Positions 1-64,000 are shown, counted from the stretch's first letter. The stretch: DNA of 64,000 nucleotides from Pseudomonadota bacterium (GCA_021323945.1 JAJPKA010000020.1:186001-250000); one strand, 5' to 3'. The notes: generated by a model from the letters alone, not told the origin. Translations and numbers: made by a program.

Positions 1-115
1 CGCAATAGACCACCAGGCCGATGGCCACGGTCCAGGCCACCGCGTTGTGCAGCAGCGTCCGTTCAGTCCAGCTGCGCAGCCAACGCCATTTTGCCGGGCG
101 CTGCGATCCGGACAT
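1..115 (-). CDS. N-terminal fragment of a membrane protein truncated by the window edge
   Basis: Minus-strand ATG at 113-115 reads MSGSQRPAKWRWLRSWTERTLLHNAVAWTVAIGLVVYC..., open to the window edge; basic N-terminus followed by a hydrophobic segment. Not in the ORF track because it is truncated. Confidence 0.45.
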   Translation of the reverse strand, partial: MSGSQRPAKWRWLRSWTERTLLHNAVAWTVAIGLVVYC

Positions 116-272
116 CAAGCAGTCTTAGGCGAGAGCCAAATTGCGATGGGCGACTGGTCTTGAGCTTCAGCGAGCCCGCGAGATGTAGGAAAATAGAGAA
201 CTGTATGGCTGCGCCGTTGCCAACTCATGGTTCGGCTACCTCGATGCTTTGCTCCTTGCACGGCTTTAGTTT

Positions 273-1172
273 ATGCATGAAATCTGGCCCAACTTCTTCC
301 TGGTCGGGGCGGCCAAGGCCGGTACCACCTCGATTTATGCCTACCTTTCCGAACACCCGCAGGTCTTCTTTCCTGCGATCAAGGAGCCGCATTTCTTTAC
401 CCAAGTCCGCCCGTCCCGTGAACTGCAATTTCTGATCGAAGCCATCAGCAAGCGCAGCGCATACCTCCGGCTCTACGCGTCAGCCGCCGGTCACCAAATA
501 ATTGGCGACGCCAGTCCATCGTATCTGTGGCATCCGGAAGTGCCAGAGCGGATTCGTGCTGAAGTCCCACAAGCTAAAATCGCCATTATTTTGCGTGACC
601 CTGTTGAAAGGGCTTATTCCCATTATCTCATGGACTACCGGGAGGGTGCGCAAAGCAGACCCTTCTATGAGGCGTTAGTGCACGACATGACGCGTCCCGA
701 CAAGGGGTGGGGGATTTCATACCTCTATTATGAGCTCGGTTTATATGCAGAACAGGTGGAACGTTATCTCGATACCTTCAAACCCGAGCGTGTCAAGGTT
801 ATGATGTTCGAAGACTTTCGCCGCGATCCCAGGGCGGTCTTATACGACCTCGCAAAGTTTCTCGAGCTTGATCCGCGGCCTTTGGCAAAAATTGACACAT
901 CCCGAAAGTACAATTCATATGCTGCGCCTCGCAACCAGGTGCTGCGGCGGTTGGCGGGCGCGAAGTTGTCTCGACTTCTGGGGCAGACTCTAGTGCCGCG
1001 CCGGCTGGGAGCCCTGGTCTTTGAACGCTTTTTTTTGAAGCAGGCCCCCAAACCCCCAATGGATCCTCGGGCTCGAGAGCTGCTCTGCTCGCTTTATAGT
1101 CCGGAGCTCGATCGACTGGAACGCTTGCTCGGGCGCGCGCTGCCGGAGTTGCGCCAGTCGTGGCAAACCTGA
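273..1172 (+). CDS. Sulfotransferase family protein (PAPS-type fold)
   Basis: 5'-PSB-like loop WPNFFLVGAAKAGTTSIYAYL, KEPHFF, and 3'-PB-like LRDPVERAYSHYLMD; close paralog of the protein at 40712-41656. Confidence 0.9.
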   Translation: MHEIWPNFFLVGAAKAGTTSIYAYLSEHPQVFFPAIKEPHFFTQVRPSRELQFLIEAISKRSAYLRLYASAAGHQIIGDASPSYLWHPEVPERIRAEVPQAKIAIILRDPVERAYSHYLMDYREGAQSRPFYEALVHDMTRPDKGWGISYLYYELGLYAEQVERYLDTFKPERVKVMMFEDFRRDPRAVLYDLAKFLELDPRPLAKIDTSRKYNSYAAPRNQVLRRLAGAKLSRLLGQTLVPRRLGALVFERFFLKQAPKPPMDPRARELLCSLYSPELDRLERLLGRALPELRQSWQT

Positions 1173-1271
1173 GTATTGGGTCCCAAGTCAGAGTGATTTG
1201 ACGGTGATATACTTTCTGCTAAGTTTAACGATTGTTTGAATCTCATAGCAACCACTGGAGGAGTCGCTGCG

Positions 1272-1556
1272 GTGAGGAGAATCGTACCCAGTTTAGCAGG
1301 CGTAGCGCTCGCGGCCGCCCTGACAGGCGGGCTCAAGCCCGGCATCGTGTTAGCCGCAAAGGTTGATTGCGCCAAAGTTATGGCGGAGCTAGATAGCGGC
1401 AAGAAGGTTAAAGAGGTAGCCGCTGATTTGAAGATTTCGGCTTCCAGCGTTTATCGTTGTCGACGTAATGCGCGCAAAGCAGCCACTGCCGCAGCGTCTG
1501 CTTCGAGTCCGACCGCTGCCAGCTCTACAAAGTCATCGCCTAGTCCACATCATTAG
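1272..1556 (+). CDS. Small protein with apparent signal peptide and an HTH-like segment
   Basis: GGAGGAG about 8 nt before GTG at 1272; VRRIVPSLAGVALAAALTGGLKPGIVLA signal-like N-terminus; CAKVMAELDSGKKVKEVAADLKISASSVYRCRR resembles a resolvase/Hin-type HTH; Ala/Ser-rich tail. Confidence 0.55.
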   Translation: MRRIVPSLAGVALAAALTGGLKPGIVLAAKVDCAKVMAELDSGKKVKEVAADLKISASSVYRCRRNARKAATAAASASSPTAASSTKSSPSPHH

Positions 1557-1560
1557 GTCG

Positions 1561-1621
1561 GACACCCAAGCGATGGGCTTGGTGTCTGGCTCCGCCCTTC
1601 CCGGCATCAAGCGGGAAGGGC
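1561..1621 (+). terminator. Two consecutive hairpins after the 1272-1556 ORF
   Basis: GACACCCAAGC/GCTTGGTGTC (one bulge) and perfect 10-bp GCCCTTCCCG-gcatcaag-CGGGAAGGGC; no strong T-run, and located between convergent genes. Confidence 0.5.
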
Positions 1622-1627
1622 GTGCTC

Positions 1628-2788
1628 CTAACAATCGGTTCTCGCTCCCGCTGTAAGGAGTGCAACTATTCGCCGATGACGACGAGGCCGGTGGCGGCGA
1701 TGGTAAGCAGCGCGATGCAGAAGCCGACGATGAACGATGCGCCGCGGCGCAAAATCGGTTCGGACCGGCGGCGGAGGGGGCGCTTCATCGTAGCGGAGGT
1801 CGGGGAAATACGCGTCCTGATATTGATCGACTTGTAACGCTGCGAGAAATTCGGCGTAGTAATTCTTCGAGGCGAAACCGAAGTGGGGGCCGTCGTAGTT
1901 GCGGATGATCTTGGCGAAATCATTAGCATATAGCTCGGCTGCCACTGCCATGCCCGCCGAGCCGTAATCATAAGCGGTGATCGCGAGGGGCCAGTTACCG
2001 AAAGTCAGGTAATTAGACCGCAACAACTTCGCGGCGGCGATCGTCTCAGCAGTCGGGTCCAGGCGGTCATCATGGTAGCGAGTAATACGCATGAATTGGC
2101 GACCGGTTCCAGACGTAAACTGCCATATTCCGACTGCGCCGGCACTGGAACGTGCCTGACTACTAAAACCCGACTCGACTTCCGCTAGGACTACAAGTTC
2201 CTTGGGCAATCCGGCATCGGCAAAGATTCGTTCCATCGATGGCCGATAGTAGCGACTGCGCAAAAGGCCCTCTCTGAACCGTTCACGCATTCCCTGCTGA
2301 ACCCGCAGATTTTGAGCTGCAGCAGCGTATGCGGACAACGGTTCACCTTGGAACAATTTCGCCACCTGGACCTCCTCATAGGTCGCAGGCGGCTGGCCGG
2401 ACGCTAACCGATTCAAGAGGTTGAAGAACTTGCCTTTGAGGTATCCGTTGACCGCATCGACTTCGGCGCGGCTGGGTGATCCCTCACCGGGGAGATGGAG
2501 CACCTGGTAGATGCGCCAGACCTTGTCGCGGTCCAAGATGATAAAGTCCCGCTCCCCGTATGCAGTAAAGACATCTACCCAAAATTTTATATTGGGTTCG
2601 ATCGATGCCGGTCTGGGAAATGGGAAGACTGCACTTACTTCCGAAGCCATCGCGACGATGAGCCCGCAGATGCTCGCGGCCAGCCCAACAGTTCGGATAA
2701 TCAGCAGGCGCGATCGTTCCAGGCGCGATGGTGCCAACCTCTGTCTCAGAGGCCCTGCTATGAATCTGCTCATTACGAGTTCCCCCAT
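1628..2788 (-). CDS. Lytic murein transglycosylase (SLT domain, MltD-like)
   Basis: MERIFADAGLPKELVVLAEVESGFSSQARSSAGAVGIWQFTSGTGRQFMRI and ITAYDYGSAGM are SLT-family motifs; N-terminal hydrophobic segment. Confidence 0.85.
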   Translation of the reverse strand: MGELVMSRFIAGPLRQRLAPSRLERSRLLIIRTVGLAASICGLIVAMASEVSAVFPFPRPASIEPNIKFWVDVFTAYGERDFIILDRDKVWRIYQVLHLPGEGSPSRAEVDAVNGYLKGKFFNLLNRLASGQPPATYEEVQVAKLFQGEPLSAYAAAAQNLRVQQGMRERFREGLLRSRYYRPSMERIFADAGLPKELVVLAEVESGFSSQARSSAGAVGIWQFTSGTGRQFMRITRYHDDRLDPTAETIAAAKLLRSNYLTFGNWPLAITAYDYGSAGMAVAAELYANDFAKIIRNYDGPHFGFASKNYYAEFLAALQVDQYQDAYFPDLRYDEAPPPPPVRTDFAPRRIVHRRLLHRAAYHRRHRPRRHRRIVALLTAGARTDC

Positions 2789-3192
2789 TCTAGTAGGGCC
2801 GAAATATATGGATATTCTTTGTAGCTTATTCCGTCAACGGGTTGCAGTAGGTATCTGAGGTGTAGAAGACGCGATAGCCTTCGGTGAGCATGCGCCGACC
2901 ACAGTTAGTTTGACTTATAACAACTTTTATTCGGAAGTTTTCGCAGGAATGATTAAGTAGGCAAGAACTATAAGGGGTTTCACTGCGAATCGGCGGTCTC
3001 CCCGCTTACATCATCAAATCTGAGCTTCACATCTCGTTTGTGCCGTGGAGTTCCGCTCAAAGCCGGCCGGTTCGAGCTAACTTCGAAGCCGATAGCGCTC
3101 CGGCACCGGAACCGGGCGGCTCAATCCGCAGGGACCGATCGACGTGGGCAAAGGTTCCCTGTAGGTAAGCTATTGAACTCAAGACCTGAATC

Positions 3193-4650
3193 CTAAGGTC
3201 GATAGTTAGGGGCCTCTTTGGTTACGAAGACATCGTGAACGTGGCTCTCGCGGACACCTGCGTCGGTGACGCGGATGAACCGCGCCCGTTGCCGTAGTTG
3301 AGTAAGATTGGCCGCACCTACGTACCCCATTCCGGCCTTGAGGCCTCCGACCAACTGTTCGATGTTCGAGGCGAGCGAGCCGCGGTGAGGTACCCGTCCT
3401 TCGATGCCTTCGGGGACGATCTTGCCCTCTGAGACACCCTCCTGACCGTAGCGGTCGCCGACTCGATCGTTCATTGCCCCCAGCGACCCCATCCCGCGAT
3501 ACAGCTTGTACGTGCGTCCCTGATAGAGAATAGTCTCGCCGGGACTCTCCTCGGTACCTGCGAACAGAGCCCCGATCATGACCGTGGACGCACCAGCGGC
3601 GAGCGCCTTGGTGATATCGCCCGAGAAACGGATACCACCATCGGCGATTATGGGGATGTTGCGCTCGTTCGCGATGCGTGCACAGTCGAAAATCGCGGTA
3701 ATCTGTGGAACCCCGACGCCGGATATCATTCTCGTTGTGCAGATCGAACCTGGTCCCATCCCAACGCGTAGCGCGTCAGCGCCCGCATCACTGAGGGCCT
3801 TGGCCGCCTCAGGCGTCGCGATGCTGCCGGCAACGACATCGATTTCGGGACATTCACGCTTGGTAGCCATCAACGCATCGATGACATTGCGCGAATGGCC
3901 GTGCGCGGCGTCGATGCATAGCACGTCGACTCCCGCTTTGCGCAAGGCGGCGGCGCGCTCCTCACGTTCAGGCCCGACTCCAATGGCTGCCCCAACCCGC
4001 AACCGCCCCATCGCGTCCTTGCTCGAAAAGGGGTAGCGGGTCGCCTTGTCCATATCCTTGATGGTGATCAGACCTCGCAGCCGGTTATGGGTATCGACAA
4101 TTGGCAACTTCTCGATGCGATGCTGCTGAAGAATCTCCTTGGCTTCCTCAAGGCTAATTCCTGGCCTTGCCGTGATCACGCGAGTTGTCATCACTTCGCG
4201 CACGGGCCGATCTAGCCGACGCTCGAAACGCAGGTCACGACTGGTAAGGATTCCGACGAGATGCTCCTGGACCACGACCGGCAAACCCGAAATGGCGTGC
4301 CGCTCCATGATCGCAAGCGCATCGCCAATTGGCTGGTCCGGATTGACCGTAATTGGATCGGCGATCATGCCACTTTCAAATTTTTTCACCGCTGCTACTT
4401 CGGCAGCCTGCCGTTCGATAGACAGATTTCGGTGGATGAAACCGATTCCCCCCAGTTGTGCAATGACGATCGCAGTGCGCGACTCGGTGACGGTATCCAT
4501 CGGGCTCGAGACCAGTGGAATATGAAGCGGAATACTTCGGCTAAGTTGCGTGGAAACGTCGCAACTCGAGGGGAGCAAGTCCGACATCTGAGGTATCAGA
4601 AGTACGTCATCAAAGGTGAGGCCCAGGCGGAGCTGCTCATACGGGAACAT
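3193..4650 (-). CDS. guaB: IMP dehydrogenase with CBS domains
   Basis: [24 protein letters not shown]-type motif, two CBS repeats, and active loop [21 protein letters not shown] at 4650 preceded by AGGAG is preferred over the longer ORF start. Confidence 0.97.
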
Positions 4651-4665
4651 CGCAATCTCCTGTAA

Positions 4666-4693
4666 CAAAAAAGCCTGCGGTCAAAACGCAGGC
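4666..4693 (-). terminator. Rho-independent terminator for the upstream minus-strand hydrolase
   Basis: On the minus strand GCCTGCG-ttttgac-CGCAGGC is followed by TTTTTT, immediately before the guaB RBS. Confidence 0.75.
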
Positions 4694-4807
4694 GCAAAAT
4701 TGAGATCATCAGAAGAAGGATCCGGAACGGCCATACTTTTAAGTAACAGATGCGAGAAAACAGGGCAATTATTCCCCGAGCAGGAAACATATAGAAAGGT
4801 TGCCGAC

Positions 4808-5635
4808 TCAACCGGCTCCGGGCTCGTCTTTATACAGAAGCAGTAGTTGCTCCCCGAGTGCACGAACCAGAAATCGCTGCATCTGAGCCACTGCTCGTTC
4901 CAGCCCGGCCCGGCCTATCAGCCAATGGCCACGGCCGGGCAAAGTCGCGAACTGCGCCCCGATCGCAGCGGCAAACTGGGCGGCCCGCTCGCCCGGCGCA
5001 ATGGGGTCGTTTTCACCGGTTATGATTATTCGCGGACCGGCTTCCTTGGCAATCGTCATGTGGCCAAGTGCAACTTCCTCGATTGCAAGTGGGTCCATTG
5101 GCACGAGACTTTTGATGAGCGCGCTGCGCTCAAAGGGAGTCGCATCTGATATCAGGTCGAGAATAGTGCGCCGGCGAGGAAGCGCGTATTTCGCGGGACG
5201 CCACAGCGACCATAGGTGCCGAGTCGACAACCGCGACCGAAGCCCAGGTAACCACGGGGCCAGGGCAACCGCTGCCCTCACATTCGAGGATTCGGCGATT
5301 TTTAGGGCGAGCAACCCGCCTAACCCGTGACCGGCTGCAATCGCGTCGGAACCTAGCTCGCCCAACGCTGCCAGAATTCTTGCAGCGTATGTGTCGAATG
5401 CGGCGGCCCCTTTGCCCCGTGTTCGACCCATTGGTGCACTTGCGAAGTCGAGCAGATAAACATCCCATCCAAGCGTGACGAGCTGACCGCCGATTAAACT
5501 CAGGTGTTGGGAGGAGGTGAACAGTTCCGGAAGAAGTACAATTGGCCAGGCAAACTTTCGTGTTTGTGGCCGTTGCAGCTGTGCGTGCAATCCGCCCAGT
5601 ACAACATCCATTGTGACGGCGGCCGCCCAAATCAA
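4808..5635 (-). CDS. Alpha/beta hydrolase family protein
   Basis: AAGHGLGGLLAL nucleophile-elbow-like segment, ITGENDPIAP acid region, GRGHWLIG histidine region; the elbow shows GHGLGG rather than GxSxG. Confidence 0.7.
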   Translation of the reverse strand: MIWAAAVTMDVVLGGLHAQLQRPQTRKFAWPIVLLPELFTSSQHLSLIGGQLVTLGWDVYLLDFASAPMGRTRGKGAAAFDTYAARILAALGELGSDAIAAGHGLGGLLALKIAESSNVRAAVALAPWLPGLRSRLSTRHLWSLWRPAKYALPRRRTILDLISDATPFERSALIKSLVPMDPLAIEEVALGHMTIAKEAGPRIIITGENDPIAPGERAAQFAAAIGAQFATLPGRGHWLIGRAGLERAVAQMQRFLVRALGEQLLLLYKDEPGAG

Positions 5636-5809
5636 GTGGATCGCGACAGCGGTCGCGAAAGAGAAAAGTTACATCAATCGCCTCACGCCTGACGTTTCGT
5701 GGCTCTAATTCGGAAGTGTGGACTGGTTGGCATGGCTGTGGTGGCGAAGAGTCGAATCAAGATTTGGTCAGCCCGAGCCTGCGCTGTCATTTGCTGCTAT
5801 TCGGATGAT

Positions 5810-5844
5810 GGAAGAAGGGCCCCCTTGAAAGGAACCCTTCTTCC
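5810..5844. other. Strong inverted repeat in an intergenic region
   Basis: Perfect GGAAGAAGGG ... CCCTTCTTCC 10-bp stem with a 15-nt loop. Confidence 0.5.
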
Positions 5845-5941
5845 GTTGGCGGGGCGACAAACCCCGGCTCATCTCGGCAGCAAGCCCGGCGTCGATCGAA
5901 ATGCCTTTCGCAATTTCAGGAAAGGCGAAATCTTAGTTAAC

Positions 5942-6046
5942 CTACTTCTTTTTAGTGGTTTTTTTGGTCGCTTTCTTTTTCATAGCACTCTTTAGCTTGG
6001 GTTTGGACTTAGTAGCTGCGGAACCGGGCTTCTTCATAGCTGCCAT
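5942..6046 (-). CDS. 34-aa Lys/Ala/Thr-rich small basic protein
   Basis: Minus-strand ATG with upstream AAGAGGAGGAAT Shine-Dalgarno; translation MAAMKKPGSAATKSKPKLKSAMKKKATKKTTKKK (14 Lys of 34). Below the ORF-track size cutoff. Confidence 0.55.
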   Translation of the reverse strand: MAAMKKPGSAATKSKPKLKSAMKKKATKKTTKKK

Positions 6047-6310
6047 TTCGCATTCCTCCTCTTGGGTCGCTGCTGCCGGACGAGCATTCAGCTCATAAGC
6101 AACTGACTTATTTGTGGGCGATTATAGAAATCTGTTATGCAGCAATCAAGTGCTTCACGGTGAAAATTTAGAAAGAAATTTTAAAGATGAATTACCTCTT
6201 TTTCGACATAGGCTTTTCCGCTTTTAAAATGGTGTTCAGGCATAAGCGGCATTGAATTGGATACACGCGGGTTTTACGATTTTAAAAAAAAGTGACTCTT
6301 AAGTGGAATT

Positions 6311-6595
6311 ATGCGACTCGATGTGGTCACGCTAATATTCGCAGTCCTCTTCGTTGGTTTGGGTATAGACGCCATTTGGGGAAGCTCGGGTCTGCTCGAC
6401 TTATTGCTTCTACGCCAACATAGCAACGCGTTAGCCGCCGAGCGCGACAAACTTCTTCAGGAAAATCGGGATTTGCTTAGTCGCATCGCTCGGCTTAAAT
6501 CGGACGATGATTATCTGCAGCAGCTGATCCGCCAAGATCTCGGTTACGCCAGACCTGACGAGTTCGTTTATCGCTTCCCGAAAGAATCGCGCTAA
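6311..6595 (+). CDS. ftsB: FtsB/DivIC-type septum formation initiator
   Basis: Single N-terminal TM, then coiled-coil (LAAERDKLLQENRDLLSRIARLKSDDDYLQQLIRQDLGYARPDEFVYRF). Confidence 0.82.
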   Translation: MRLDVVTLIFAVLFVGLGIDAIWGSSGLLDLLLLRQHSNALAAERDKLLQENRDLLSRIARLKSDDDYLQQLIRQDLGYARPDEFVYRFPKESR

Positions 6596-6638
6596 GACGT
6601 ACGAAATTTAATCTGAGCGCCAGTTCGCAAGTTGATAG

Positions 6639-7976
6639 CTAGAAACAACTGCGTGACAGTAATCCGTATGCGCGCGCGGTACGTGTGAGTTCTTCGCGAA
6701 AGTCGGGCGCTGCCAGATCGATCAGAGCCCGAGCCCGTTCGGGGACTGACTTACCCTTAAGATTAGTCAGTCCGTATTCAGTTACTACGTACATCACATC
6801 GCTGCGCGGGGTTGTCACGATGTTGGAATCGCTCAAGCGAGGGACGATTCGGCTTTCACGTCGGCCGTTGCGTTCGTAAACTGCGGACATACAGAGAAAA
6901 GCTTTGCCACCGCGTGAGGCATAAGCCCCGCGTATGAATTGCAGCTGCCCGCCCGTACCACTAATCTGTCGCAGGCCGGCCGACTCCGCGCAGACCTGGC
7001 CGGTTAAATCGATCTGGGCCGCATTGCAGATCGAAACCGCTCGCTCGTTCTGCATGATTCGATGGGGCAGGTTAGTGTAGTCTACCGGCCCGGCGAAACA
7101 AGCTGGATTTCGGTGGAGGAATTCATACAACTCCTGGGAGCCGGCAGCAAAACAGTAAGTCATCTGAAACCTGTCCAGGCTTTTGTGAGCTCCAGTGACT
7201 TTTCCGGCCTGATACAACTTCATTAGGGAATCGACGAACATTTCAGTGTGTACGCCAAGGTCTTTGACAGGTGAGTTGACTAGCAACTCGCAAACAGCAT
7301 TGGGCATTGCGCCGATCCCAACCTGCAGACACGCACCGTCTTCGATATGCGGCGCGATCAGCTCCGCGACTTTTTGTTCGGTCGGCCCGGCCGGCGGATT
7401 GAGCAAAGTCGGCAAGCTTCCCCGGCCACCGTCGATCACATAATCGACATCATCGATGTGCACGCCATTTTCGACGCCGTAGACATATGGCATGGATTCA
7501 TCAGTTTCGACGATAACGGTCCGCGCCTTCTCGGTCAGTGCCTTTTCATAAGTAACTGCTCCACCAAAGTTGAAGAAGCCATGAGAGTCGAGCGGGGTGG
7601 TTTTCAGGACCGCCACGTCCACCTCGAGGAAGCGCCGGTAATAGTCGGGTGCCTCGCCGAAGTTCATCGGGATATGATGGCAGAGGCCACGATCATGCAT
7701 TCGGCGCTCAACCGCGGAGAAGTACCACGAAAAATATTCGAGGTGGTGAGCCTCGGGATCGGCCTCGACCGCGGCGCGGGGGCGTAGCGCCAGACACCCG
7801 CGCACTTTCACTCCTTCCAGCTCCTGGATCCGAGCGGCCAACGCTTGGTCAAAGAGGTCCGGCTGGCCGAGGCCAAAACCATAATCTAGCCAGTCTCCTG
7901 ATTTTACCACCGCTGCAGCTTCCGCGGCGGAAACCGTCTTGCGCTTGAGTTCCGCGACAAATGACCTAGTCATCAC
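6639..7976 (-). CDS. Acetyl-CoA hydrolase/transferase family (CoA-transferase)
   Basis: LQVGIGAMPNAVCELL, VYVVTEYGLTNLKGKSVPERARALIDLAAPDFREEL typical of the acetyl-CoA hydrolase/4-hydroxybutyrate CoA-transferase family. Confidence 0.87.
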   Translation of the reverse strand: MMTRSFVAELKRKTVSAAEAAAVVKSGDWLDYGFGLGQPDLFDQALAARIQELEGVKVRGCLALRPRAAVEADPEAHHLEYFSWYFSAVERRMHDRGLCHHIPMNFGEAPDYYRRFLEVDVAVLKTTPLDSHGFFNFGGAVTYEKALTEKARTVIVETDESMPYVYGVENGVHIDDVDYVIDGGRGSLPTLLNPPAGPTEQKVAELIAPHIEDGACLQVGIGAMPNAVCELLVNSPVKDLGVHTEMFVDSLMKLYQAGKVTGAHKSLDRFQMTYCFAAGSQELYEFLHRNPACFAGPVDYTNLPHRIMQNERAVSICNAAQIDLTGQVCAESAGLRQISGTGGQLQFIRGAYASRGGKAFLCMSAVYERNGRRESRIVPRLSDSNIVTTPRSDVMYVVTEYGLTNLKGKSVPERARALIDLAAPDFREELTRTARAYGLLSRSCF

Positions 7977-8098
7977 TTTTCACCCGGACGAGCTCAGCTT
8001 GCCCAGCACGTCTGACTATCCACACTGTTTTTGTTGAGTTAGGCTGAACTTGACTGCTAACCCTGCTTAAGGTTTGTTTCATCGCGCGAATCAGATCA

Positions 8099-9373
8099 AT
8101 GCCACAATCTCGACCTCTGGCTCGACCCGCGACCACACAGAGTTCACGGGGCGCACTCACGATACTATTTGCCACGGTATTTGTGGATCTGCTGGGATTC
8201 GGCATCGTGATCCCCTTTTTGCCGCTATATGCCGCGCGCTTACAGGTGAGGGCTCTGGGCATTGGTTTGATCCTCTCGAGTTACTCCCTGACGCAGCTGA
8301 TATCAGCACCGTTACTCGGTAGTCTTTCCGACCGGTACGGCCGCCGCCCAGTCATCATACTAGGTTTGTTGGGTTCGTCCGTCAGTTACGTAATCTATGG
8401 CTTGGCCAACTCGTTCCTTGTGCTTCTGGCGTCACGTGCGGTTCACGGCGCGTGCGCCGGTACCGTGGCAACGGCCCAGGCTTATGTTGCCGACGTAACG
8501 AGTGACGCTGAGCGCGCGCATGGAATGGGGTTAATTGGAGCGGCTTTTGGGCTAGGTTTTGTACTGGGACCGGCAGTGGGAGGCCTGCTGGGACATGCCG
8601 ACTTGCGGGTTCCGGTTTTTTTTGCCGCCGCCATAACGTTTCTGAATTTCGTCTGCGCTGCTACTGTGCTGCCGGAGACTCACCGGAAAGCTGCAAGCCC
8701 GCAGCGTGGATGGCGGGCAATGAGCAGTCCGCTGCTAAGTTTACCGCGTCAATTGGCGCGTCATCGTTTGTGGCGTCTGTTTGCAACCGTTTTGCTTTTA
8801 ACCTCTGCAATGGCAGGCTTCGAGGCCACCTTTGCCGTGATGGTAGCGGCGGTTTACGGTTACAGCGCGCGCGAAATAGGCGAATTGCTTGCCTTCGCTG
8901 GTCTGCTGCAGGCATTAACGCAGGGCTATCTGCTGCGCAAAATGGTCGCGCGTCAGGGGGAAATTAAACTGATCCGCGCGGGAATACTCCTGTTTGCGGC
9001 CGGCATGGCGCCGATGGCGAACTGGCCGAACCGCCAACTACTTTGGCTGCTGATTGGAATGCTGTCGGTTGGTTACGGGCTGGCCAGCCCGTCACTCGCC
9101 AGCCTGATTTCGCTTAGCACACCCGCGCAGCTCCAGGGCGAAATCCTGGGGATTAATCAATCGGCACAATCGCTGGCCCGTATTTGCGGTCCGATTTTCG
9201 CCGGCTTCGTTTACCAGACCTTTGCGCCTGGCCGTGTGTATGTTGCAGGAGCAGCGACCACTTTAATTGCTCTTGCACTAATCGGGTCTACAAAGCTGAC
9301 GTTGGTAGGTCAGGAGAGCGATACAGGCGCTCCGCGGGGTGAGTTCGAGCACCACTCTCTTGGTGACGTATGA
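8099..9373 (+). CDS. MFS transporter (TetA-like)
   Basis: Twelve-TM pattern with SLSDRYGRRPVIILGLLGSS motif A and GLGFVLGPAVGGLLG motif C. Confidence 0.9.
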   Translation: MPQSRPLARPATTQSSRGALTILFATVFVDLLGFGIVIPFLPLYAARLQVRALGIGLILSSYSLTQLISAPLLGSLSDRYGRRPVIILGLLGSSVSYVIYGLANSFLVLLASRAVHGACAGTVATAQAYVADVTSDAERAHGMGLIGAAFGLGFVLGPAVGGLLGHADLRVPVFFAAAITFLNFVCAATVLPETHRKAASPQRGWRAMSSPLLSLPRQLARHRLWRLFATVLLLTSAMAGFEATFAVMVAAVYGYSAREIGELLAFAGLLQALTQGYLLRKMVARQGEIKLIRAGILLFAAGMAPMANWPNRQLLWLLIGMLSVGYGLASPSLASLISLSTPAQLQGEILGINQSAQSLARICGPIFAGFVYQTFAPGRVYVAGAATTLIALALIGSTKLTLVGQESDTGAPRGEFEHHSLGDV

Positions 9374-9460
9374 GCACAAGCGGCATAGAGCCACCAATGT
9401 AACTGGTCGAGGCCGAGGTTATTACCGTTCGGAACAGGAGGGATCGTCACGCTTAGCTGG

Positions 9461-9868
9461 GTGCTGGTTTTTCATCTTTTTGGCGTTGTGTTCTGGGTCG
9501 GAAGTTTGCTGATAGTCAGCAGCTTGATGGGACTTGTTGCGGACGAAGTGGGCGCCGCCCAGGAGCGTATGATTGTGGCCGCCAATCGACTTTTCATGGT
9601 CAGCGCAAACGTTGGGGCAGCCGTCACTATCGCGTTCGGCATCTTGGCTATAGTTGCGGAGCCAGCGGTTCTGACCCGCGGCTGGTTGCATCTGAAGCTG
9701 GCATTGGTGGTTCTGATGTTGGTCATTCACGCTCGTCTCTACCAACGCATTCGGGCTCTGAAAGAAGCACCGCTGACCGCAAGGAAGCGCGAGTTTTCAA
9801 CAATTCACGGGCTGATTAGTCTGTTGCTGCTGGGTATTCTCATGCTGGTTTTTCTGCGGCCCTTTTAG
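9461..9868 (+). CDS. HemJ/CopD-like small integral membrane protein
   Basis: Four-TM protein with FHLFGVVFWVGSL and GWLHLKLALVVLMLVIHARLYQR, resembling UPF0093/HemJ; start codon uncertain. Confidence 0.6.
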   Translation: MLVFHLFGVVFWVGSLLIVSSLMGLVADEVGAAQERMIVAANRLFMVSANVGAAVTIAFGILAIVAEPAVLTRGWLHLKLALVVLMLVIHARLYQRIRALKEAPLTARKREFSTIHGLISLLLLGILMLVFLRPF

Positions 9869-9901
9869 TTTGAACAAGCTCAGAACTAAAGAGGTTACAT
9901 T

Positions 9902-10945
9902 GTGAAGTTTGGTCTTTTAACCCTTTTTGATCATTATCCTGAGGATTGCTCCGAAGAGCAGTACTACCGCAACTTTTTCGACGAAGTGAATTTGGCCGAA
10001 GAGCTGGGCTTCGATTCCATCTGGCTCGGTGAGCATCATTTCTGTCGATATATCTGCCCGGCACCGCAGATAGTTGCAGCGGCGGTCGCCCAACGCACGA
10101 AGCGGCTCCGCATTGGCACCGCTATCGTACTGCTGCCCCATCATGATCCTATTAGACTGGCCGAAGACTATGCACTAGTGGACCTGTTGAGTGGCGGACG
10201 GCTTGATTTCGGCGTGGGACGTGGATTCATAAAAGCCACATACGACGGTTTCAATCAGTCGATGAGCGAAAGCCGCGAGCGCTTCACAGAGGCTCTCGAA
10301 CTGATAGAAGGAGCCTGGCGGGAGACCAGATTTTCTTATCAGGGAAAATTTTACCGCGCCAACGCGGTGACGATTTTGCCCCGACCGGTCCAGAAACCGT
10401 CACCGCCGATTTTCATGGCGGCGGCCGTCAGCCCGGAGTCATTCGTCGCGGCCGGTGAAAAGGGGCATTCGATCCTGCTCGCACCTTTCTTTCAATCCCG
10501 CACAAAGTTGAAAGATAATGTTCAGCTGTACAAGCAAACGCTCCTCCAGTCGGGGCATTCGCCAGACAACGTCGAAATCGTTGCCGGATACCATAGCTTT
10601 GTTGACGAAACTCCCGAACTCGCGCGTCGCAAATGGGAATTTCATTACATGCGATATATGCACTTTGTCGGCTCACTCATCGCGCCTGAGGAGTATGCGA
10701 TTCCTCACTATAAGTCGTGGCGGCGCTCGAGCGAAGCCCTGCGCCGCATCACCTGGGAGCAAATGTATCCGGACCAGGTATTGTGCGGGACGCCAGCTCA
10801 GTGTGTCGAACGCATCGCCATGCTGCAGGAACAATTTGGCGTGACTCATTTTTGGGTCTACATGGACCTCGGAGGAATCGATCATGCGGAACTGCTGAGG
10901 TCTATTGAGCGATTCGCCACGCGAGTAATCCCCTATTTTCGTTAA
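9902..10945 (+). CDS. Luciferase-like (LLM class) flavin-dependent oxidoreductase
   Basis: LAEELGFDSIWLGEHHF, LLSGGRLDFGVGRGF, and C-terminal CGTPAQCVERIAMLQEQFGVTHFWVYMDLGG. Confidence 0.9.
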   Translation: MKFGLLTLFDHYPEDCSEEQYYRNFFDEVNLAEELGFDSIWLGEHHFCRYICPAPQIVAAAVAQRTKRLRIGTAIVLLPHHDPIRLAEDYALVDLLSGGRLDFGVGRGFIKATYDGFNQSMSESRERFTEALELIEGAWRETRFSYQGKFYRANAVTILPRPVQKPSPPIFMAAAVSPESFVAAGEKGHSILLAPFFQSRTKLKDNVQLYKQTLLQSGHSPDNVEIVAGYHSFVDETPELARRKWEFHYMRYMHFVGSLIAPEEYAIPHYKSWRRSSEALRRITWEQMYPDQVLCGTPAQCVERIAMLQEQFGVTHFWVYMDLGGIDHAELLRSIERFATRVIPYFR

Positions 10946-11044
10946 GCCCAACTCAGTTGTAGATTTTGGCGCGACGGAGGGGGGCTTGCGTCCCGGGCTG
11001 TATTAGGTTATCCCAATGCGCTACTCAGGATTTGCGGGGTTGGC

Positions 11045-13111
11045 GTGAAGCGTTCGAGCCCGAGATGGCTGTGGGCGGTAAGCTTAGGGTGTCTCTCGCT
11101 GCTATTCGGAAGCCTGCTGTTGAGCGGCCGTTCGCGAGTAATGTCGGCGACTGGTTCGGGCGTCGTTCAGGTCGCTTTTAAAGCCACCCTTACCTCGTTT
11201 GACGGAACGCCCATCGCCGAGCGATATCAACGCGTGTTGCTTAACGTGGTCTCGATCCGGTTAAACCCGATTCCGGGAGCGACTGACACAACACCGGGCT
11301 GGGTCGAGATACCGGCACCCGCGGCCAGCGGCGTGATTAATCCGGCCGAGTTTATTACCACCAGTCTGAATTTCGGTGGCATCGGCACGGTCCTCACTTT
11401 ACCCAGCAGTATTCTGCAGCTGGATCTAATGCCGCTGCAGAACATTCCGTTTTTTTTCAATGCCGGCACCGTGCCCGCCCAACCCTACGGCCAGCTCGAG
11501 GTGGTTCTCGATTCACTCGCTCCTGGTAACCTGGTTCCGCTGTGCCACTCAGGGCCGGGTGAAGGCTGCATCAGCTATTTGGCAAATCTCACGCCGCAAT
11601 CGGTGCTCAGCGTTCCATTTTCAACTACTGGCTATGGTGTGGCACCAGGAGCGGTTCAGCCGCTTTTGATCAACGTCGCCGTCACGGTCGGCGCACCTCC
11701 GAGCAGCCCCGCCACCGGCGCCGTGGCCATCACTCCGGTAATCAGTGCGCAAGGCAACTTGCTTCCGAGCGCAACACCCGCGCCGCTAGGAGTCGCAACG
11801 GGGACGGTAGCGAACGCCACGGCCAACACCTTGGTTTCCGCCGAACTAAGCGGAACCGACCAGGTCATCGCGGCGACTCATCTTTCCAACGGCGCCTTCA
11901 TCCTGAATCTGCCTGCGCTCACTGAGCAGCAGGGAGGGACGTCGTACGATTTTTACGTGTCGGGTGGCGATACCACGTATGCGGTCAGCAAGGGGCAGAC
12001 CGTCTCAATTCAGGGTAGTGCGACAAGCCCGCCTCCGCCGGTTAACCTGGACTTCGCTGTTCAAAGCTCCCCGGTTGGTACCCTCACCGGCACCATCGCT
12101 GACGCTTGCACTGGCGCTCCGATCGAAGGAGCTACGCTAAAACTTCTGGTGCCGGATACGAGCAAAGGGGGTGCAACAAGCTGTGATCTGACAGGCGGGT
12201 CACCGCCACTTCCCGCCAATTGCGTGGTGGTTGCCACAGCATCTACCGATGACGCCGGTCACTATCCGTTGCCCAACACACCCTTTACCAACGTTCCGTT
12301 GTTCCCTCCGCCGGGCGTTAGCCATTACGACCTGGAAATCAGTGCGCCCGGATATAATACAAGCGTGGTACCTATTGCGCCGGGCTCGCTCTTTTGTCCT
12401 GATTCCAGATTTTCGAACAGTTGTAGCTTCTACCTAGAGCACGGCTTCATAACGGGTACGACCCAACTGTCGGGGCCGAATAACGCGGGCAATCGTCTGG
12501 ATGCACTAGTCATGGCAGAAGACGCTGGCACGAATAACATCGAGAACCTGGTCCTTTCCACGATTCCGGGCGGTGCCGCATCAGGCAGCTTCACATTGTC
12601 GGTGCCGATCGCAAGTCCTTCCAGCAACGCTATACCGGTCAGCAATTTTGATGTGTTCGCGTCCGTGCAAGATCTTTATCTGGGTGCCCCTGAGAAGGTT
12701 AGTGGCCATCTAATCGGCGCCATGGCCGGTGTCGGCGCGCCGGCAACCAACTGCAGCACCATTACGATCCCAGCCCTACCACCGATGGATTGTGTGGGGC
12801 TGGGTAGCGTGTTCGGAACTGTGAGCAACGCCAATCCTGGCACGACCTCGATACGATTATCCAAAGACGGCGTGCAGATCATGCAAACGGAACCGAACTC
12901 AATCGGCGCCGCGCCAGGTAATATCTATAATTTCTGTGCGCCGGCCGATACCTATCTGCTTACACGCTACGAGAATGGCGCGCCGCGTAGCGCTTCAGCG
13001 GTTACCTTGTTACCGCCGCCGCCGAATCAATCTTCTTGTCCGAGCATTTGCCAGAGTGCGGAAGGGGCATGTCTAATCTGCCAACCCACGGTGGGCCCCA
13101 GTTTGCCATGA
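11045..13111 (+). CDS. Large exported protein with DUF4382-like N-terminal part and carboxypeptidase-regulatory-like repeats
   Basis: Hydrophobic N-terminus; beta-rich sequence with 'GTLTGTIADACTGAPIEGATLKLLVP' and 'DDAGHYPLPN', typical of regulatory-like beta-sandwich domains. Confidence 0.65.
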   Translation: MKRSSPRWLWAVSLGCLSLLFGSLLLSGRSRVMSATGSGVVQVAFKATLTSFDGTPIAERYQRVLLNVVSIRLNPIPGATDTTPGWVEIPAPAASGVINPAEFITTSLNFGGIGTVLTLPSSILQLDLMPLQNIPFFFNAGTVPAQPYGQLEVVLDSLAPGNLVPLCHSGPGEGCISYLANLTPQSVLSVPFSTTGYGVAPGAVQPLLINVAVTVGAPPSSPATGAVAITPVISAQGNLLPSATPAPLGVATGTVANATANTLVSAELSGTDQVIAATHLSNGAFILNLPALTEQQGGTSYDFYVSGGDTTYAVSKGQTVSIQGSATSPPPPVNLDFAVQSSPVGTLTGTIADACTGAPIEGATLKLLVPDTSKGGATSCDLTGGSPPLPANCVVVATASTDDAGHYPLPNTPFTNVPLFPPPGVSHYDLEISAPGYNTSVVPIAPGSLFCPDSRFSNSCSFYLEHGFITGTTQLSGPNNAGNRLDALVMAEDAGTNNIENLVLSTIPGGAASGSFTLSVPIASPSSNAIPVSNFDVFASVQDLYLGAPEKVSGHLIGAMAGVGAPATNCSTITIPALPPMDCVGLGSVFGTVSNANPGTTSIRLSKDGVQIMQTEPNSIGAAPGNIYNFCAPADTYLLTRYENGAPRSASAVTLLPPPPNQSSCPSICQSAEGACLICQPTVGPSLP

Positions 13112-13794
13112 GTTCTGTGCTTCAAAATCAGCCGCAGCTGACCCTGAGAATTATCGCAATTGCGGCGTTGAGCGTCCTCGGCGGTTGCGAGTCGCTGAAC
13201 ACTGGCACGCCCGGCAACACTCCCAATATAGCCCCGCAAAGCAGTTATCGCATTGTGGGTGATATCGGTACACCTTTCCGGGCATTTGTCTCTGACTCGC
13301 GTTCATCATGGCAGGTCGCTGGTACAGTTCCCACTAGCCTGATCGTTGTGAATGATAGCCCACCGGACCGAATCTTGGTGACGAAAACGACCAATGACGG
13401 ACGCCTGCTTAGCCTGCAAGTGTTACAGGGGGTGAGCGTGGGGACGCTGGACTCTACCGTGAGTCCCTTTGGCATCGTGGTAGGAGGCATCGGCGGAGCC
13501 TTGCATGCCTTCGCTCAACCCGCAGTGCCGGATGTCCGATTTGTAGTAAAAAGTCCTTTAGCTGGGGTATTTACCGGCTTGATTGAAGGCGTAAGCATGA
13601 GCAGCGCGATAGAATCGCGCGTGCCGGTAGTAATTTTGTTTGATTCTCCTAATGGCGGAAAGTCGGGCCGGGTTGACGGCATCTTCCATCAGGTTATCTT
13701 TTCTGGAGTGATGGAGGTCGACCTGCTGATCAATGGCCAGCTGGTTCAAAGTGCTTCGGGCGGTAGTTCCGTCACTGTGCAGGGTACCTCCTGA
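13108..13794 (+). CDS. Putative lipoprotein, translationally coupled to the upstream gene
   Basis: ATGA overlap with the stop of 11045-13111; MSSVLQNQPQLTLRIIAIAALSVLGGCESLN contains a lipobox-like LGGC. Confidence 0.65.
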   Translation: MSSVLQNQPQLTLRIIAIAALSVLGGCESLNTGTPGNTPNIAPQSSYRIVGDIGTPFRAFVSDSRSSWQVAGTVPTSLIVVNDSPPDRILVTKTTNDGRLLSLQVLQGVSVGTLDSTVSPFGIVVGGIGGALHAFAQPAVPDVRFVVKSPLAGVFTGLIEGVSMSSAIESRVPVVILFDSPNGGKSGRVDGIFHQVIFSGVMEVDLLINGQLVQSASGGSSVTVQGTS

Positions 13795-13829
13795 AACGTG
13801 AGAAGTCGGCCGCCGAGCCGTTGTGATCT

Positions 13830-15299
13830 GTGGTCCCCTCTGGCTCCGGGTTCAAACGACTGACGACTTTTGCCGAGCGCTGTCTAGAGTTTTCCCGCCG
13901 GCTTGCTGTCGGGCCTCTTGCGGGCCGCGCTCTGCTCGGATTGGCGTTGATTGTCGGTGCTGCACTGCGCTTGCATGATCTCGGAGCCGTCTCGATGACG
14001 GCTGACGAGGGTGCTGCCTGGGCGGTAGCAGCTGAGCCGGTTAGTCGGTTGCTACAACTGCAACCACAACTAGATTCGGGCAAGCTCGCCCTCTATGACC
14101 TGGTGCTGCATTATTGGATGCGACTTTTTGGCGACCGCCTGGGCTCAATCCGTGGTTTGTCCGCCGCTCTTGGCGTCGTCGCCATCGGCTTGATCTTCCT
14201 GGTAGTTCGCGAGCTGAGCGAGGGCTTTGGCACTCGAGAGGGCAGAACGGCCGAGCGGGCGGCCGCCCTGGCCGCATTGCTATTGGCTACCAACGTTGGT
14301 CTGGTACAGTCGGCGCGCTGGGCGCGAATGTATCCTTTAGTGACAGCTGCCGGACTGGCTCACATGTTCTTTTTTCTCCGGGCTCATCACCGACAAGCAC
14401 TCAGGAATTGCCTGCTTTCGGCACTATTCCTCGCCCTGGCCATAGCCGCGAACTTTACCGCCGTGTTTCTAATTGTTGGGGAAAGCATCTGGCTTGCCTG
14501 CTTGCGCATAGGCCGGGCCAAAAACGCGTCAGACCTTAAAATAGAGACCAGTGCTCCTGCTCTGTCTTTGGTCGGGGGATTGCTCCTGCTGTGCCCGTTC
14601 GCGCCCGGGGCATTGGCTGCTTCACAAGCCGCGGTTAGAGGTGGTGCGCTTGACTGGATCCCGTATCATCCGCCCTTGCAGTGGTCCTGCGAAGTGCTGC
14701 GCGACAGCGTTGGTAACAAATCCCTCTTCCGCATACTGGCCGGGTTAAGTGTTTTGGGCCTCTGGCGCGGATGTGAGACCCGAGATCGAGCGCCATTTTT
14801 TCTGGCTCTTGTGATGGTCGGCTGCTTTACAACGGTGGCCGTACTAAGTGCTCTTATCAAGCCGCTCATGGTCGAGCGCTACGTGATAATGGCCCCGGTC
14901 GCCTTTCTTGCGATGGCAGCGTTAGGAACGATCGCCCTGCGCTCGAGAATCGCGGGAACCGTAGTCTTTTTGCTCATTGCGTGGCTTTCATTGCGAGCGC
15001 TAAGGCATTGGTCGGGGTTCTGGGTGGATTGGAGAGGCGCTGCCGTGGTAGCTTGCACGCACTCACCTCGTAATGCCGCTATTGGAGTTGTGCCAGGGTA
15101 TGCGGTCAACGCGGTACGCTACCACCTGCCGCCAGAACGCCGCGCCCTCGCGCTGGGAATCGAGTCCGGCTGTGGAACTTCGCAGCTGTTGCTTCTGAGC
15201 CGAGGCAGGCCCCTATCAGCACAATACGTCTCCCAACTAGAAGTTTGCTATCCGCATGTCGTGGGCCAGTCAATTCGCGTCGAGGTTCGCGCTCGATGA
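13830..15299 (+). CDS. GT39-like multi-pass membrane protein (ArnT/PMT superfamily)
   Basis: MTADEGAAWAVA acidic loop near the N-terminus, LYDLVLHYWMRLFGDRLGSIRGLSAALGV, many TM segments. Confidence 0.78.
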   Translation: MVPSGSGFKRLTTFAERCLEFSRRLAVGPLAGRALLGLALIVGAALRLHDLGAVSMTADEGAAWAVAAEPVSRLLQLQPQLDSGKLALYDLVLHYWMRLFGDRLGSIRGLSAALGVVAIGLIFLVVRELSEGFGTREGRTAERAAALAALLLATNVGLVQSARWARMYPLVTAAGLAHMFFFLRAHHRQALRNCLLSALFLALAIAANFTAVFLIVGESIWLACLRIGRAKNASDLKIETSAPALSLVGGLLLLCPFAPGALAASQAAVRGGALDWIPYHPPLQWSCEVLRDSVGNKSLFRILAGLSVLGLWRGCETRDRAPFFLALVMVGCFTTVAVLSALIKPLMVERYVIMAPVAFLAMAALGTIALRSRIAGTVVFLLIAWLSLRALRHWSGFWVDWRGAAVVACTHSPRNAAIGVVPGYAVNAVRYHLPPERRALALGIESGCGTSQLLLLSRGRPLSAQYVSQLEVCYPHVVGQSIRVEVRAR

Positions 15300-15690
15300 G
15301 CTCAGAGGGAATAGCTGAAAATCTTGTGCGCTAATTTCTGAGGGCTTTACCAGCTGAGATGGCTAACCAGAAATGATTCAGTTAGCGGCATATGAAGACA
15401 GCTGTAGTTTAGGCTATGTTGCTAACCGCGAGGTGTTAGGGAAGTTAGGCAACCGAGCGAAGTCTGCACCGTGTGGCTCGGAGATGCGACTCATGCTCGT
15501 TCCAGTTAGCGAAGGCGCATGCCAGGAATAGAAGCGACGTCAAGCCCCGGCCCCAAACCACGACGGACCGGGGCTGTTGCGCGCTAGCCGAGGCGTCTGC
15601 ACAATGAGGACCTTTGTCCGTTCACGTGTCAGCGAGCAATAAGCTGAAGGTCTGCGCTCTGGTTGAATACTAGCCGTCCTGAGGATCTGA

Positions 15691-17559
15691 ATGGCTAAAC
15701 TGTCACGTTCCATCCGGGAGACGTTGTTTTGGTGGCGGCCCATTAATGGCGACTCGGATGTTGGGCACTACTTCGAGTTGTTCAAGCGGCTACTTGGCTA
15801 CATCCGACCCTACTTGTTTCCACAACTGGTATTTGCAGTCGCTGCGATGCTCTTGAACGGCTCGGTCAACGGGATGATCCCGCTTTTGATAAAAAAGATC
15901 ATCAACACCATAGCGACCATCCCGTCGAGCAAGACTACGGGCGCCAGTGTTCAAGCGATGCATCTGCTCGCGGCGGAGATATTGATCGTTTTCATCGTGC
16001 GAGCAGCTACTGATTTCCTTTCCGACTATCTGACGACTTACCTCGGGATGGAGATCGCGATGGACCTGCGGGGCGAGTTCAATGACCGGTTGCAACGGTT
16101 GCCGTTGTCCTTTTTCAACTGGAGGTCGACTGGAGGGCTTATCGCGCACGCATTGAGTGATGTGCAGGCGGCTTCATCGGTGGTCCACGATACATTGTTT
16201 TCCCTGATCGGTGATAGCGTCACGTTGGTGGCTCTCGTGGTGGGACTTTTCTGGATGGACTGGAGGTTCGCGATAATTGCCTTCGTGGTATTTCCGCTCG
16301 CAGTACTCCCGGTTATTGGGGTGGCCAGACGCGTGCGCAAAATGTATCGCAACGCACAGAAGCGACTGGCCGACGTCACTACACTCATGCAGGAAGCCAT
16401 TCAAGGATGCCGAGTGGTAAAAGCGTTCGGAATGGAGGAGTACGAATGTGCGCGATTTCGGGATCAGCTGGCACGGCAACTTCGAATGTTGCGCCGCGTG
16501 TTGCGGATTGGCTCCTTCACTGATCCATTGATCGAGGTCCTCGGTGCCATCGCCGTCGTCACCACACTCTGGTACGGGACCGACCTGGTGCTCGCTGGCG
16601 CGCGTTCACCGGGGACATTCGCGGGATTCATTGGTGCAATGCTTATTGTCTACAAACCGTTCAAAAGAATCGCGGGCACCAACAATTCCATCCAACAGGG
16701 ACTGGTATCGGCCGAGCGGGTCTTTCGCGTGATCGATCATCCGCCGGAGCCGTACGAGACGCCGGGTGCGATTGAATTGCCAAATGGACCCCACCGGCTC
16801 GAGATGCGCAACGTAAGCTTCCGCTACGCCCCGAATGGTGCTCTGGTGTTGCGCAATATCAACCTGAGCATTGGCGCTGGCGAAGTGGCAGCCCTGGTAG
16901 GGATGAGCGGCGGGGGCAAGTCGACGTTGGCCGATCTTGTGCCGCGTTTTTACGATCCTGAACAAGGCATGGTGCTGATCGACGGGGTCGACATCAGAAA
17001 GTTCACACTTAAGTCCTTGCGCTCCCAAATTGCGGTCGTCTCGCAGAGTACCTTTCTTTTCAATGACACTATCCGGGCCAATATTGCCTATGGTGGTCCT
17101 GGCAAGAGTCTCGATGAGATCATCGCGGCGGCCAAGCAGGCAAATGCTCACGATTTTATCATGCGGTTGCCCAACGGTTACGATACGACGGTCGGGGAAC
17201 TGGGCGTCAGACTCTCGGGCGGTGAGCGGCAACGTATCGCAATCGCACGTGCGCTGCTGAAGAATGCCCCAATCCTGATCCTTGACGAGCCGACCTCGAA
17301 TCTTGATTCAGAAGCTGAGCGCGTTGTTCAGGATGCTATTGAACGCTTGATGGAGAACCGCACCACTTTGGTGATCGCACACCGTCTTTCGACCATTCGT
17401 CGCGCTGATCGTATCTACGTAATAGTCAGCGGTGAAATTCTCGAGCAGGGCACTCACGAGGAACTCATTGCGATGGATGGTGCGTACCGCAGATTATGCG
17501 ACCTGCAGTTCTATGCACCCGAACTGGTCGAAATGCCTTCCCGCCTCGCCATGAGTTAG
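15691..17559 (+). CDS. msbA: ABC transporter, fused TM and ATPase, MsbA-like lipid exporter
   Basis: Six-TM N-terminus, Walker A GMSGGGKSTL, signature LSGGERQRIAIARALLKNAPILILDEPTSNLD, H-loop IAHRLSTIR. Family clear; lipid A specificity inferred. Confidence 0.85.
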   Translation: MAKLSRSIRETLFWWRPINGDSDVGHYFELFKRLLGYIRPYLFPQLVFAVAAMLLNGSVNGMIPLLIKKIINTIATIPSSKTTGASVQAMHLLAAEILIVFIVRAATDFLSDYLTTYLGMEIAMDLRGEFNDRLQRLPLSFFNWRSTGGLIAHALSDVQAASSVVHDTLFSLIGDSVTLVALVVGLFWMDWRFAIIAFVVFPLAVLPVIGVARRVRKMYRNAQKRLADVTTLMQEAIQGCRVVKAFGMEEYECARFRDQLARQLRMLRRVLRIGSFTDPLIEVLGAIAVVTTLWYGTDLVLAGARSPGTFAGFIGAMLIVYKPFKRIAGTNNSIQQGLVSAERVFRVIDHPPEPYETPGAIELPNGPHRLEMRNVSFRYAPNGALVLRNINLSIGAGEVAALVGMSGGGKSTLADLVPRFYDPEQGMVLIDGVDIRKFTLKSLRSQIAVVSQSTFLFNDTIRANIAYGGPGKSLDEIIAAAKQANAHDFIMRLPNGYDTTVGELGVRLSGGERQRIAIARALLKNAPILILDEPTSNLDSEAERVVQDAIERLMENRTTLVIAHRLSTIRRADRIYVIVSGEILEQGTHEELIAMDGAYRRLCDLQFYAPELVEMPSRLAMS

Positions 17560-17683
17560 AGCGCTCGTCACCAAAAGCGAGGTGCTTTACAGGTCTCGAT
17601 CGATTGTATCGGATGCTTGTGCGGCAAGCCGATTTGGCTGACTTGTTCGCCAGGCGCTAAGTCTGGGGCGAGCCAAAAACCCC

Positions 17684-19933
17684 ATGCTACCGCACCTTAT
17701 CACGCGAGATTCTCCAGACTTTCCCAATCTACAATTGGAAGCTCGGTTTGCACAACGAACCCGCAAACGGGGAATATATCTCGGTGGACGTTTTGCAGGA
17801 TCGAAATTCGAGTACTTGGTCGCGGCGCTGGTCTATTTGGCGCTCTCTCTAATCTGGTTCGGCCGCTATATCGTTGGCCATCTATCTGACAGTTACATGG
17901 GCGGTGGTACGGATCCTATTTGTCATATCTGGGCTATAGCCTGGTGGCCGTACGCTATCTCTCACTGGATCAACCCATTGATTACCCATGCGCTTTGGGC
18001 TCCCGAGGGCTATAATCTGGTCTGGGCGACGAGCATCCCCGGGCCGAGCCTGGTCGTTTATCCGATCACAAGGGTTTTGGGTCCGGTCGTTTCCTACAAT
18101 CTGCTGTGTCTCGGGGCGCCACCCGCAGCTGCCTTTTCGGCCTTCCTGGTTTGCAGATATGTTTGTCGAGCATTCTGGCCGGCCTTATTCGGGGGCTATG
18201 TCTTCGGATTCTCGCCTTACATTCTCTGTCACATGCTCGCCCACCTGGTCTTGTTGCTGGTTTTCCCGATTCCGCTGGTCGTACTGCTTGTGCTGCGGCG
18301 GATTGACGCTGAGATTGGGCGCCGGGCATTCGTTGGGGGCCTAATCTGCATCTTGCTGCTCCAATTTCTGAGCTCAACCGAGCTCTTCGCGACGACAACC
18401 ATCTTTGGTGCGATGCTTTTGGCGCTCGGTTTCGCACTAGCCGAGACACAATTGCGGTCACAACTGATTGGCTTGGTTGTAGAGATAGCCGGTGCATACG
18501 TTCTATTGATTCTGCTGTTAGTGCCGTATTTTTATTATGTATTTGTCCCTGGCTTGCCGATTCCGCCCAACCCGGCCGCAATCTATTCAAATGATCTCTT
18601 GACCTTCGTACTTCCGCCTCCCGTACTCTGGTTCGGTCCCCAGTTGATTGACCGAGCCTTCGGTCATTTCTTTGGGAGCTCTCCGTGGTGGGAACAAGCT
18701 GGCTATTTCGGTCCCGGTCTCTGGGTTCTGATAGTCCTATTTGCCTATTCTTTTTGGAAAACCAGCCTAGGACGGTTTCTTGTCCTTAGTTTCATCCTGG
18801 TCGCGGTTATGTCGGTCGGACCAGAACTACGTGTTAGCGGCAAAGCCGCGCTGCTTATGCCTTGGTGGTTTTTCAACAAATTGCCTCTCATAAACGCAGC
18901 TCTTCCTGGCAGATTCGGAGTCTATTTATCCCTAATCGTGGCAGTCGGCGCAGCTTTGTACCTTTCGAGGAGTGGGGGAAGGTTCTGGCGAAAAGGGTTG
19001 CTCGCGGGGTTCGCTTTGGCGTTTATCGTGCCTCAGCCCGCAATTTGGCAGCAAACCGGGCGATTTCCCGCGTTTCTCGGCACGCCAGGACTGACCCGCA
19101 TCCATGTGCCAGACTTTTTTCGGCATGCTGAGTACAAGCGATACCTCAGTCCGGGGGACAATGTGGTGTTTTTGCCCTTGGACCACGGCGGAAGTAACCC
19201 CGGGCTGCTCTGGCAAGCGCAATCCGGCTTTTACTTCAACACTACGGACTGGTTTGGAGCGATTCCGCCGCAAGACGCTCCACGCTGGCCAATTATCACC
19301 GCCTTTCAACATGGGGCCGCGATATTTGATTTTAATGAGCAGTTGCAGGGATTTTTGGGTGCACACCGAGTAAAAGCAATCATCGTCGATGCGAATGCTG
19401 CGGGGAGATGGCCGCAAATATTAGCCAGAGCGGGTCTCAGCGGGGCCGCTCTCGATGGCGTTATCTTCTATGATGTGGCAAACACTGTATCAGGCCAGCT
19501 TCAGCGCGCAACGGTGCATCAGCTCGCCGAAAGATACGCAGCGGTTTCATTTGGTGCGCTTCTTAGCGCGGCCAAACGGTACGTGGCGGAAGACCTGCCG
19601 CTAAACAGATTGACTCCGGGCGAACTCAACCGCCTAAAGATGCTGGAGCTGCCTGATAGCGTCCCTTCAACGGGTTCGAACTGGTGGCAGAGTCTGTGGC
19701 TCGGAAGTCGCGGTAACCTGATATCGGTCGGAATTGTTGGCAACTTCGAGGATTTGCACTTTTTAGTTGACCGCTATGGATCGAATGCGGTGAAGATTTA
19801 TTTTCCTTTTCCCAAGCCATTATCCAAACGCCGGGAGAGTGAGAGCGGCCTGCTTTTGATGACGTTTTCGCGCGAGGGTCTCAGGCAAGCCGCAGGCAAG
19901 GTAAGAGATGTCGGGAGGCAAACACCTGAATAA
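17684..19933 (+). CDS. Large multi-pass membrane protein, GT-C-like, first of a tandem paralog pair
   Basis: Many TM helices; GGGTDPICHIWAIAWWPYAISHWINPLITHALWAPEGYNL... closely parallels the next ORF. Confidence 0.7.
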   Translation: MLPHLITRDSPDFPNLQLEARFAQRTRKRGIYLGGRFAGSKFEYLVAALVYLALSLIWFGRYIVGHLSDSYMGGGTDPICHIWAIAWWPYAISHWINPLITHALWAPEGYNLVWATSIPGPSLVVYPITRVLGPVVSYNLLCLGAPPAAAFSAFLVCRYVCRAFWPALFGGYVFGFSPYILCHMLAHLVLLLVFPIPLVVLLVLRRIDAEIGRRAFVGGLICILLLQFLSSTELFATTTIFGAMLLALGFALAETQLRSQLIGLVVEIAGAYVLLILLLVPYFYYVFVPGLPIPPNPAAIYSNDLLTFVLPPPVLWFGPQLIDRAFGHFFGSSPWWEQAGYFGPGLWVLIVLFAYSFWKTSLGRFLVLSFILVAVMSVGPELRVSGKAALLMPWWFFNKLPLINAALPGRFGVYLSLIVAVGAALYLSRSGGRFWRKGLLAGFALAFIVPQPAIWQQTGRFPAFLGTPGLTRIHVPDFFRHAEYKRYLSPGDNVVFLPLDHGGSNPGLLWQAQSGFYFNTTDWFGAIPPQDAPRWPIITAFQHGAAIFDFNEQLQGFLGAHRVKAIIVDANAAGRWPQILARAGLSGAALDGVIFYDVANTVSGQLQRATVHQLAERYAAVSFGALLSAAKRYVAEDLPLNRLTPGELNRLKMLELPDSVPSTGSNWWQSLWLGSRGNLISVGIVGNFEDLHFLVDRYGSNAVKIYFPFPKPLSKRRESESGLLLMTFSREGLRQAAGKVRDVGRQTPE

Positions 19934-19936
19934 TTT

Positions 19937-22201
19937 TTGCCCGATGCTCGCGCCGCAAAGATAAGTGTGGCGAGCAGGCGACGAACGCCTGGCGTTGTTA
20001 ACTACCTGTCGTGGAGGTTCAAGCGTCTGAACCGGTCCAGGACCCAGAATCACGTGGCTAAGTCGATGAGATGGCGGGGCGGTGCTCTTTTCGCACTAGT
20101 GGTCTACTCGGCGCTCTCACTGATTTACTTTGGTCCATCAAAACCTTCTCAGTTTTGGGAAGAATATCGCGGTCTTGGTGCAGATCCGACCATCCACATG
20201 TGGGCAATGAGCTGGTGGCCCTATGCTTTGGCTCATCATTTGAATCCGCTTCTCACACCGACAATTTTCGCACCCGGTGGTTACAATCTTGCACGCGCGG
20301 TCAGCTTGCCGGCCCCGAGCTTAGTTATTTACCCGATCACGAGACTTTTTGGTCCGGTAGTTGCCTACAATCTCTTATGCATCTTATGCCCAATCGCTGC
20401 CGCACTATCAGCCTTTGTGCTCTGCAGACATATATGTCAGAAGTTTGGACCGGCGCTGTTCGGCGGTTATATTTTTGGTTTTTCGCAATACGTCCTATCT
20501 CAGATTGGCGCGCATCTATTTCTTTTGTTTATCTTCCCCGTGCCGTTGGCAGTCTACCTGGTACTGTTGCGGATTGAAGACAAGCTAACCAGAACTTCAT
20601 TTATTGCTGCATTCAGCGCCGTAATGATCTTCGAGTTCTTATGCTCAACGGAGCTGTTTGCGACTTGTACTCTGTTTGGTCTGGTCATGCTGGCACTGGC
20701 GCTCGTGCTTCTGGCTGAGGACCGCGGCCGAATTATAAAGCTCTCCATCGAGTTGTCAGTTGCCTATACATTGATGATCATATTGTTATCACCATATCTG
20801 TACCAAGTCCTCGTCGATGGGGTACCCCAGGTACTGAATCCTCCGGAAGCATATTCAAATGATGCCTTGGCGTTGCTGGTCCCGACCCCCGTCTTGTTGG
20901 GCGGCAGTCGCTTCGCTTGGTTGAGTTGGCAATTTAGAGACGTCTGGACCGAAATGGCCGGATACATGGGGCCTGGCCTGTGGCTGGTGATTGCCCTGTT
21001 TGCGCGGAAGCATCGGGCGTCGAAGTCTTGCAGTCTTTTGTTGTGGAGTCTGGTTATCATAGGCGTCGCATCGCTCGGTCCGAAACTGCATATTGCGGGA
21101 CGAACAGGCATCTATTTGCCGTGGCTAATCGTAGCCAAGCTGCCGCTCATCAATCTGGCCTTACCGGGTCGCTTCGGGATGTATCTTTTCCTCGTGGCGG
21201 GTGTCATCCTGGCCATTTATCTCGGCGACGGTGAATTAGCTACTTGGCGGGGAGGCTTGATGGCAGCGGCGGCTCTCATCTTCATGATGCCAGATTTGGC
21301 TTTTATTCGAGCCGAGACGACTACGGTACATATCCCCGGCTTTTTTCGTTCGGGAGAATACAAGCGTTACATTGGTCGCGGCGATATAGTTTTGATTCTG
21401 CCCGACACGATAACTTCCACGAGTCAGGTGCTGCTCTGGCAGGCACAGACTGGCTTCTACTTTCGGAATGCCACGGGGTTCTATTTGCCGCCGGAAGACT
21501 ATCAGCGTTGGCCGATCACCGCCAGTTTCGTGGATGCTCACAGGATTCCCGACTTTGTTGAGCAGCTCGACGCTTTTTTGGCCGCACATCAAGTGAAAGC
21601 GATAATTGTGGACGCTAGCGCGCCCAAAGGATGGCCGGCGATGCTATCTGCGGCGGGCCTGATACCGATCGCCACCGGTGGGATCTTTTTCTACAAAGTT
21701 CCAGCTAGCGTGTTGGCATCCTTTGCTCATACCAATGCTCACCAAATGGCCGAGAAGGAGGCCGCAATTTCTTTCGGTGCGCTCGTATATGCCGCCAGCC
21801 AGTATGTGGCGCGGGGACTCCCACTCGGCAAACTAGATCCGGCAGAGACCTATCGGCTGAGACTCTTAACGGCGCTGCAGAGCGACTCACCGCCGCCCGA
21901 GGAGTCGAATTGGTGGGAAAACCTCTGGCTTGGAAGCTGGGGCGGATTGATCGGTGTCGGTATTTCCGGCCACTACGAGGACCTTCAGTTTCTGGTTAAT
22001 GAGTATGGCTCCGAAGCCGCCAAAATCCTTTTCCCCTATCCACATGAGCTAGGCAAACATCCCAGAGTCACGGAAGGACAATTGCTATTCTTATTTACCC
22101 AGAAAGGAATACGGCAGGCAGCACGCAGGACCGCTCCAAGTTTGCCAAGCCGGAGAGCGTTTTCGTTACGGACCCGCGGTTCAGCCGGCCCGTCCGCGTG
22201 A
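19937..22201 (+). CDS. Large multi-pass membrane protein, GT-C-like, second tandem paralog
   Basis: GLGADPTIHMWAMSWWPYALAHHLNPLLTPTIFAPGGYNLARAVSLPAPSLVIYPITRLFGPVVAYNLL aligns to the upstream ORF throughout; start codon uncertain (ATG at about 20068 also possible). Confidence 0.7.
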   Translation: MPDARAAKISVASRRRTPGVVNYLSWRFKRLNRSRTQNHVAKSMRWRGGALFALVVYSALSLIYFGPSKPSQFWEEYRGLGADPTIHMWAMSWWPYALAHHLNPLLTPTIFAPGGYNLARAVSLPAPSLVIYPITRLFGPVVAYNLLCILCPIAAALSAFVLCRHICQKFGPALFGGYIFGFSQYVLSQIGAHLFLLFIFPVPLAVYLVLLRIEDKLTRTSFIAAFSAVMIFEFLCSTELFATCTLFGLVMLALALVLLAEDRGRIIKLSIELSVAYTLMIILLSPYLYQVLVDGVPQVLNPPEAYSNDALALLVPTPVLLGGSRFAWLSWQFRDVWTEMAGYMGPGLWLVIALFARKHRASKSCSLLLWSLVIIGVASLGPKLHIAGRTGIYLPWLIVAKLPLINLALPGRFGMYLFLVAGVILAIYLGDGELATWRGGLMAAAALIFMMPDLAFIRAETTTVHIPGFFRSGEYKRYIGRGDIVLILPDTITSTSQVLLWQAQTGFYFRNATGFYLPPEDYQRWPITASFVDAHRIPDFVEQLDAFLAAHQVKAIIVDASAPKGWPAMLSAAGLIPIATGGIFFYKVPASVLASFAHTNAHQMAEKEAAISFGALVYAASQYVARGLPLGKLDPAETYRLRLLTALQSDSPPPEESNWWENLWLGSWGGLIGVGISGHYEDLQFLVNEYGSEAAKILFPYPHELGKHPRVTEGQLLFLFTQKGIRQAARRTAPSLPSRRAFSLRTRGSAGPSA

Positions 22202-22250
22202 ATTTTCGTCGCTGCCCCGGCCTGTGCCTCCGGGATTCGATCCCAAGGCA

Positions 22251-23201
22251 TTACCAAGGCAGAAACGTCTTCAGCAGCCCCTTGTAAGTTTTGAGATAAA
22301 GCGGTTGAAGCAGCAGTGCTCGAACGAACTTTCGGCGTGCAACTGCTCGTTGCCCTGCCCGTAGCGCCAGTCTCGCATCGCGGCGAAGAATGCGAGCCTG
22401 ATCAAGGGGGGAAGGTTCAGAAAAGCGGCGATCGTAAACATGTAGCCCGGATGGAGGGCGATATCGGTGCAGCAAGTTCTCGCCCGCGAAGGGTTCACAG
22501 GTCACAAGAATCCGGTTCCAGGGATGGTTAGGTTCGCCTCGATAGATGGATTCTCGTTTGATCCTAAAGTAGTGAGCCTGGAGGACTTGCCGTAGACACC
22601 CGATAGTTGGGACGAAGCAGTGTAAACCGCCCTCGAGATCAAGATGAGCAGCATGTTCTGGGTCGACGAACCCATCGTCCGGCGCGAAGTCGCCCTCGAA
22701 GATGACTATGGAACGCTCATGCGCGCAATGGCGAACCTGAGCGAAGCCAAGAAAAGGATCAACCAGATGATAGTAAACCCCGAGGCAGAGGATGATATCG
22801 AACCGTTCGTTAAGTTTGGCAGCTTCGTAAATGGAAAGATTGCTGCGAATCTCGATGGACGATCGCATCAATTCTTTGGCTAGTCTGAGGCCAGCACTAC
22901 CCGCCCAGTTCTGAGTCTCATCGTCGGCGGCGAGCACCCGCGCCGCGCCCCGTTGTTCGGCATAGAAACTCCAATACCCGTCCCAACAACCGATATCCAG
23001 AACGGTCTTCCCGGTAAAATCAATTCCGTCCAGTTCACCGCGTATCCAATTCCAGAGCCTGCGATGAGACTCGGCGTCATCAGCCTGCGAACGTGCCTTC
23101 AGGCCGTTGGGGAAATCTATGTCGTGATACCATTGGATCTGATCGATCCGTTCCTGCCATGACACCCCTTGGGGAGCCAATCCTCTCCGACCGCTCATCA
23201 C
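22251..23201 (-). CDS. SAM-dependent methyltransferase (CmoB/DUF1698-like)
   Basis: FTGKTVLDIGCWDGYWSFYAEQRGAARVLAADDE motif I; CLGVYYHLVDPFLGFAQVR. Confidence 0.85.
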   Translation of the reverse strand: MMSGRRGLAPQGVSWQERIDQIQWYHDIDFPNGLKARSQADDAESHRRLWNWIRGELDGIDFTGKTVLDIGCWDGYWSFYAEQRGAARVLAADDETQNWAGSAGLRLAKELMRSSIEIRSNLSIYEAAKLNERFDIILCLGVYYHLVDPFLGFAQVRHCAHERSIVIFEGDFAPDDGFVDPEHAAHLDLEGGLHCFVPTIGCLRQVLQAHYFRIKRESIYRGEPNHPWNRILVTCEPFAGENLLHRYRPPSGLHVYDRRFSEPSPLDQARILRRDARLALRAGQRAVARRKFVRALLLQPLYLKTYKGLLKTFLPW

Positions 23202-24193
23202 ACCGAATCCTGGAAATTCAGGTTTAAGGCTAAAGAGGGCTTACTTCGGGCGCGAGTTAAGTGGTAGCCAGTACGCTGCCGTCAAATTGTTGGGGAAAGA
23301 CCTAAACATTAGCGATCGACCTTGGATTAAAGGAGCGGGCCCGCCAAAGACCGAACAAAGTCGAATCACCCACTCACTTTCTCAGCACGAAGCACCCTCG
23401 ACTTGGGTGATCCTGAGCGTACGATTCTCTGCAAACTGCTCCATAAAATCATACAAACAAGCCAGATTGTACATTGCAGGTTGATTGGGAGAAAGGAAGT
23501 TGCTAATCCCATCTGCCCGAAACCCCTCTTTGTTCCGACTGCCCACTGTCAAACATGATCGGCGATCAGGTTCTCCGCAGTTGCTGACGTGTTTTTTTCA
23601 GTGACGGTTACTTTTCGAACATCAAGATCATCAAGGGTTTAGTGGCGCATCGCCCGGCGGGTGACCGGTTGCGATCACGATGTTTGACCTCTTCTCAGTG
23701 GCCTATCTCCTGACATTGCCTGATTTCACGCATTAGTTTTGGTCAAAACTATATGGACTCCCGGTCAGCCTATCCCACGCCTTCCGGTCTTTTGCCCCTT
23801 TATCCCGCTGTCGGTATATTGGGTGATTCGGTACCGGCCGGTGTTGCCCGAGCACTGCCTGGCTATCGCGGGCGTTGGCGATTCTCGGCATCCAGGTCCT
23901 TTCGAGAGGAGAATGGCGTCAGGAGCTTTCATTGGTTGGGTCGATCCGGTCAGGGCCTTGCAATATTGCCGCAAATGCACCAAGAGCTTTGTTCAAAATT
24001 CGCTAAATTGGAGGATTTAGGACACGCAGGTAGGGATTCCTTGCGACTGGCATGATCCGCAGTACTCGTGTCAGACTCACCACCCACAAAAACTAGTAGG
24101 AAGCTGCAAATGCCAAAACTTTTGTGGGTTTAGCGGTGCCCAGGCGATTGGTTTGACTTTTCGGACTTTAAAGCGCGGTCCTGAGTACGGGGA

Positions 24194-25696
24194 ATGGGTG
24201 CAAGTAAAACGCTCTCGTTGTCGGTGCTCGTTCCTGTGTACAACGAGCAGCACCTTGCCGTTGAATGCCTGAACCGGTTGAGGCTGCTGGCGCAGTGCGA
24301 ATTTCTGTCGTCGGTCGAGGTGATCGTCGTGGACGACGGGTCGACCGATCTCACCCCACAGATTCTGGCCGACTACGAGAGATCCCTCCGCGAACCATCG
24401 AGTGATACGGCTGGCCGGCGCATCCGCTGGCTGTTCTGTCGGCATCAAAAGAATCGCGGCAAAGGGGCGGCTGTCCGCACCGCGTTGGAACGGGCATCGG
24501 GCGAGATAACTGTCATTCAGGATGCCGATCTTGAGTATCATCCTCGCGATCTGATCAAGATGCTGACGGTCTTCCTCGAAGAAAACGCGGACGCAGTCTT
24601 CGGTTCGCGCTTCGTCAGCGGTGGTCCACGCCGCGCGCTGCTATTTAGGCATCAGCTCGGAAACAAGTTGCTTACTTTTTTATGTAACTTGATTACCAAT
24701 CTGAATCTAACTGACGTATGGACAGGCTACAAAGCAATCCGCACTGAGCTCTTCAAGTCAATTCCCTTGGTGGCAAACGACTTTCGATTGGAGCCGGAGG
24801 TTACGATCAAACTGGCTAAACGCGAGGCCCGCATCTTTGAGGTGCCTATCAGTTACTTTGGTCGCAGCTACCAGGAGGGGAAGAAAATAGGCTGGCGCGA
24901 TGGGGTGCTTGCGCTTGGGGCAATGCTACGATGCGCCATTAGCGATGATATCTACCAGGCTGACGCGCACGGCAGCCGGATTTTGGCACGTCTGGCGCGC
25001 GCGCCACGCTTTAACGCGTGGATGGCCGACACCATCAGACCGTATTGCGGGGAACGCGTGCTCGAGATCGGTAGTGGGGTTGGCAATCTGACTCGCCGGC
25101 TCATCCCGAGGACCAAATATGTCGCCAGTGATATAAACCCGCTGTACCTCCAGACCCTGGCAAACCTCGAGGTCGATCGACCGTATATGCACACCGCCTA
25201 TTGCGATGTCACGGATTTATCGTCGTTTCCACGCATTGATGCCGAGTATGATACCGTGATTTGCCTGAACGTCATTGAGCACCTGGATGACGATCGTGCT
25301 GCGCTCCTCAATATCAATCGGGTTCTGGCTCCTTCGGGGCGCGCGATTATCCTGGTGCCACAGGGCCCCGGTAACATGGGAACCCTGGACTCAGTGCTGG
25401 GGCATCGACGCCGTTACACCCGCGAGATATTGGTTGAGCTTGCTTCCGAATGCGGGTTCAGCGTCAAAACAATAATCGACTTTAACCGCATAGGCAGCCT
25501 CGCCTGGTTTCTCAACGGCAAGATACTTCGGCGCCGCACCTTTGGTCTCGGTCAAATCTGGATGCTTGACCTTTTGACGCCGCTCTTGCGGCGCATCGAC
25601 CGTTTCTTGCCGTTGCCACCATTAAGCCTCATCGCGATCCTGCAGCGCCGCCCCGAAGTCCAGGTCACAAATACCAACAGTCACCAAGCCGTTTAA
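24194..25696 (+). CDS. Bifunctional GT2 glycosyltransferase-SAM methyltransferase fusion
   Basis: N-terminal LSVLVPVYNEQHLAVECL...VIVVDDGSTDLT and DADLEYHPRDL (polyprenyl-phosphate GT2 type); C-terminal GERVLEIGSGVGNLTRRLIPRTKYVASDINPLYLQ. Confidence 0.92.
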   Translation: MGASKTLSLSVLVPVYNEQHLAVECLNRLRLLAQCEFLSSVEVIVVDDGSTDLTPQILADYERSLREPSSDTAGRRIRWLFCRHQKNRGKGAAVRTALERASGEITVIQDADLEYHPRDLIKMLTVFLEENADAVFGSRFVSGGPRRALLFRHQLGNKLLTFLCNLITNLNLTDVWTGYKAIRTELFKSIPLVANDFRLEPEVTIKLAKREARIFEVPISYFGRSYQEGKKIGWRDGVLALGAMLRCAISDDIYQADAHGSRILARLARAPRFNAWMADTIRPYCGERVLEIGSGVGNLTRRLIPRTKYVASDINPLYLQTLANLEVDRPYMHTAYCDVTDLSSFPRIDAEYDTVICLNVIEHLDDDRAALLNINRVLAPSGRAIILVPQGPGNMGTLDSVLGHRRRYTREILVELASECGFSVKTIIDFNRIGSLAWFLNGKILRRRTFGLGQIWMLDLLTPLLRRIDRFLPLPPLSLIAILQRRPEVQVTNTNSHQAV

Positions 25697-25699
25697 CTA

Positions 25700-26818
25700 C
25701 TAGAGGGCCGGTCCCGAATCGTAAAACCAAAGTGTCCATGGACCGTATAAAAAAGGTGTCGAGATCACCGTCGCCGAGGAGCATGCGGAACCAGGTGTCC
25801 AGGGCGGGCATGCCATTGTGATGGCGTACGTTGTGGTGTTCGTCGGGCTCGCGCCGGGGAGGAAATAACTAACCGTATTGTAGGCATTAGCGGCGTTAAA
25901 TTGATCGGCGACGTAGTTGGCCAGATTGGCGAGATTGTTACCGATGGAAGGCCGTTCCACAATCCATTCCGCCGAATCGCCCTGGAATGAAATGCCGGGG
26001 GGTGGATTGAACGCATAGGCTGCTGCTTGTCCAACGGTGAGGTTCGCCAGGTAGGCGTGTCCAAAGGGCGGCGTGGCCGTATACCATACTTCGACTGCCA
26101 TGAGGTCACCCCTGCGCACTATGGGTACGCTTACCCTGACAGCAGGATATGGGTACCATTCAATCCAGGCTGAGTGAAATCGTGCCTGATTAGGCCCCGA
26201 ACAGTAGGCATCGGCCTCGGTTCCCGCCTGCAAAACGTCGCCGGAACTCAATCCGTCAAATCCGGTCCACTGCGAAGAGTAATCCCAGGAGCCGTCGCAC
26301 ACGCCCAAAGCTTGCTGCGCGACGGGCGCCACCCACTCGGAGATGACAAAGGAATTATTTAACGTGAATGTCCCGCTGGCGGCCGCCACTGCGTACCCGC
26401 TCCAGTTTAAACTGGTCAACGATACGCTACCATTACGGAGCCTGCCGGCTCGTGTCGCTTGGCGGATCGGTTCATTATATATTCGCGTTTCTTGTAAGTT
26501 GGCATTGGTAGAGCGCGGGACTCTAACCATCTTTTTCCAATGGCGAAAGGCTACCGGCGCACTTCGGGGATCAGGACGCGGGGGAATACCATAGTTAGCA
26601 AGTTCTGCTTCGGAGGCGGAAAGAGGCTCAAAACCTCGGGGAGGCGGGGGATATTGAACGACCGCTTGAGCGATACTCTGATCGGGAGCAACACTCGACG
26701 GCGGTGCGTTAATGCCCGCCGAAACCACAGAATCCGCCGTGAACAATAGCGCCAATAAGACTAAACCTGCTATCACTGAGAACCCTCCCATCAAGGCGAG
26801 GCCCGACCATGCCGCCAT
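25700..26818 (-). CDS. Secreted G1 (eqolisin/glutamic) family peptidase
   Basis: Signal/TM N-terminus, about 100-aa propeptide-like region, then SLNWSGYAV, SSQWTGFDGL, DVLQAGTEADAYC, AWIEWYP, SAEWIVERPS, matching conserved G1 blocks with the expected Gln and Glu. Confidence 0.78.
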   Translation of the reverse strand: MAAWSGLALMGGFSVIAGLVLLALLFTADSVVSAGINAPPSSVAPDQSIAQAVVQYPPPPRGFEPLSASEAELANYGIPPRPDPRSAPVAFRHWKKMVRVPRSTNANLQETRIYNEPIRQATRAGRLRNGSVSLTSLNWSGYAVAAASGTFTLNNSFVISEWVAPVAQQALGVCDGSWDYSSQWTGFDGLSSGDVLQAGTEADAYCSGPNQARFHSAWIEWYPYPAVRVSVPIVRRGDLMAVEVWYTATPPFGHAYLANLTVGQAAAYAFNPPPGISFQGDSAEWIVERPSIGNNLANLANYVADQFNAANAYNTVSYFLPGASPTNTTTYAITMACPPWTPGSACSSATVISTPFLYGPWTLWFYDSGPAL

Positions 26819-27158
26819 TGGCCGCCGCGGCCGTTCGGGCCAGTTCGATAGAGCCGATTTATGGGCGACACTTTATACGTGCTAACCAACGGTAGCTAGG
26901 CCTCTGAGGGACTCGATAATGCAACCCGTATTGGCTGATCTGCGGCAATCGTGACGCTGACAATCAACCATAAAAACGGCTAGAAGCAGATGTAGTCACC
27001 CGCCGTCCACTTGACGACGGTGCTGTTCGATGCTTCCTTTGCCAGCTATCTAGTGACAAGTGGCAGCGAGACGAAAAAAGACGCCGACCGCCAAAAGGCA
27101 TCGCGTGCTGATATAAGTTTGCCCCGACTTGAAGAACCGCTCGCTGCTAGGGAGTCTG

Positions 27159-28421
27159 ATGGACTTTGTTTCATACGCGCAGAATCAAGAAGACGTGATG
27201 CTCTACCGGGCCCTGCGCGACGTAAGGCGCGGCTTTTACATCGATGTGGGCGCACAGGATCCGGTCGTCGATTCGGTCACCAAGGCATTTTACGATCGTG
27301 GCTGGCGTGGCATAAACATTGAGCCCAGCAGCGAGTACTTCCAGCGACTTCAGGCAGAGCGCCCTCACGACATAAATTTGGCTACCGCGGTCGGCAAAGA
27401 AACCGGAGTTATTACGTTCTACGAGGTTCTGCACACCGGTCTGTCGACAACGCGCGCCGGCTATGCCCAACGCCACTCGCTAACCGGCCACGAGGTAACG
27501 GCCCGCGAGGTCCCCTGCACAACCCTGGATCAGATTTGCCAGGAGCACCGCGTGGGCACCGTTCATTTCCTGAAAATCGACGTCGAGGGTTCCGAGCGTG
27601 CTGTGCTTGAGGGATTCTCGTTTACAAGCGTTCGACCATGGCTGGTCGTGGTCGAGGCTACCGAGCCCAATACGGACCGCCAACTTTTTGCGGAATGGGA
27701 AGAACTGCTGATCAACCGGAATTACAGATTTATCTACTTTGACGGATTGAACCGCTTCTACGCAGCGGAAGAGCATGCCGATCTCGCCGGGCACTTTTCG
27801 CACCCCCCAAACGTTTTCGACCAATATGTGAGTTATCAGTTCTGGCAGCTGCGGGAAGAACTGCGCGAATTGCGCACTGCAGAACGGACAGGCCTGATTA
27901 ACTCGCTGAATCACATGCTCGCCGAGGTTCAAAGTCTTCGGGCCGAGGGACAGGCACTGCGGGAGTCTATAGTCGCGCTCAACGAACGTGAGCAGACGCT
28001 CCGCAAGACCATGGCCGAGCGGGAGCAGATGCTGCAGGAAGTGATGGCGCAGCGCGACCGGCAACTTGGCAGCCTCCAGGAGCTGTTGGCGCAGCGCGAC
28101 CGGCAATTGGCGGCCATGCAGGCGAACCTCGCCGCGGCCCAGCGGCGCCTGAAATCCGTCCGGTCGTCGGTCTCGTGGAAGATTACCAGTCCCTTGCGCG
28201 AAATAAGGCGGGGCGCGATGCGAATCTTGCACGCTTTCCATTCAGGCTCCTCTTCTGACTCATCGATTTCACCAATAGCGAACTCGAAGCCGGCAATGCG
28301 CGACGAGGTAGCCTTGGCTCTTACCGAACCGGCCCGACTCGTCTATCAAAATCTGCGTGATGCTGCGGCGATGCACTCGGATCCGGAAAAAGCGGGCACG
28401 GCGACTGAGGAGCGCCTATGA
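27159..28421 (+). CDS. FkbM-family methyltransferase with C-terminal coiled-coil
   Basis: MDFVSYAQNQEDVMLYRAL...FYIDVGAQDPVVDSVTKAFYDRGWRGINIEP and VHFLKIDVEGSERAVLEGF; followed by EREQ/QRDRQL-rich coiled-coil. Confidence 0.9.
   Translation: MDFVSYAQNQEDVMLYRALRDVRRGFYIDVGAQDPVVDSVTKAFYDRGWRGINIEPSSEYFQRLQAERPHDINLATAVGKETGVITFYEVLHTGLSTTRAGYAQRHSLTGHEVTAREVPCTTLDQICQEHRVGTVHFLKIDVEGSERAVLEGFSFTSVRPWLVVVEATEPNTDRQLFAEWEELLINRNYRFIYFDGLNRFYAAEEHADLAGHFSHPPNVFDQYVSYQFWQLREELRELRTAERTGLINSLNHMLAEVQSLRAEGQALRESIVALNEREQTLRKTMAEREQMLQEVMAQRDRQLGSLQELLAQRDRQLAAMQANLAAAQRRLKSVRSSVSWKITSPLREIRRGAMRILHAFHSGSSSDSSISPIANSKPAMRDEVALALTEPARLVYQNLRDAAAMHSDPEKAGTATEERL
28045..28106 (+). repeat. 20-nt perfect direct repeat, 42-nt period, in the coiled-coil region
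   Basis: TGGCGCAGCGCGACCGGCAA at 28045-28064 and 28087-28106, encoding AQRDRQ twice. Confidence 0.9.
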
Positions 28422-31400
28422 GAGTCGTTGCTGAGCTTCAAGTCTTTCCCCTCGCGCCGCAGGCGGCCGACGACCTGGACCGGTACAGCACCGAACTGGT
28501 CGAGGCGATGGTTAGAGAAGCAGGTCATCACGAGGTTCGGGTTTTAATAACTCACTCGTCCGAGGAATTGCTCGAAGAGCTAGAGCAAAAATTTCCTGGG
28601 CTGCTGCATAAGCCAACTTGCCGAGTCTCCCGGATCCCATTTGTGGAACGCTCCCAGAGTGGCAACGATTGGCATCACGACGCGGCACAGCTTATACGCG
28701 AACATGCGCTGGGCCAGGTCGCCCCGGATGTCATCCTGTCAGCGTCTATAATCAAGCGGTCCACCATCCGACTTTTAAACTCACGACTCCGTCACCTCAC
28801 CGTGCCATGTGCGACCATACTCGCCGGTGTTCCTCGCATGGATTGTGTAGGTGCCGCCGAGAGCGCGGCTACGGACGGCCTGCCAACCTCAGGCGATCGC
28901 ACAGGCCAGAGACGACCGTGGCAATCTGAACTGGTGCTGACGGATTCGGAGTCTCACAAACAGGAACTGCTGAACGCGCTCGGTCTCGCGCCCGAACAGG
29001 TTTTAGTTGTTCCACCGGGACTGGACGTGTATTCGTCGAAAGCTTCGTCGGATGAACAACTTCGGGTGGTTCACCGATACAGGTTGATGCCGCAGGGCTT
29101 TGTCCTGACCATCTTTCGTGGTTCGGCGGGTGGTCTTGAGCAGTTGCTGGAGGCATACAGCACTATTCCTCGCGAATTAAGGCGGATCCATCGCTTGGTC
29201 GTGATACTTGGAGTCGAGCGCGACGAAGGATGGTTACGCCACGTTGCCGATTCGTACGGAGTCGACGACGAGATGGTTGTGGTGGCAGACCCGACTGGGG
29301 ATGAAATAGTTGCGCTATGCGAAAGCTGCAAAGTTTTGGTTCTGACCAATTGTGATCCTTTGCCCGCACAGGAAGCGCTATCCGCGATGGCTGCTGGAGT
29401 GCCAGTGCTCGGGCCCGAGCTGCCGCCCGTCAAGGAGTTGTTGGGAAATAGCGCCGCACTTTTCGAATCAGGTTGTCCAGCACTTCTTGGCCGGCGGCTT
29501 CTGGAGTCGCTGTCAGACGCCGAACCGTTTCAGAGTTGGTCTGTGGCCGCGGTTGAGCAGGCGAGGCGGTTTAGTTGGAGGGAGAGTGCCCGGCTGAGCT
29601 TTGAAGCTTTGGAAAAGCTTTGTTCTTCAAAGCCGAAGAAGCCGAATCAGCACACTTCAGCACAGAAGCGTCTGCGCCTGGCATATGTGTCACCGTTGCC
29701 GCCAGAACGCTCTGGCATCGCGGACTACAGTGCGGAGCTGCTTCCTGAACTCGCCAGACACTACGATATCGACCTGATTACCGATCTTGCCCGGATTGCG
29801 GATCCTGTTCTAGAGCGAGAGTTTCGGCGCGTTTCGCTTAAGGATTTCGAAAGAATCGCCCGCAGTTACGATCGAATCCTCTACCATATAGGCAACTCTC
29901 CATTTCACGTTCAAATACCGTCCTTGCTCGAGCGATTTCCTGGGACGGTTGTTCTGCATGACTTTTTTCTCAGTCACCTATTTAACTGTCTGCAGGCTAC
30001 CGACGGCGTGTCGCTTTGGCGCAATCTCTATCTTTCTCACGGTTACCCAGCCCTGATTGCCGGTGCGCAAAAGGATGCGATGGCAGCAGTCTGGGCCTAT
30101 CCCTGTAATCTCGCTGTGCTTTGTAATGCGGCAGGCATCGTGGTCCATTCGCAGCATGCGAGAGAACTCGCGCGACAGTGGTTCGGCATTTCGGGTGAAG
30201 ATTGGCACGTAATTCCTCAGCTGAGAAAAGTCCCGCAAAGTACGACTCGGGCCAAAGCGCGAAAGCAGCTCGGCATCTCCCCCGAAACGTTTCTTGTCTG
30301 TTCATTTGGGTTTTTGTCCGAGGCCAAGCTCAATGATTTGCTATTTTGGAGTTGGCTCGGCTCAAGCTTGTCACGCCGGCCGGACTGTATTTTGGTCTTC
30401 GTTGGCGGGGATGGCACTGGAAAACCTTACCAGGCCAATGGTTTGCCCGCAGCGCAGGTTCGGTCGACCGGATATGTGACCAAAGCCGAATATGAACTGT
30501 ATCTCGCGGCTGCAGATGTCGGCGTTCAGCTGCGAAGCGAACTATCACGCGGCGAGACGCCCCGATCTGTGCTCGACTGCATGGCGTATGGCGTGGCTAC
30601 GATAGTAAGCACTCATCCGGCACTCGTCGACCTGCCGGACGATTCCGTTTTGAGAATTTCGGAGAAAGGTCGTCAGGAGGAACTGATTGCTGCGCTCGAG
30701 AAACTTTATCGCGAACCCGGATTGCGCGCCGAGCTTGGCAAGCGAGCGCGGCAGTACATAAGCGTGAGGCGCCGCCCGGCGCTTATCGCGGAACATTACG
30801 TTAAAGCAATAGAAGACTCGGCGAACAATCATCCGGTGAGTCTTACCAACCGGATCATACTGGATGCCGCGAAGCTGGTTCCGACAGGGACGACCCCGGC
30901 GCAGGAGTTGGCAACCATCGCTTCTTGTCTTGCAGAGAACAGCAGCGTCGTCACTACCCCACAGCTGCTGGTTGATGTCACGATACTGGTTATGGTGGGA
31001 GATTATCGGACAGGCATCCAACGCGTTACCCGGGGAATCCTCAAGTATCTGCTGGAAAACCCTCCCGCGGGATGGCGTATTGAACCGGTTTTTAGGCGTC
31101 ATCGCGAAACCTATCGTTACGCACGAACTTTTGTGGGCAAATATTTGGGCCTGGACTCTTTCAATCCGGAAGATGCTCCGGTCGCGGTCCGTCCTGGGGA
31201 TATCTTTCTGGGCCTGGATTGGGACGCGGGCATCGCCATCGACGAGCGAGCCGAGCATTGGCTGCTGCATAACAGACAGCGTGGGATGAGAACCGTTTTC
31301 ACCATCTATGATCTGCTTCCCTTGCAGCACCCGGAATGGTTTAAGCCTGACATGCCATCGGTCTTTCACGGCTGGTTGTCTCAGTTATGCCGTCTGGCAG

Positions 31401-32236
31401 ACGGGTTCGCTTGTATCTCACGTTCTGTCGCCGATGAACTGATGCAGTGGCTCGACGAGTATTCTGCGCTTGCTCCCAGGCCTTTGGATGTCGGTTATTT
31501 TAAACTCGGTAGCGACATAGAGGCGAGCTGGGCCAGTCAAGGGTTAAGCTCCGAGGACGAGAAACTTCTGCAGACGCTTAAAGATCGCGAAGTATTCCTG
31601 ATGGTTGGGACTGTTGAGCCTCGCAAGGGTCACAGTCAGGCTCTATCCGCGCTGGAGAGATTGTGGGAGTCCGGCGAGGACGCCGCCTTGGTAATTTGCG
31701 GCCACGAGGGCTGGATGGTCGACGCCCTCGCCCGACGGCTGCGCAGTCATACCGAACTGGGCCGTCGGCTGTTCTGGCTCGAGCAGGCATCCGATGAAGT
31801 GCTGCTCCGATTGTACACAAGTGCATCGGCGCTGCTCATGGCTTCCGAGGGTGAAGGCTTTGGATTGCCTTTAGCGGAAGCTGCACGCCACGGCCTCCCA
31901 ATCATTGCGCGTGACTTGGCCGTATTCAGAGAAGTAGCTGGCGAACATGCCTTTTACTTCTCCGGTACCGACTCCATGCAACTGGCTATGGCGCTTCGCC
32001 GCTGGCTCGAGTTGTATCGGCGTCGCGAACATCCGAAGCCTGCTCCCCCAGCAACCTGGCGAGAGAGCGCCCAAGAGCTGTTGCATATCGTGCTCGACGG
32101 AAACGCTTACAAGCGTTGGCCGGGCAAAAACCGGTTGGCGCACGGGCGCGTTCCAGGCTCTCACCTGGAGTTCGTCCCGGACAGTAGTCGAAGCGATGGC
32201 GTCGATGAGGGCCCAGTGGTTCACAGCCCGGCATGA
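28418..32236 (+). CDS. Three-domain GT-B (GT4-type) glycosyltransferase, 1272 aa
   Basis: ATGA overlap with the FkbM gene. Three successive GT-B units: about aa 1-420; about 430-830 starting LRLAYVSPLPPERSGIADYSAELLPEL; about 860-1250 with GTVEPRKGHSQAL and SEGEGFGLPLAEAARHGLP. Confidence 0.9.
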   Translation: MRVVAELQVFPLAPQAADDLDRYSTELVEAMVREAGHHEVRVLITHSSEELLEELEQKFPGLLHKPTCRVSRIPFVERSQSGNDWHHDAAQLIREHALGQVAPDVILSASIIKRSTIRLLNSRLRHLTVPCATILAGVPRMDCVGAAESAATDGLPTSGDRTGQRRPWQSELVLTDSESHKQELLNALGLAPEQVLVVPPGLDVYSSKASSDEQLRVVHRYRLMPQGFVLTIFRGSAGGLEQLLEAYSTIPRELRRIHRLVVILGVERDEGWLRHVADSYGVDDEMVVVADPTGDEIVALCESCKVLVLTNCDPLPAQEALSAMAAGVPVLGPELPPVKELLGNSAALFESGCPALLGRRLLESLSDAEPFQSWSVAAVEQARRFSWRESARLSFEALEKLCSSKPKKPNQHTSAQKRLRLAYVSPLPPERSGIADYSAELLPELARHYDIDLITDLARIADPVLEREFRRVSLKDFERIARSYDRILYHIGNSPFHVQIPSLLERFPGTVVLHDFFLSHLFNCLQATDGVSLWRNLYLSHGYPALIAGAQKDAMAAVWAYPCNLAVLCNAAGIVVHSQHARELARQWFGISGEDWHVIPQLRKVPQSTTRAKARKQLGISPETFLVCSFGFLSEAKLNDLLFWSWLGSSLSRRPDCILVFVGGDGTGKPYQANGLPAAQVRSTGYVTKAEYELYLAAADVGVQLRSELSRGETPRSVLDCMAYGVATIVSTHPALVDLPDDSVLRISEKGRQEELIAALEKLYREPGLRAELGKRARQYISVRRRPALIAEHYVKAIEDSANNHPVSLTNRIILDAAKLVPTGTTPAQELATIASCLAENSSVVTTPQLLVDVTILVMVGDYRTGIQRVTRGILKYLLENPPAGWRIEPVFRRHRETYRYARTFVGKYLGLDSFNPEDAPVAVRPGDIFLGLDWDAGIAIDERAEHWLLHNRQRGMRTVFTIYDLLPLQHPEWFKPDMPSVFHGWLSQLCRLADGFACISRSVADELMQWLDEYSALAPRPLDVGYFKLGSDIEASWASQGLSSEDEKLLQTLKDREVFLMVGTVEPRKGHSQALSALERLWESGEDAALVICGHEGWMVDALARRLRSHTELGRRLFWLEQASDEVLLRLYTSASALLMASEGEGFGLPLAEAARHGLPIIARDLAVFREVAGEHAFYFSGTDSMQLAMALRRWLELYRRREHPKPAPPATWRESAQELLHIVLDGNAYKRWPGKNRLAHGRVPGSHLEFVPDSSRSDGVDEGPVVHSPA

Positions 32237-32257
32237 CAAGTTGTCTACTTCGCTGAG

Positions 32258-34612
32258 TTGCGAGGCCGTTTGGTGTTTCCCGGTCTTCCAGTCGAATCGC
32301 CCGGAGCAGGGCGTGCCGCCCGGGTGTGCATCGCGACCTACGAGATTCTCGGACCATCCCAGAATGGTGGTATTGGTACCGCCTATCACTCGCTCGCCAG
32401 CGCCTTAGCCGCTGCTGACCATCAGGTGACCATTCTGTATCTTTGGGCGTCACGCTCGGGGCCGGGCGAAATGCGCCACTGGCAGGAGCATTTCCGCTCG
32501 TTGAACATTGCGTTTGTCCCCTTGCCGGCATCGCCAAGCATAAGCGGCATACCCGAATGTATGCAGATCGCGCGTGACGCTTATGCCTGGCTGCGACGGC
32601 AGCAATTCGATGTCATTCATTTTCCCGAGCTGCACGGCTATGCCTACTACTGCGTGTTGGCTAAGCATCAGGGTCTCGATTTTCCCAATACAATTCTGTG
32701 CGTGGGTACCCATAGTCCGATTTCCTGGATCCGACAACAGAACAGGGAGCTTCCCTACAGCGCTGAGGAATTGGAGATGGATTTTATGGAACGCCAATCC
32801 GTCGCGCTGGCCGATGTAGTCGTGAGTCCTAGCCAGTATATGTTGACCTGGATGCGAGCGCGCGGATGGGCTTTACCTGCCAGGTGCTACGTGCAGCAAA
32901 ATGTCGTGGCTCGTGACCTGATGCGCATGGCAAATCTGCGGCATCACGATCGAACCGGACTGCAGCGGGCGCGAGATCTGGTCTTTTTTGGCAGGCTGGA
33001 AGCACGCAAGGGAATCGCCCTGTTTTGCGATTCACTTGATCTTTTGACGAACGCCGGGCTGTCGGATTTCACGGTTACTTTTTTAGGAAGGAACGGTCGC
33101 GTAGCAGGCCAAGATGCCGTAAGCTTGGTTCGAGCGAGAGCACGGAGATGGCCGTTCCCTTATCGCATTTTGACCGATTATGGGCGTGATGCGGCGCTGC
33201 GATTCCTCGCCGAAGACCCCGGTCGTGTCGCCGTAATCCCCTCGCTCGAGGATAATTTACCCAGTACCGTGATGGAATGCCTGGTAGCGGGCATTCCGTT
33301 CCTGGCTGCGAGGACCGGCGGCATTCCTGAGCTCATCGCCAGCGGTGATCTTGCTATGACCACGTTCCGTCCCGAGGCCGACGAGCTGGCTGAGCGTCTC
33401 GCTCTCGCGATCCAAAGAGGAGTTCCTGTCGCCCAACCTGCTATCGATGTCGAGCTGAACAGACGGCAATGGGTAGAATGGCACGCCGCCCTGGCCTCAC
33501 AGTGCGCTAATGCAAGGCCGACAACTCAACTGGGTCGTGCTGGGGCTGCAGAACCGCTGGTGACGATTTGCTTGAACGGCCGGAACTCAGAGTTGCTACG
33601 CCCAAGCCTCGAGTCATTATGCCGGCAGACTTATCCGCGATTGGAACTTTTGCTCTCGGATTCGGTAGCCAGTGCAGGTGACTCTGGTCTGCGGTCGCCG
33701 ATACTTGATTTCGAGCGCAAGGGCGGGCGGGTGGAAAAGCTTTCAGGGCGAGCGCCGAGCCGCGCGGCCAGTGGCGACTATGTGCTTTTCTTTGAGGCTC
33801 CCGATTATCTGACTCCGGAGGCCCTGGCTACTTTTGTGCGAGTGGCGAATCACACGAACTCTGAGGTTTTGACCTGCTTTGTGAATCTTTGGAAAGGTTC
33901 ACAACCGACTTGCCAAGACGCGGCGGTCGGCCAATATCCGTTTCTCGGCTCCGCGATCGTTTCCAGCGTGTTTCGGAATCATTTCGGAGGTTGGTTCGTC
34001 TTTGTGAAGCGAGAAGTGCTCGCGCGTGTTGGTGACTTTCCGAGCAACGTTGGACGAGACTGTGCCGATTGGCAGTTCTTGTCACGTGCCGCTCTCATGA
34101 ACTGTCGGATCGAGGTAATACCGGTAGCGCTAGGTTGGCATTGGGTCCGCGAGTCGGACGGTGGTCAAGTGGTCGACGCCCTGGAACAACTGGAGGCAAT
34201 AAAGCCGTATGTAGGGGAGATGCCATCGCTCTTGCAAGGCTTGCCAGCAGCGGCACTGACGATTGGGGCGCTCTACCAGACACTGTTACGTCGCTTTGCT
34301 GAAAGTCCGGCGCGCCAACTCCTTTATCGTCTCTCGCTCGCCCGCGCAAGTCGTGAAGGTGATTGGAATAGCTTAGACGAGGGCGCATTGATTTGGGCGA
34401 TAAACCAAATGCCGAAAAGGGCCCGGGTAAAACTGGCTTCGCTGTTCAACGGATGGCTAGAGTATTCGGCCGCTCGGTCCGAACTCTCGCCATTCGCTTG
34501 GCGGCGCGCCTGGCAAATCGCGCGCCAATTGGCCCGTGGCCATTATCATCGGTATGGTCACGGCTTCGGCACCGCACTGCGGGACCTGCGTGGACGTTCT
34601 CGTGCAAGATGA
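32258..34612 (+). CDS. GT4 glycosyltransferase fused to a GT2-like (GT-A) domain
   Basis: VCIATYEILGPSQNGGIGTAYHSLASALA, VFFGRLEARKGIALF, SLEDNLPSTVMECLVAGIPFLAARTGGIPELI; C-terminal VTICLNGRNSELLRPSLESLCRQTYPRLELLLSD. Start (TTG) uncertain. Confidence 0.85.
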   Translation: MRGRLVFPGLPVESPGAGRAARVCIATYEILGPSQNGGIGTAYHSLASALAAADHQVTILYLWASRSGPGEMRHWQEHFRSLNIAFVPLPASPSISGIPECMQIARDAYAWLRRQQFDVIHFPELHGYAYYCVLAKHQGLDFPNTILCVGTHSPISWIRQQNRELPYSAEELEMDFMERQSVALADVVVSPSQYMLTWMRARGWALPARCYVQQNVVARDLMRMANLRHHDRTGLQRARDLVFFGRLEARKGIALFCDSLDLLTNAGLSDFTVTFLGRNGRVAGQDAVSLVRARARRWPFPYRILTDYGRDAALRFLAEDPGRVAVIPSLEDNLPSTVMECLVAGIPFLAARTGGIPELIASGDLAMTTFRPEADELAERLALAIQRGVPVAQPAIDVELNRRQWVEWHAALASQCANARPTTQLGRAGAAEPLVTICLNGRNSELLRPSLESLCRQTYPRLELLLSDSVASAGDSGLRSPILDFERKGGRVEKLSGRAPSRAASGDYVLFFEAPDYLTPEALATFVRVANHTNSEVLTCFVNLWKGSQPTCQDAAVGQYPFLGSAIVSSVFRNHFGGWFVFVKREVLARVGDFPSNVGRDCADWQFLSRAALMNCRIEVIPVALGWHWVRESDGGQVVDALEQLEAIKPYVGEMPSLLQGLPAAALTIGALYQTLLRRFAESPARQLLYRLSLARASREGDWNSLDEGALIWAINQMPKRARVKLASLFNGWLEYSAARSELSPFAWRRAWQIARQLARGHYHRYGHGFGTALRDLRGRSRAR

Positions 34613-34624
34613 GGTCGACAAGAA

Positions 34625-35374
34625 GTGATTCTGTCCGAGCGGTTCAAATTCATTTTTATCAAAGGCAAACGGGTGGGTGGGACCAGTGTCGAGATGGCGC
34701 TTTCCACGGTTTGCGGTCCTGATGACATCGTCACGCCGATCGCGCCGATCGACGAGCTCGAGCGGATGCGGCTAGGTGGCGCTGCGCGCAACTATGCGGC
34801 CAGCCGCGCATCCGAATTGGCCTACGCCAACCTTATCCGGGTCACGCCGATACACGCGCTCGCTCAAGTGACGGTGCCCAAGGAGCGCTTTTACAATCAC
34901 ATGTCTTTGCGCGAGGTGATCGAAGAGTATGGCCGTTCGGTCGAGAACTTCGAGGTAGTGTGCGTGGAACGATCGCCTTTTGCCAAAATATTATCCTGGG
35001 CGAATTGGCTCGCAAGCTCGGAAAGCTACCTATCAGGCGGCAGCTTACAGCGCGATCTGGCCACGCTGCGGTCTTCGATCGACAGAATTTTTGAGACCGG
35101 TGAGTTTACCGAGGTCAGGAATATCGACTTGTATCGCAATCGTGAGGGGGAGGTGAAAGCGCGCGTGTTGCGTCACGAAAAGCTGGAAGACGATTTGCGC
35201 GTCTTCCTGAATTCGCGAGGCGTCACGAAAATGCCCGTCCTGCCCCAAGCCAAAGCAGGTCTCAAATCTGAACGTCTGGATCCGCGAAAATTCTTTTCGA
35301 AACGTCAGCTTTGCATCATTAGCGAGGTCTTCGCCGAGGAGTTCGATACTTTCGGCTATTCGCCTTTGTGCTGA
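34625..35374 (+). CDS. Sulfotransferase-fold protein (Sulfotransfer_2-like)
   Basis: FKFIFIKGKRVGGTSVEMAL corresponds to the PSB loop and VCVERSPFAKILSWANW to the 3'-phosphate-binding region; 12 nt after the GT gene. Confidence 0.65.
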   Translation: MILSERFKFIFIKGKRVGGTSVEMALSTVCGPDDIVTPIAPIDELERMRLGGAARNYAASRASELAYANLIRVTPIHALAQVTVPKERFYNHMSLREVIEEYGRSVENFEVVCVERSPFAKILSWANWLASSESYLSGGSLQRDLATLRSSIDRIFETGEFTEVRNIDLYRNREGEVKARVLRHEKLEDDLRVFLNSRGVTKMPVLPQAKAGLKSERLDPRKFFSKRQLCIISEVFAEEFDTFGYSPLC

Positions 35375-35521
35375 TTTCAGCCCTCCTTCCAAAGTGCGAT
35401 GCGATGCAAATTCATTGACGCGTAAAGTTTCCTGCTGCCGTTCATTGTTTCGGTTCGGAGCTTTGGGGGGTTGCGAGTGCGCGACAGATGCTCGGTCGAC
35501 GGTGACAAGCCCAGATCGCGG

Positions 35522-36268
35522 CTACGGATCGGAAAGTTCTTGCCATCGCCGCAACGCACGAGCCCGGGTCAGCCAGTAAGGCGGAACAGAGTAATGCATC
35601 ACGTCAAACAGGCGCCGATGGCGCCGGTAAATTTTCCGCGCATCCGTATAGACAATTAACTCCCGCCAGAGGCCAGGCCGCCCCTGCCATCCGTGCTTAT
35701 TCGGCAGGTTTTGAAAAAATGCAAGGTTGAATCGATCGACCGCGCCATTTTCGTCCTCGGCTGCCGGATCGAATTGACGTGCGACATTTAATAGCGTCTC
35801 ACGGGGCCGCTCGACTAACTGTTCGTAACGCAACTTTAGAGCTCCGGGATCATGCCACCATTGATAGGAAATGCTCAGAACGTTTTCTGCCCCCCAACTC
35901 ATCGCGTACTGCAAAAACGCTTCAGAAGTCGGAGGTTGGCCGGCGAGGTTTGGTGGAATCTCGGCATTGCCTTCCAGCCAACGGGCGGTCAGCGGTTCAA
36001 ACCGAATAAAGTTGAGGATCGAAACCAACACGTCGAGGGGATGCCGTGCCAGGACGATCGTTCTAAAACCGTGGTCGCGCAGAAAGCGCTGGAAGCCTGG
36101 TTCCCGATACCAATGCAGCTGCACGATTGCACGGTCCGGGACCGATTGCAGCTCTCGATAGTCGTGTACCGCGAACTGTTGAAGCTTCAAAATATCGCCC
36201 AATACCGAACGAACCCAGGTATTACCGCAGCGGGGAGTGCTGATAACGGCCACCCGAAGGCGCTTCAT
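35522..36268 (-). CDS. Sulfotransferase domain protein
   Basis: MKRLRVAVISTPRCGNTWVRSVL and TIVLARHPLDVLVSILNFIRFE; start chosen at MKRLRV. Confidence 0.85.
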   Translation of the reverse strand: MKRLRVAVISTPRCGNTWVRSVLGDILKLQQFAVHDYRELQSVPDRAIVQLHWYREPGFQRFLRDHGFRTIVLARHPLDVLVSILNFIRFEPLTARWLEGNAEIPPNLAGQPPTSEAFLQYAMSWGAENVLSISYQWWHDPGALKLRYEQLVERPRETLLNVARQFDPAAEDENGAVDRFNLAFFQNLPNKHGWQGRPGLWRELIVYTDARKIYRRHRRLFDVMHYSVPPYWLTRARALRRWQELSDP

Positions 36269-36314
36269 CGAAACAACCGAGCCTGGTCGAGCTTTAGTCC
36301 GCGACGAGTCCCGA

Positions 36315-38756
36315 TTAGTAATAGCGGGTTGGAAGAACTGCCATCCGTGTGGGAAAAGGCATGCCGATAAATGGGGTTTTGCCGAAGGAGCCGATGCCAC
36401 CAAGGCTTAGTTGAAATAGAAACTGGGTCTCGCTGGGATTCACTGTATTGGTGATACCCATGTCCAAAGCCCAGCAATTGCACGTTGGTTTGAGCCGCAG
36501 ACCGTATTCCGTCGACAACAGCTGGTGTGTCGCAAGGTTGTACGAGGGTGCAAACAAGACCCCGACCCGATTAAACAATTCGTAATAAGCGCGTGCTGTC
36601 AGAAACTGATTGAATCCCGCGTTGACACCCGGCTTGGACTCGGGGCCCGGCCCGATGTAAGTATACGCTAGCTGAAGAGCGGCGTTCGTGGAGATCTTGC
36701 TCTTGCGCATCCAGTTCGGCCGCTGTACGCCTAAATAGGCGCTGGCGTAATGAATTGACGCGACCTGTGGCGAATAGTCGAGCTGGCCGCCGACAGCGAG
36801 GGTGCGAGACGGGAAAGCTGACGCGTTGAATTCGAGGTCAGAAAGCCTGGAACCGCTCCCTTGTGCGATCGCATGAGTCGTGTCGAAAGCCTGCATGACC
36901 GTCAACTGTAAGATTTCTTCGACCGGCGAACCGTTAACAAAGCTGCGCGCCATGAACGGATGGGCAACAAATTCGCTCTGCTCTTCAGCGCTTTCCTGGC
37001 TCTCTCCAGGTTGCACCTGACTAGGCGTCAATTTCAGGAAGATTCGGGACGTCAAACCATAAGTTATCAGGCTCCTGCCCTCGACTCGGTCAATTTCGTC
37101 GAACAAGGGCAGCGAACCTTGATCGTAATTCGGCACGTACGTGTAATTTATAAATGGCTCGATGGTGTGTTTGATCTTTTCGACCGGGTGCGATTTGAGA
37201 TTGTAAATCCGCTCGAGCTCTGAGGCGATGCCGAAACTGCCGTAAATCATTTCCCGTGATTGAAATCCACCTGGTGCGAGCGGTCCGAGCTTCAGCCCGT
37301 TGTTATACTTCCGCCCGTCTTCTCCTACAGGAATGATATCGATCTCATGTCCTGACGTGTCGTACATCGTTTCGCGCAAGCCCAAGGTGCCATAGCCGTA
37401 CAGATAATCGCCCCATCGCCAAGGAAGTGTGATTCGCGGATTCAAGTCGAGTCGCAATCCAGATTGACCTTGGCGGCGATAGAACTCATCAGCGGTCACG
37501 TCGTAGTCGGCATAGAGCAGGCCGCCGAGCAAATCCTTGCGTCCGCTCGCTAGAAACTGCGGCAGGGTCTGCAGTGCAAAAGGTTGGTACTGAATGAGAT
37601 CCTGGTTGTAGATCCCGCCAAACTGCAAGTAGCCGTTCTGGTAAGTATCGAGGAGTCCGAAATCCGAGATTGCATTGCGCATCAGGTAGAACTGATTGGG
37701 GTAAAAAATCCCGGACGCAGCCCTCGTCGAGAGGGTCCAGAGGTTGAGCTCACGCAGTAACAACGGGTCGCTTACCGTAATCGTGTCGGCGTAGGCTACC
37801 AGGTCGTTGGTGATATGTTGCCGCAGCATACCAAAGAAATCATAGCGGTCGACCGGAATGAACGGGTTCGCGATCTGATTGTCAATTATATCGTCCTCAC
37901 GGTTCTGTGAGCTGCGAAGACTTTCATTGAAGAAGCCACCGTCGACAATGAAATAATTGTCAGGTCCTGTAACCAACCGATACTCGGCCAGGCCGCCGAC
38001 GCGCTGAGAGGTTTCAAGGTCGAGAGCGAAGGTCGCGTCCGAACTACGGTCGATTGCCCAATAGTACGGCTGCACCAACTGGAATCCACGCAATCCGGAT
38101 TCGCCGACCCGCGGCGTTAGAAAGCCCGAGTGGCGGTCACTATCAGCCGGAAAAACCGCGTAGGGCGAGTATAAGACCGGATGGCCAAGAACATTGAAGT
38201 GAACGTTGTGCGCCGTGGCTGAATCCCCCATCTTTATGTCCATCTGGTCGGCCGAGATACTCCAATCCGGCGTTCCGGGCTCTGCCCCGCACGTGGTGAA
38301 TTCGCCGTTTTGTACTGTGTAATGCTGTCCTGTTGTCTTTTTGATGCGGGCTCCTTTGATCCGATAGGTCTTGTTGAAATTGGTGATGGAGGCGTCGGTC
38401 AGCTCAGCGGTCTCTTGAGGTAGATTCAGATAAGCTTCGCTCGCTCTGGTTTCCGTGAGTGGGTCGACGAGATGAACGTTCCCCCGCGCATGAAGTTTAC
38501 GCTGCCCGCGAGCGAGATCGATCTCGTCAGCGGTCAGGATACTCGCCTGCTGAGTTACGGTGGCGTTGCCGGTGACGATGAAGGTGTTGGTCTTGTAATC
38601 GTAGACAAAATTGCGCCCGGTAACCTGTAATGGCGCTTGATGCTCCTTGTGGACCAACGAGGAGAGGGTCTGCGCCAACGCCTCACGACACACGAGCGCC
38701 ATGCTCGCAATCGATAACCGCAACAGGCTTCGTGTTATGACGCGTCGGTTCAGCAA
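36315..38756 (-). CDS. lptD: LPS-assembly outer membrane protein LptD
   Basis: OstA-type N-domain (FVYDYKTNTFIVTGNATVTQQASILTADEIDL), ARIKKTTGQHYTVQNGEFTTCGAEPGTPDWSISADQMDI, SDRHSGFLTPRVGESGLRGFQLVQPYYWAI; beta-rich C-terminus. Confidence 0.93.
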   Translation of the reverse strand: MLNRRVITRSLLRLSIASMALVCREALAQTLSSLVHKEHQAPLQVTGRNFVYDYKTNTFIVTGNATVTQQASILTADEIDLARGQRKLHARGNVHLVDPLTETRASEAYLNLPQETAELTDASITNFNKTYRIKGARIKKTTGQHYTVQNGEFTTCGAEPGTPDWSISADQMDIKMGDSATAHNVHFNVLGHPVLYSPYAVFPADSDRHSGFLTPRVGESGLRGFQLVQPYYWAIDRSSDATFALDLETSQRVGGLAEYRLVTGPDNYFIVDGGFFNESLRSSQNREDDIIDNQIANPFIPVDRYDFFGMLRQHITNDLVAYADTITVSDPLLLRELNLWTLSTRAASGIFYPNQFYLMRNAISDFGLLDTYQNGYLQFGGIYNQDLIQYQPFALQTLPQFLASGRKDLLGGLLYADYDVTADEFYRRQGQSGLRLDLNPRITLPWRWGDYLYGYGTLGLRETMYDTSGHEIDIIPVGEDGRKYNNGLKLGPLAPGGFQSREMIYGSFGIASELERIYNLKSHPVEKIKHTIEPFINYTYVPNYDQGSLPLFDEIDRVEGRSLITYGLTSRIFLKLTPSQVQPGESQESAEEQSEFVAHPFMARSFVNGSPVEEILQLTVMQAFDTTHAIAQGSGSRLSDLEFNASAFPSRTLAVGGQLDYSPQVASIHYASAYLGVQRPNWMRKSKISTNAALQLAYTYIGPGPESKPGVNAGFNQFLTARAYYELFNRVGVLFAPSYNLATHQLLSTEYGLRLKPTCNCWALDMGITNTVNPSETQFLFQLSLGGIGSFGKTPFIGMPFPTRMAVLPTRYY

Positions 38757-39002
38757 AGAGTTTTTGCCTCGTGCTTTGCTGCTGGAGCCAACAGTTCAAC
38801 CTCGGGCCCTTTGCGGCGGACCGCGCCAACACTACATGATTCGCTGACCGCTCGCTACAACCTTAGGTTAACGACTTAAACATCACGCCGCGGCCCACCG
38901 CCAACCGCCCACGCCTGCATACGAGAGATGTGGCATCGGGCTTGCCTCAACCCGCACGATTCAAAAGCGCATTAAGTCATACCTTTCTGAGACAAGCTTT
39001 CC

Positions 39003-40724
39003 TCAGGAGCTGCTGGCGTGTCTCTCCCCAGGCAAGCCCGAACCGATGCTGAGTAACAACATTCGACGATGGCCCGACGTCTCGTGCGAAACCGAGACGA
39101 CAGAAGTTGCTAAAGAACGGTTGAACCTTCGCAATTGCGTGAGCTGATCGCTCCAAGCGAGTAGATATTCAGGACGATCCACTCGGTTTCCTCCTTGGAA
39201 ATCCTTTGGAATGGGTGGAATACCGCGTCCGAAATAATAAGAGACCTCGTAATTGGGGAGGCCGACAATCATGACAGGGTGATTGGCGACGATCCGCCGT
39301 GCGCCGAGTACAAAAACCTTGAGCGTACGCTGCCTCGCCAGGGCAGGTGTAAGAAGGCCAATCCACAGGCTAATCGCCGCGAGCTGGGCGAGGGCGACCG
39401 ATATAGCAGCCGATTGAGCTTTGTGCCTGAGCGCAAAGTGTAACCCCACGAGCGATGCACCTACAATAAGCAGCGTCGTCACGCCGATTCTTCCATAATG
39501 ATCCGCCGCTGAAAGGAGTGCTGCATATGCGGCCGCGTTCGAGTGCAACTTCGCAGGCAGTTCGGGAAAGACCAGGGCTTCACCGTATGCGCCGAGGCCT
39601 GCGATCCCCAACCCCAGAAGCAGCAAGCTCGCAATAAGATTTGCAATACGGATCAACTGCCCGGAACCGGCTGCCGAGGCGGAAGAAACCAGACCGCCGA
39701 GGACCGTCGCGAATGACGGAAGCGCCACTAATATGTAGTCGTCACGCTTCGAGTTGGCCAATGAGAAAAAGGTAAGCGAGCCAACGACTAGTGCCGACTG
39801 ATAGAGAATCATATCCCCCCACTTGCGGCCTTGGAGAATCCTGGGAAACGCAGTGATGAGATAAATATTCAGAGGCAGCGTTGAACCTATGAACCGCAGC
39901 CAAATGTAATAAATCGGACGCGCAGCCTCGCCCGTTCCCCCCAGGCGAGCGGGCAGGAAATGACCCAGATTTTCTTCGAGCAACTGGATTCGCAACAATG
40001 CTGGCGCTCGAAGGAATGCTGGAATATACCAGCTACCTGCCAGCGTAGCGGCGATCAGGAGGATTAACCAACTTTGCCGGTTATTCACTGCCCGGAGCGG
40101 GCGCTGCCCTCTTGCACCAAAATAGATAAGGAGACCAACAAGACAAAGAACCAGCGCTAGCGGTCCCTTTGTCAGAATGCCTAATCCCAGTAAAACTCCG
40201 ACCAGAACCGCCCGCCAGGTCGATTGTTCGCATCTCGCCAGCGGGTAAAAGAGCGAATAGGCCGTGAACACCAAAAAGGTGAACAACATATCAGTGCGGG
40301 CAAACGCCGCCCGCGAGGCAAAGCCATAGGAGCCGAGTAAGAATAGATACGCCAGACAACCGGAGAGGAGGCCGAAAGAGGCCCTCGCAAATTCCATTAC
40401 CACGGTCGCCAATGCTGCCGCCGCTAGCAAGGAAACGGAGCGAGCGCCCGCCTCGTCGACTCGGCGGCCGCGGGCTCGCGCGATGATAGCGGCGAGCCAA
40501 TAAAAAAGCGGTGGCTTTCTGCTCAGCTGACCTTGGAGATCAACCGGAACCAGCCAGCGGCCACTCTTGACGATCTCAAGGACAATCCCCGCAGGCTCTG
40601 CCTCTTCATCGTTGTGAAAGGGCGCGGTTATTCCCTGTCCAAGGAACAACAGGGCGAGGATAAAGGCCAAGACTATGCGGAAGGCTTGCCGGGTCATGCC
40701 GCCGTTGCGAACTATCCATACCAA
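39003..40724 (-). CDS. ArnT-like GT39 membrane glycosyltransferase
   Basis: FHNDEEAEPAGIVLEIVKSGRWLVPVDLQGQLSRKPPLFYWLAAIIARARG and GLGILTKGPLALVL are ArnT/PMT motifs; ATG at about 40697 also possible. Confidence 0.87.
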   Translation of the reverse strand: MVWIVRNGGMTRQAFRIVLAFILALLFLGQGITAPFHNDEEAEPAGIVLEIVKSGRWLVPVDLQGQLSRKPPLFYWLAAIIARARGRRVDEAGARSVSLLAAAALATVVMEFARASFGLLSGCLAYLFLLGSYGFASRAAFARTDMLFTFLVFTAYSLFYPLARCEQSTWRAVLVGVLLGLGILTKGPLALVLCLVGLLIYFGARGQRPLRAVNNRQSWLILLIAATLAGSWYIPAFLRAPALLRIQLLEENLGHFLPARLGGTGEAARPIYYIWLRFIGSTLPLNIYLITAFPRILQGRKWGDMILYQSALVVGSLTFFSLANSKRDDYILVALPSFATVLGGLVSSASAAGSGQLIRIANLIASLLLLGLGIAGLGAYGEALVFPELPAKLHSNAAAYAALLSAADHYGRIGVTTLLIVGASLVGLHFALRHKAQSAAISVALAQLAAISLWIGLLTPALARQRTLKVFVLGARRIVANHPVMIVGLPNYEVSYYFGRGIPPIPKDFQGGNRVDRPEYLLAWSDQLTQLRRFNRSLATSVVSVSHETSGHRRMLLLSIGSGLPGERHASSS

Positions 40725-41656
40725 GGAGGGGCTGAAGCTAACTGCCAGGAACGCCGCAATTCTGGAAATTTTTTGCCCAGGAGCCGTTCGAGGGCATCAA
40801 GGTCGGGATCATATATCGATCGAAGCCAGTCCCGCGCTTTGTCATCGATTGGTGGCTTCGGGACAGCCTTGACGAAATAGCGCTGGTAGATCAGTCGCTT
40901 GATCGTATGATTGCTGCCAAGACTGATCGGAACCAGCAGTTGGCCGACAAATCGCACCCAGTTCGCCCCGGCCATTCGTCTGGCCCAAGGCCAGCGCGCG
41001 ATGGCAAAGCCATTTTCGACAAAACAGGTATCGATTTGATGAAGCGGCTCAGTGCTCAATTCCAGGAATTGCAGCACGGTTGCCACCACTGACTTGCCAT
41101 TCGAAGCCGACCTGGTCAGTTCATCAAACATCAATATCAGCACCCGGTCGGCACCAAATAGCTCCAGGTAACGTTGCACCTGTGCGGCATAGAGGCCAAG
41201 TTCGACATACAGCTGCGAAACGCTCCAGCCCTTTTTGTCTCGATTCCAATCCCTACGCACCGCTTCATAAAAGGGCAGATCCTGGAGCCCTTCACGCACG
41301 TCCATTAGGTAGTGGGAGTAGGCGCGCTCGATAGGATCGCGAAGTAAAATAATAATTTTAGCCTGTGGCACTGCTTTTTGAATTCGAGCAGGTGCATTGG
41401 CTTCCCACAGATAAGATGGACTGGCTTCGCCGATCGCCTTGTAGTCTTTAGCGTGGCTAAAAAGTTTGAGATATTGCCCCCGATCGCGGATGATGGTTCT
41501 TAAATAACGTTGCTCGCGAGAAGGAGTAATCTGAGCGAAGTAATGGGGCTCCTTTAGAGCCGGCATAAAGACGTCGGGGTGTTGCTTGAGATAACTATAT
41601 AAGGATGTCGTGCCGCAGTTCTGAGCTCCGACGATGAAGAAGTTGGGCCACGTCAT
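40712..41656 (-). CDS. Sulfotransferase family protein
   Basis: MTWPNFFIVGAQNCGTTSLYSYLKQHPDVFMPALKEPHYF, IILLRDPIERAYSHYLMDVREG; paralog of 273-1172. ORF overlaps the ArnT-like ORF. Confidence 0.92.
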   Translation of the reverse strand: MTWPNFFIVGAQNCGTTSLYSYLKQHPDVFMPALKEPHYFAQITPSREQRYLRTIIRDRGQYLKLFSHAKDYKAIGEASPSYLWEANAPARIQKAVPQAKIIILLRDPIERAYSHYLMDVREGLQDLPFYEAVRRDWNRDKKGWSVSQLYVELGLYAAQVQRYLELFGADRVLILMFDELTRSASNGKSVVATVLQFLELSTEPLHQIDTCFVENGFAIARWPWARRMAGANWVRFVGQLLVPISLGSNHTIKRLIYQRYFVKAVPKPPIDDKARDWLRSIYDPDLDALERLLGKKFPELRRSWQLASAPPWYG

Positions 41657-41929
41657 TGGACAGCTCCATCCACTTGGCAAACAAGCCGATTGAAGCAGCG
41701 GATGGCAAGGATGCACGCGAACAAGTTCATGTCTCGGACCTGATGAGGTGCGAAGGCCAACAGCGCGGCGAAACCCAGGTCGATTGATCTGAACCGTTGC
41801 AAGTGCCCTTTTCGACTCTTACGGTTATCATCTGCGCGCTAACCCAGTCGTCCGCCCTAGGACAAGATTACCCCGGCATATCATGAGATTCGGCAGGACT
41901 GTCTCCTTCAAAGACCGCAGCTGGCCGAT

Positions 41930-43588
41930 ATGGTGGGCGGCGAGACTCAGGATGTCTTTGGCCCGGTGACCGACCAAGCCGTTGCGATGTCACCGCAGGC
42001 AGGAACCAGTATGTGGCCAAGGGGGCGGCTCGTTCGATGGATACCCGAGATTGCCATTTTGCTTCTGTTAGCACTCCTGACCCTGAACCGGTTGGATGCC
42101 GCTGATGTCTGCGGCGGCAATGAGGCCGCCATGGCAGTCTATGTGCAGCAAATGATCGAGCACAAGCAGTTCATCTTTCCGCTAGACAATTGTCGCATCC
42201 CGATGTACAAACCTCCGCTCTATCACTGGACCGCAACTGCCTTGGCGGCCGTATTGCGTCAGCCGACAACGACCTCGTTTGTTTTACGCCTCCCGTCGGC
42301 ACTATACGCGATTGCCGCCGCCGCCATCACGATAATCTTCGCCCGATCAGTTGTAGGCAAGCGCGCTGGGATCCTTTCGGGTCTCATTCTATGTGGCTCC
42401 TACCAATACATCAGCGACGCCCGGGTCGGTCTGGTTGATATGACTCTGACGTTTTTCATAACCCTTGCGCTCCTGGCTTTTTTCGAATGGTTTATCGCAC
42501 ATCTCGAGACTCCTCGGAACAGCTTCCGAGCTGCCTTTTTTCTGTATAGTTTGAGCCTGGCGCTCGGTCTTGGAGTACTAGCCAAAGGTCCGGTGGGCCT
42601 GATCCTACCAGCGGCTGCGATCGCGGTCTTTCTCGTGACTGAGGAAGCGTGGGGGGCGTTTGCGCAACTGTTCCGGTTCGGCCCGATCCTTATCGTTTTG
42701 ACTATGGGGTCGAGTTGGTATCTGACTTGCCTGTTCGAACACCATCTGGACTTTCTGCGATTACAGCTCGGGACGGAAAACTTCGGACGATTTTTTGGTG
42801 GTCTTGGCCGCATGACGTCCTGGTACTATTTGCGGCCCCTGCTGTTCAATTCGATCCCCTTCAGCCTTTTTGTGCCACTGGCGGTGATAGCCGGGTTGCG
42901 GGGCAGGCGCCCACTCATATCACGGTCGGCGACGTCCGGGGTAAGGTTACAGCGAGCCGAACTGGCTGCCCGTTTTCTCGCGATTTTCTGGGTCTGCACG
43001 CTGACTTTTTTTGAGCTTGCCGCCTACAAGCGACGCACCTACCTGTTACCGCTCTGGCCTGCGTCGGCCGTGTTATTGGCCTGGTCGCTCCTCGATCGAG
43101 TCCTTCCACGACTGGGAGAGTGTCGCGGCACCTTCGTTTACCGAACAGTCGCGGGAATTTGCGTGGCGGTCGCCGCCGCGAATTTTTTTTTCATTCCCGC
43201 ATACGAACTGCATAAATGTGGTGCGCCGTTGAACCTGAGCGCGATTGTTCGTGAGATGGGCATCGGTTCCAGGAGCGGCTCATCTTCAGGGCTCACTCAG
43301 ACCGAATCCTATCGACAACCCGCACGGAGGATTAACAGCCTCACCAGCTCCGAGGGCCCGCTTTATGTCATCGGAATCGAGAGCGCCCTGGAGCCGTTGG
43401 TCTTCTATCTCAATCGCTGCGTCATCCCTCTGCGAAGTCTGGATGGCGCTCCCCCCGGCTATATTATTATGAGCGCAACAGTATGGAGTAAGGTGAGCCG
43501 CAATTCGCACCTCGCCCTGTTGGGGCGATTTGCGCACAATGATGGTGATCTGGTCCTTGTTCGGTCAGATCCCCAGCCGGCTGGTTAG
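41930..43588 (+). CDS. ArnT-like GT39 membrane glycosyltransferase
   Basis: CGGNEAAMAVYVQQMIEHKQFIFPLDNCRIPMYKPPLYHWTATALAAVL and GLGVLAKGPVGLIL; later ATG starts possible. Confidence 0.87.
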   Translation: MVGGETQDVFGPVTDQAVAMSPQAGTSMWPRGRLVRWIPEIAILLLLALLTLNRLDAADVCGGNEAAMAVYVQQMIEHKQFIFPLDNCRIPMYKPPLYHWTATALAAVLRQPTTTSFVLRLPSALYAIAAAAITIIFARSVVGKRAGILSGLILCGSYQYISDARVGLVDMTLTFFITLALLAFFEWFIAHLETPRNSFRAAFFLYSLSLALGLGVLAKGPVGLILPAAAIAVFLVTEEAWGAFAQLFRFGPILIVLTMGSSWYLTCLFEHHLDFLRLQLGTENFGRFFGGLGRMTSWYYLRPLLFNSIPFSLFVPLAVIAGLRGRRPLISRSATSGVRLQRAELAARFLAIFWVCTLTFFELAAYKRRTYLLPLWPASAVLLAWSLLDRVLPRLGECRGTFVYRTVAGICVAVAAANFFFIPAYELHKCGAPLNLSAIVREMGIGSRSGSSSGLTQTESYRQPARRINSLTSSEGPLYVIGIESALEPLVFYLNRCVIPLRSLDGAPPGYIIMSATVWSKVSRNSHLALLGRFAHNDGDLVLVRSDPQPAG

Positions 43589-43668
43589 CAGACCGGTGCG
43601 CGATAAACGAGCCGCTATCCACAATCTATCAAATTCGAGAGCACTATCTCGGCTCGATAAATAACTCG

Positions 43669-43693
43669 GGGCCGCAGCCAGCGTGTGCGGCCC
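43669..43693. terminator. Hairpin between convergent genes
   Basis: GGGCCGCA-gccagcgtg-TGCGGCCC 8-bp stem between the stops at 43588 (+) and 43707 (-). Confidence 0.5.
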
Positions 43694-43706
43694 TGCCGAT
43701 CAATGA

Positions 43707-44648
43707 TCATGAACTCTGATCACTGGTCATTCCGGCAGTGCGGCCACTGAGCGCTCTGACAAGAGGGGCGGGCATGAAGGTCCGGATGTATCGAAGGACC
43801 GATTTGAAGTGAGTAGGATGCCGCCGAAGGATGCGGACGAAATAGCTGCGAGCCAATGCCGCGTTGCCAGACTGCATCGCGATCAGCCCCTGATAACCCA
43901 GCCAGTTGGTGTAGCTACGAACTGTGCGCCGAATCACTCCCTCTGCCGCATCACCATAGCGCTGACGCAATCGGCGAAAGAAAACCGTCTGCGAGGTTAG
44001 ATATTTTTCCATCCGCTCGACGCGGTCCTCGATCAGTGTGTAATAGGTCAATGGTTGCGGCAGGTAAATAAAGTGGCCTAGCTCGCGGACCCGGATCCAG
44101 AGGTCCGGATCCTCATAGCCAAAGACGAATTCCTCACTGAAGCCGCCACACTCCTCGAACACGCGGCGCCGCATTATGACCGTGCTGGTGATGATCGGCC
44201 ACAATCGGTTCAGCATCTCGTTCAGGGATGGCGGATGCGCTTGATCGGGCGGCACGCAGGAAGGCGCTATCTGGCGGCCGCTGCGGTCGACTGCGATGGC
44301 GTCGTGATATAGCAGCGCGGCTTGTGAATCGTCCGCCAGCCGAGGTAATGTGCGGGCTAATTTATCCGGCATAAAGGCATCGTCCGCATCTAGAAAAGCC
44401 AGATATTCGGCAGAAGATAGTGCGGCCGCGGCGTTCCGCGCGCGCGCAGCTCCTCGATTGGGTTGGTGCAACAGACGGATGCGACCCTGATATCGGGCCA
44501 GCACGGCGGCTGTGCCGTCAGTCGAGCCGTCGTTAACTACCGTGATGTCGAGCTCCCCGCCGAAGCGCTGGCTGAGGACGCTATCTATCGCCCTGCCTAT
44601 GGTTTTTTCGCCGTTAAAGACCGGAATTACAACCGCTACAGTTAACAT
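43707..44648 (-). CDS. GT2 glycosyltransferase
   Basis: VAVVIPVFNGEKTIGRAIDSVLSQ...TVVNDGSTDGT, AFLDADDAF; C-terminal RTFMPAPLVRALSGRTAG. Confidence 0.93.
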   Translation of the reverse strand: MLTVAVVIPVFNGEKTIGRAIDSVLSQRFGGELDITVVNDGSTDGTAAVLARYQGRIRLLHQPNRGAARARNAAAALSSAEYLAFLDADDAFMPDKLARTLPRLADDSQAALLYHDAIAVDRSGRQIAPSCVPPDQAHPPSLNEMLNRLWPIITSTVIMRRRVFEECGGFSEEFVFGYEDPDLWIRVRELGHFIYLPQPLTYYTLIEDRVERMEKYLTSQTVFFRRLRQRYGDAAEGVIRRTVRSYTNWLGYQGLIAMQSGNAALARSYFVRILRRHPTHFKSVLRYIRTFMPAPLVRALSGRTAGMTSDQSS

Positions 44649-44794
44649 TGCAGTTGGGCTGTGCCGTCTGTCACCTTCACGCTGTGTTCGCCATTACTAG
44701 CGAGCGTTGGCGAATTTTCACCGTCGCTTCCTGCAGCTCATACAGACGACAGACAAGGGTCTAATCGAAGCGCTCTCGACTCTTTGGAAGAAGG

Positions 44795-45799
44795 CTAAGC
44801 AAGTCTGTCATGACCGATGCTCACGGACGATGCCTGGTCTATCAAACGATCGCGATTCTCGGAGTACCGCGCTCCCGCAGTGCGTCCGCTTAACGCCCGT
44901 GCCAAAGAGGTCGGCAGAAAGGTCCTTAGGAGGCGCAGCGCGGATTTCAGATGAGTTGGATGGTGACGAAGTATACGGGCGAAATACGCCCTAGCGAGCG
45001 TCTGATCGCCTCGTTGCATGGCAAGCAGCCCCTGGTAACTCAGCCAATTAACGTAATTGCGGATGATGCTCTCAATAAGGCGATTTGCGCGGTAACCATA
45101 GCGTTGGCGAAGCCGGCGAAAGAACAACTCGCGTGAGCCCATATATTTCTCCATGCGCTCAGTGCGAAGTTCACTGGTAGTGTAGTAGGTCAATTTTTCC
45201 GGCAGGTAAATGAACTCGCCGTGCTCGCGGACGCGAAGCCAAAGGTCCGGATCTTCATAGCCGGCAGTTTTAAAATCCTCACAAAAGCCACCGCAAGCCT
45301 CAAAAGCCGAACGACGCATGACCACGGTGCTTGGCACAATCGGCCACCACACTGCGAGCATTTCATCCAGTGACGGAGCATGTGCGCGTTCGGCCCATAC
45401 GAAAGACTCGCACAGTTGGCGGCCGTCGCGACTCAACCCAATCGCATTATGAAAGAGCAGGGAGGCATTTGGGCGGCTGGCCAGGGTTGATACCGTGCGC
45501 GCCAGTTTGCCGGGCAAGAACATATCATCTGCGTCGAGAAAGGCGATGAATTCGGAACGGGACTCTCTAACCCCGACGTTTCTTGCCACTGCAGGACCGC
45601 TGTTAGGCTGATTGAGTACTGTTATACGAGAGCCATACTGGTAAAGAACTTCGGAGGTAGCATCAGTCGAGCCATCGTTGACCACCACGACTTCCAATGG
45701 ACCGTCAAAAATCTGGTATAGAGTACTATCAATGGCGCGAGCAATTGTCCGCGCGCCGTTGAACACAGGTATGATTACTGCGATCGCTTTATTCGCCAT
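44795..45799 (-). CDS. GT2 glycosyltransferase, paralog of the neighbour
   Basis: IAVIIPVFNGARTIARAIDSTLYQ...VVVNDGSTDAT, AFLDADDMF; C-terminal RTFLPTSLARALSGRTAG. Confidence 0.93.
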   Translation of the reverse strand: MANKAIAVIIPVFNGARTIARAIDSTLYQIFDGPLEVVVVNDGSTDATSEVLYQYGSRITVLNQPNSGPAVARNVGVRESRSEFIAFLDADDMFLPGKLARTVSTLASRPNASLLFHNAIGLSRDGRQLCESFVWAERAHAPSLDEMLAVWWPIVPSTVVMRRSAFEACGGFCEDFKTAGYEDPDLWLRVREHGEFIYLPEKLTYYTTSELRTERMEKYMGSRELFFRRLRQRYGYRANRLIESIIRNYVNWLSYQGLLAMQRGDQTLARAYFARILRHHPTHLKSALRLLRTFLPTSLARALSGRTAGARYSENRDRLIDQASSVSIGHDRLA

Positions 45800-46107
45800 A
45801 AACTGATGGAGGAGTATAGCACCATATTGCGTTTTTCTGTGCCGAGAAGCGGTTCAAGGAATTTCGAGAAGCTTCGGGTCACTATTGACTAGCAGTGTTG
45901 GTAATGCTAAGCGTTTGCGCAATTTGTTAGCATCGGTGGTTTCCGTGGATCGCCGAATCCGGTCTGCGGTTTTCTTGACACGGCACAGAGCGATTGTTAC
46001 GGTCAGTGCATTTGCAATAGCAGCGACTGGCAAGTGGGAAATTGCGTCTCAAACGCGTCAGTGCACGCACATAAGTTGAAGACGCCAGATAGAATAGGGA
46101 GGAATGT

Positions 46108-46650
46108 ATGTTAAAGCGCAAGTGGGTAGCGGCGAAACTATTCGCAGTTTTGGGAGGAGCGGGACTGGCGTTCGGCCTCTGTGTGCCAAGTGCAAGTGCA
46201 CAGGCTCCCACGCCCGGAAATTTCTCGAATGCGAATTACGCCAATCGTTACGTCTGTAACCTGGCGTCCGACGACGATTTTTACACGGCGTTAACAACGG
46301 TTTTTCCCAATGGTGGCGGCACCTTCACCAGCGGTACGATGGAGGCGCCGGTTAGCGCCTTCGTAGCATTCGACCCCACCTTGCCCCCACCGGCAAACTT
46401 CTGCGCGTACAGTTTGGATGTGGCCGGTTCGAGCTATGCCGTCGCAACCAACGGCACTGGTGTCGAAGTTCTCTCGTGGAGTCCTGCTTCGACCAACAAT
46501 CCGAGCTGTCCTGCCGGCTTTCTTATGTCCGATTCATTCGTGATGCGTATCAATGGCGCGAAGCCTTCCGGAGCTGTGGTTCGGACCGAGACAACCTCTG
46601 ATAATCTGCTGGGCGAGGACGAGCCTGGCTGGGGTCCGTGTCTCAAGTAA
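46108..46650 (+). CDS. Small secreted protein, 4-Cys family, paralog 1
   Basis: Signal peptide (MLKRKWVAAKLFAVLGGAGLAFGLCVPSASAQA), AGGGAGGAAT RBS-like sequence; ANYANRYVCNLASDDDFYT...; ends LLGEDEPGWGPCLK. Confidence 0.75.
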   Translation: MLKRKWVAAKLFAVLGGAGLAFGLCVPSASAQAPTPGNFSNANYANRYVCNLASDDDFYTALTTVFPNGGGTFTSGTMEAPVSAFVAFDPTLPPPANFCAYSLDVAGSSYAVATNGTGVEVLSWSPASTNNPSCPAGFLMSDSFVMRINGAKPSGAVVRTETTSDNLLGEDEPGWGPCLK

Positions 46651-46728
46651 AAAGGAAGCCCAGGGAAGCAGCGCATCCATGTTCTAGTGTTGCACATCAT
46701 GCGGACGAGAACGCAGACGAGGGGACGT

Positions 46729-47253
46729 ATGTCAAACATCAAAAATCATAAATCAAAAGCAATTGTGGGTTTTGTGGCAGTAGCGCTAATGATGGGAATG
46801 TCTTTGCCCAAGGCGCACGCTCAATTATCAAGTGCAAACTACAGCGGACGCTACGCCTGCGCGAGCGCGAGCGACGACAATTTCTATACAGCTATCATAA
46901 AATACGGACCGAACGGGTCGGGAGCCTACGCCGCCGGTACGTTAATCGCCTCGGCTGATGCGTTTACCACATTTCCAACGGTCTCGCCTACTGGCGATTA
47001 CTGCATTTACACACTGGACACCGCTGCATCTTCCTATAGCATTGGTTCCGACGGCAGCGGGTTCGAATCGCTCAGTTGGACTTCAACAGGTCCTAACAAT
47101 GCCACTTTGGGCTGTCCGGGAAGTTTCGTGGACCAGACAGCAATTGGCTTGCGCAATGACTTAAACGCGAGTGGTGCGACCCTCCGATCAGAGTTCACAA
47201 GTGCTAATCTCCTTGGCGAGGATGAACCGGGACATGGTCACTGCCTGAAGTAA
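46729..47253 (+). CDS. Small secreted protein, 4-Cys family, paralog 2
   Basis: GAGGGGAC RBS then MSNIKNHKSKAIVGFVAVALMMGMSLPKAHAQ signal peptide; ANYSGRYACASASDDNFYT...; ends LLGEDEPGHGHCLK. Confidence 0.75.
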   Translation: MSNIKNHKSKAIVGFVAVALMMGMSLPKAHAQLSSANYSGRYACASASDDNFYTAIIKYGPNGSGAYAAGTLIASADAFTTFPTVSPTGDYCIYTLDTAASSYSIGSDGSGFESLSWTSTGPNNATLGCPGSFVDQTAIGLRNDLNASGATLRSEFTSANLLGEDEPGHGHCLK

Positions 47254-47279
47254 CGTGTCTTAACGAAATAAAAGCTGAC

Positions 47280-47312
47280 GCCGGCCGTCCCTGCCGAACA
47301 GGGCCGGCCGGC
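47280..47312 (+). terminator. Long GC-rich hairpin after the secreted paralog pair
   Basis: GCCGGCCGTCCCTG-ccgaa-CAGGGCCGGCCGGC: 14-bp stem with one mismatch, 27 nt after the stop; no T-run. Confidence 0.6.
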
Positions 47313-47526
47313 TGCTGCGTCTGATTGGTCCTCCGAAATATCCACGGCTCCACTTAAAGCAAGCCGCTCTCTGAGCTGACTTTATTCGTCTGATCACGCC
47401 ACGGGGTAGTCCATTCGTGCACATATCCGAACGCGCTACGTGCAAAGGTCGACCTGTCCCCAGCTAGACTGTGGATACAGCACCCGGCTTGGTTTAGATC
47501 TCTTCTTTTCGTTGTAGGATAGTCTA

Positions 47527-48276
47527 ATGCTTGTTAGATGGGGTAGAACTTCGACCATCACAGCGGGAATCGTCCTAGCCGCAGTTGCTGCCCCGAAGAA
47601 CGTAAAGGCGGGCATAGTTATTGAGCAAAAAGTTACCATAGGCAATGGCACTTCGGTTGCGCGCGAGGGTGGGCAGAAACTGATGCTGCAGGGCGACAAG
47701 GAAGTGTTGCTGCTCAATGACCAGCAGTCAGTGGTTATCGATGCAGATGCCGCCAAGGTGACCACGATCGATCGCGGCCACAAGCTCTTTCGGGAGCTGC
47801 CCTTTCGGAAGGTCATGGGTACCAGCCTGGACCCTAATCGCTTTCTGTATTTGCCCTTCAAGAGCACTGGCAAATTCGAGCGCATTCTGGGAGTAAAGTG
47901 CGAAGACTACAAAGGTGTAAAGGTCAGAGGTCCATTGATGACTTCGGTGACTGCGTGCTTTTCTACCGAAGCACAGGGATCGAAGACATTCGCTCACTTA
48001 ATGAAACTTGTGGTCGAGCGATTAGGGCGTAAAGCGCAAGGGGTTTGGCTCCCTGACGGTCTTCCGCTTATGGTCGAAGCAACGAGAGCTACTAACCCTT
48101 CGTTTACGTTTCCGGATGTCCCACCGAAAGATTTGCTTCAATTCAAGCAACGCATAGCGAAGATTCCGCCGCAGGTGACGCGCCAAGTAGTGACGAAGCT
48201 TACTTCTGAGAAGCTCACGCCTGAGGCGTTTCGTGTACCAGCGGGTTACAAGCGCGTTGGTCCATTGCCTGATTGA
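47527..48276 (+). CDS. Exported protein, DUF4412-like
   Basis: Signal-like N-terminus; IVIEQKVTIGNGTSVAREGGQKLMLQGDKEVLLLNDQQSVVIDADAAKVTTIDRGHKLFREL pattern. Confidence 0.6.
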   Translation: MLVRWGRTSTITAGIVLAAVAAPKNVKAGIVIEQKVTIGNGTSVAREGGQKLMLQGDKEVLLLNDQQSVVIDADAAKVTTIDRGHKLFRELPFRKVMGTSLDPNRFLYLPFKSTGKFERILGVKCEDYKGVKVRGPLMTSVTACFSTEAQGSKTFAHLMKLVVERLGRKAQGVWLPDGLPLMVEATRATNPSFTFPDVPPKDLLQFKQRIAKIPPQVTRQVVTKLTSEKLTPEAFRVPAGYKRVGPLPD

Positions 48277-48467
48277 GTTTAGGGCGATCGATTGGCTTAG
48301 GACGGAAGTCGTGGGTACGTGCTCCGGTACGGTGAGCAGGAATCAGTTGACGTTCAACCGAGCCATGGCCTTCTTCGCATCGCATATTGTACCCGCGAGC
48401 CAGTTAATTCTGCAGTCTCATACTACTCTAGTCGCCTCTCATTTTGGTTCTGGAGGTAAAGGCGAAT

Positions 48468-49655
48468 TCAATCGCGCTTAAGCTCGCGATGCGCTGAAGA
48501 GTAAAGCAAAGCGTGATAGAGTTGCAGATAATGCCTGGCGACTGCCCGCCAGTCAAAAGGCTTTACTGATTCATAGGCTTCTTTTGCCATCCGCTCGCGT
48601 TCGATTGGGTTGGCTAGCAAAGCCTTCATTGCAGATGCGACCTCCGCTGGCTCCGAGCTATTTACCAAGAGGCCCGTCCTGTTGTGAGTGACTATTTCGG
48701 GGGTCCCACCGTTGTTGGTACCGATGACCGGTACACGGCAGGCCATCGCCTCGAAGAAAACGAGCGGTAGTCCTTCTGCCATTCGGCTCAGCATTACGAA
48801 TACCGACGCACCCTTGTAAAGACTCCAGAGCTTCGAATGAGGCACCGGTGGAAGCAAGTGAATCCGTGTCTCCAGTCCCGAAGTTGCTATCAAGCGGTCG
48901 ACCTCGATACGCTGCGGGCCATCACCGCTAATCAGGAGATCATGTTCGGGATATTCAGTGGCGATTAGCCGAAACCCTTCGATTACTGCGTCGACCGCCT
49001 TGTGGCGGAGGTCCAGACGCGATGCCGAAAAAATGTAGGGCTTGCTGCGAAGGAGCGGCGCGGCATGTTCGGCCTCCTCGAGATTTACACCGCCACGAAT
49101 AACTTGGGCTCGTTCGGCTTCTGGCCAGATTTTGATAAAGGCTTCCTTTACTGCTCGCGACGGAAAGGTAATTGCACTGGCTGCTCGCAAGGCAGCGGTA
49201 TTAAAACGCTGCATTCGAGAACTCTGCGAATCTCCACGCGACTGCTCAGGCACCAGGTGAAAGCTTTGAACGAGGGGCACTCCCGCAGCTTGGCAAGCCT
49301 CAAGCACCGGCGGAAATCGATCACGCAATCCGCCGTGAACGTTGAGCACATGGGGTCTCCAGTTGCGGAGAAAGCCAAGTAGTTGCGGCGCGTCCGCCCG
49401 GCGCAGCAGGCGTTCGGGGTGACGCAACGAGAAAGGTTTGTCGCGTGGCAAATCCACCCATGCCTGCTCAATTGACCAGTGCTGGCGGCGAACCATCTTA
49501 GGCCCTTTGTGGACATTCGAAATAATCGCGACCCGGTTGCCTGCCGCCGCAAACTGGAGAGCGAGATCTTCCACGATTTGTGCAACGCCGCCGAGTGCAC
49601 CGAAGGATTCGCACAGCAGCGCAATCCGTAACGGCTGAACCGAACTGCTCACCAT
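48468..49655 (-). CDS. GT4 glycosyltransferase
   Basis: FGALGGVAQIVEDLALQFAAAGNRVAIIS, SRLDLRHKAVDAVIEGF, MAEGLPLVFFEAMACRVPVIGTNNGGTPEIV. Confidence 0.93.
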   Translation of the reverse strand: MVSSSVQPLRIALLCESFGALGGVAQIVEDLALQFAAAGNRVAIISNVHKGPKMVRRQHWSIEQAWVDLPRDKPFSLRHPERLLRRADAPQLLGFLRNWRPHVLNVHGGLRDRFPPVLEACQAAGVPLVQSFHLVPEQSRGDSQSSRMQRFNTAALRAASAITFPSRAVKEAFIKIWPEAERAQVIRGGVNLEEAEHAAPLLRSKPYIFSASRLDLRHKAVDAVIEGFRLIATEYPEHDLLISGDGPQRIEVDRLIATSGLETRIHLLPPVPHSKLWSLYKGASVFVMLSRMAEGLPLVFFEAMACRVPVIGTNNGGTPEIVTHNRTGLLVNSSEPAEVASAMKALLANPIERERMAKEAYESVKPFDWRAVARHYLQLYHALLYSSAHRELKRD

Positions 49656-50623
49656 TTGCCGACGCGATTATTGGGACCGACCGGATTGCCTGCGCTGGCA
49701 GCACTGCCAGTTCGGCCCGACAGCGAGCGCGCGATTCCGACTGGCAGGAAGGTCCGGCCGTAGCGAAGAATGTTCCTGGCGCGCAATGGGTCTAATTTCA
49801 ACGCTCTGGCGAACGCCGTTCGGGCCAACCGGCGGTCACCTTGCTGGAGCGCCCTCAGTCCAACATAGCCCAAAAGACTGCGGGTGGCGCGGATGCGGGC
49901 AGCGACCAGCCGCGAAGGATCGATCCGGTAGCGTTCTCTGACGAGCCTGGCGAAGATCCGCCGATCTCTCCGATTGGGCTGAACTTTCAGCGGCTGCGGG
50001 AACCACGAAAAGCGCCAAGTTGCGACAGGCCGGTCCAAATAGCAAAAATGGCCCTGTTCACGTAATGTCAGCCACAGAAACGCGTCTTCGAACCCAGCGC
50101 CTCTGAACTCTTCGACGAAGCCGCCGCAGGCTTCAAAGGCGGACCGCCGAATGAGCGCAGCGCTCGGCATGATGGGCCACATTCGCCCAAGAATCTCCTC
50201 CATCGACGGTGCATGTGAGTATTCTCTACCGATGAGGTGTGTTCCCAGGCTATGACCGTTACTATCGACAATCAGCAAATCGCCGTAGGCGAGGACACAT
50301 TCGGGGTCCGAGTCCAACGCCGAAAGCGCTATCTGAAGCATATCGGGCAGCCAGCTGTCATCCGCATCAAGGAATGCCAAATACTTGCCGCTCGCGCGTC
50401 TAACTCCGGCATTGCGCGCCGCAGCGGGTCCAGCGTTCGATTGGCGAATTTGCTGAATCCTATTGCCATAGGAATCGAGGATTTGTGGCGTGGAGTCGGT
50501 TGACCCATCATCGACCACAATGAGTTCGAGGTCGGTCACTTGTTGCGCCAATACACTATCGATCGCCTGGCGCAAGGTGGACGCTCCGTTGAACACAGGG
50601 ATTATAGCCGAGATCGCAGTCAT
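49649..50623 (-). CDS. GT2 glycosyltransferase
   Basis: MTAISAIIPVFNGASTLRQAIDSVLAQ...VDDGSTDSTPQIL, AFLDADDSW; C-terminal RTFLPVGIARSLSGRTG. Stop overlaps the start of the GT4 gene (ATGGTGA). Confidence 0.93.
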   Translation of the reverse strand: MTAISAIIPVFNGASTLRQAIDSVLAQQVTDLELIVVDDGSTDSTPQILDSYGNRIQQIRQSNAGPAAARNAGVRRASGKYLAFLDADDSWLPDMLQIALSALDSDPECVLAYGDLLIVDSNGHSLGTHLIGREYSHAPSMEEILGRMWPIMPSAALIRRSAFEACGGFVEEFRGAGFEDAFLWLTLREQGHFCYLDRPVATWRFSWFPQPLKVQPNRRDRRIFARLVRERYRIDPSRLVAARIRATRSLLGYVGLRALQQGDRRLARTAFARALKLDPLRARNILRYGRTFLPVGIARSLSGRTGSAASAGNPVGPNNRVGKW

Positions 50624-50702
50624 TGCGGGCGAGGTGCCAGCCGTGATTTGTATGAGCAGTTGAGCGGCTGCAAAGTGCGTGTACAAGACATTAGTGGCGG
50701 AT

Positions 50703-51647
50703 TTACTTCCACGCCGACAAGTCACGACCAATAAGCCGCTCCAGGGCCTCAACCTCGGGCAGAAACCTTTGCTTGAGCCGCTTCTTCAGGTCTGGTTCAA
50801 GCGGGGGGAACGGCTCGCCACCGTCGAAACAAAAAGACCACACTCCGAGAAATTCGAGCAGGCGGTCCAGCCAAAACGCTCGTCGAGCTCTTAGCCAATC
50901 GCGGACGTGCCGAGCGTTTTGCGCGAGACGGCGACTGCGCGGCGCAGTAGGGAATGAGTTCAGGCGTGCCGAGGCGATTGGAGCGGAAAGCTGAAACGTA
51001 GGAATACCGATAAAATTGCAGATCGCATTAAGGTAGCCTTGTGGGTCGCTCTCCAGATCGTCGTACAGGCTAACCAACACGTTCTCCCGCCCAAAGGTCC
51101 GTTGCCAACCGGCGAGATTGAACGCATATCGGTTCATTTCGGCAATTTCGCGCGAACTGGTGACCACTTCCTCAAAACTGGCGCGCGTCCAAACATTGTG
51201 GCGCATGAGCTTGTAATGCGAGTACGCACGCTCAACGGGCTCGCGAAAAGTACAGATTATGCGGCAGTCAGGTATATGCAGCTTAATCCGCTGACGTGCC
51301 TCAGCTGAACTGAAGTAAGTGGGACAGATCTCGAGGATCGGAACGCCGGGGGTACAATAACGGAAGAACGACTGGTACCATTGAAGGCCCTTGCTGTAGT
51401 TGCGCAGGAAAAAATCGGTCTCTTTCACCCCATAGGGCAGTCCGACATGGCCTTTCAAAACTTCATGTAACCAGGTCGTGCCGGCGCGCCCAACCCCTAC
51501 CGCGATACAGTGCGGGAGCTGCCGCCGCGGTTGCTGGAGGCTGCCTCGCTCGTTCCGACGAACCGCGATTGTCTGAAATATTGAGCGTGACTGGGGCAGC
51601 GCAGACGCTCCCCGTTTGCTTACTTTTGCTGTCTGTCTGCGATCCAT
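50703..51647 (-). CDS. Sulfotransferase family protein
   Basis: HCIAVGVGRAGTTWLHEVLKGHVGL, KETDFFLRNY, IICTFREPVERAYSHYKLM. Confidence 0.9.
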   Translation of the reverse strand: MDRRQTAKVSKRGASALPQSRSIFQTIAVRRNERGSLQQPRRQLPHCIAVGVGRAGTTWLHEVLKGHVGLPYGVKETDFFLRNYSKGLQWYQSFFRYCTPGVPILEICPTYFSSAEARQRIKLHIPDCRIICTFREPVERAYSHYKLMRHNVWTRASFEEVVTSSREIAEMNRYAFNLAGWQRTFGRENVLVSLYDDLESDPQGYLNAICNFIGIPTFQLSAPIASARLNSFPTAPRSRRLAQNARHVRDWLRARRAFWLDRLLEFLGVWSFCFDGGEPFPPLEPDLKKRLKQRFLPEVEALERLIGRDLSAWK

Positions 51648-51794
51648 TAGAGAGACGAGTCAAATCTCGATCAGGTTTCGTTCGCCGCTACGAAACACGA
51701 CAATCAGCCGTTCAGCTCTCTCCAAGATTTTACAGGTGAGCGGAAACATTGTGCGGTGACGCAACGGCGACAAAGTTGCGCAAGCCCAGTTACC

Positions 51795-52985
51795 TCAGGT
51801 CGTGTATTCGGCGTTGATCCTGACGTAATCGTAAGTCAAGTCGCAGGTCGTTATTCGAGCAACAGCCTTGCCCATCTTAAGATTGACGCTGAGGGTAAAC
51901 TCGCGCTGCTTCATGCGCGTGCCCGCTTCGCGGAGCGCGTTTAGATTAAGGGCACCGCGACTTGCGATTTTAACGCCGGCCAGATTGACCTCGAGTCGTT
52001 CGGGGTCAAAGTTGACGCCTGCCTTGCCGGCCGCCATTGCTATGCGACCGAAGTTCGGATCGCAGCCAAAGAAGGCGGTCTTGACCAAAGGCGAGTTGGC
52101 AATGGCTCGAGCGACACGGTCGGCATCAGCGGCGGAGCGAGCCCCACGAACCTCAACAGTGACGAGTTTGCTAGCTCCCTCTCCATCGCGTACCAATTCC
52201 CTCGCCAGAGTGGCCGCCAGGTCACTGATTGCTTTTTGTAAATTCTTCAGCTCACGACCAGCTAGCGGGCGGTTGCCAGCGTCGCCACTCGCCATCAACA
52301 GCAGGCTGTCGTTGGTCGACATATCGCCGTCAACCGTGATGGCGTTGAAGCTTTTGGGCAGAAGGTCTTTCAAGATCGTGCGGAGCTGAGCGGGCCGAAG
52401 AGCGGCATCGGTGATCATAAAGGCGAGCATGGTCGCCATTCGTGGCTCAATCATCCCTGCTCCCTTTGCACAGCCAGCGATGGTGATTCGGGTGCCGCCT
52501 GCCCGAACAGTGGTCGAAGCGATCTTGCTGCGCGTATCTGTCGTCATGATGGAGTTGGCAAAATCGGCGAGTCCGTCAGGACGCAGCGCACGCACAGCCT
52601 CGGGAATCGCGGTTCGGTAGGCGTCGAAATCATACAGGTGCCCAATGACTCCTGTAGAGCAAGGCACTATTAGTTCGGTTGGGCAGTTGATCGCCCGAGC
52701 CAGAGCAATGCATGATTCTCGAGCGAGACGAAGCCCTGCCTTGCCAGTAAAGCAGTTGGCTGAACCCGAGTTCGCGACAATCGCCTGCAAGCGTCCGCCA
52801 CGCAGGTGTTCCTGCGCGATGATTACCGGGGCAGCTTTTATTATGTTAGTGGTAAACGCGCCAGCAGCTGCGACCGGCCGGTCAGCGACTATGAGCCCCA
52901 GATCTTTGCGACCGGGCTCGGTCCGAAGACCAGCCGAGATTCCAGCGAAACGAAACCCGCGCACCACTGCCGGCTCAAGCAACAC
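51795..52985 (-). CDS. argJ: Bifunctional ornithine acetyltransferase/N-acetylglutamate synthase
   Basis: NSGSANCFTGKAGL, LIVPCSTGVIG autocleavage motif, ITVDGDMSTNDSLLLMASG, CDPNFGRIAMAAGKAG. Confidence 0.96.
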   Translation of the reverse strand: MLLEPAVVRGFRFAGISAGLRTEPGRKDLGLIVADRPVAAAGAFTTNIIKAAPVIIAQEHLRGGRLQAIVANSGSANCFTGKAGLRLARESCIALARAINCPTELIVPCSTGVIGHLYDFDAYRTAIPEAVRALRPDGLADFANSIMTTDTRSKIASTTVRAGGTRITIAGCAKGAGMIEPRMATMLAFMITDAALRPAQLRTILKDLLPKSFNAITVDGDMSTNDSLLLMASGDAGNRPLAGRELKNLQKAISDLAATLARELVRDGEGASKLVTVEVRGARSAADADRVARAIANSPLVKTAFFGCDPNFGRIAMAAGKAGVNFDPERLEVNLAGVKIASRGALNLNALREAGTRMKQREFTLSVNLKMGKAVARITTCDLTYDYVRINAEYTT

Positions 52986-53111
52986 CTCGCTCAGTTTCCC
53001 CTCCCTGTCTCAAGTTATCGTCGAATCGGGTTAGAACGCGAGCCGCAAGCGAGACTTATCACGCGGAGAACGGCTTTCAAGGTCCCTTGATGGTGTGGCT
53101 GTAGGAGGTGA

Positions 53112-55787
53112 CTATTTGCCATGACAGCGTTTGTACTTTTTTCCCGAACCGCAGGGACATGGATCGTTACGGCCGACCTTGTTGGCTTCACGTTTGACCG
53201 TTTGCGGTTCACTGGCGATAGTTTCACTGCCGTGGCTCATGGTGACGCGCTGCGCACGCTGTTGATGCTGCTCGATGTGCTCAACGTCCTGTTGGCGTCG
53301 CAGCTGAACCGAGAAAATCTTCTCGACAACATCCTGTTGCATTACCCGCATCATTGCTTCGAACATTTCGAAGCCTTCTTTTTGATATTCAACCAGCGGG
53401 TTGCGCTGTCCATAACCACGAAGGCCGATCCCCTCCTTAAGATGGTCCATCGCCAGGAGATGGTCTTTCCACAAGGAATCGAGGGTCTGCAGCATCACGA
53501 TTTTTTCAATCTGCCGCATTACTGGCGCAGTGAATTCAGCCTCTCGTTGGTCGTAGACGGCGCGCACCTGCGCAATTGCCCGGTCCACCAGCTCTTCGGC
53601 GGAGTTGATCTCAGGACCGTTGCCCTCGCGGAAGCTTGGACGAAACTTGAACTGGCGGAAGAACGCTTCTTCAATTTCCTTCCAGTCCCAATCGGCAGGA
53701 TCCTTTTCGGGATCGGCGTGGGCAGCCACGATGCCATCAATCAGTTCGGCACACATGTCGAGGACGTCTTCCTTGAGGCTTGCGCCGCTCAATAACTCGC
53801 GTCGGCGGTGATAGACGACCTCGCGCTGCTTGTTCATGACGTCGTCATACTCGAGCAGATGTTTGCGGATATCGAAATTATGAGCCTCGACCTTTTTTTG
53901 GGCATTCTCGATAGCCCGCGAAATCCAGCGATGTTCGATGGGGACGCCGTCTTCCATACCGATGCGTCCCATCAGGCCTTTAAGCCGGTCGGCGCCAAAG
54001 ATGCGCAGCAGATCATCCTCCAGCGAGAGATAGAAGCGCGACGAACCCGGGTCACCCTGGCGGCCGGCTCGCCCGCGCAATTGATTATCGATGCGGCGCG
54101 ACTCGTGCCGCTCGGTACCCAGGATATGTAAGCCGCCCGCTTTCAGTACTTCTTCACGTTCAGCCGCGCATTGCGCGCGGTACTTTGCCAGCGCCTCCTG
54201 AAATTTAGGGTCGGAGGGATCTTTGGTGCCGGTTTCGGCAGCAGCGAGGCCCTCGGGATTGCCGCCCAACACGATATCCGTACCGCGGCCGGCCATATTG
54301 GTGGAAATGGTGACTGCTCCGAGGCGCCCAGCCTGGGCCACAATCTCGGCTTCGCGCTCGTGGTTTTTGGCATTGAGTACGGCGTGCTTGATTCCGGTTT
54401 TTTTTAACTGATTGGCGACTCGCTCCGATTTTTCAATCGAAACGGTTCCCACCAACACCGGCTGACCGCGTTGATGGCAGTCTTTGATTTCTTCGATAAC
54501 CGCGTCGAACTTCTCTTTTTCAGTCTTGTAGACCACGTCGTGGTTGTCGATCCGGATCATTGGCTTGTTGGTTGGAATCACAACCACGTCGAGGTTGTAG
54601 ATCTCTTTGAACTCGCGCGCCTCGGTATCGGCTGTACCGGTCATGCCGGCGAGCTTTTTGTACATGCGGAAATAGTTTTGGAAAGTGATCGTAGCCAGCG
54701 TCTGGTTCTCGGTTTCGATGCGAACGTTTTCCTTAGCCTCGATGGCCTGATGCAGGCCGTCGCTCCATCGCCTGCCCGGCATCAAGCGTCCGGTGAACTC
54801 GTCAACGATCACCACCTGGCCGTCCTTGACGACGTACTCGACGTCTCGCTTGAAGAGCGTATGAGCCTTCAGCGCTTGCGTCACATGATGGAGCAGGAGG
54901 ATATTTCGCGGATCGTACAGATTATCGATTCCGAGCAGCTGCTCGACGCGAGTTACGCCCTCTTCGGTGAGCGAAGCGGTGCGCAATTTTTCGTCAACGG
55001 TATAATGCTCACCGGCGCGAAGTCGGGGCATCACGCGGTCGACCACGTAGTAGGTCTCGGTCGACTCCTCCGAAGCACCCGAAATAATCAACGGCGTGCG
55101 GGCTTCGTCGATCAGGATTGAATCGACTTCGTCGACAATCGCGTAATGATGTTCGCGCTGGACGTAATCTTCCAGGTTGAACTTCATGTTATCGCGAAGA
55201 TAATCGAAGCCGAATTCGTTGTTCTGACCGTAGGTAATGTCGCAGTTATAGGCTTGTTTGCGCTGCTGATCGGTGAGGCCGTGGACGATCACTCCGACGC
55301 TGAGACCGAGAAAATTATAGATATGACCCATCCATTCGGCGTCACGGCGAGCCAGATAGTCATTGACGGTCACTACATGGACGCCTCGCCCGGCCAGGGC
55401 GTTGAGCACCGCCGGCAAAGTTGCGACAAGCGTCTTGCCCTCGCCGGTCTTCATTTCGGCGATCTTGCGTTGATGCAGCACCATGCCGCCGATTAACTGA
55501 ACGTCGAAATGCCGCTGGCCCAGGGTTCGCTTTGCCGCTTCCCTGACGGCGGCAAAAACTTCGGGCATCAGCTCCCACAGTGCATCCTCGCGGTCATCGA
55601 AATTGTCGATGGAACTCACCCGCTCTTTCCATTGCGCGATTAAGCTGCGCAGTGTATCGCGGTCCTTCCGTTCGAACTCGGCTTCGAGTTGATTGATGCG
55701 CGCAACCGCGGGGCGCAACCGTTTCAATTCGCGATCGTTTTTGGAACCGAAGACTTTATGAGATATTTGGGTTAGCGCTGAAGCCAT
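53112..55787 (-). CDS. secA: Protein translocase ATPase SecA
   Basis: [58 protein letters not shown]-terminal zinc motif [20 protein letters not shown]. Confidence 0.98.
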
Positions 55788-55909
55788 TAACGCAACCGAC
55801 GTCCAAGCTTTTTTCTACCGCTGGCAGGCCTTAATTCCCGATCTTTCCTCGCCAACGGGTGAGCCCATTTGCCTTAACGAGTCCATTGTAGCGCTTTGAT
55901 ATTTCCGTT

Positions 55910-56812
55910 TCAGCGGTCGATTCGAACCGCGGACTCTACCCGGTCACCGATAAAACGCCGCCCGACGCGGATAAAGCGGTCGGGAGTTTCAGTGACAAAA
56001 AAGCTCTGAGACCCGCTACCGTTCGACTGGGCCAGTCGCAGCTCGATGAGGCGTCGGCGGACAGCGGCCGCCGTCGCCTGTGCCGAGTCGACGATCCTGA
56101 CCCCGCTTCCAAGAACCCGCTCGAATGCTCCTCGCAACAACGGGTAGTGAGTGCAGCCTAACAACAACGTATCGATGCCGCTTTGCTTCAGACTCTCAAG
56201 GTAGAAGGCCACAGTGCGCTGCGCGATTTCATTGTCAGTCCAACCCTCTTCCACCAGCGGCACCAACAACGGGCAGGCACGAGTATAGATTTCCGCGCCA
56301 GGCCGCAGCGCCTGGATGGCGCGGGTGTAGGCGCCGGAAGCAATCGTGGCTTCTGTGCCGATGACGCCAATTTTGCCGTTGCGCGAAACTTTGGCGGCCG
56401 CCGCCGCACCCGGCTCAATCACCCCGATTACAGGTACAACAGTCTGGCGCGCGATTTCAGTTAATGCCACGGCACTCGAGGTATTGCAGGCGACTACGAG
56501 CATTTTGATGCCCTTGGCCAACAGGAATTCGCTGTTCTCGCGCGAATAACGAAGGATGACCTCGTTGGACTTCGTTCCGTATGGCAGCCGTGCGGTGTCA
56601 CCAAGGTAGATGAAATCTTCTCGAGGCAAAGTTTCGATGAGTGCCCGTAATACCGTGAGCCCGCCGATTCCCGAGTCAAACACCCCGATTGGGCGGCAAC
56701 GGTTATCGGTCGCGGCCCGGACCGACTGGCGGCGCGCCTTGCGAGAGGCCGCAGGCCACGGCGACGGCACTTTATTGCGTGTGCCTGGCTTCGGTTCGGA
56801 TTGCAAACTCAT
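55910..56812 (-). CDS. murI: Glutamate racemase
   Basis: IGVFDSGIGGLTVLRAL, GDTARLPYGTKS, VACNTSSAVAL, LGCTHYPLL. Start MSLQSEPK chosen, directly after the upstream stop. Confidence 0.95.
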   Translation of the reverse strand: MSLQSEPKPGTRNKVPSPWPAASRKARRQSVRAATDNRCRPIGVFDSGIGGLTVLRALIETLPREDFIYLGDTARLPYGTKSNEVILRYSRENSEFLLAKGIKMLVVACNTSSAVALTEIARQTVVPVIGVIEPGAAAAAKVSRNGKIGVIGTEATIASGAYTRAIQALRPGAEIYTRACPLLVPLVEEGWTDNEIAQRTVAFYLESLKQSGIDTLLLGCTHYPLLRGAFERVLGSGVRIVDSAQATAAAVRRRLIELRLAQSNGSGSQSFFVTETPDRFIRVGRRFIGDRVESAVRIDR

Positions 56813-56813
56813 G

Positions 56814-57905
56814 CTAACCGCCAGCGAGCATCGTGCATAGGGTTGCTGGTGTCGGAGCAGGGGTGCCAAAGACAAGTCGATGCACACTGGCGCTTTCCAT
56901 GCAAAGGTAGACAGGTAATTCACGGCGCGCTTTCCTGATGCGCTCGTGCAGCCTGGTAAACAACCGCAAGCGCAGGGGTGTGAAAGCCCGGTAGCGGCCG
57001 TCGTCAGCAAGCACCTCTTCACCCAGCAGCATGCGATCCCCAGGAAAACGCCGCCTCGCCACAGTTCGCAGGCCGGGTGTCAACCGTAGGCCGCCCATAC
57101 TGAAGTATGCAATATGCGCGGTTGGTAATGCGTCAAATACGCAATCGAGCAAGGCGAGATAATCTTCTTCAGCGCCGGGGTATGCGATTATTGGGTCGAG
57201 ATGGAAGGCAACGCGATAACCAGCTTCAGATACCCGCCGCGCCGCACTGATCCGCGAGGAGGGGGGCGCGGTACCGTGCTCCGAGGCCAGAAAGACCGCT
57301 GGTGGCGAAATACTCCAGGACACTATGGCCCGGCCGCGCGGGTCGACCTTCAGGAGGTTATCGATTTCATCGGTTTTGGTTTTGAACTCGAGCAACAGGT
57401 TCTTATGTCTCGAGAAATAATCGACCAACTCGCAGCTGATGCCGGTCAGAGAATCGAAAGCAAGCGAGTCCGCCAATTCGCCAGTGCCCACACGCAGGCA
57501 ACGGCCGGAGCTCGTCTGTGCCAACTTGTCAAGTTCATCGAATGCTGCTGGGTAATTGGCATACAACTGCAGCGCCGGATTGTTGGCCAAATGTTCCTGT
57601 AGAAAGCAATAGCTGCAGTCCATCGGACAATTGGAAGCCAAAACCAGGACCAGGTAACCACAGCAGGCAAACTGCGTTGAGCTCGCAGGACAACCCATGA
57701 GGAACGGGCCTCGGCGATGTAACACTACCATCTGCCGTTTGCCTGCACCGAAGGGTTCGCTGACCGGCAGTGGACGAGCTGCCGAGCGCCCATCGGGAAC
57801 ATATCGGACCGGGATCGATGACGGAATACCTGCGAGGATACGGCGAGCCAGCACACTCGTCCGGCATTGCTCCTCAACCACCACTGAATCCAGTTTAAAA
57901 TTCAT
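56814..57905 (-). CDS. Spore photoproduct lyase-like radical SAM protein
   Basis: SNCPMDCSYCFLQ (CX3CX2C), VGTGELADSLAFDSLTG, LLEFKTKTDEIDNLL, VSWSISPP. Confidence 0.85.
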   Translation of the reverse strand: MNFKLDSVVVEEQCRTSVLARRILAGIPSSIPVRYVPDGRSAARPLPVSEPFGAGKRQMVVLHRRGPFLMGCPASSTQFACCGYLVLVLASNCPMDCSYCFLQEHLANNPALQLYANYPAAFDELDKLAQTSSGRCLRVGTGELADSLAFDSLTGISCELVDYFSRHKNLLLEFKTKTDEIDNLLKVDPRGRAIVSWSISPPAVFLASEHGTAPPSSRISAARRVSEAGYRVAFHLDPIIAYPGAEEDYLALLDCVFDALPTAHIAYFSMGGLRLTPGLRTVARRRFPGDRMLLGEEVLADDGRYRAFTPLRLRLFTRLHERIRKARRELPVYLCMESASVHRLVFGTPAPTPATLCTMLAGG

Positions 57906-59511
57906 TCTGGAAACTTCGGTCGGATCCTAACGGGCTGCCGTCGCTGCCATCGATCATCGCGGCCAGCCGCACCAGATCGCTACTTTTGGCGGTTAAGCAT
58001 CTTAATGCCTCTGCCATCTCGACACTACCATGGGCGATGATCTCGATTCGAACTTGGTCCGAGCCCAGATCCCGCGGCAATATGACCTTAATCGACGGAG
58101 GCAATTTCATTCGGTTCAATTCGGTCGTTATTAGTTCAGAGGCGCGCCTGAGGCGCGGATAGCGCAAAGCCCGAAGCTGGTCGAGGAGTGCACCAGCCCG
58201 CCCTGGACCCGAACCCTTTGAACGAAAGATTTTCGTCAGTAGGGGCAGTTCGAGAATTTCGGCGACACTGAGGCGCTCCCGAACACTGATTTCGTCGAGC
58301 AGCTCGAGAGCCGCCACACACTGCCCGGCTCGCATTTTCAGGGACTCGGCGATCTCAAGTAGACGAGTCCGGCCGGGCTCATCGATGGCTAACCACCTTT
58401 GAATATGAAGTTCGGACAGATGTTTGCTCGCTGCCCAACGTCGCAACCTGCTAATAGTTTCTTCGTGTTGCACATTCTCCGCGCAAGCCGCGGTTCCATC
58501 GCCATCATCAATTGGAGTCGGGATTCTGGCCGCAGGCTTACTGATCTGATGACTTTTGGCGTCTTGAGTTGCAATGTCCGGTGACACCGCAAGAGTGTCT
58601 TCAGGTCGGATTAGGCAATGGCGCATCGTGCAAATCGCTTGCTCCAATGTAATGTCGGCGCCTGTCCTCCACGCTTTGTCGGCCATCTGTGCGAGCTTCT
58701 CGAACCGGCTGGCTTCGAGTTCACGGCCTCGCCGTCGCGCCCCAGCCGTGTAGATACGGCATTTTTCGATTAAAGCGTCGCAGACCGCCAGTCGCCGCTG
58801 GCCATCGAGCTCGCTACGGAGCAAGAGCTTGAGGAGTGCGAGTATCCTGAAGCGATCGAGCGCCGGAACGCAGGCGGAGAGTTGATCGGGATGGCCGGCG
58901 CGCCGGACCACGAGAGGTTCGGGCAACAGATCCACCGGATGTTTAAGTAGCAGGCGCAACCATAAGTCGTAATCCTCGGCCGCGCGTAGATCCTCATCGA
59001 ACCCAGCCAGTTCGTGGAAGAGGTTGGCGCGGATCATAACTGCTGACGGGCTGACGAGGCAGGTGCGCAATGAGTCCAGAAAAAAATCGCCTTGCCGCTT
59101 GCGATGGCGTCGTCCTGGATTGACCCGCACTCCGTCGCGCATCCAGATCTCTTCGGTTTGCGAAACCAGACACTCGGGGTTTTCTTTCATTCGGTTGAGC
59201 TGTCGGCGAAGCTTGCCTGGCAGCCACAGATCGTCTGAATCGAGAAACGCGATCAGCGGCGCCTGGGCGAGGCGGGCACCGCAGTTTCGCGCCGCGGCCG
59301 GCCCCCGATTAACTGTCCGGACAATGTGCAAGCGCTCAGCAGCGGGCGCTTTCTCCAGCCACGTCGATAAGTGTGTTGCAGTCTCGTCGGTGGAACCGTC
59401 GTCGACTACTATCAACTCGAAGTCTACGTCTTGCTGGATTACTGAATCGATCGCTTCACTGACCATTGGCCAGCGGTTGTATGTCGGAATGATGACGCTG
59501 ACTTCAGCCAT
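57895..59511 (-). CDS. GT2 glycosyltransferase fused to a C-terminal domain of unknown function
   Basis: N-terminal VSVIIPTYNRWPMVSEAIDSVIQQ...VDDGSTDET, AFLDSDDLW; C-terminal 200 aa (RWLAIDEPGRTRLLEIAESLKMRAGQCVAALELLDEISVRE...LPRDLGSDQVRIEIIAHG) is not a GT domain. Overlaps the radical SAM ORF by 11 nt. Confidence 0.85.
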   Translation of the reverse strand: MAEVSVIIPTYNRWPMVSEAIDSVIQQDVDFELIVVDDGSTDETATHLSTWLEKAPAAERLHIVRTVNRGPAAARNCGARLAQAPLIAFLDSDDLWLPGKLRRQLNRMKENPECLVSQTEEIWMRDGVRVNPGRRHRKRQGDFFLDSLRTCLVSPSAVMIRANLFHELAGFDEDLRAAEDYDLWLRLLLKHPVDLLPEPLVVRRAGHPDQLSACVPALDRFRILALLKLLLRSELDGQRRLAVCDALIEKCRIYTAGARRRGRELEASRFEKLAQMADKAWRTGADITLEQAICTMRHCLIRPEDTLAVSPDIATQDAKSHQISKPAARIPTPIDDGDGTAACAENVQHEETISRLRRWAASKHLSELHIQRWLAIDEPGRTRLLEIAESLKMRAGQCVAALELLDEISVRERLSVAEILELPLLTKIFRSKGSGPGRAGALLDQLRALRYPRLRRASELITTELNRMKLPPSIKVILPRDLGSDQVRIEIIAHGSVEMAEALRCLTAKSSDLVRLAAMIDGSDGSPLGSDRSFQNEF

Positions 59512-59535
59512 TTGAGTTTGAGCCGCCCTGTTTTT

Positions 59536-60156
59536 TTATGCGACGGCGTCTTCGGCTCCTTGATTATCTGCTCGGCTCGAGAGCTCTAGTATGCGATGGC
59601 GCAGTTGTTCGAGCCCCTCACCGGTACGTGCCGAACAGAAAAGGGGAAGGTCCCCGACCGCTTCAAAAAGTTGCGACACCGATTTGCGATGGTCGCGTTT
59701 GAGTTTGTCCGATTTCGTGGCGGCAATGATCAAGCCCGGACGATGTCCGGACCGCCATCTCGGATCTCGCATGTGATCCACGAGTGCCAGTTCCTCGTCT
59801 CGCGGTCCGCGACGCGCGTCGATGAGCAACACAATCACTCTTAGCGCCAAGCGTTGTTGGAGGTATTCCTGGATCAGCGACGCAATCCGTTCAGCCTCTC
59901 GATGTGCAATTTTAGCGTAGCCGTAACCCGGCAGGTCGACCAAGGCCCGTTCTTTCCCGACAGCAAAGAAGTTGAGCAAACGTGTACAGCCGGGCGTTTT
60001 GCTGATTCGGGCGAGGTTGCGCTGCCGGGTTAAGGCGTTGAGCAGAGAGCTCTTACCTACATTAGACCGTCCAACAAGCGCGATCTCCGAGCGGTTCCAA
60101 CGCGGGCACTCTGCTAGTGTGGCCGCCGAGCACACAAACTCTGCTTCAAATCTCAT
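59536..60156 (-). CDS. engB: Ribosome biogenesis GTP-binding protein EngB/YsxC/YihA
   Basis: GRSNVGKSSLLNALTRQRNLARISKTPGCTRLLNFF, DLPGYGYAK, ATKSDKL. Confidence 0.95.
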   Translation of the reverse strand: MRFEAEFVCSAATLAECPRWNRSEIALVGRSNVGKSSLLNALTRQRNLARISKTPGCTRLLNFFAVGKERALVDLPGYGYAKIAHREAERIASLIQEYLQQRLALRVIVLLIDARRGPRDEELALVDHMRDPRWRSGHRPGLIIAATKSDKLKRDHRKSVSQLFEAVGDLPLFCSARTGEGLEQLRHRILELSSRADNQGAEDAVA

Positions 60157-60181
60157 GACGCGACTTCGGGGATGGCCAAGC

Positions 60182-60733
60182 TCAACGTTTAAAAGTGCCT
60201 ACCAGCTCAGCTACACCGAGCACATGCTCCTTGAGCACTGTTTCAAGCTGGTCCGCCGTGGCCCCTGGCTTGAGCTCGACTGTCTTATCTAGCGCATAGA
60301 GCCGAAAATGATAATGATGCACTCGACCGGGGGGAGGACATGGACCCGTATAGCCGAGCTCTCCACGCCCATTAAGACCCTGTTCGGCACCGCCGGGTGA
60401 CGCTGACGTCGCGGCCGCCTCAGGCAGTTGCTCAACATTGGAGGCAATGTTGTAGAGGACCCAATGAATGAATGTCCCGCTTGGCGCATCTGGATCGCTG
60501 ACTATGAGCGCAAACGAACGTGTAGCTTCGGGAGCACCCTTCCAGGCAAGGGCCGGAGAGCGGTTGAGCCCGGAACAGGTGTAGCGTTCTGGAATAGCGC
60601 TTCCATTTTGAAACGCTGAGCTCGTTAGATTAAAACTAGCGCTCGGCGTTTCCGCTCGAGCGGGCCATAGGATCAACAGAAACACGGTTACAAGCACTGC
60701 AGCACCTAGGCGCTGAGCTGAAATTAAGCGCAT
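60182..60733 (-). CDS. YbhB/YbcL family phosphatidylethanolamine-binding protein, exported
   Basis: Signal-like N-terminus; IPERYTCSGLNRSPALAWKGAP, SDPDAPSGTFIHWVLYNI, GYTGPCPPPGRVHHYHFRLYAL. Confidence 0.93.
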   Translation of the reverse strand: MRLISAQRLGAAVLVTVFLLILWPARAETPSASFNLTSSAFQNGSAIPERYTCSGLNRSPALAWKGAPEATRSFALIVSDPDAPSGTFIHWVLYNIASNVEQLPEAAATSASPGGAEQGLNGRGELGYTGPCPPPGRVHHYHFRLYALDKTVELKPGATADQLETVLKEHVLGVAELVGTFKR

Positions 60734-60998
60734 GTGGACACACCTCAGAGCGGTTGAATTGATTGCATCACGTCAAAATAATATAGGAAGAAGCTATGGG
60801 GTATTAGCGCGCGTGCGGTGTTTTTTGGTCCGAAAAGGATTATAGGGGCCGGGGCTTTGGCCTATTGACCGTAATTGTACTCTTCTATACGTTTGCTGTC
60901 GTCAAGTTAGGCAGAGGTGCGCAGTTAGCGCCAAAACAACTGAACAGCTGGCCGACTCGGGAGGTATTATTGGCGGCCAACAGCTAAGGAGAATCGAC

Positions 60999-61214
60999 GT
61001 GACTGAACCTAAATATACCCTACCCCGCGTTATGACTGTCCGGGAGCTGTCGGCTTATCTCCGAGTACATCCTTCCACTATTTATAAACTTCTGCGGCGT
61101 GGCGAGTTGCCAGGTTTTCGCATCGGAACCGATTGGCGTTTCAACGCCGAAGTGATCGATCGCTGGTGCCTGGAGCGCAATCTCAAGCCTGCAGAAGAGC
61201 CGCAGAGCAATTGA
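60999..61214 (+). CDS. Excisionase-type helix-turn-helix DNA-binding protein (HTH_17-like)
   Basis: GTG start with AAGGAG upstream; VMTVRELSAYLRVHPSTIYKLLRRGELPGFRIGTDWRFNAEVIDRWCLER. Confidence 0.9.
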   Translation: MTEPKYTLPRVMTVRELSAYLRVHPSTIYKLLRRGELPGFRIGTDWRFNAEVIDRWCLERNLKPAEEPQSN

Positions 61215-61320
61215 GCCGACCCAGGGGGTGGCCTTTACGCTTGCCATGCATCTTCACTGCGATGGCAGGAAGCGGTTTTTAAAGAAAACGGCTTCAGATG
61301 ACCAGCCCATCCGTGATCGG

Positions 61321-61743
61321 TCACCCGATCCGGCCAAGCATTACACCAAGAATAAGCGCGGCCAGAACGTAGCCAGTTGCCAATGCGAAAACACGGTCGC
61401 CTTGTTTCACAAAGAGTATAAGTGTGAATGCTACGCGACCTAAGGGCACCAATGTAAGCACTAGTAGGCCAATCATGAGGAGGGAATGCGCATCGCCGCT
61501 GATGGCGCCTCTTCCCATTTGAGCCCACTCCTGCTGGACGTGGCTTCTGCCACTTTGAGCCGCGTGAAATCGCTCGACGTAATAGTTCGGCGTCGAAACA
61601 GCCATCATCACCAACCCGGTGATGAGAATGACAGCGGAAACTATCAAAAGCGAGCGTAAAATAAGCGGTGTCCACTTGCGGAGAATCTCGTCTTCGACAT
61701 CTCTGCTCGCCATACCAGTTAGATTCCGTCGAGGGCGCGCCAC
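61321..61743 (-). CDS. DUF1634-family membrane protein
   Basis: Three hydrophobic segments; partner position and overlap with the TauE/SafE gene, a frequently seen pairing. Confidence 0.7.
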   Translation of the reverse strand: MARPRRNLTGMASRDVEDEILRKWTPLILRSLLIVSAVILITGLVMMAVSTPNYYVERFHAAQSGRSHVQQEWAQMGRGAISGDAHSLLMIGLLVLTLVPLGRVAFTLILFVKQGDRVFALATGYVLAALILGVMLGRIG

Positions 61744-62546
61744 GCCATTTCGGCGGCGATTAGCAGTAGAATAACAACGAACAGCAGCCTCAGAGCACGA
61801 GCATTCGCGTAGGGCAGGACGCGGCTACCTGCAAGGGCGCCCGCCGTTACCCCGAGTGCTACCGGGGCGGCGACCGCAGTCGAGATATCACCGCGAGCCA
61901 GAAACACAAGCGCACCCGCCCCTGCGGTCACGCCGATCATGAAATTACTGGTCGCACTCGAAACCTTCAGGGGGATACGCATGAGGTAGTCCATAGCGGC
62001 TACCTTTAACGCTCCCGCTCCGACCCCCAGCAAACCGGACATTAGGCCCGCCAAGACCATCAAACCTGCTCCCCACGGAAGCCGGATCACCCCATAATGC
62101 GACCTGGTTCCGTCGGGATTGATAATCTCACCATCCAATCGAAGTCTTGAACACCATTTGTCCCCAGCAGGCACGGGATCATCGGATTGCCGGGTGACCG
62201 AGAAATAGGCCGACTGCAACATCATTGCAGCGAACAACAACTCCAAAACCGGGGGCCGAATTACGCCTGCCAGGTAGGCGCCAGCCAATGCGCCTGTAAC
62301 GGTGGCACATTCCAAGATCATCGCAACACGCAAGTTAGTCCATCCGTCCCGTACGAACGCCACGCTCGCTCCCGCACTTGTGGCAACAACAGAAATTAAG
62401 CTGGCGCCGATAGCAACCTGCATGGGCATGTGGCCCAAGAGCACCAGGCCCGGAACGATGAAGACACCGCCCCCCAGACCCGACAGGGACCCAATAAAGC
62501 CGGCCAGGAGGGCTAAACCCAGCAAACCGCCGACGATGGTCAGCAC
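61719..62546 (-). CDS. Sulfite exporter TauE/SafE family protein
   Basis: FIGSLSGLGGGVFIVPGLVLLGHMPMQVAIGASLISVVATS and GLMSGLLGVGAGALKVAAMDYLMRIPLKVSSATSNFMIGVTA. Confidence 0.9.
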   Translation of the reverse strand: MLTIVGGLLGLALLAGFIGSLSGLGGGVFIVPGLVLLGHMPMQVAIGASLISVVATSAGASVAFVRDGWTNLRVAMILECATVTGALAGAYLAGVIRPPVLELLFAAMMLQSAYFSVTRQSDDPVPAGDKWCSRLRLDGEIINPDGTRSHYGVIRLPWGAGLMVLAGLMSGLLGVGAGALKVAAMDYLMRIPLKVSSATSNFMIGVTAGAGALVFLARGDISTAVAAPVALGVTAGALAGSRVLPYANARALRLLFVVILLLIAAEMAWRALDGI

Positions 62547-62591
62547 TGGTTAGCCGCAGGAATCAGCATGCTGGCTTTCACAGGAGAACAG

Positions 62592-63875
62592 CTAGCGACG
62601 GAAGAGGACCGATTCACCCAAGGGCAGACCGAGGGCATAGCGCCGCAGCCAATCAAGCGCGACCTGCGAAGTGAGCAGTTTGATCCAGTCTCGCGTCCCG
62701 CGCATTTGATGTCGACGCGCAGTACTGACACCTTCAGCGACCAAACCGATGCATACGGTGCCTACAGGGTGTTCGGGAGTGCCGCCGTCCGGTCCAGCCA
62801 CACCTGAAGTCGCGACTGCGACGTCAGCCTGTGTCCGGGCGCGTGCACCTGCAGCCATTTCGAGCACGCATTGTTCACTTACCGCCCCATGCTCACGTAA
62901 GGTGTCAGGGCTGACTCCCAGCAAGTCGATTTTCATTTGGTTGGAGTAGGTAACCAGGTCCCCGATGAGAAAGGCGGAACTCCCTGGAACGTTGGTCAAA
63001 CGATGGCCAATAAGCCCACCGGTACATGACTCGGCAATGGCTAGCCGCAGCCGGTTTCGGGTCAGTAGCTCAGCCACGACTTCTTCCATGGTCGAGTCGC
63101 CTTCGGCATATATGTAAGGGCCGATGCGGTTGCGCACCCGTTCACTGAGCTCGGCCAGGCGCTTTTCAGCGACTCCGGGATAATCCTCTACCATCAGCTT
63201 GAGCGAAATCTGGGGAAAGCTCGCGCGAAAACCCACCTTCGCTTCATCGGGTCGAATCAGCCCAGCGACGGCTTCGTCCAGTCCGGATTCACTAATCCCG
63301 AATGTCTGGAAAACCTGGGTCGCAAAGATCTTTTCGCTTCCTCGATTAGCGCGAAGCCAAGGAATCACCTGCTGATCCAGCATCGGTTTCATCTCTCTTG
63401 GCACGCCGGGCAAGACAACCAGGTGGGAGGTGTGACCGGCCTGTTGCACCATCATTCGGAACCCCGGAGCGGTACCGAGCGGATTTTGAATGATCTCAGC
63501 CGTTTCGGGGAAAAGCGCCTGCTTTAGGTTGTTCTCGGGCATGGGGCGTCCCAGCGCGGCAAAAAGGCGCTTCATATGCTCCACTGAAGGTTCATGACGC
63601 CACAATGACTTGCCGGTTATCCGCGCAATGGTTTCCGTGGTCAGATCATCCGCGGTCGGACCTATACCGCCTGTAGAGATGACGACGTCCGCCATCTGCA
63701 TGGCGGTCCGCCATGCCCATTCCAGTCGCTCCGGTACATCGCCGACCGTGATTACGCCGACGAGATCGATCCCGATTTCGTTCAGCCTGTCGGCGATGTA
63801 GTTGGAGTTGCTATCAAGGACCTTACCGCTGGTAATCTCATCGCCCGTCGAGAGAACCACGGCCCGCTGAATCAT
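62592..63875 (-). CDS. cinA: CinA-family protein (MoCF-like N-domain plus nicotinamide-nucleotide amidohydrolase domain)
   Basis: VLSTGDEITSGKVLDSNSNYIADRL, ISTGGIGPTADDLT, LAIAESCTGGLIGHRLTNVPGSSAFLIGDLVTYSNQMK, ATSGVAGPDGGTPEHPVGTV. Confidence 0.95.
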   Translation of the reverse strand: MIQRAVVLSTGDEITSGKVLDSNSNYIADRLNEIGIDLVGVITVGDVPERLEWAWRTAMQMADVVISTGGIGPTADDLTTETIARITGKSLWRHEPSVEHMKRLFAALGRPMPENNLKQALFPETAEIIQNPLGTAPGFRMMVQQAGHTSHLVVLPGVPREMKPMLDQQVIPWLRANRGSEKIFATQVFQTFGISESGLDEAVAGLIRPDEAKVGFRASFPQISLKLMVEDYPGVAEKRLAELSERVRNRIGPYIYAEGDSTMEEVVAELLTRNRLRLAIAESCTGGLIGHRLTNVPGSSAFLIGDLVTYSNQMKIDLLGVSPDTLREHGAVSEQCVLEMAAGARARTQADVAVATSGVAGPDGGTPEHPVGTVCIGLVAEGVSTARRHQMRGTRDWIKLLTSQVALDWLRRYALGLPLGESVLFRR

Positions 63876-63931
63876 CGCTGACTCCTTATATAAACCGACC
63901 TGTACTCCCCGGTATCGCGATCAGCCGCTCC

Positions 63932-64000
63932 TTACAAGGCGGAATCCCGCACCAGCCTTTGCAAGACCTTTAGGGTGAGATTGGCGTAACATGCCGCCGC
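63932..64000 (-). CDS. C-terminal fragment of a CDS truncated by the window edge
   Basis: Minus strand reads ...AACYANLTLKVLQRLVRDSAL-stop(TAA); open to the edge, directly upstream of cinA. Confidence 0.35.
   Translation of the reverse strand, partial: AAACYANLTLKVLQRLVRDSAL

Follow-up and report, generated by a model that had tools for sequence, protein, structure and literature searches.

A four-gene operon of a soil Pseudomonadota bacterium is a candidate WbdD/WbdA-kind glycan synthase with an FkbM methyltransferase as terminating head

Four tightly packed genes on the plus strand of the window (the whole stretch of 64,000 nucleotides analysed here) encode, in this order, an FkbM methyltransferase, a triple GT-B glycosyltransferase (GT), a GT4-GT2 protein and a sulfotransferase-like protein. 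We propose, with a probability of roughly 0.6, that this operon encodes a glycan synthase of the WbdD/WbdA polymerase-terminator kind, its terminating head being the FkbM methyltransferase. In the E. coli O9a system the C-terminal region of WbdD recruits WbdA, WbdD caps the chain and Wzt reads the cap (PMC3482155), and a coiled-coil has been described as a characteristic marker of this chain-capping strategy (PMC11231755). For the family the resemblance is more than an analogy, because the polymerase and, in relatives, the tail of the terminator are homologous to WbdA and WbdD. The copy of the operon in the genus studied here is a derived one, in which the catalytic motifs of the first GT unit have been lost, the terminator tail is short, Wzt_C is absent and a GT2 domain is decaying; for this genus, polymerase-terminator function is something we infer by analogy with these systems.

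Results

Organisation and conservation of the operon

An earlier note on this DNA, made from the sequence alone, had described four co-directional genes almost without gaps, and the open reading frames bear this out down to the overlap and both gaps (Table 1). The operon is bounded upstream by a divergent peptidase A4 gene and downstream by a convergent sulfotransferase gene; since the flanking genes on both sides point the opposite way, we take the transcription unit to consist of the four genes. A promoter and terminator scan at the operon gave nothing above chance. Pfam recognises the first three gene products, that of gene 4 being without a match, and Pfam and the comparison with relatives together uphold the protein types that had been claimed (a methyltransferase with a long helix, three GT-B units, a two-domain GT and, as a probable assignment, a sulfotransferase-like protein). 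LptD, MsbA, many single-sugar GTs and sulfotransferases are encoded near the operon.

Table 1. Genes of the operon and the domains of their products, in window coordinates
Feature	Position	Strand	Remarks
FkbM methyltransferase gene	27159-28421	+	ATG start; TTG at 27129 is an alternative start
FkbM methyltransferase head	27159..27821	+	Residues 1-221; proposed chain-terminating enzyme; PF05050 E=2.8e-33
Long helix/coiled-coil	27822..28172	+	Residues 222-338, 117 residues from head to anchor; proposed ruler
SWKITSPLR anchor, short C-terminal tail and stop	28173..28421	+	Residues 339-420
Triple GT gene	28418-32236	+	1272 aa; ATGA overlap (4 nt) with FkbM gene at 28418
Triple GT unit 1	28418..29632	+	WbdA N-half homolog; catalytically degenerate
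Triple GT unit 2	29660..30817	+	Without counterpart in O9-type WbdA; probably active (predicted)
Triple GT unit 3	30965..32125	+	WbdA C-half homolog; probably active (predicted)
Gene 3 (GT4-GT2)	32258-34612	+	784 aa; 21-nt gap after triple GT gene
Gene 3 GT4 domain	about 32300-33472	+	Glyco_transf_4 (Pfam)
Gene 3 degenerate GT2-like domain	about 33545-34207	+	Weak GT2 Pfam match
Gene 4 (sulfotransferase-like)	34625-35374	+	249 aa; 12-nt gap after gene 3

The window genome (3.74 Mb in 22 contigs, 95.5% complete) has a sole same-genus relative (the sister genome), in which both the operon and its flanks recur with their gene order unchanged; the proteins of genes 1 to 4 are 70, 61, 57 and 69% identical, respectively, between the two. 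An FkbM protein of comparable similarity was found in none of the other genomes of the family, the triple GT, searched at a strict cut-off, matched none of the small number of family members included in the phylum sample, and viral contigs contained no relatives. The FkbM family is broad and takes its name from an enzyme that helps to make a small molecule, and on this ground the methyltransferase might act on a small molecule or a protein and be no more than a chance neighbour of the GTs. We consider this highly improbable given the 4-nt overlap, the gene order kept in the sister genome and the repeated pairing of FkbM and multi-domain GT genes in distant bacteria (below).

One unit of the WbdA-like triple GT has lost its catalytic motifs

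Pfam recognises three Glycos_transf_1 stretches in the triple GT. Unit 1 aligns with WbdA residues 19-407 (23.5% identity, 1.5e-20) and unit 3 with residues 441-828 (40.9% identity, 5e-91), and unit 2 gave no significant match against WbdA. The EPRKG and EGEGFGLP motifs are intact in unit 3 and the family variant motif SRGET is conserved in unit 2. In unit 1 both the RKN and the EX7E motif are lost in the window and in the sister genome; among six relatives RKN is kept in all six and EX7E in five, the sixth (G160) having one substitution. Divergence between window and sister genome was compared by dN alone, synonymous sites being saturated, and is three to four times faster in unit 1 (40% identity, dN 0.61) than in units 2 (73%, dN 0.19) and 3 (76%, dN 0.16). 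The three-unit polymerase of the earlier note therefore stands as far as architecture goes, with three GT-B units present, but unit 1 is without catalytic motifs. Judged by their motifs and low dN, units 2 and 3 are probably active, and the triple GT in this genus is predicted to have at most two active units.

The FkbM protein combines a conserved head, a long helix and a reduced tail

The only Pfam match in the FkbM protein is PF05050, which covers residues 29-191, and a kinase domain of the O9a type is absent. No other region of the operon is as conserved between window and sister genome as the head (82% identity, dN 0.12). Residues 219-362 are modelled as a single helical span (AlphaFold, two sequences), with a block-mean pLDDT of 87-96 over residues 261-330, the rest of the model being poor. 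The methyltransferase with a long C-terminal coiled-coil that had been claimed is thus corroborated by PF05050 and by the modelled helix, and the structure prediction that had been suggested for this protein yielded the one long helix, but modelled the head too poorly to be of use. The stretch from head to anchor is 117 residues long in both the window and the sister genome despite internal indels, and ranges from 48 to 123 residues in the other FkbM proteins measured. A test for heptad or hydrophobic periodicity in the coiled-coil performed no better than shuffles, and WbdD failed the same simple test; the DNA encoding the coiled-coil contains no noteworthy tandem repeats.

Around the anchor, residues 331-360 match a tail profile built from relatives and WbdD at 1e-5 (leave-out profile; about 30 residues), and the rest of the window tail, including the C-terminal end motif, has no significant likeness to the tails of relatives. 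The tail has 82 residues and a net charge of +1, compared to 103-132 residues and +5 to +20 in relatives. On sequence comparison, a WbdD-like tail is only partly present in this genus; in the FkbM proteins of relatives the likeness spans the whole tail.

In relatives FkbM proteins occupy the position of WbdD and share its tail

Plasmid records contain FkbM genes adjoining those of multi-domain GTs. Several Alphaproteobacteria have FkbM behind an ABC transporter pair: in Azospirillum brasilense and Marivivens the genes for an ABC permease and for an ABC ATPase with Wzt_C (1e-37 and 1.5e-32) are followed by FkbM and multi-GT; the same wzm-wzt-FkbM-multiGT order is found in Peteryoungia and two Rhizobium plasmids, judged by similarity to the Azospirillum proteins, and in two genomes of the same phylum as the window (G261 and G341). 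It matches the wzm-wzt-wbdD-wbdA order of the O9 locus, as seen in an Enterobacter plasmid. In three further genomes (G155, G160 and G214), the slot between wzt and a triple or double GT holds a Methyltransf_11-type methyltransferase with a coiled-coil instead of FkbM; WbdD has a head of this class, too.

Both kinds of slot protein end in an SWxTxPLR anchor followed by a mostly basic tail. A profile of FkbM tails finds the WbdD-type slot tails of G155, G160 and G214 at 1e-21 to 1e-13 and WbdD itself at 1.3e-5, the best of 1000 shuffles scoring 0.09. With the WbdD-type tail of G155 alone as the query, 72,556 plasmids yielded 15 records, all enterobacterial, one annotated as WbdD, most as methyltransferase and the others not at all. 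Across 20 loci with 385 ORFs, 10 ORFs contain the anchor, each directly upstream of a multi-GT; it is not exclusive, since a similar motif is found in one non-slot protein of a Rhizobium plasmid. We conclude from these profile matches that the C-terminal tails of FkbM-type and WbdD-type slot proteins are homologous. The WbdD/WbdA reading is strengthened because the FkbM proteins of relatives occupy the WbdD position, alternate there with WbdD-type methyltransferases and share their tail.

FkbM proteins that are without the anchor also lie near other GTs, for example in Jannaschia. Such proteins would fit an ordinary tailoring methyltransferase that acts on internal or side-chain sugars, its coiled-coil only docking on the polymerase and terminating nothing, as would the fact that in the papers found FkbM has no biochemical tie to chain ends. 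This explanation is improbable to us in view of the relatives, where FkbM replaces a WbdD-type terminator in the same slot and with the same tail, beside a Wzt with a chain-end-reading domain.

Genes 3 and 4

Gene 3 had been described as a two-domain GT, and a GT4 and a GT2 domain are indeed both recognisable; however, the GT2 domain looks degenerate and to be decaying like unit 1, since its DXD-like site reads EAPD and it is 45% identical between window and sister genome (dN 0.50), compared to 68% (dN 0.23) for the GT4 domain. For gene 4, a Pfam search relaxed to E=10 still gave nothing meaningful. Its product is similar to S. meliloti proteins annotated as 'sulfotransferase family 2' (25% identity over 98% of the length, E=4e-4) and, with E down to 6e-22, to uncharacterised proteins, one of which adjoins cysD/cysC, in agreement with the sulfotransferase-like protein proposed before. 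By inspection, FIKGKRVGGTS and RSPFAKILS are candidates for the P-loop and the 3'-phosphate-binding motif, and the genome encodes one APS kinase. No similarity was detected between gene 4 and the Sulfotransfer_2-Wzt_C fusions of same-phylum loci, and phages contained no relatives of it.

The genome lacks a recognisable Wzm/Wzt pair

No Wzm/Wzt pair is visible in the window, as had been remarked, and this extends to the rest of the genome. Wzt_C is absent from the window genome and from the sister genome, although 20 of the 41 genomes in the family have it. Nor did the 95.5%-complete genome yield a Wzm-like pair: its four ABC-2 permeases sit in other contexts and none resembles Wzm. We rejected the ABC exporter encoded upstream of the operon, at 15691-17559, as the glycan exporter: it scores 576 bits against an MsbA model (cut-off 602), making MsbA, and hence lipid A export, the likelier assignment. 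The C22 ABC-2 pair, which is DrrAB-like and adjoins a paralog of gene 3, remains just a candidate exporter. The contig also carries an exopolysaccharide locus, starting some 39 kb downstream of the operon, that encodes Wza, Wzc, a sulfotransferase, a sugar-phosphate transferase, a Wzy_C protein and Wzx.

Discussion

In the polymerase-terminator reading that we prefer, the WbdA-type protein would polymerise a glycan on a lipid carrier through units 2 and 3, with unit 1 as a non-catalytic fold, and the GT4 half of gene 3 would supply a further sugar as primer, adaptor or branch. Kept off the polymerase by the helix of about 117 residues, the FkbM head would O-methylate the non-reducing end of a chain that is long enough, whereupon growth would stop; gene 4 would add sulfate from PAPS. 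The product would be a methyl-capped, probably sulfated glycan, exported by a transporter other than a Wzm/Wzt pair. Capping of the glycan end, the ruler action, the site of sulfation and export by another transporter are the steps that we infer. The literature searched reports no methyl-capped glycan from this organism.

Against this reading stand the absence of Wzt_C and Wzm, the short and barely basic tail, the decay of unit 1 and of the GT2 domain and the periodicity test in which the coiled-coil did no better than shuffles. The WbdD-WbdA-like machine proposed in the earlier note accordingly gains from the WbdD slot and tail in relatives and from homology to WbdA, but loses from a dead unit 1 and from a recruitment and membrane region of the tail that is short and nearly uncharged. 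The same observations, together with the LptD, MsbA, single-sugar GTs and sulfotransferases nearby, would suit a repurposed module: a former Wzm/Wzt polymerase-terminator operon that has lost its exporter and unit 1 and whose product is now a short, defined oligosaccharide carrying methyl and sulfate groups (LPS outer core, a glycolipid or a protein glycan, for example), the FkbM coiled-coil being a scaffold and not a ruler. For this genus such a repurposed, non-polymeric role competes seriously with our reading, although we hold it to be unlikely: strong constraint acts on the FkbM head and on units 2 and 3, and the length of the coiled-coil is kept exactly, both of which fit a working polymerase-terminator pair.

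Among known systems, the WbdD-WbdA pairs of E. coli O9a and K. pneumoniae O3 share with the operon an N-terminal methyltransferase, a coiled-coil, an SWxT anchor near the C-terminal end, the homology of units 1 and 3 to the WbdA halves and, in relatives, the gene order wzm-wzt-terminator-polymerase. They differ in having a Methyltransf_11-type head plus a kinase where the operon has an FkbM head; the extra middle GT unit, dead unit 1, short tail, lack of Wzt_C in the genome and sulfotransferase in the operon also set the window apart. E. coli O8 and K. pneumoniae O5 have a kinase-free methyltransferase terminator and a three-module WbdA (PMC11231755, PMC3482155) and are likened here by their published description; in contrast to them, the operon has an FkbM-family head, and two of its modules look active. 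The loci of A. brasilense, Marivivens, Peteryoungia and the Rhizobium plasmids likewise place an FkbM-coiled-coil protein with the anchor before a WbdA-like multi-GT, but they possess Wzm/Wzt, with Wzt_C confirmed in two of them, their tails are longer and basic, and in the Azospirillum protein, the one aligned, the unit 1 motifs are intact. The same-phylum genomes G155, G160 and G261 have terminator, triple GT and sulfotransferase in one operon; there, however, the triple GT is followed by a Sulfotransfer_2-Wzt_C fusion, to which gene 4, without Wzt_C, has no detectable similarity.

A role of FkbM in chain length is already in print. According to a paper on Ochrobactrum quorumnocens, which refers to Sigida et al. 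2020 on O. cytisi, the length of the O-polysaccharide is under the control of FkbM; the proposal cites cluster content and LPS gel profile (PMC10888714). The likeness of the Ochrobactrum O-antigen clusters to the operon, namely an FkbM methyltransferase in the cluster, is one of description. Apart from this mention, our search, which covered few subscription journals, found no paper combining FkbM with Wzt, a coiled-coil or chain length, nor did the available literature mention the slot exchange, the tail common to both kinds of terminator or the decayed form of this genus. We put forward, tentatively and with less confidence than the reading of the operon itself, that FkbM-coiled-coil proteins form a second class of glycan chain terminator, widespread and made by exchanging the catalytic head on a ruler and recruitment tail common to it and the WbdD type, and that in this genus the module has become separated from Wzm/Wzt and acts together with a sulfotransferase and another exporter.

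If this is true, chain-capping rulers would be modular, one tail and polymerase accepting different catalytic heads, and the SWxTxPLR tail would offer a sequence handle for terminators in unannotated loci. This genus would then also test the export of a capped polymer without the carbohydrate-binding domain of Wzt, the cap reader in O9a. The operon also gives some insight into how surface glycans are made in a group represented here by metagenome-assembled genomes alone.

Further sulfation and glycosyltransferase genes

Beyond the operon's own sulfotransferase-like protein, four sulfotransferases are encoded in the 64-kb window, and additional ones lie outside it (at ~265 kb on contig C8 and ~263 kb on contig C22); judged by its gene content, the genome is rich in predicted sulfation genes. 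On C22, a 716-aa paralog of gene 3 with the same GT4-GT2 architecture has as neighbours two genes that resemble sulfotransferases and an ABC-2 transporter of DrrAB-like type; this group could form a second glycan module.

The two ~750-aa window proteins, neither of which gave a match in a Pfam search, have two homologs in the sister genome, located upstream of the operon; together with the related L032 protein, they are possibly membrane glycosyltransferases. The fused GT2-methyltransferase, whose GT2 domain is similar to polyprenyl-phosphate sugar synthases, has a sister-genome counterpart with 84% identity.

In genome G339, a frame change splits an FkbM-coiled-coil gene (L067:12287-13584) within a repeated 14-residue coiled-coil unit, which points either to a misassembly or to the proposed ruler itself being variable.

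Within the wzm-wzt operons of loci L059, L060 and L062, the triple GT gene is immediately followed by a gene joining Sulfotransfer_2 to Wzt_C, a carbohydrate-binding domain, in one protein, which suggests that sulfation may be guided to the chain end.

Features in the window and related loci
Feature	Location	Basis
Sulfotransferase	window 273-1172	
Sulfotransferase	window 35522-36403	
Sulfotransferase	window 40712-41716	
Sulfotransferase	window 50703-51647	
~750-aa protein, no Pfam match	window 17684-19933	
~750-aa protein, no Pfam match	window 19937-22201	
~750-aa protein related to both window proteins	L032:1430-3622	
GT2 domain fused to SAM methyltransferase domain	window 24194-25696	
Sulfotransfer_2-Wzt_C fusion	L059:13759-15462	domain content
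Sulfotransfer_2-Wzt_C fusion	L060:13443-15143	domain content
Sulfotransfer_2-Wzt_C fusion	L062:11182-12828	domain content
Gene-3 paralog and neighbours, possible second glycan module	G000 (genome of the window):C22 ~259-265 kb (L028:17036-19998, L029:2-2805)
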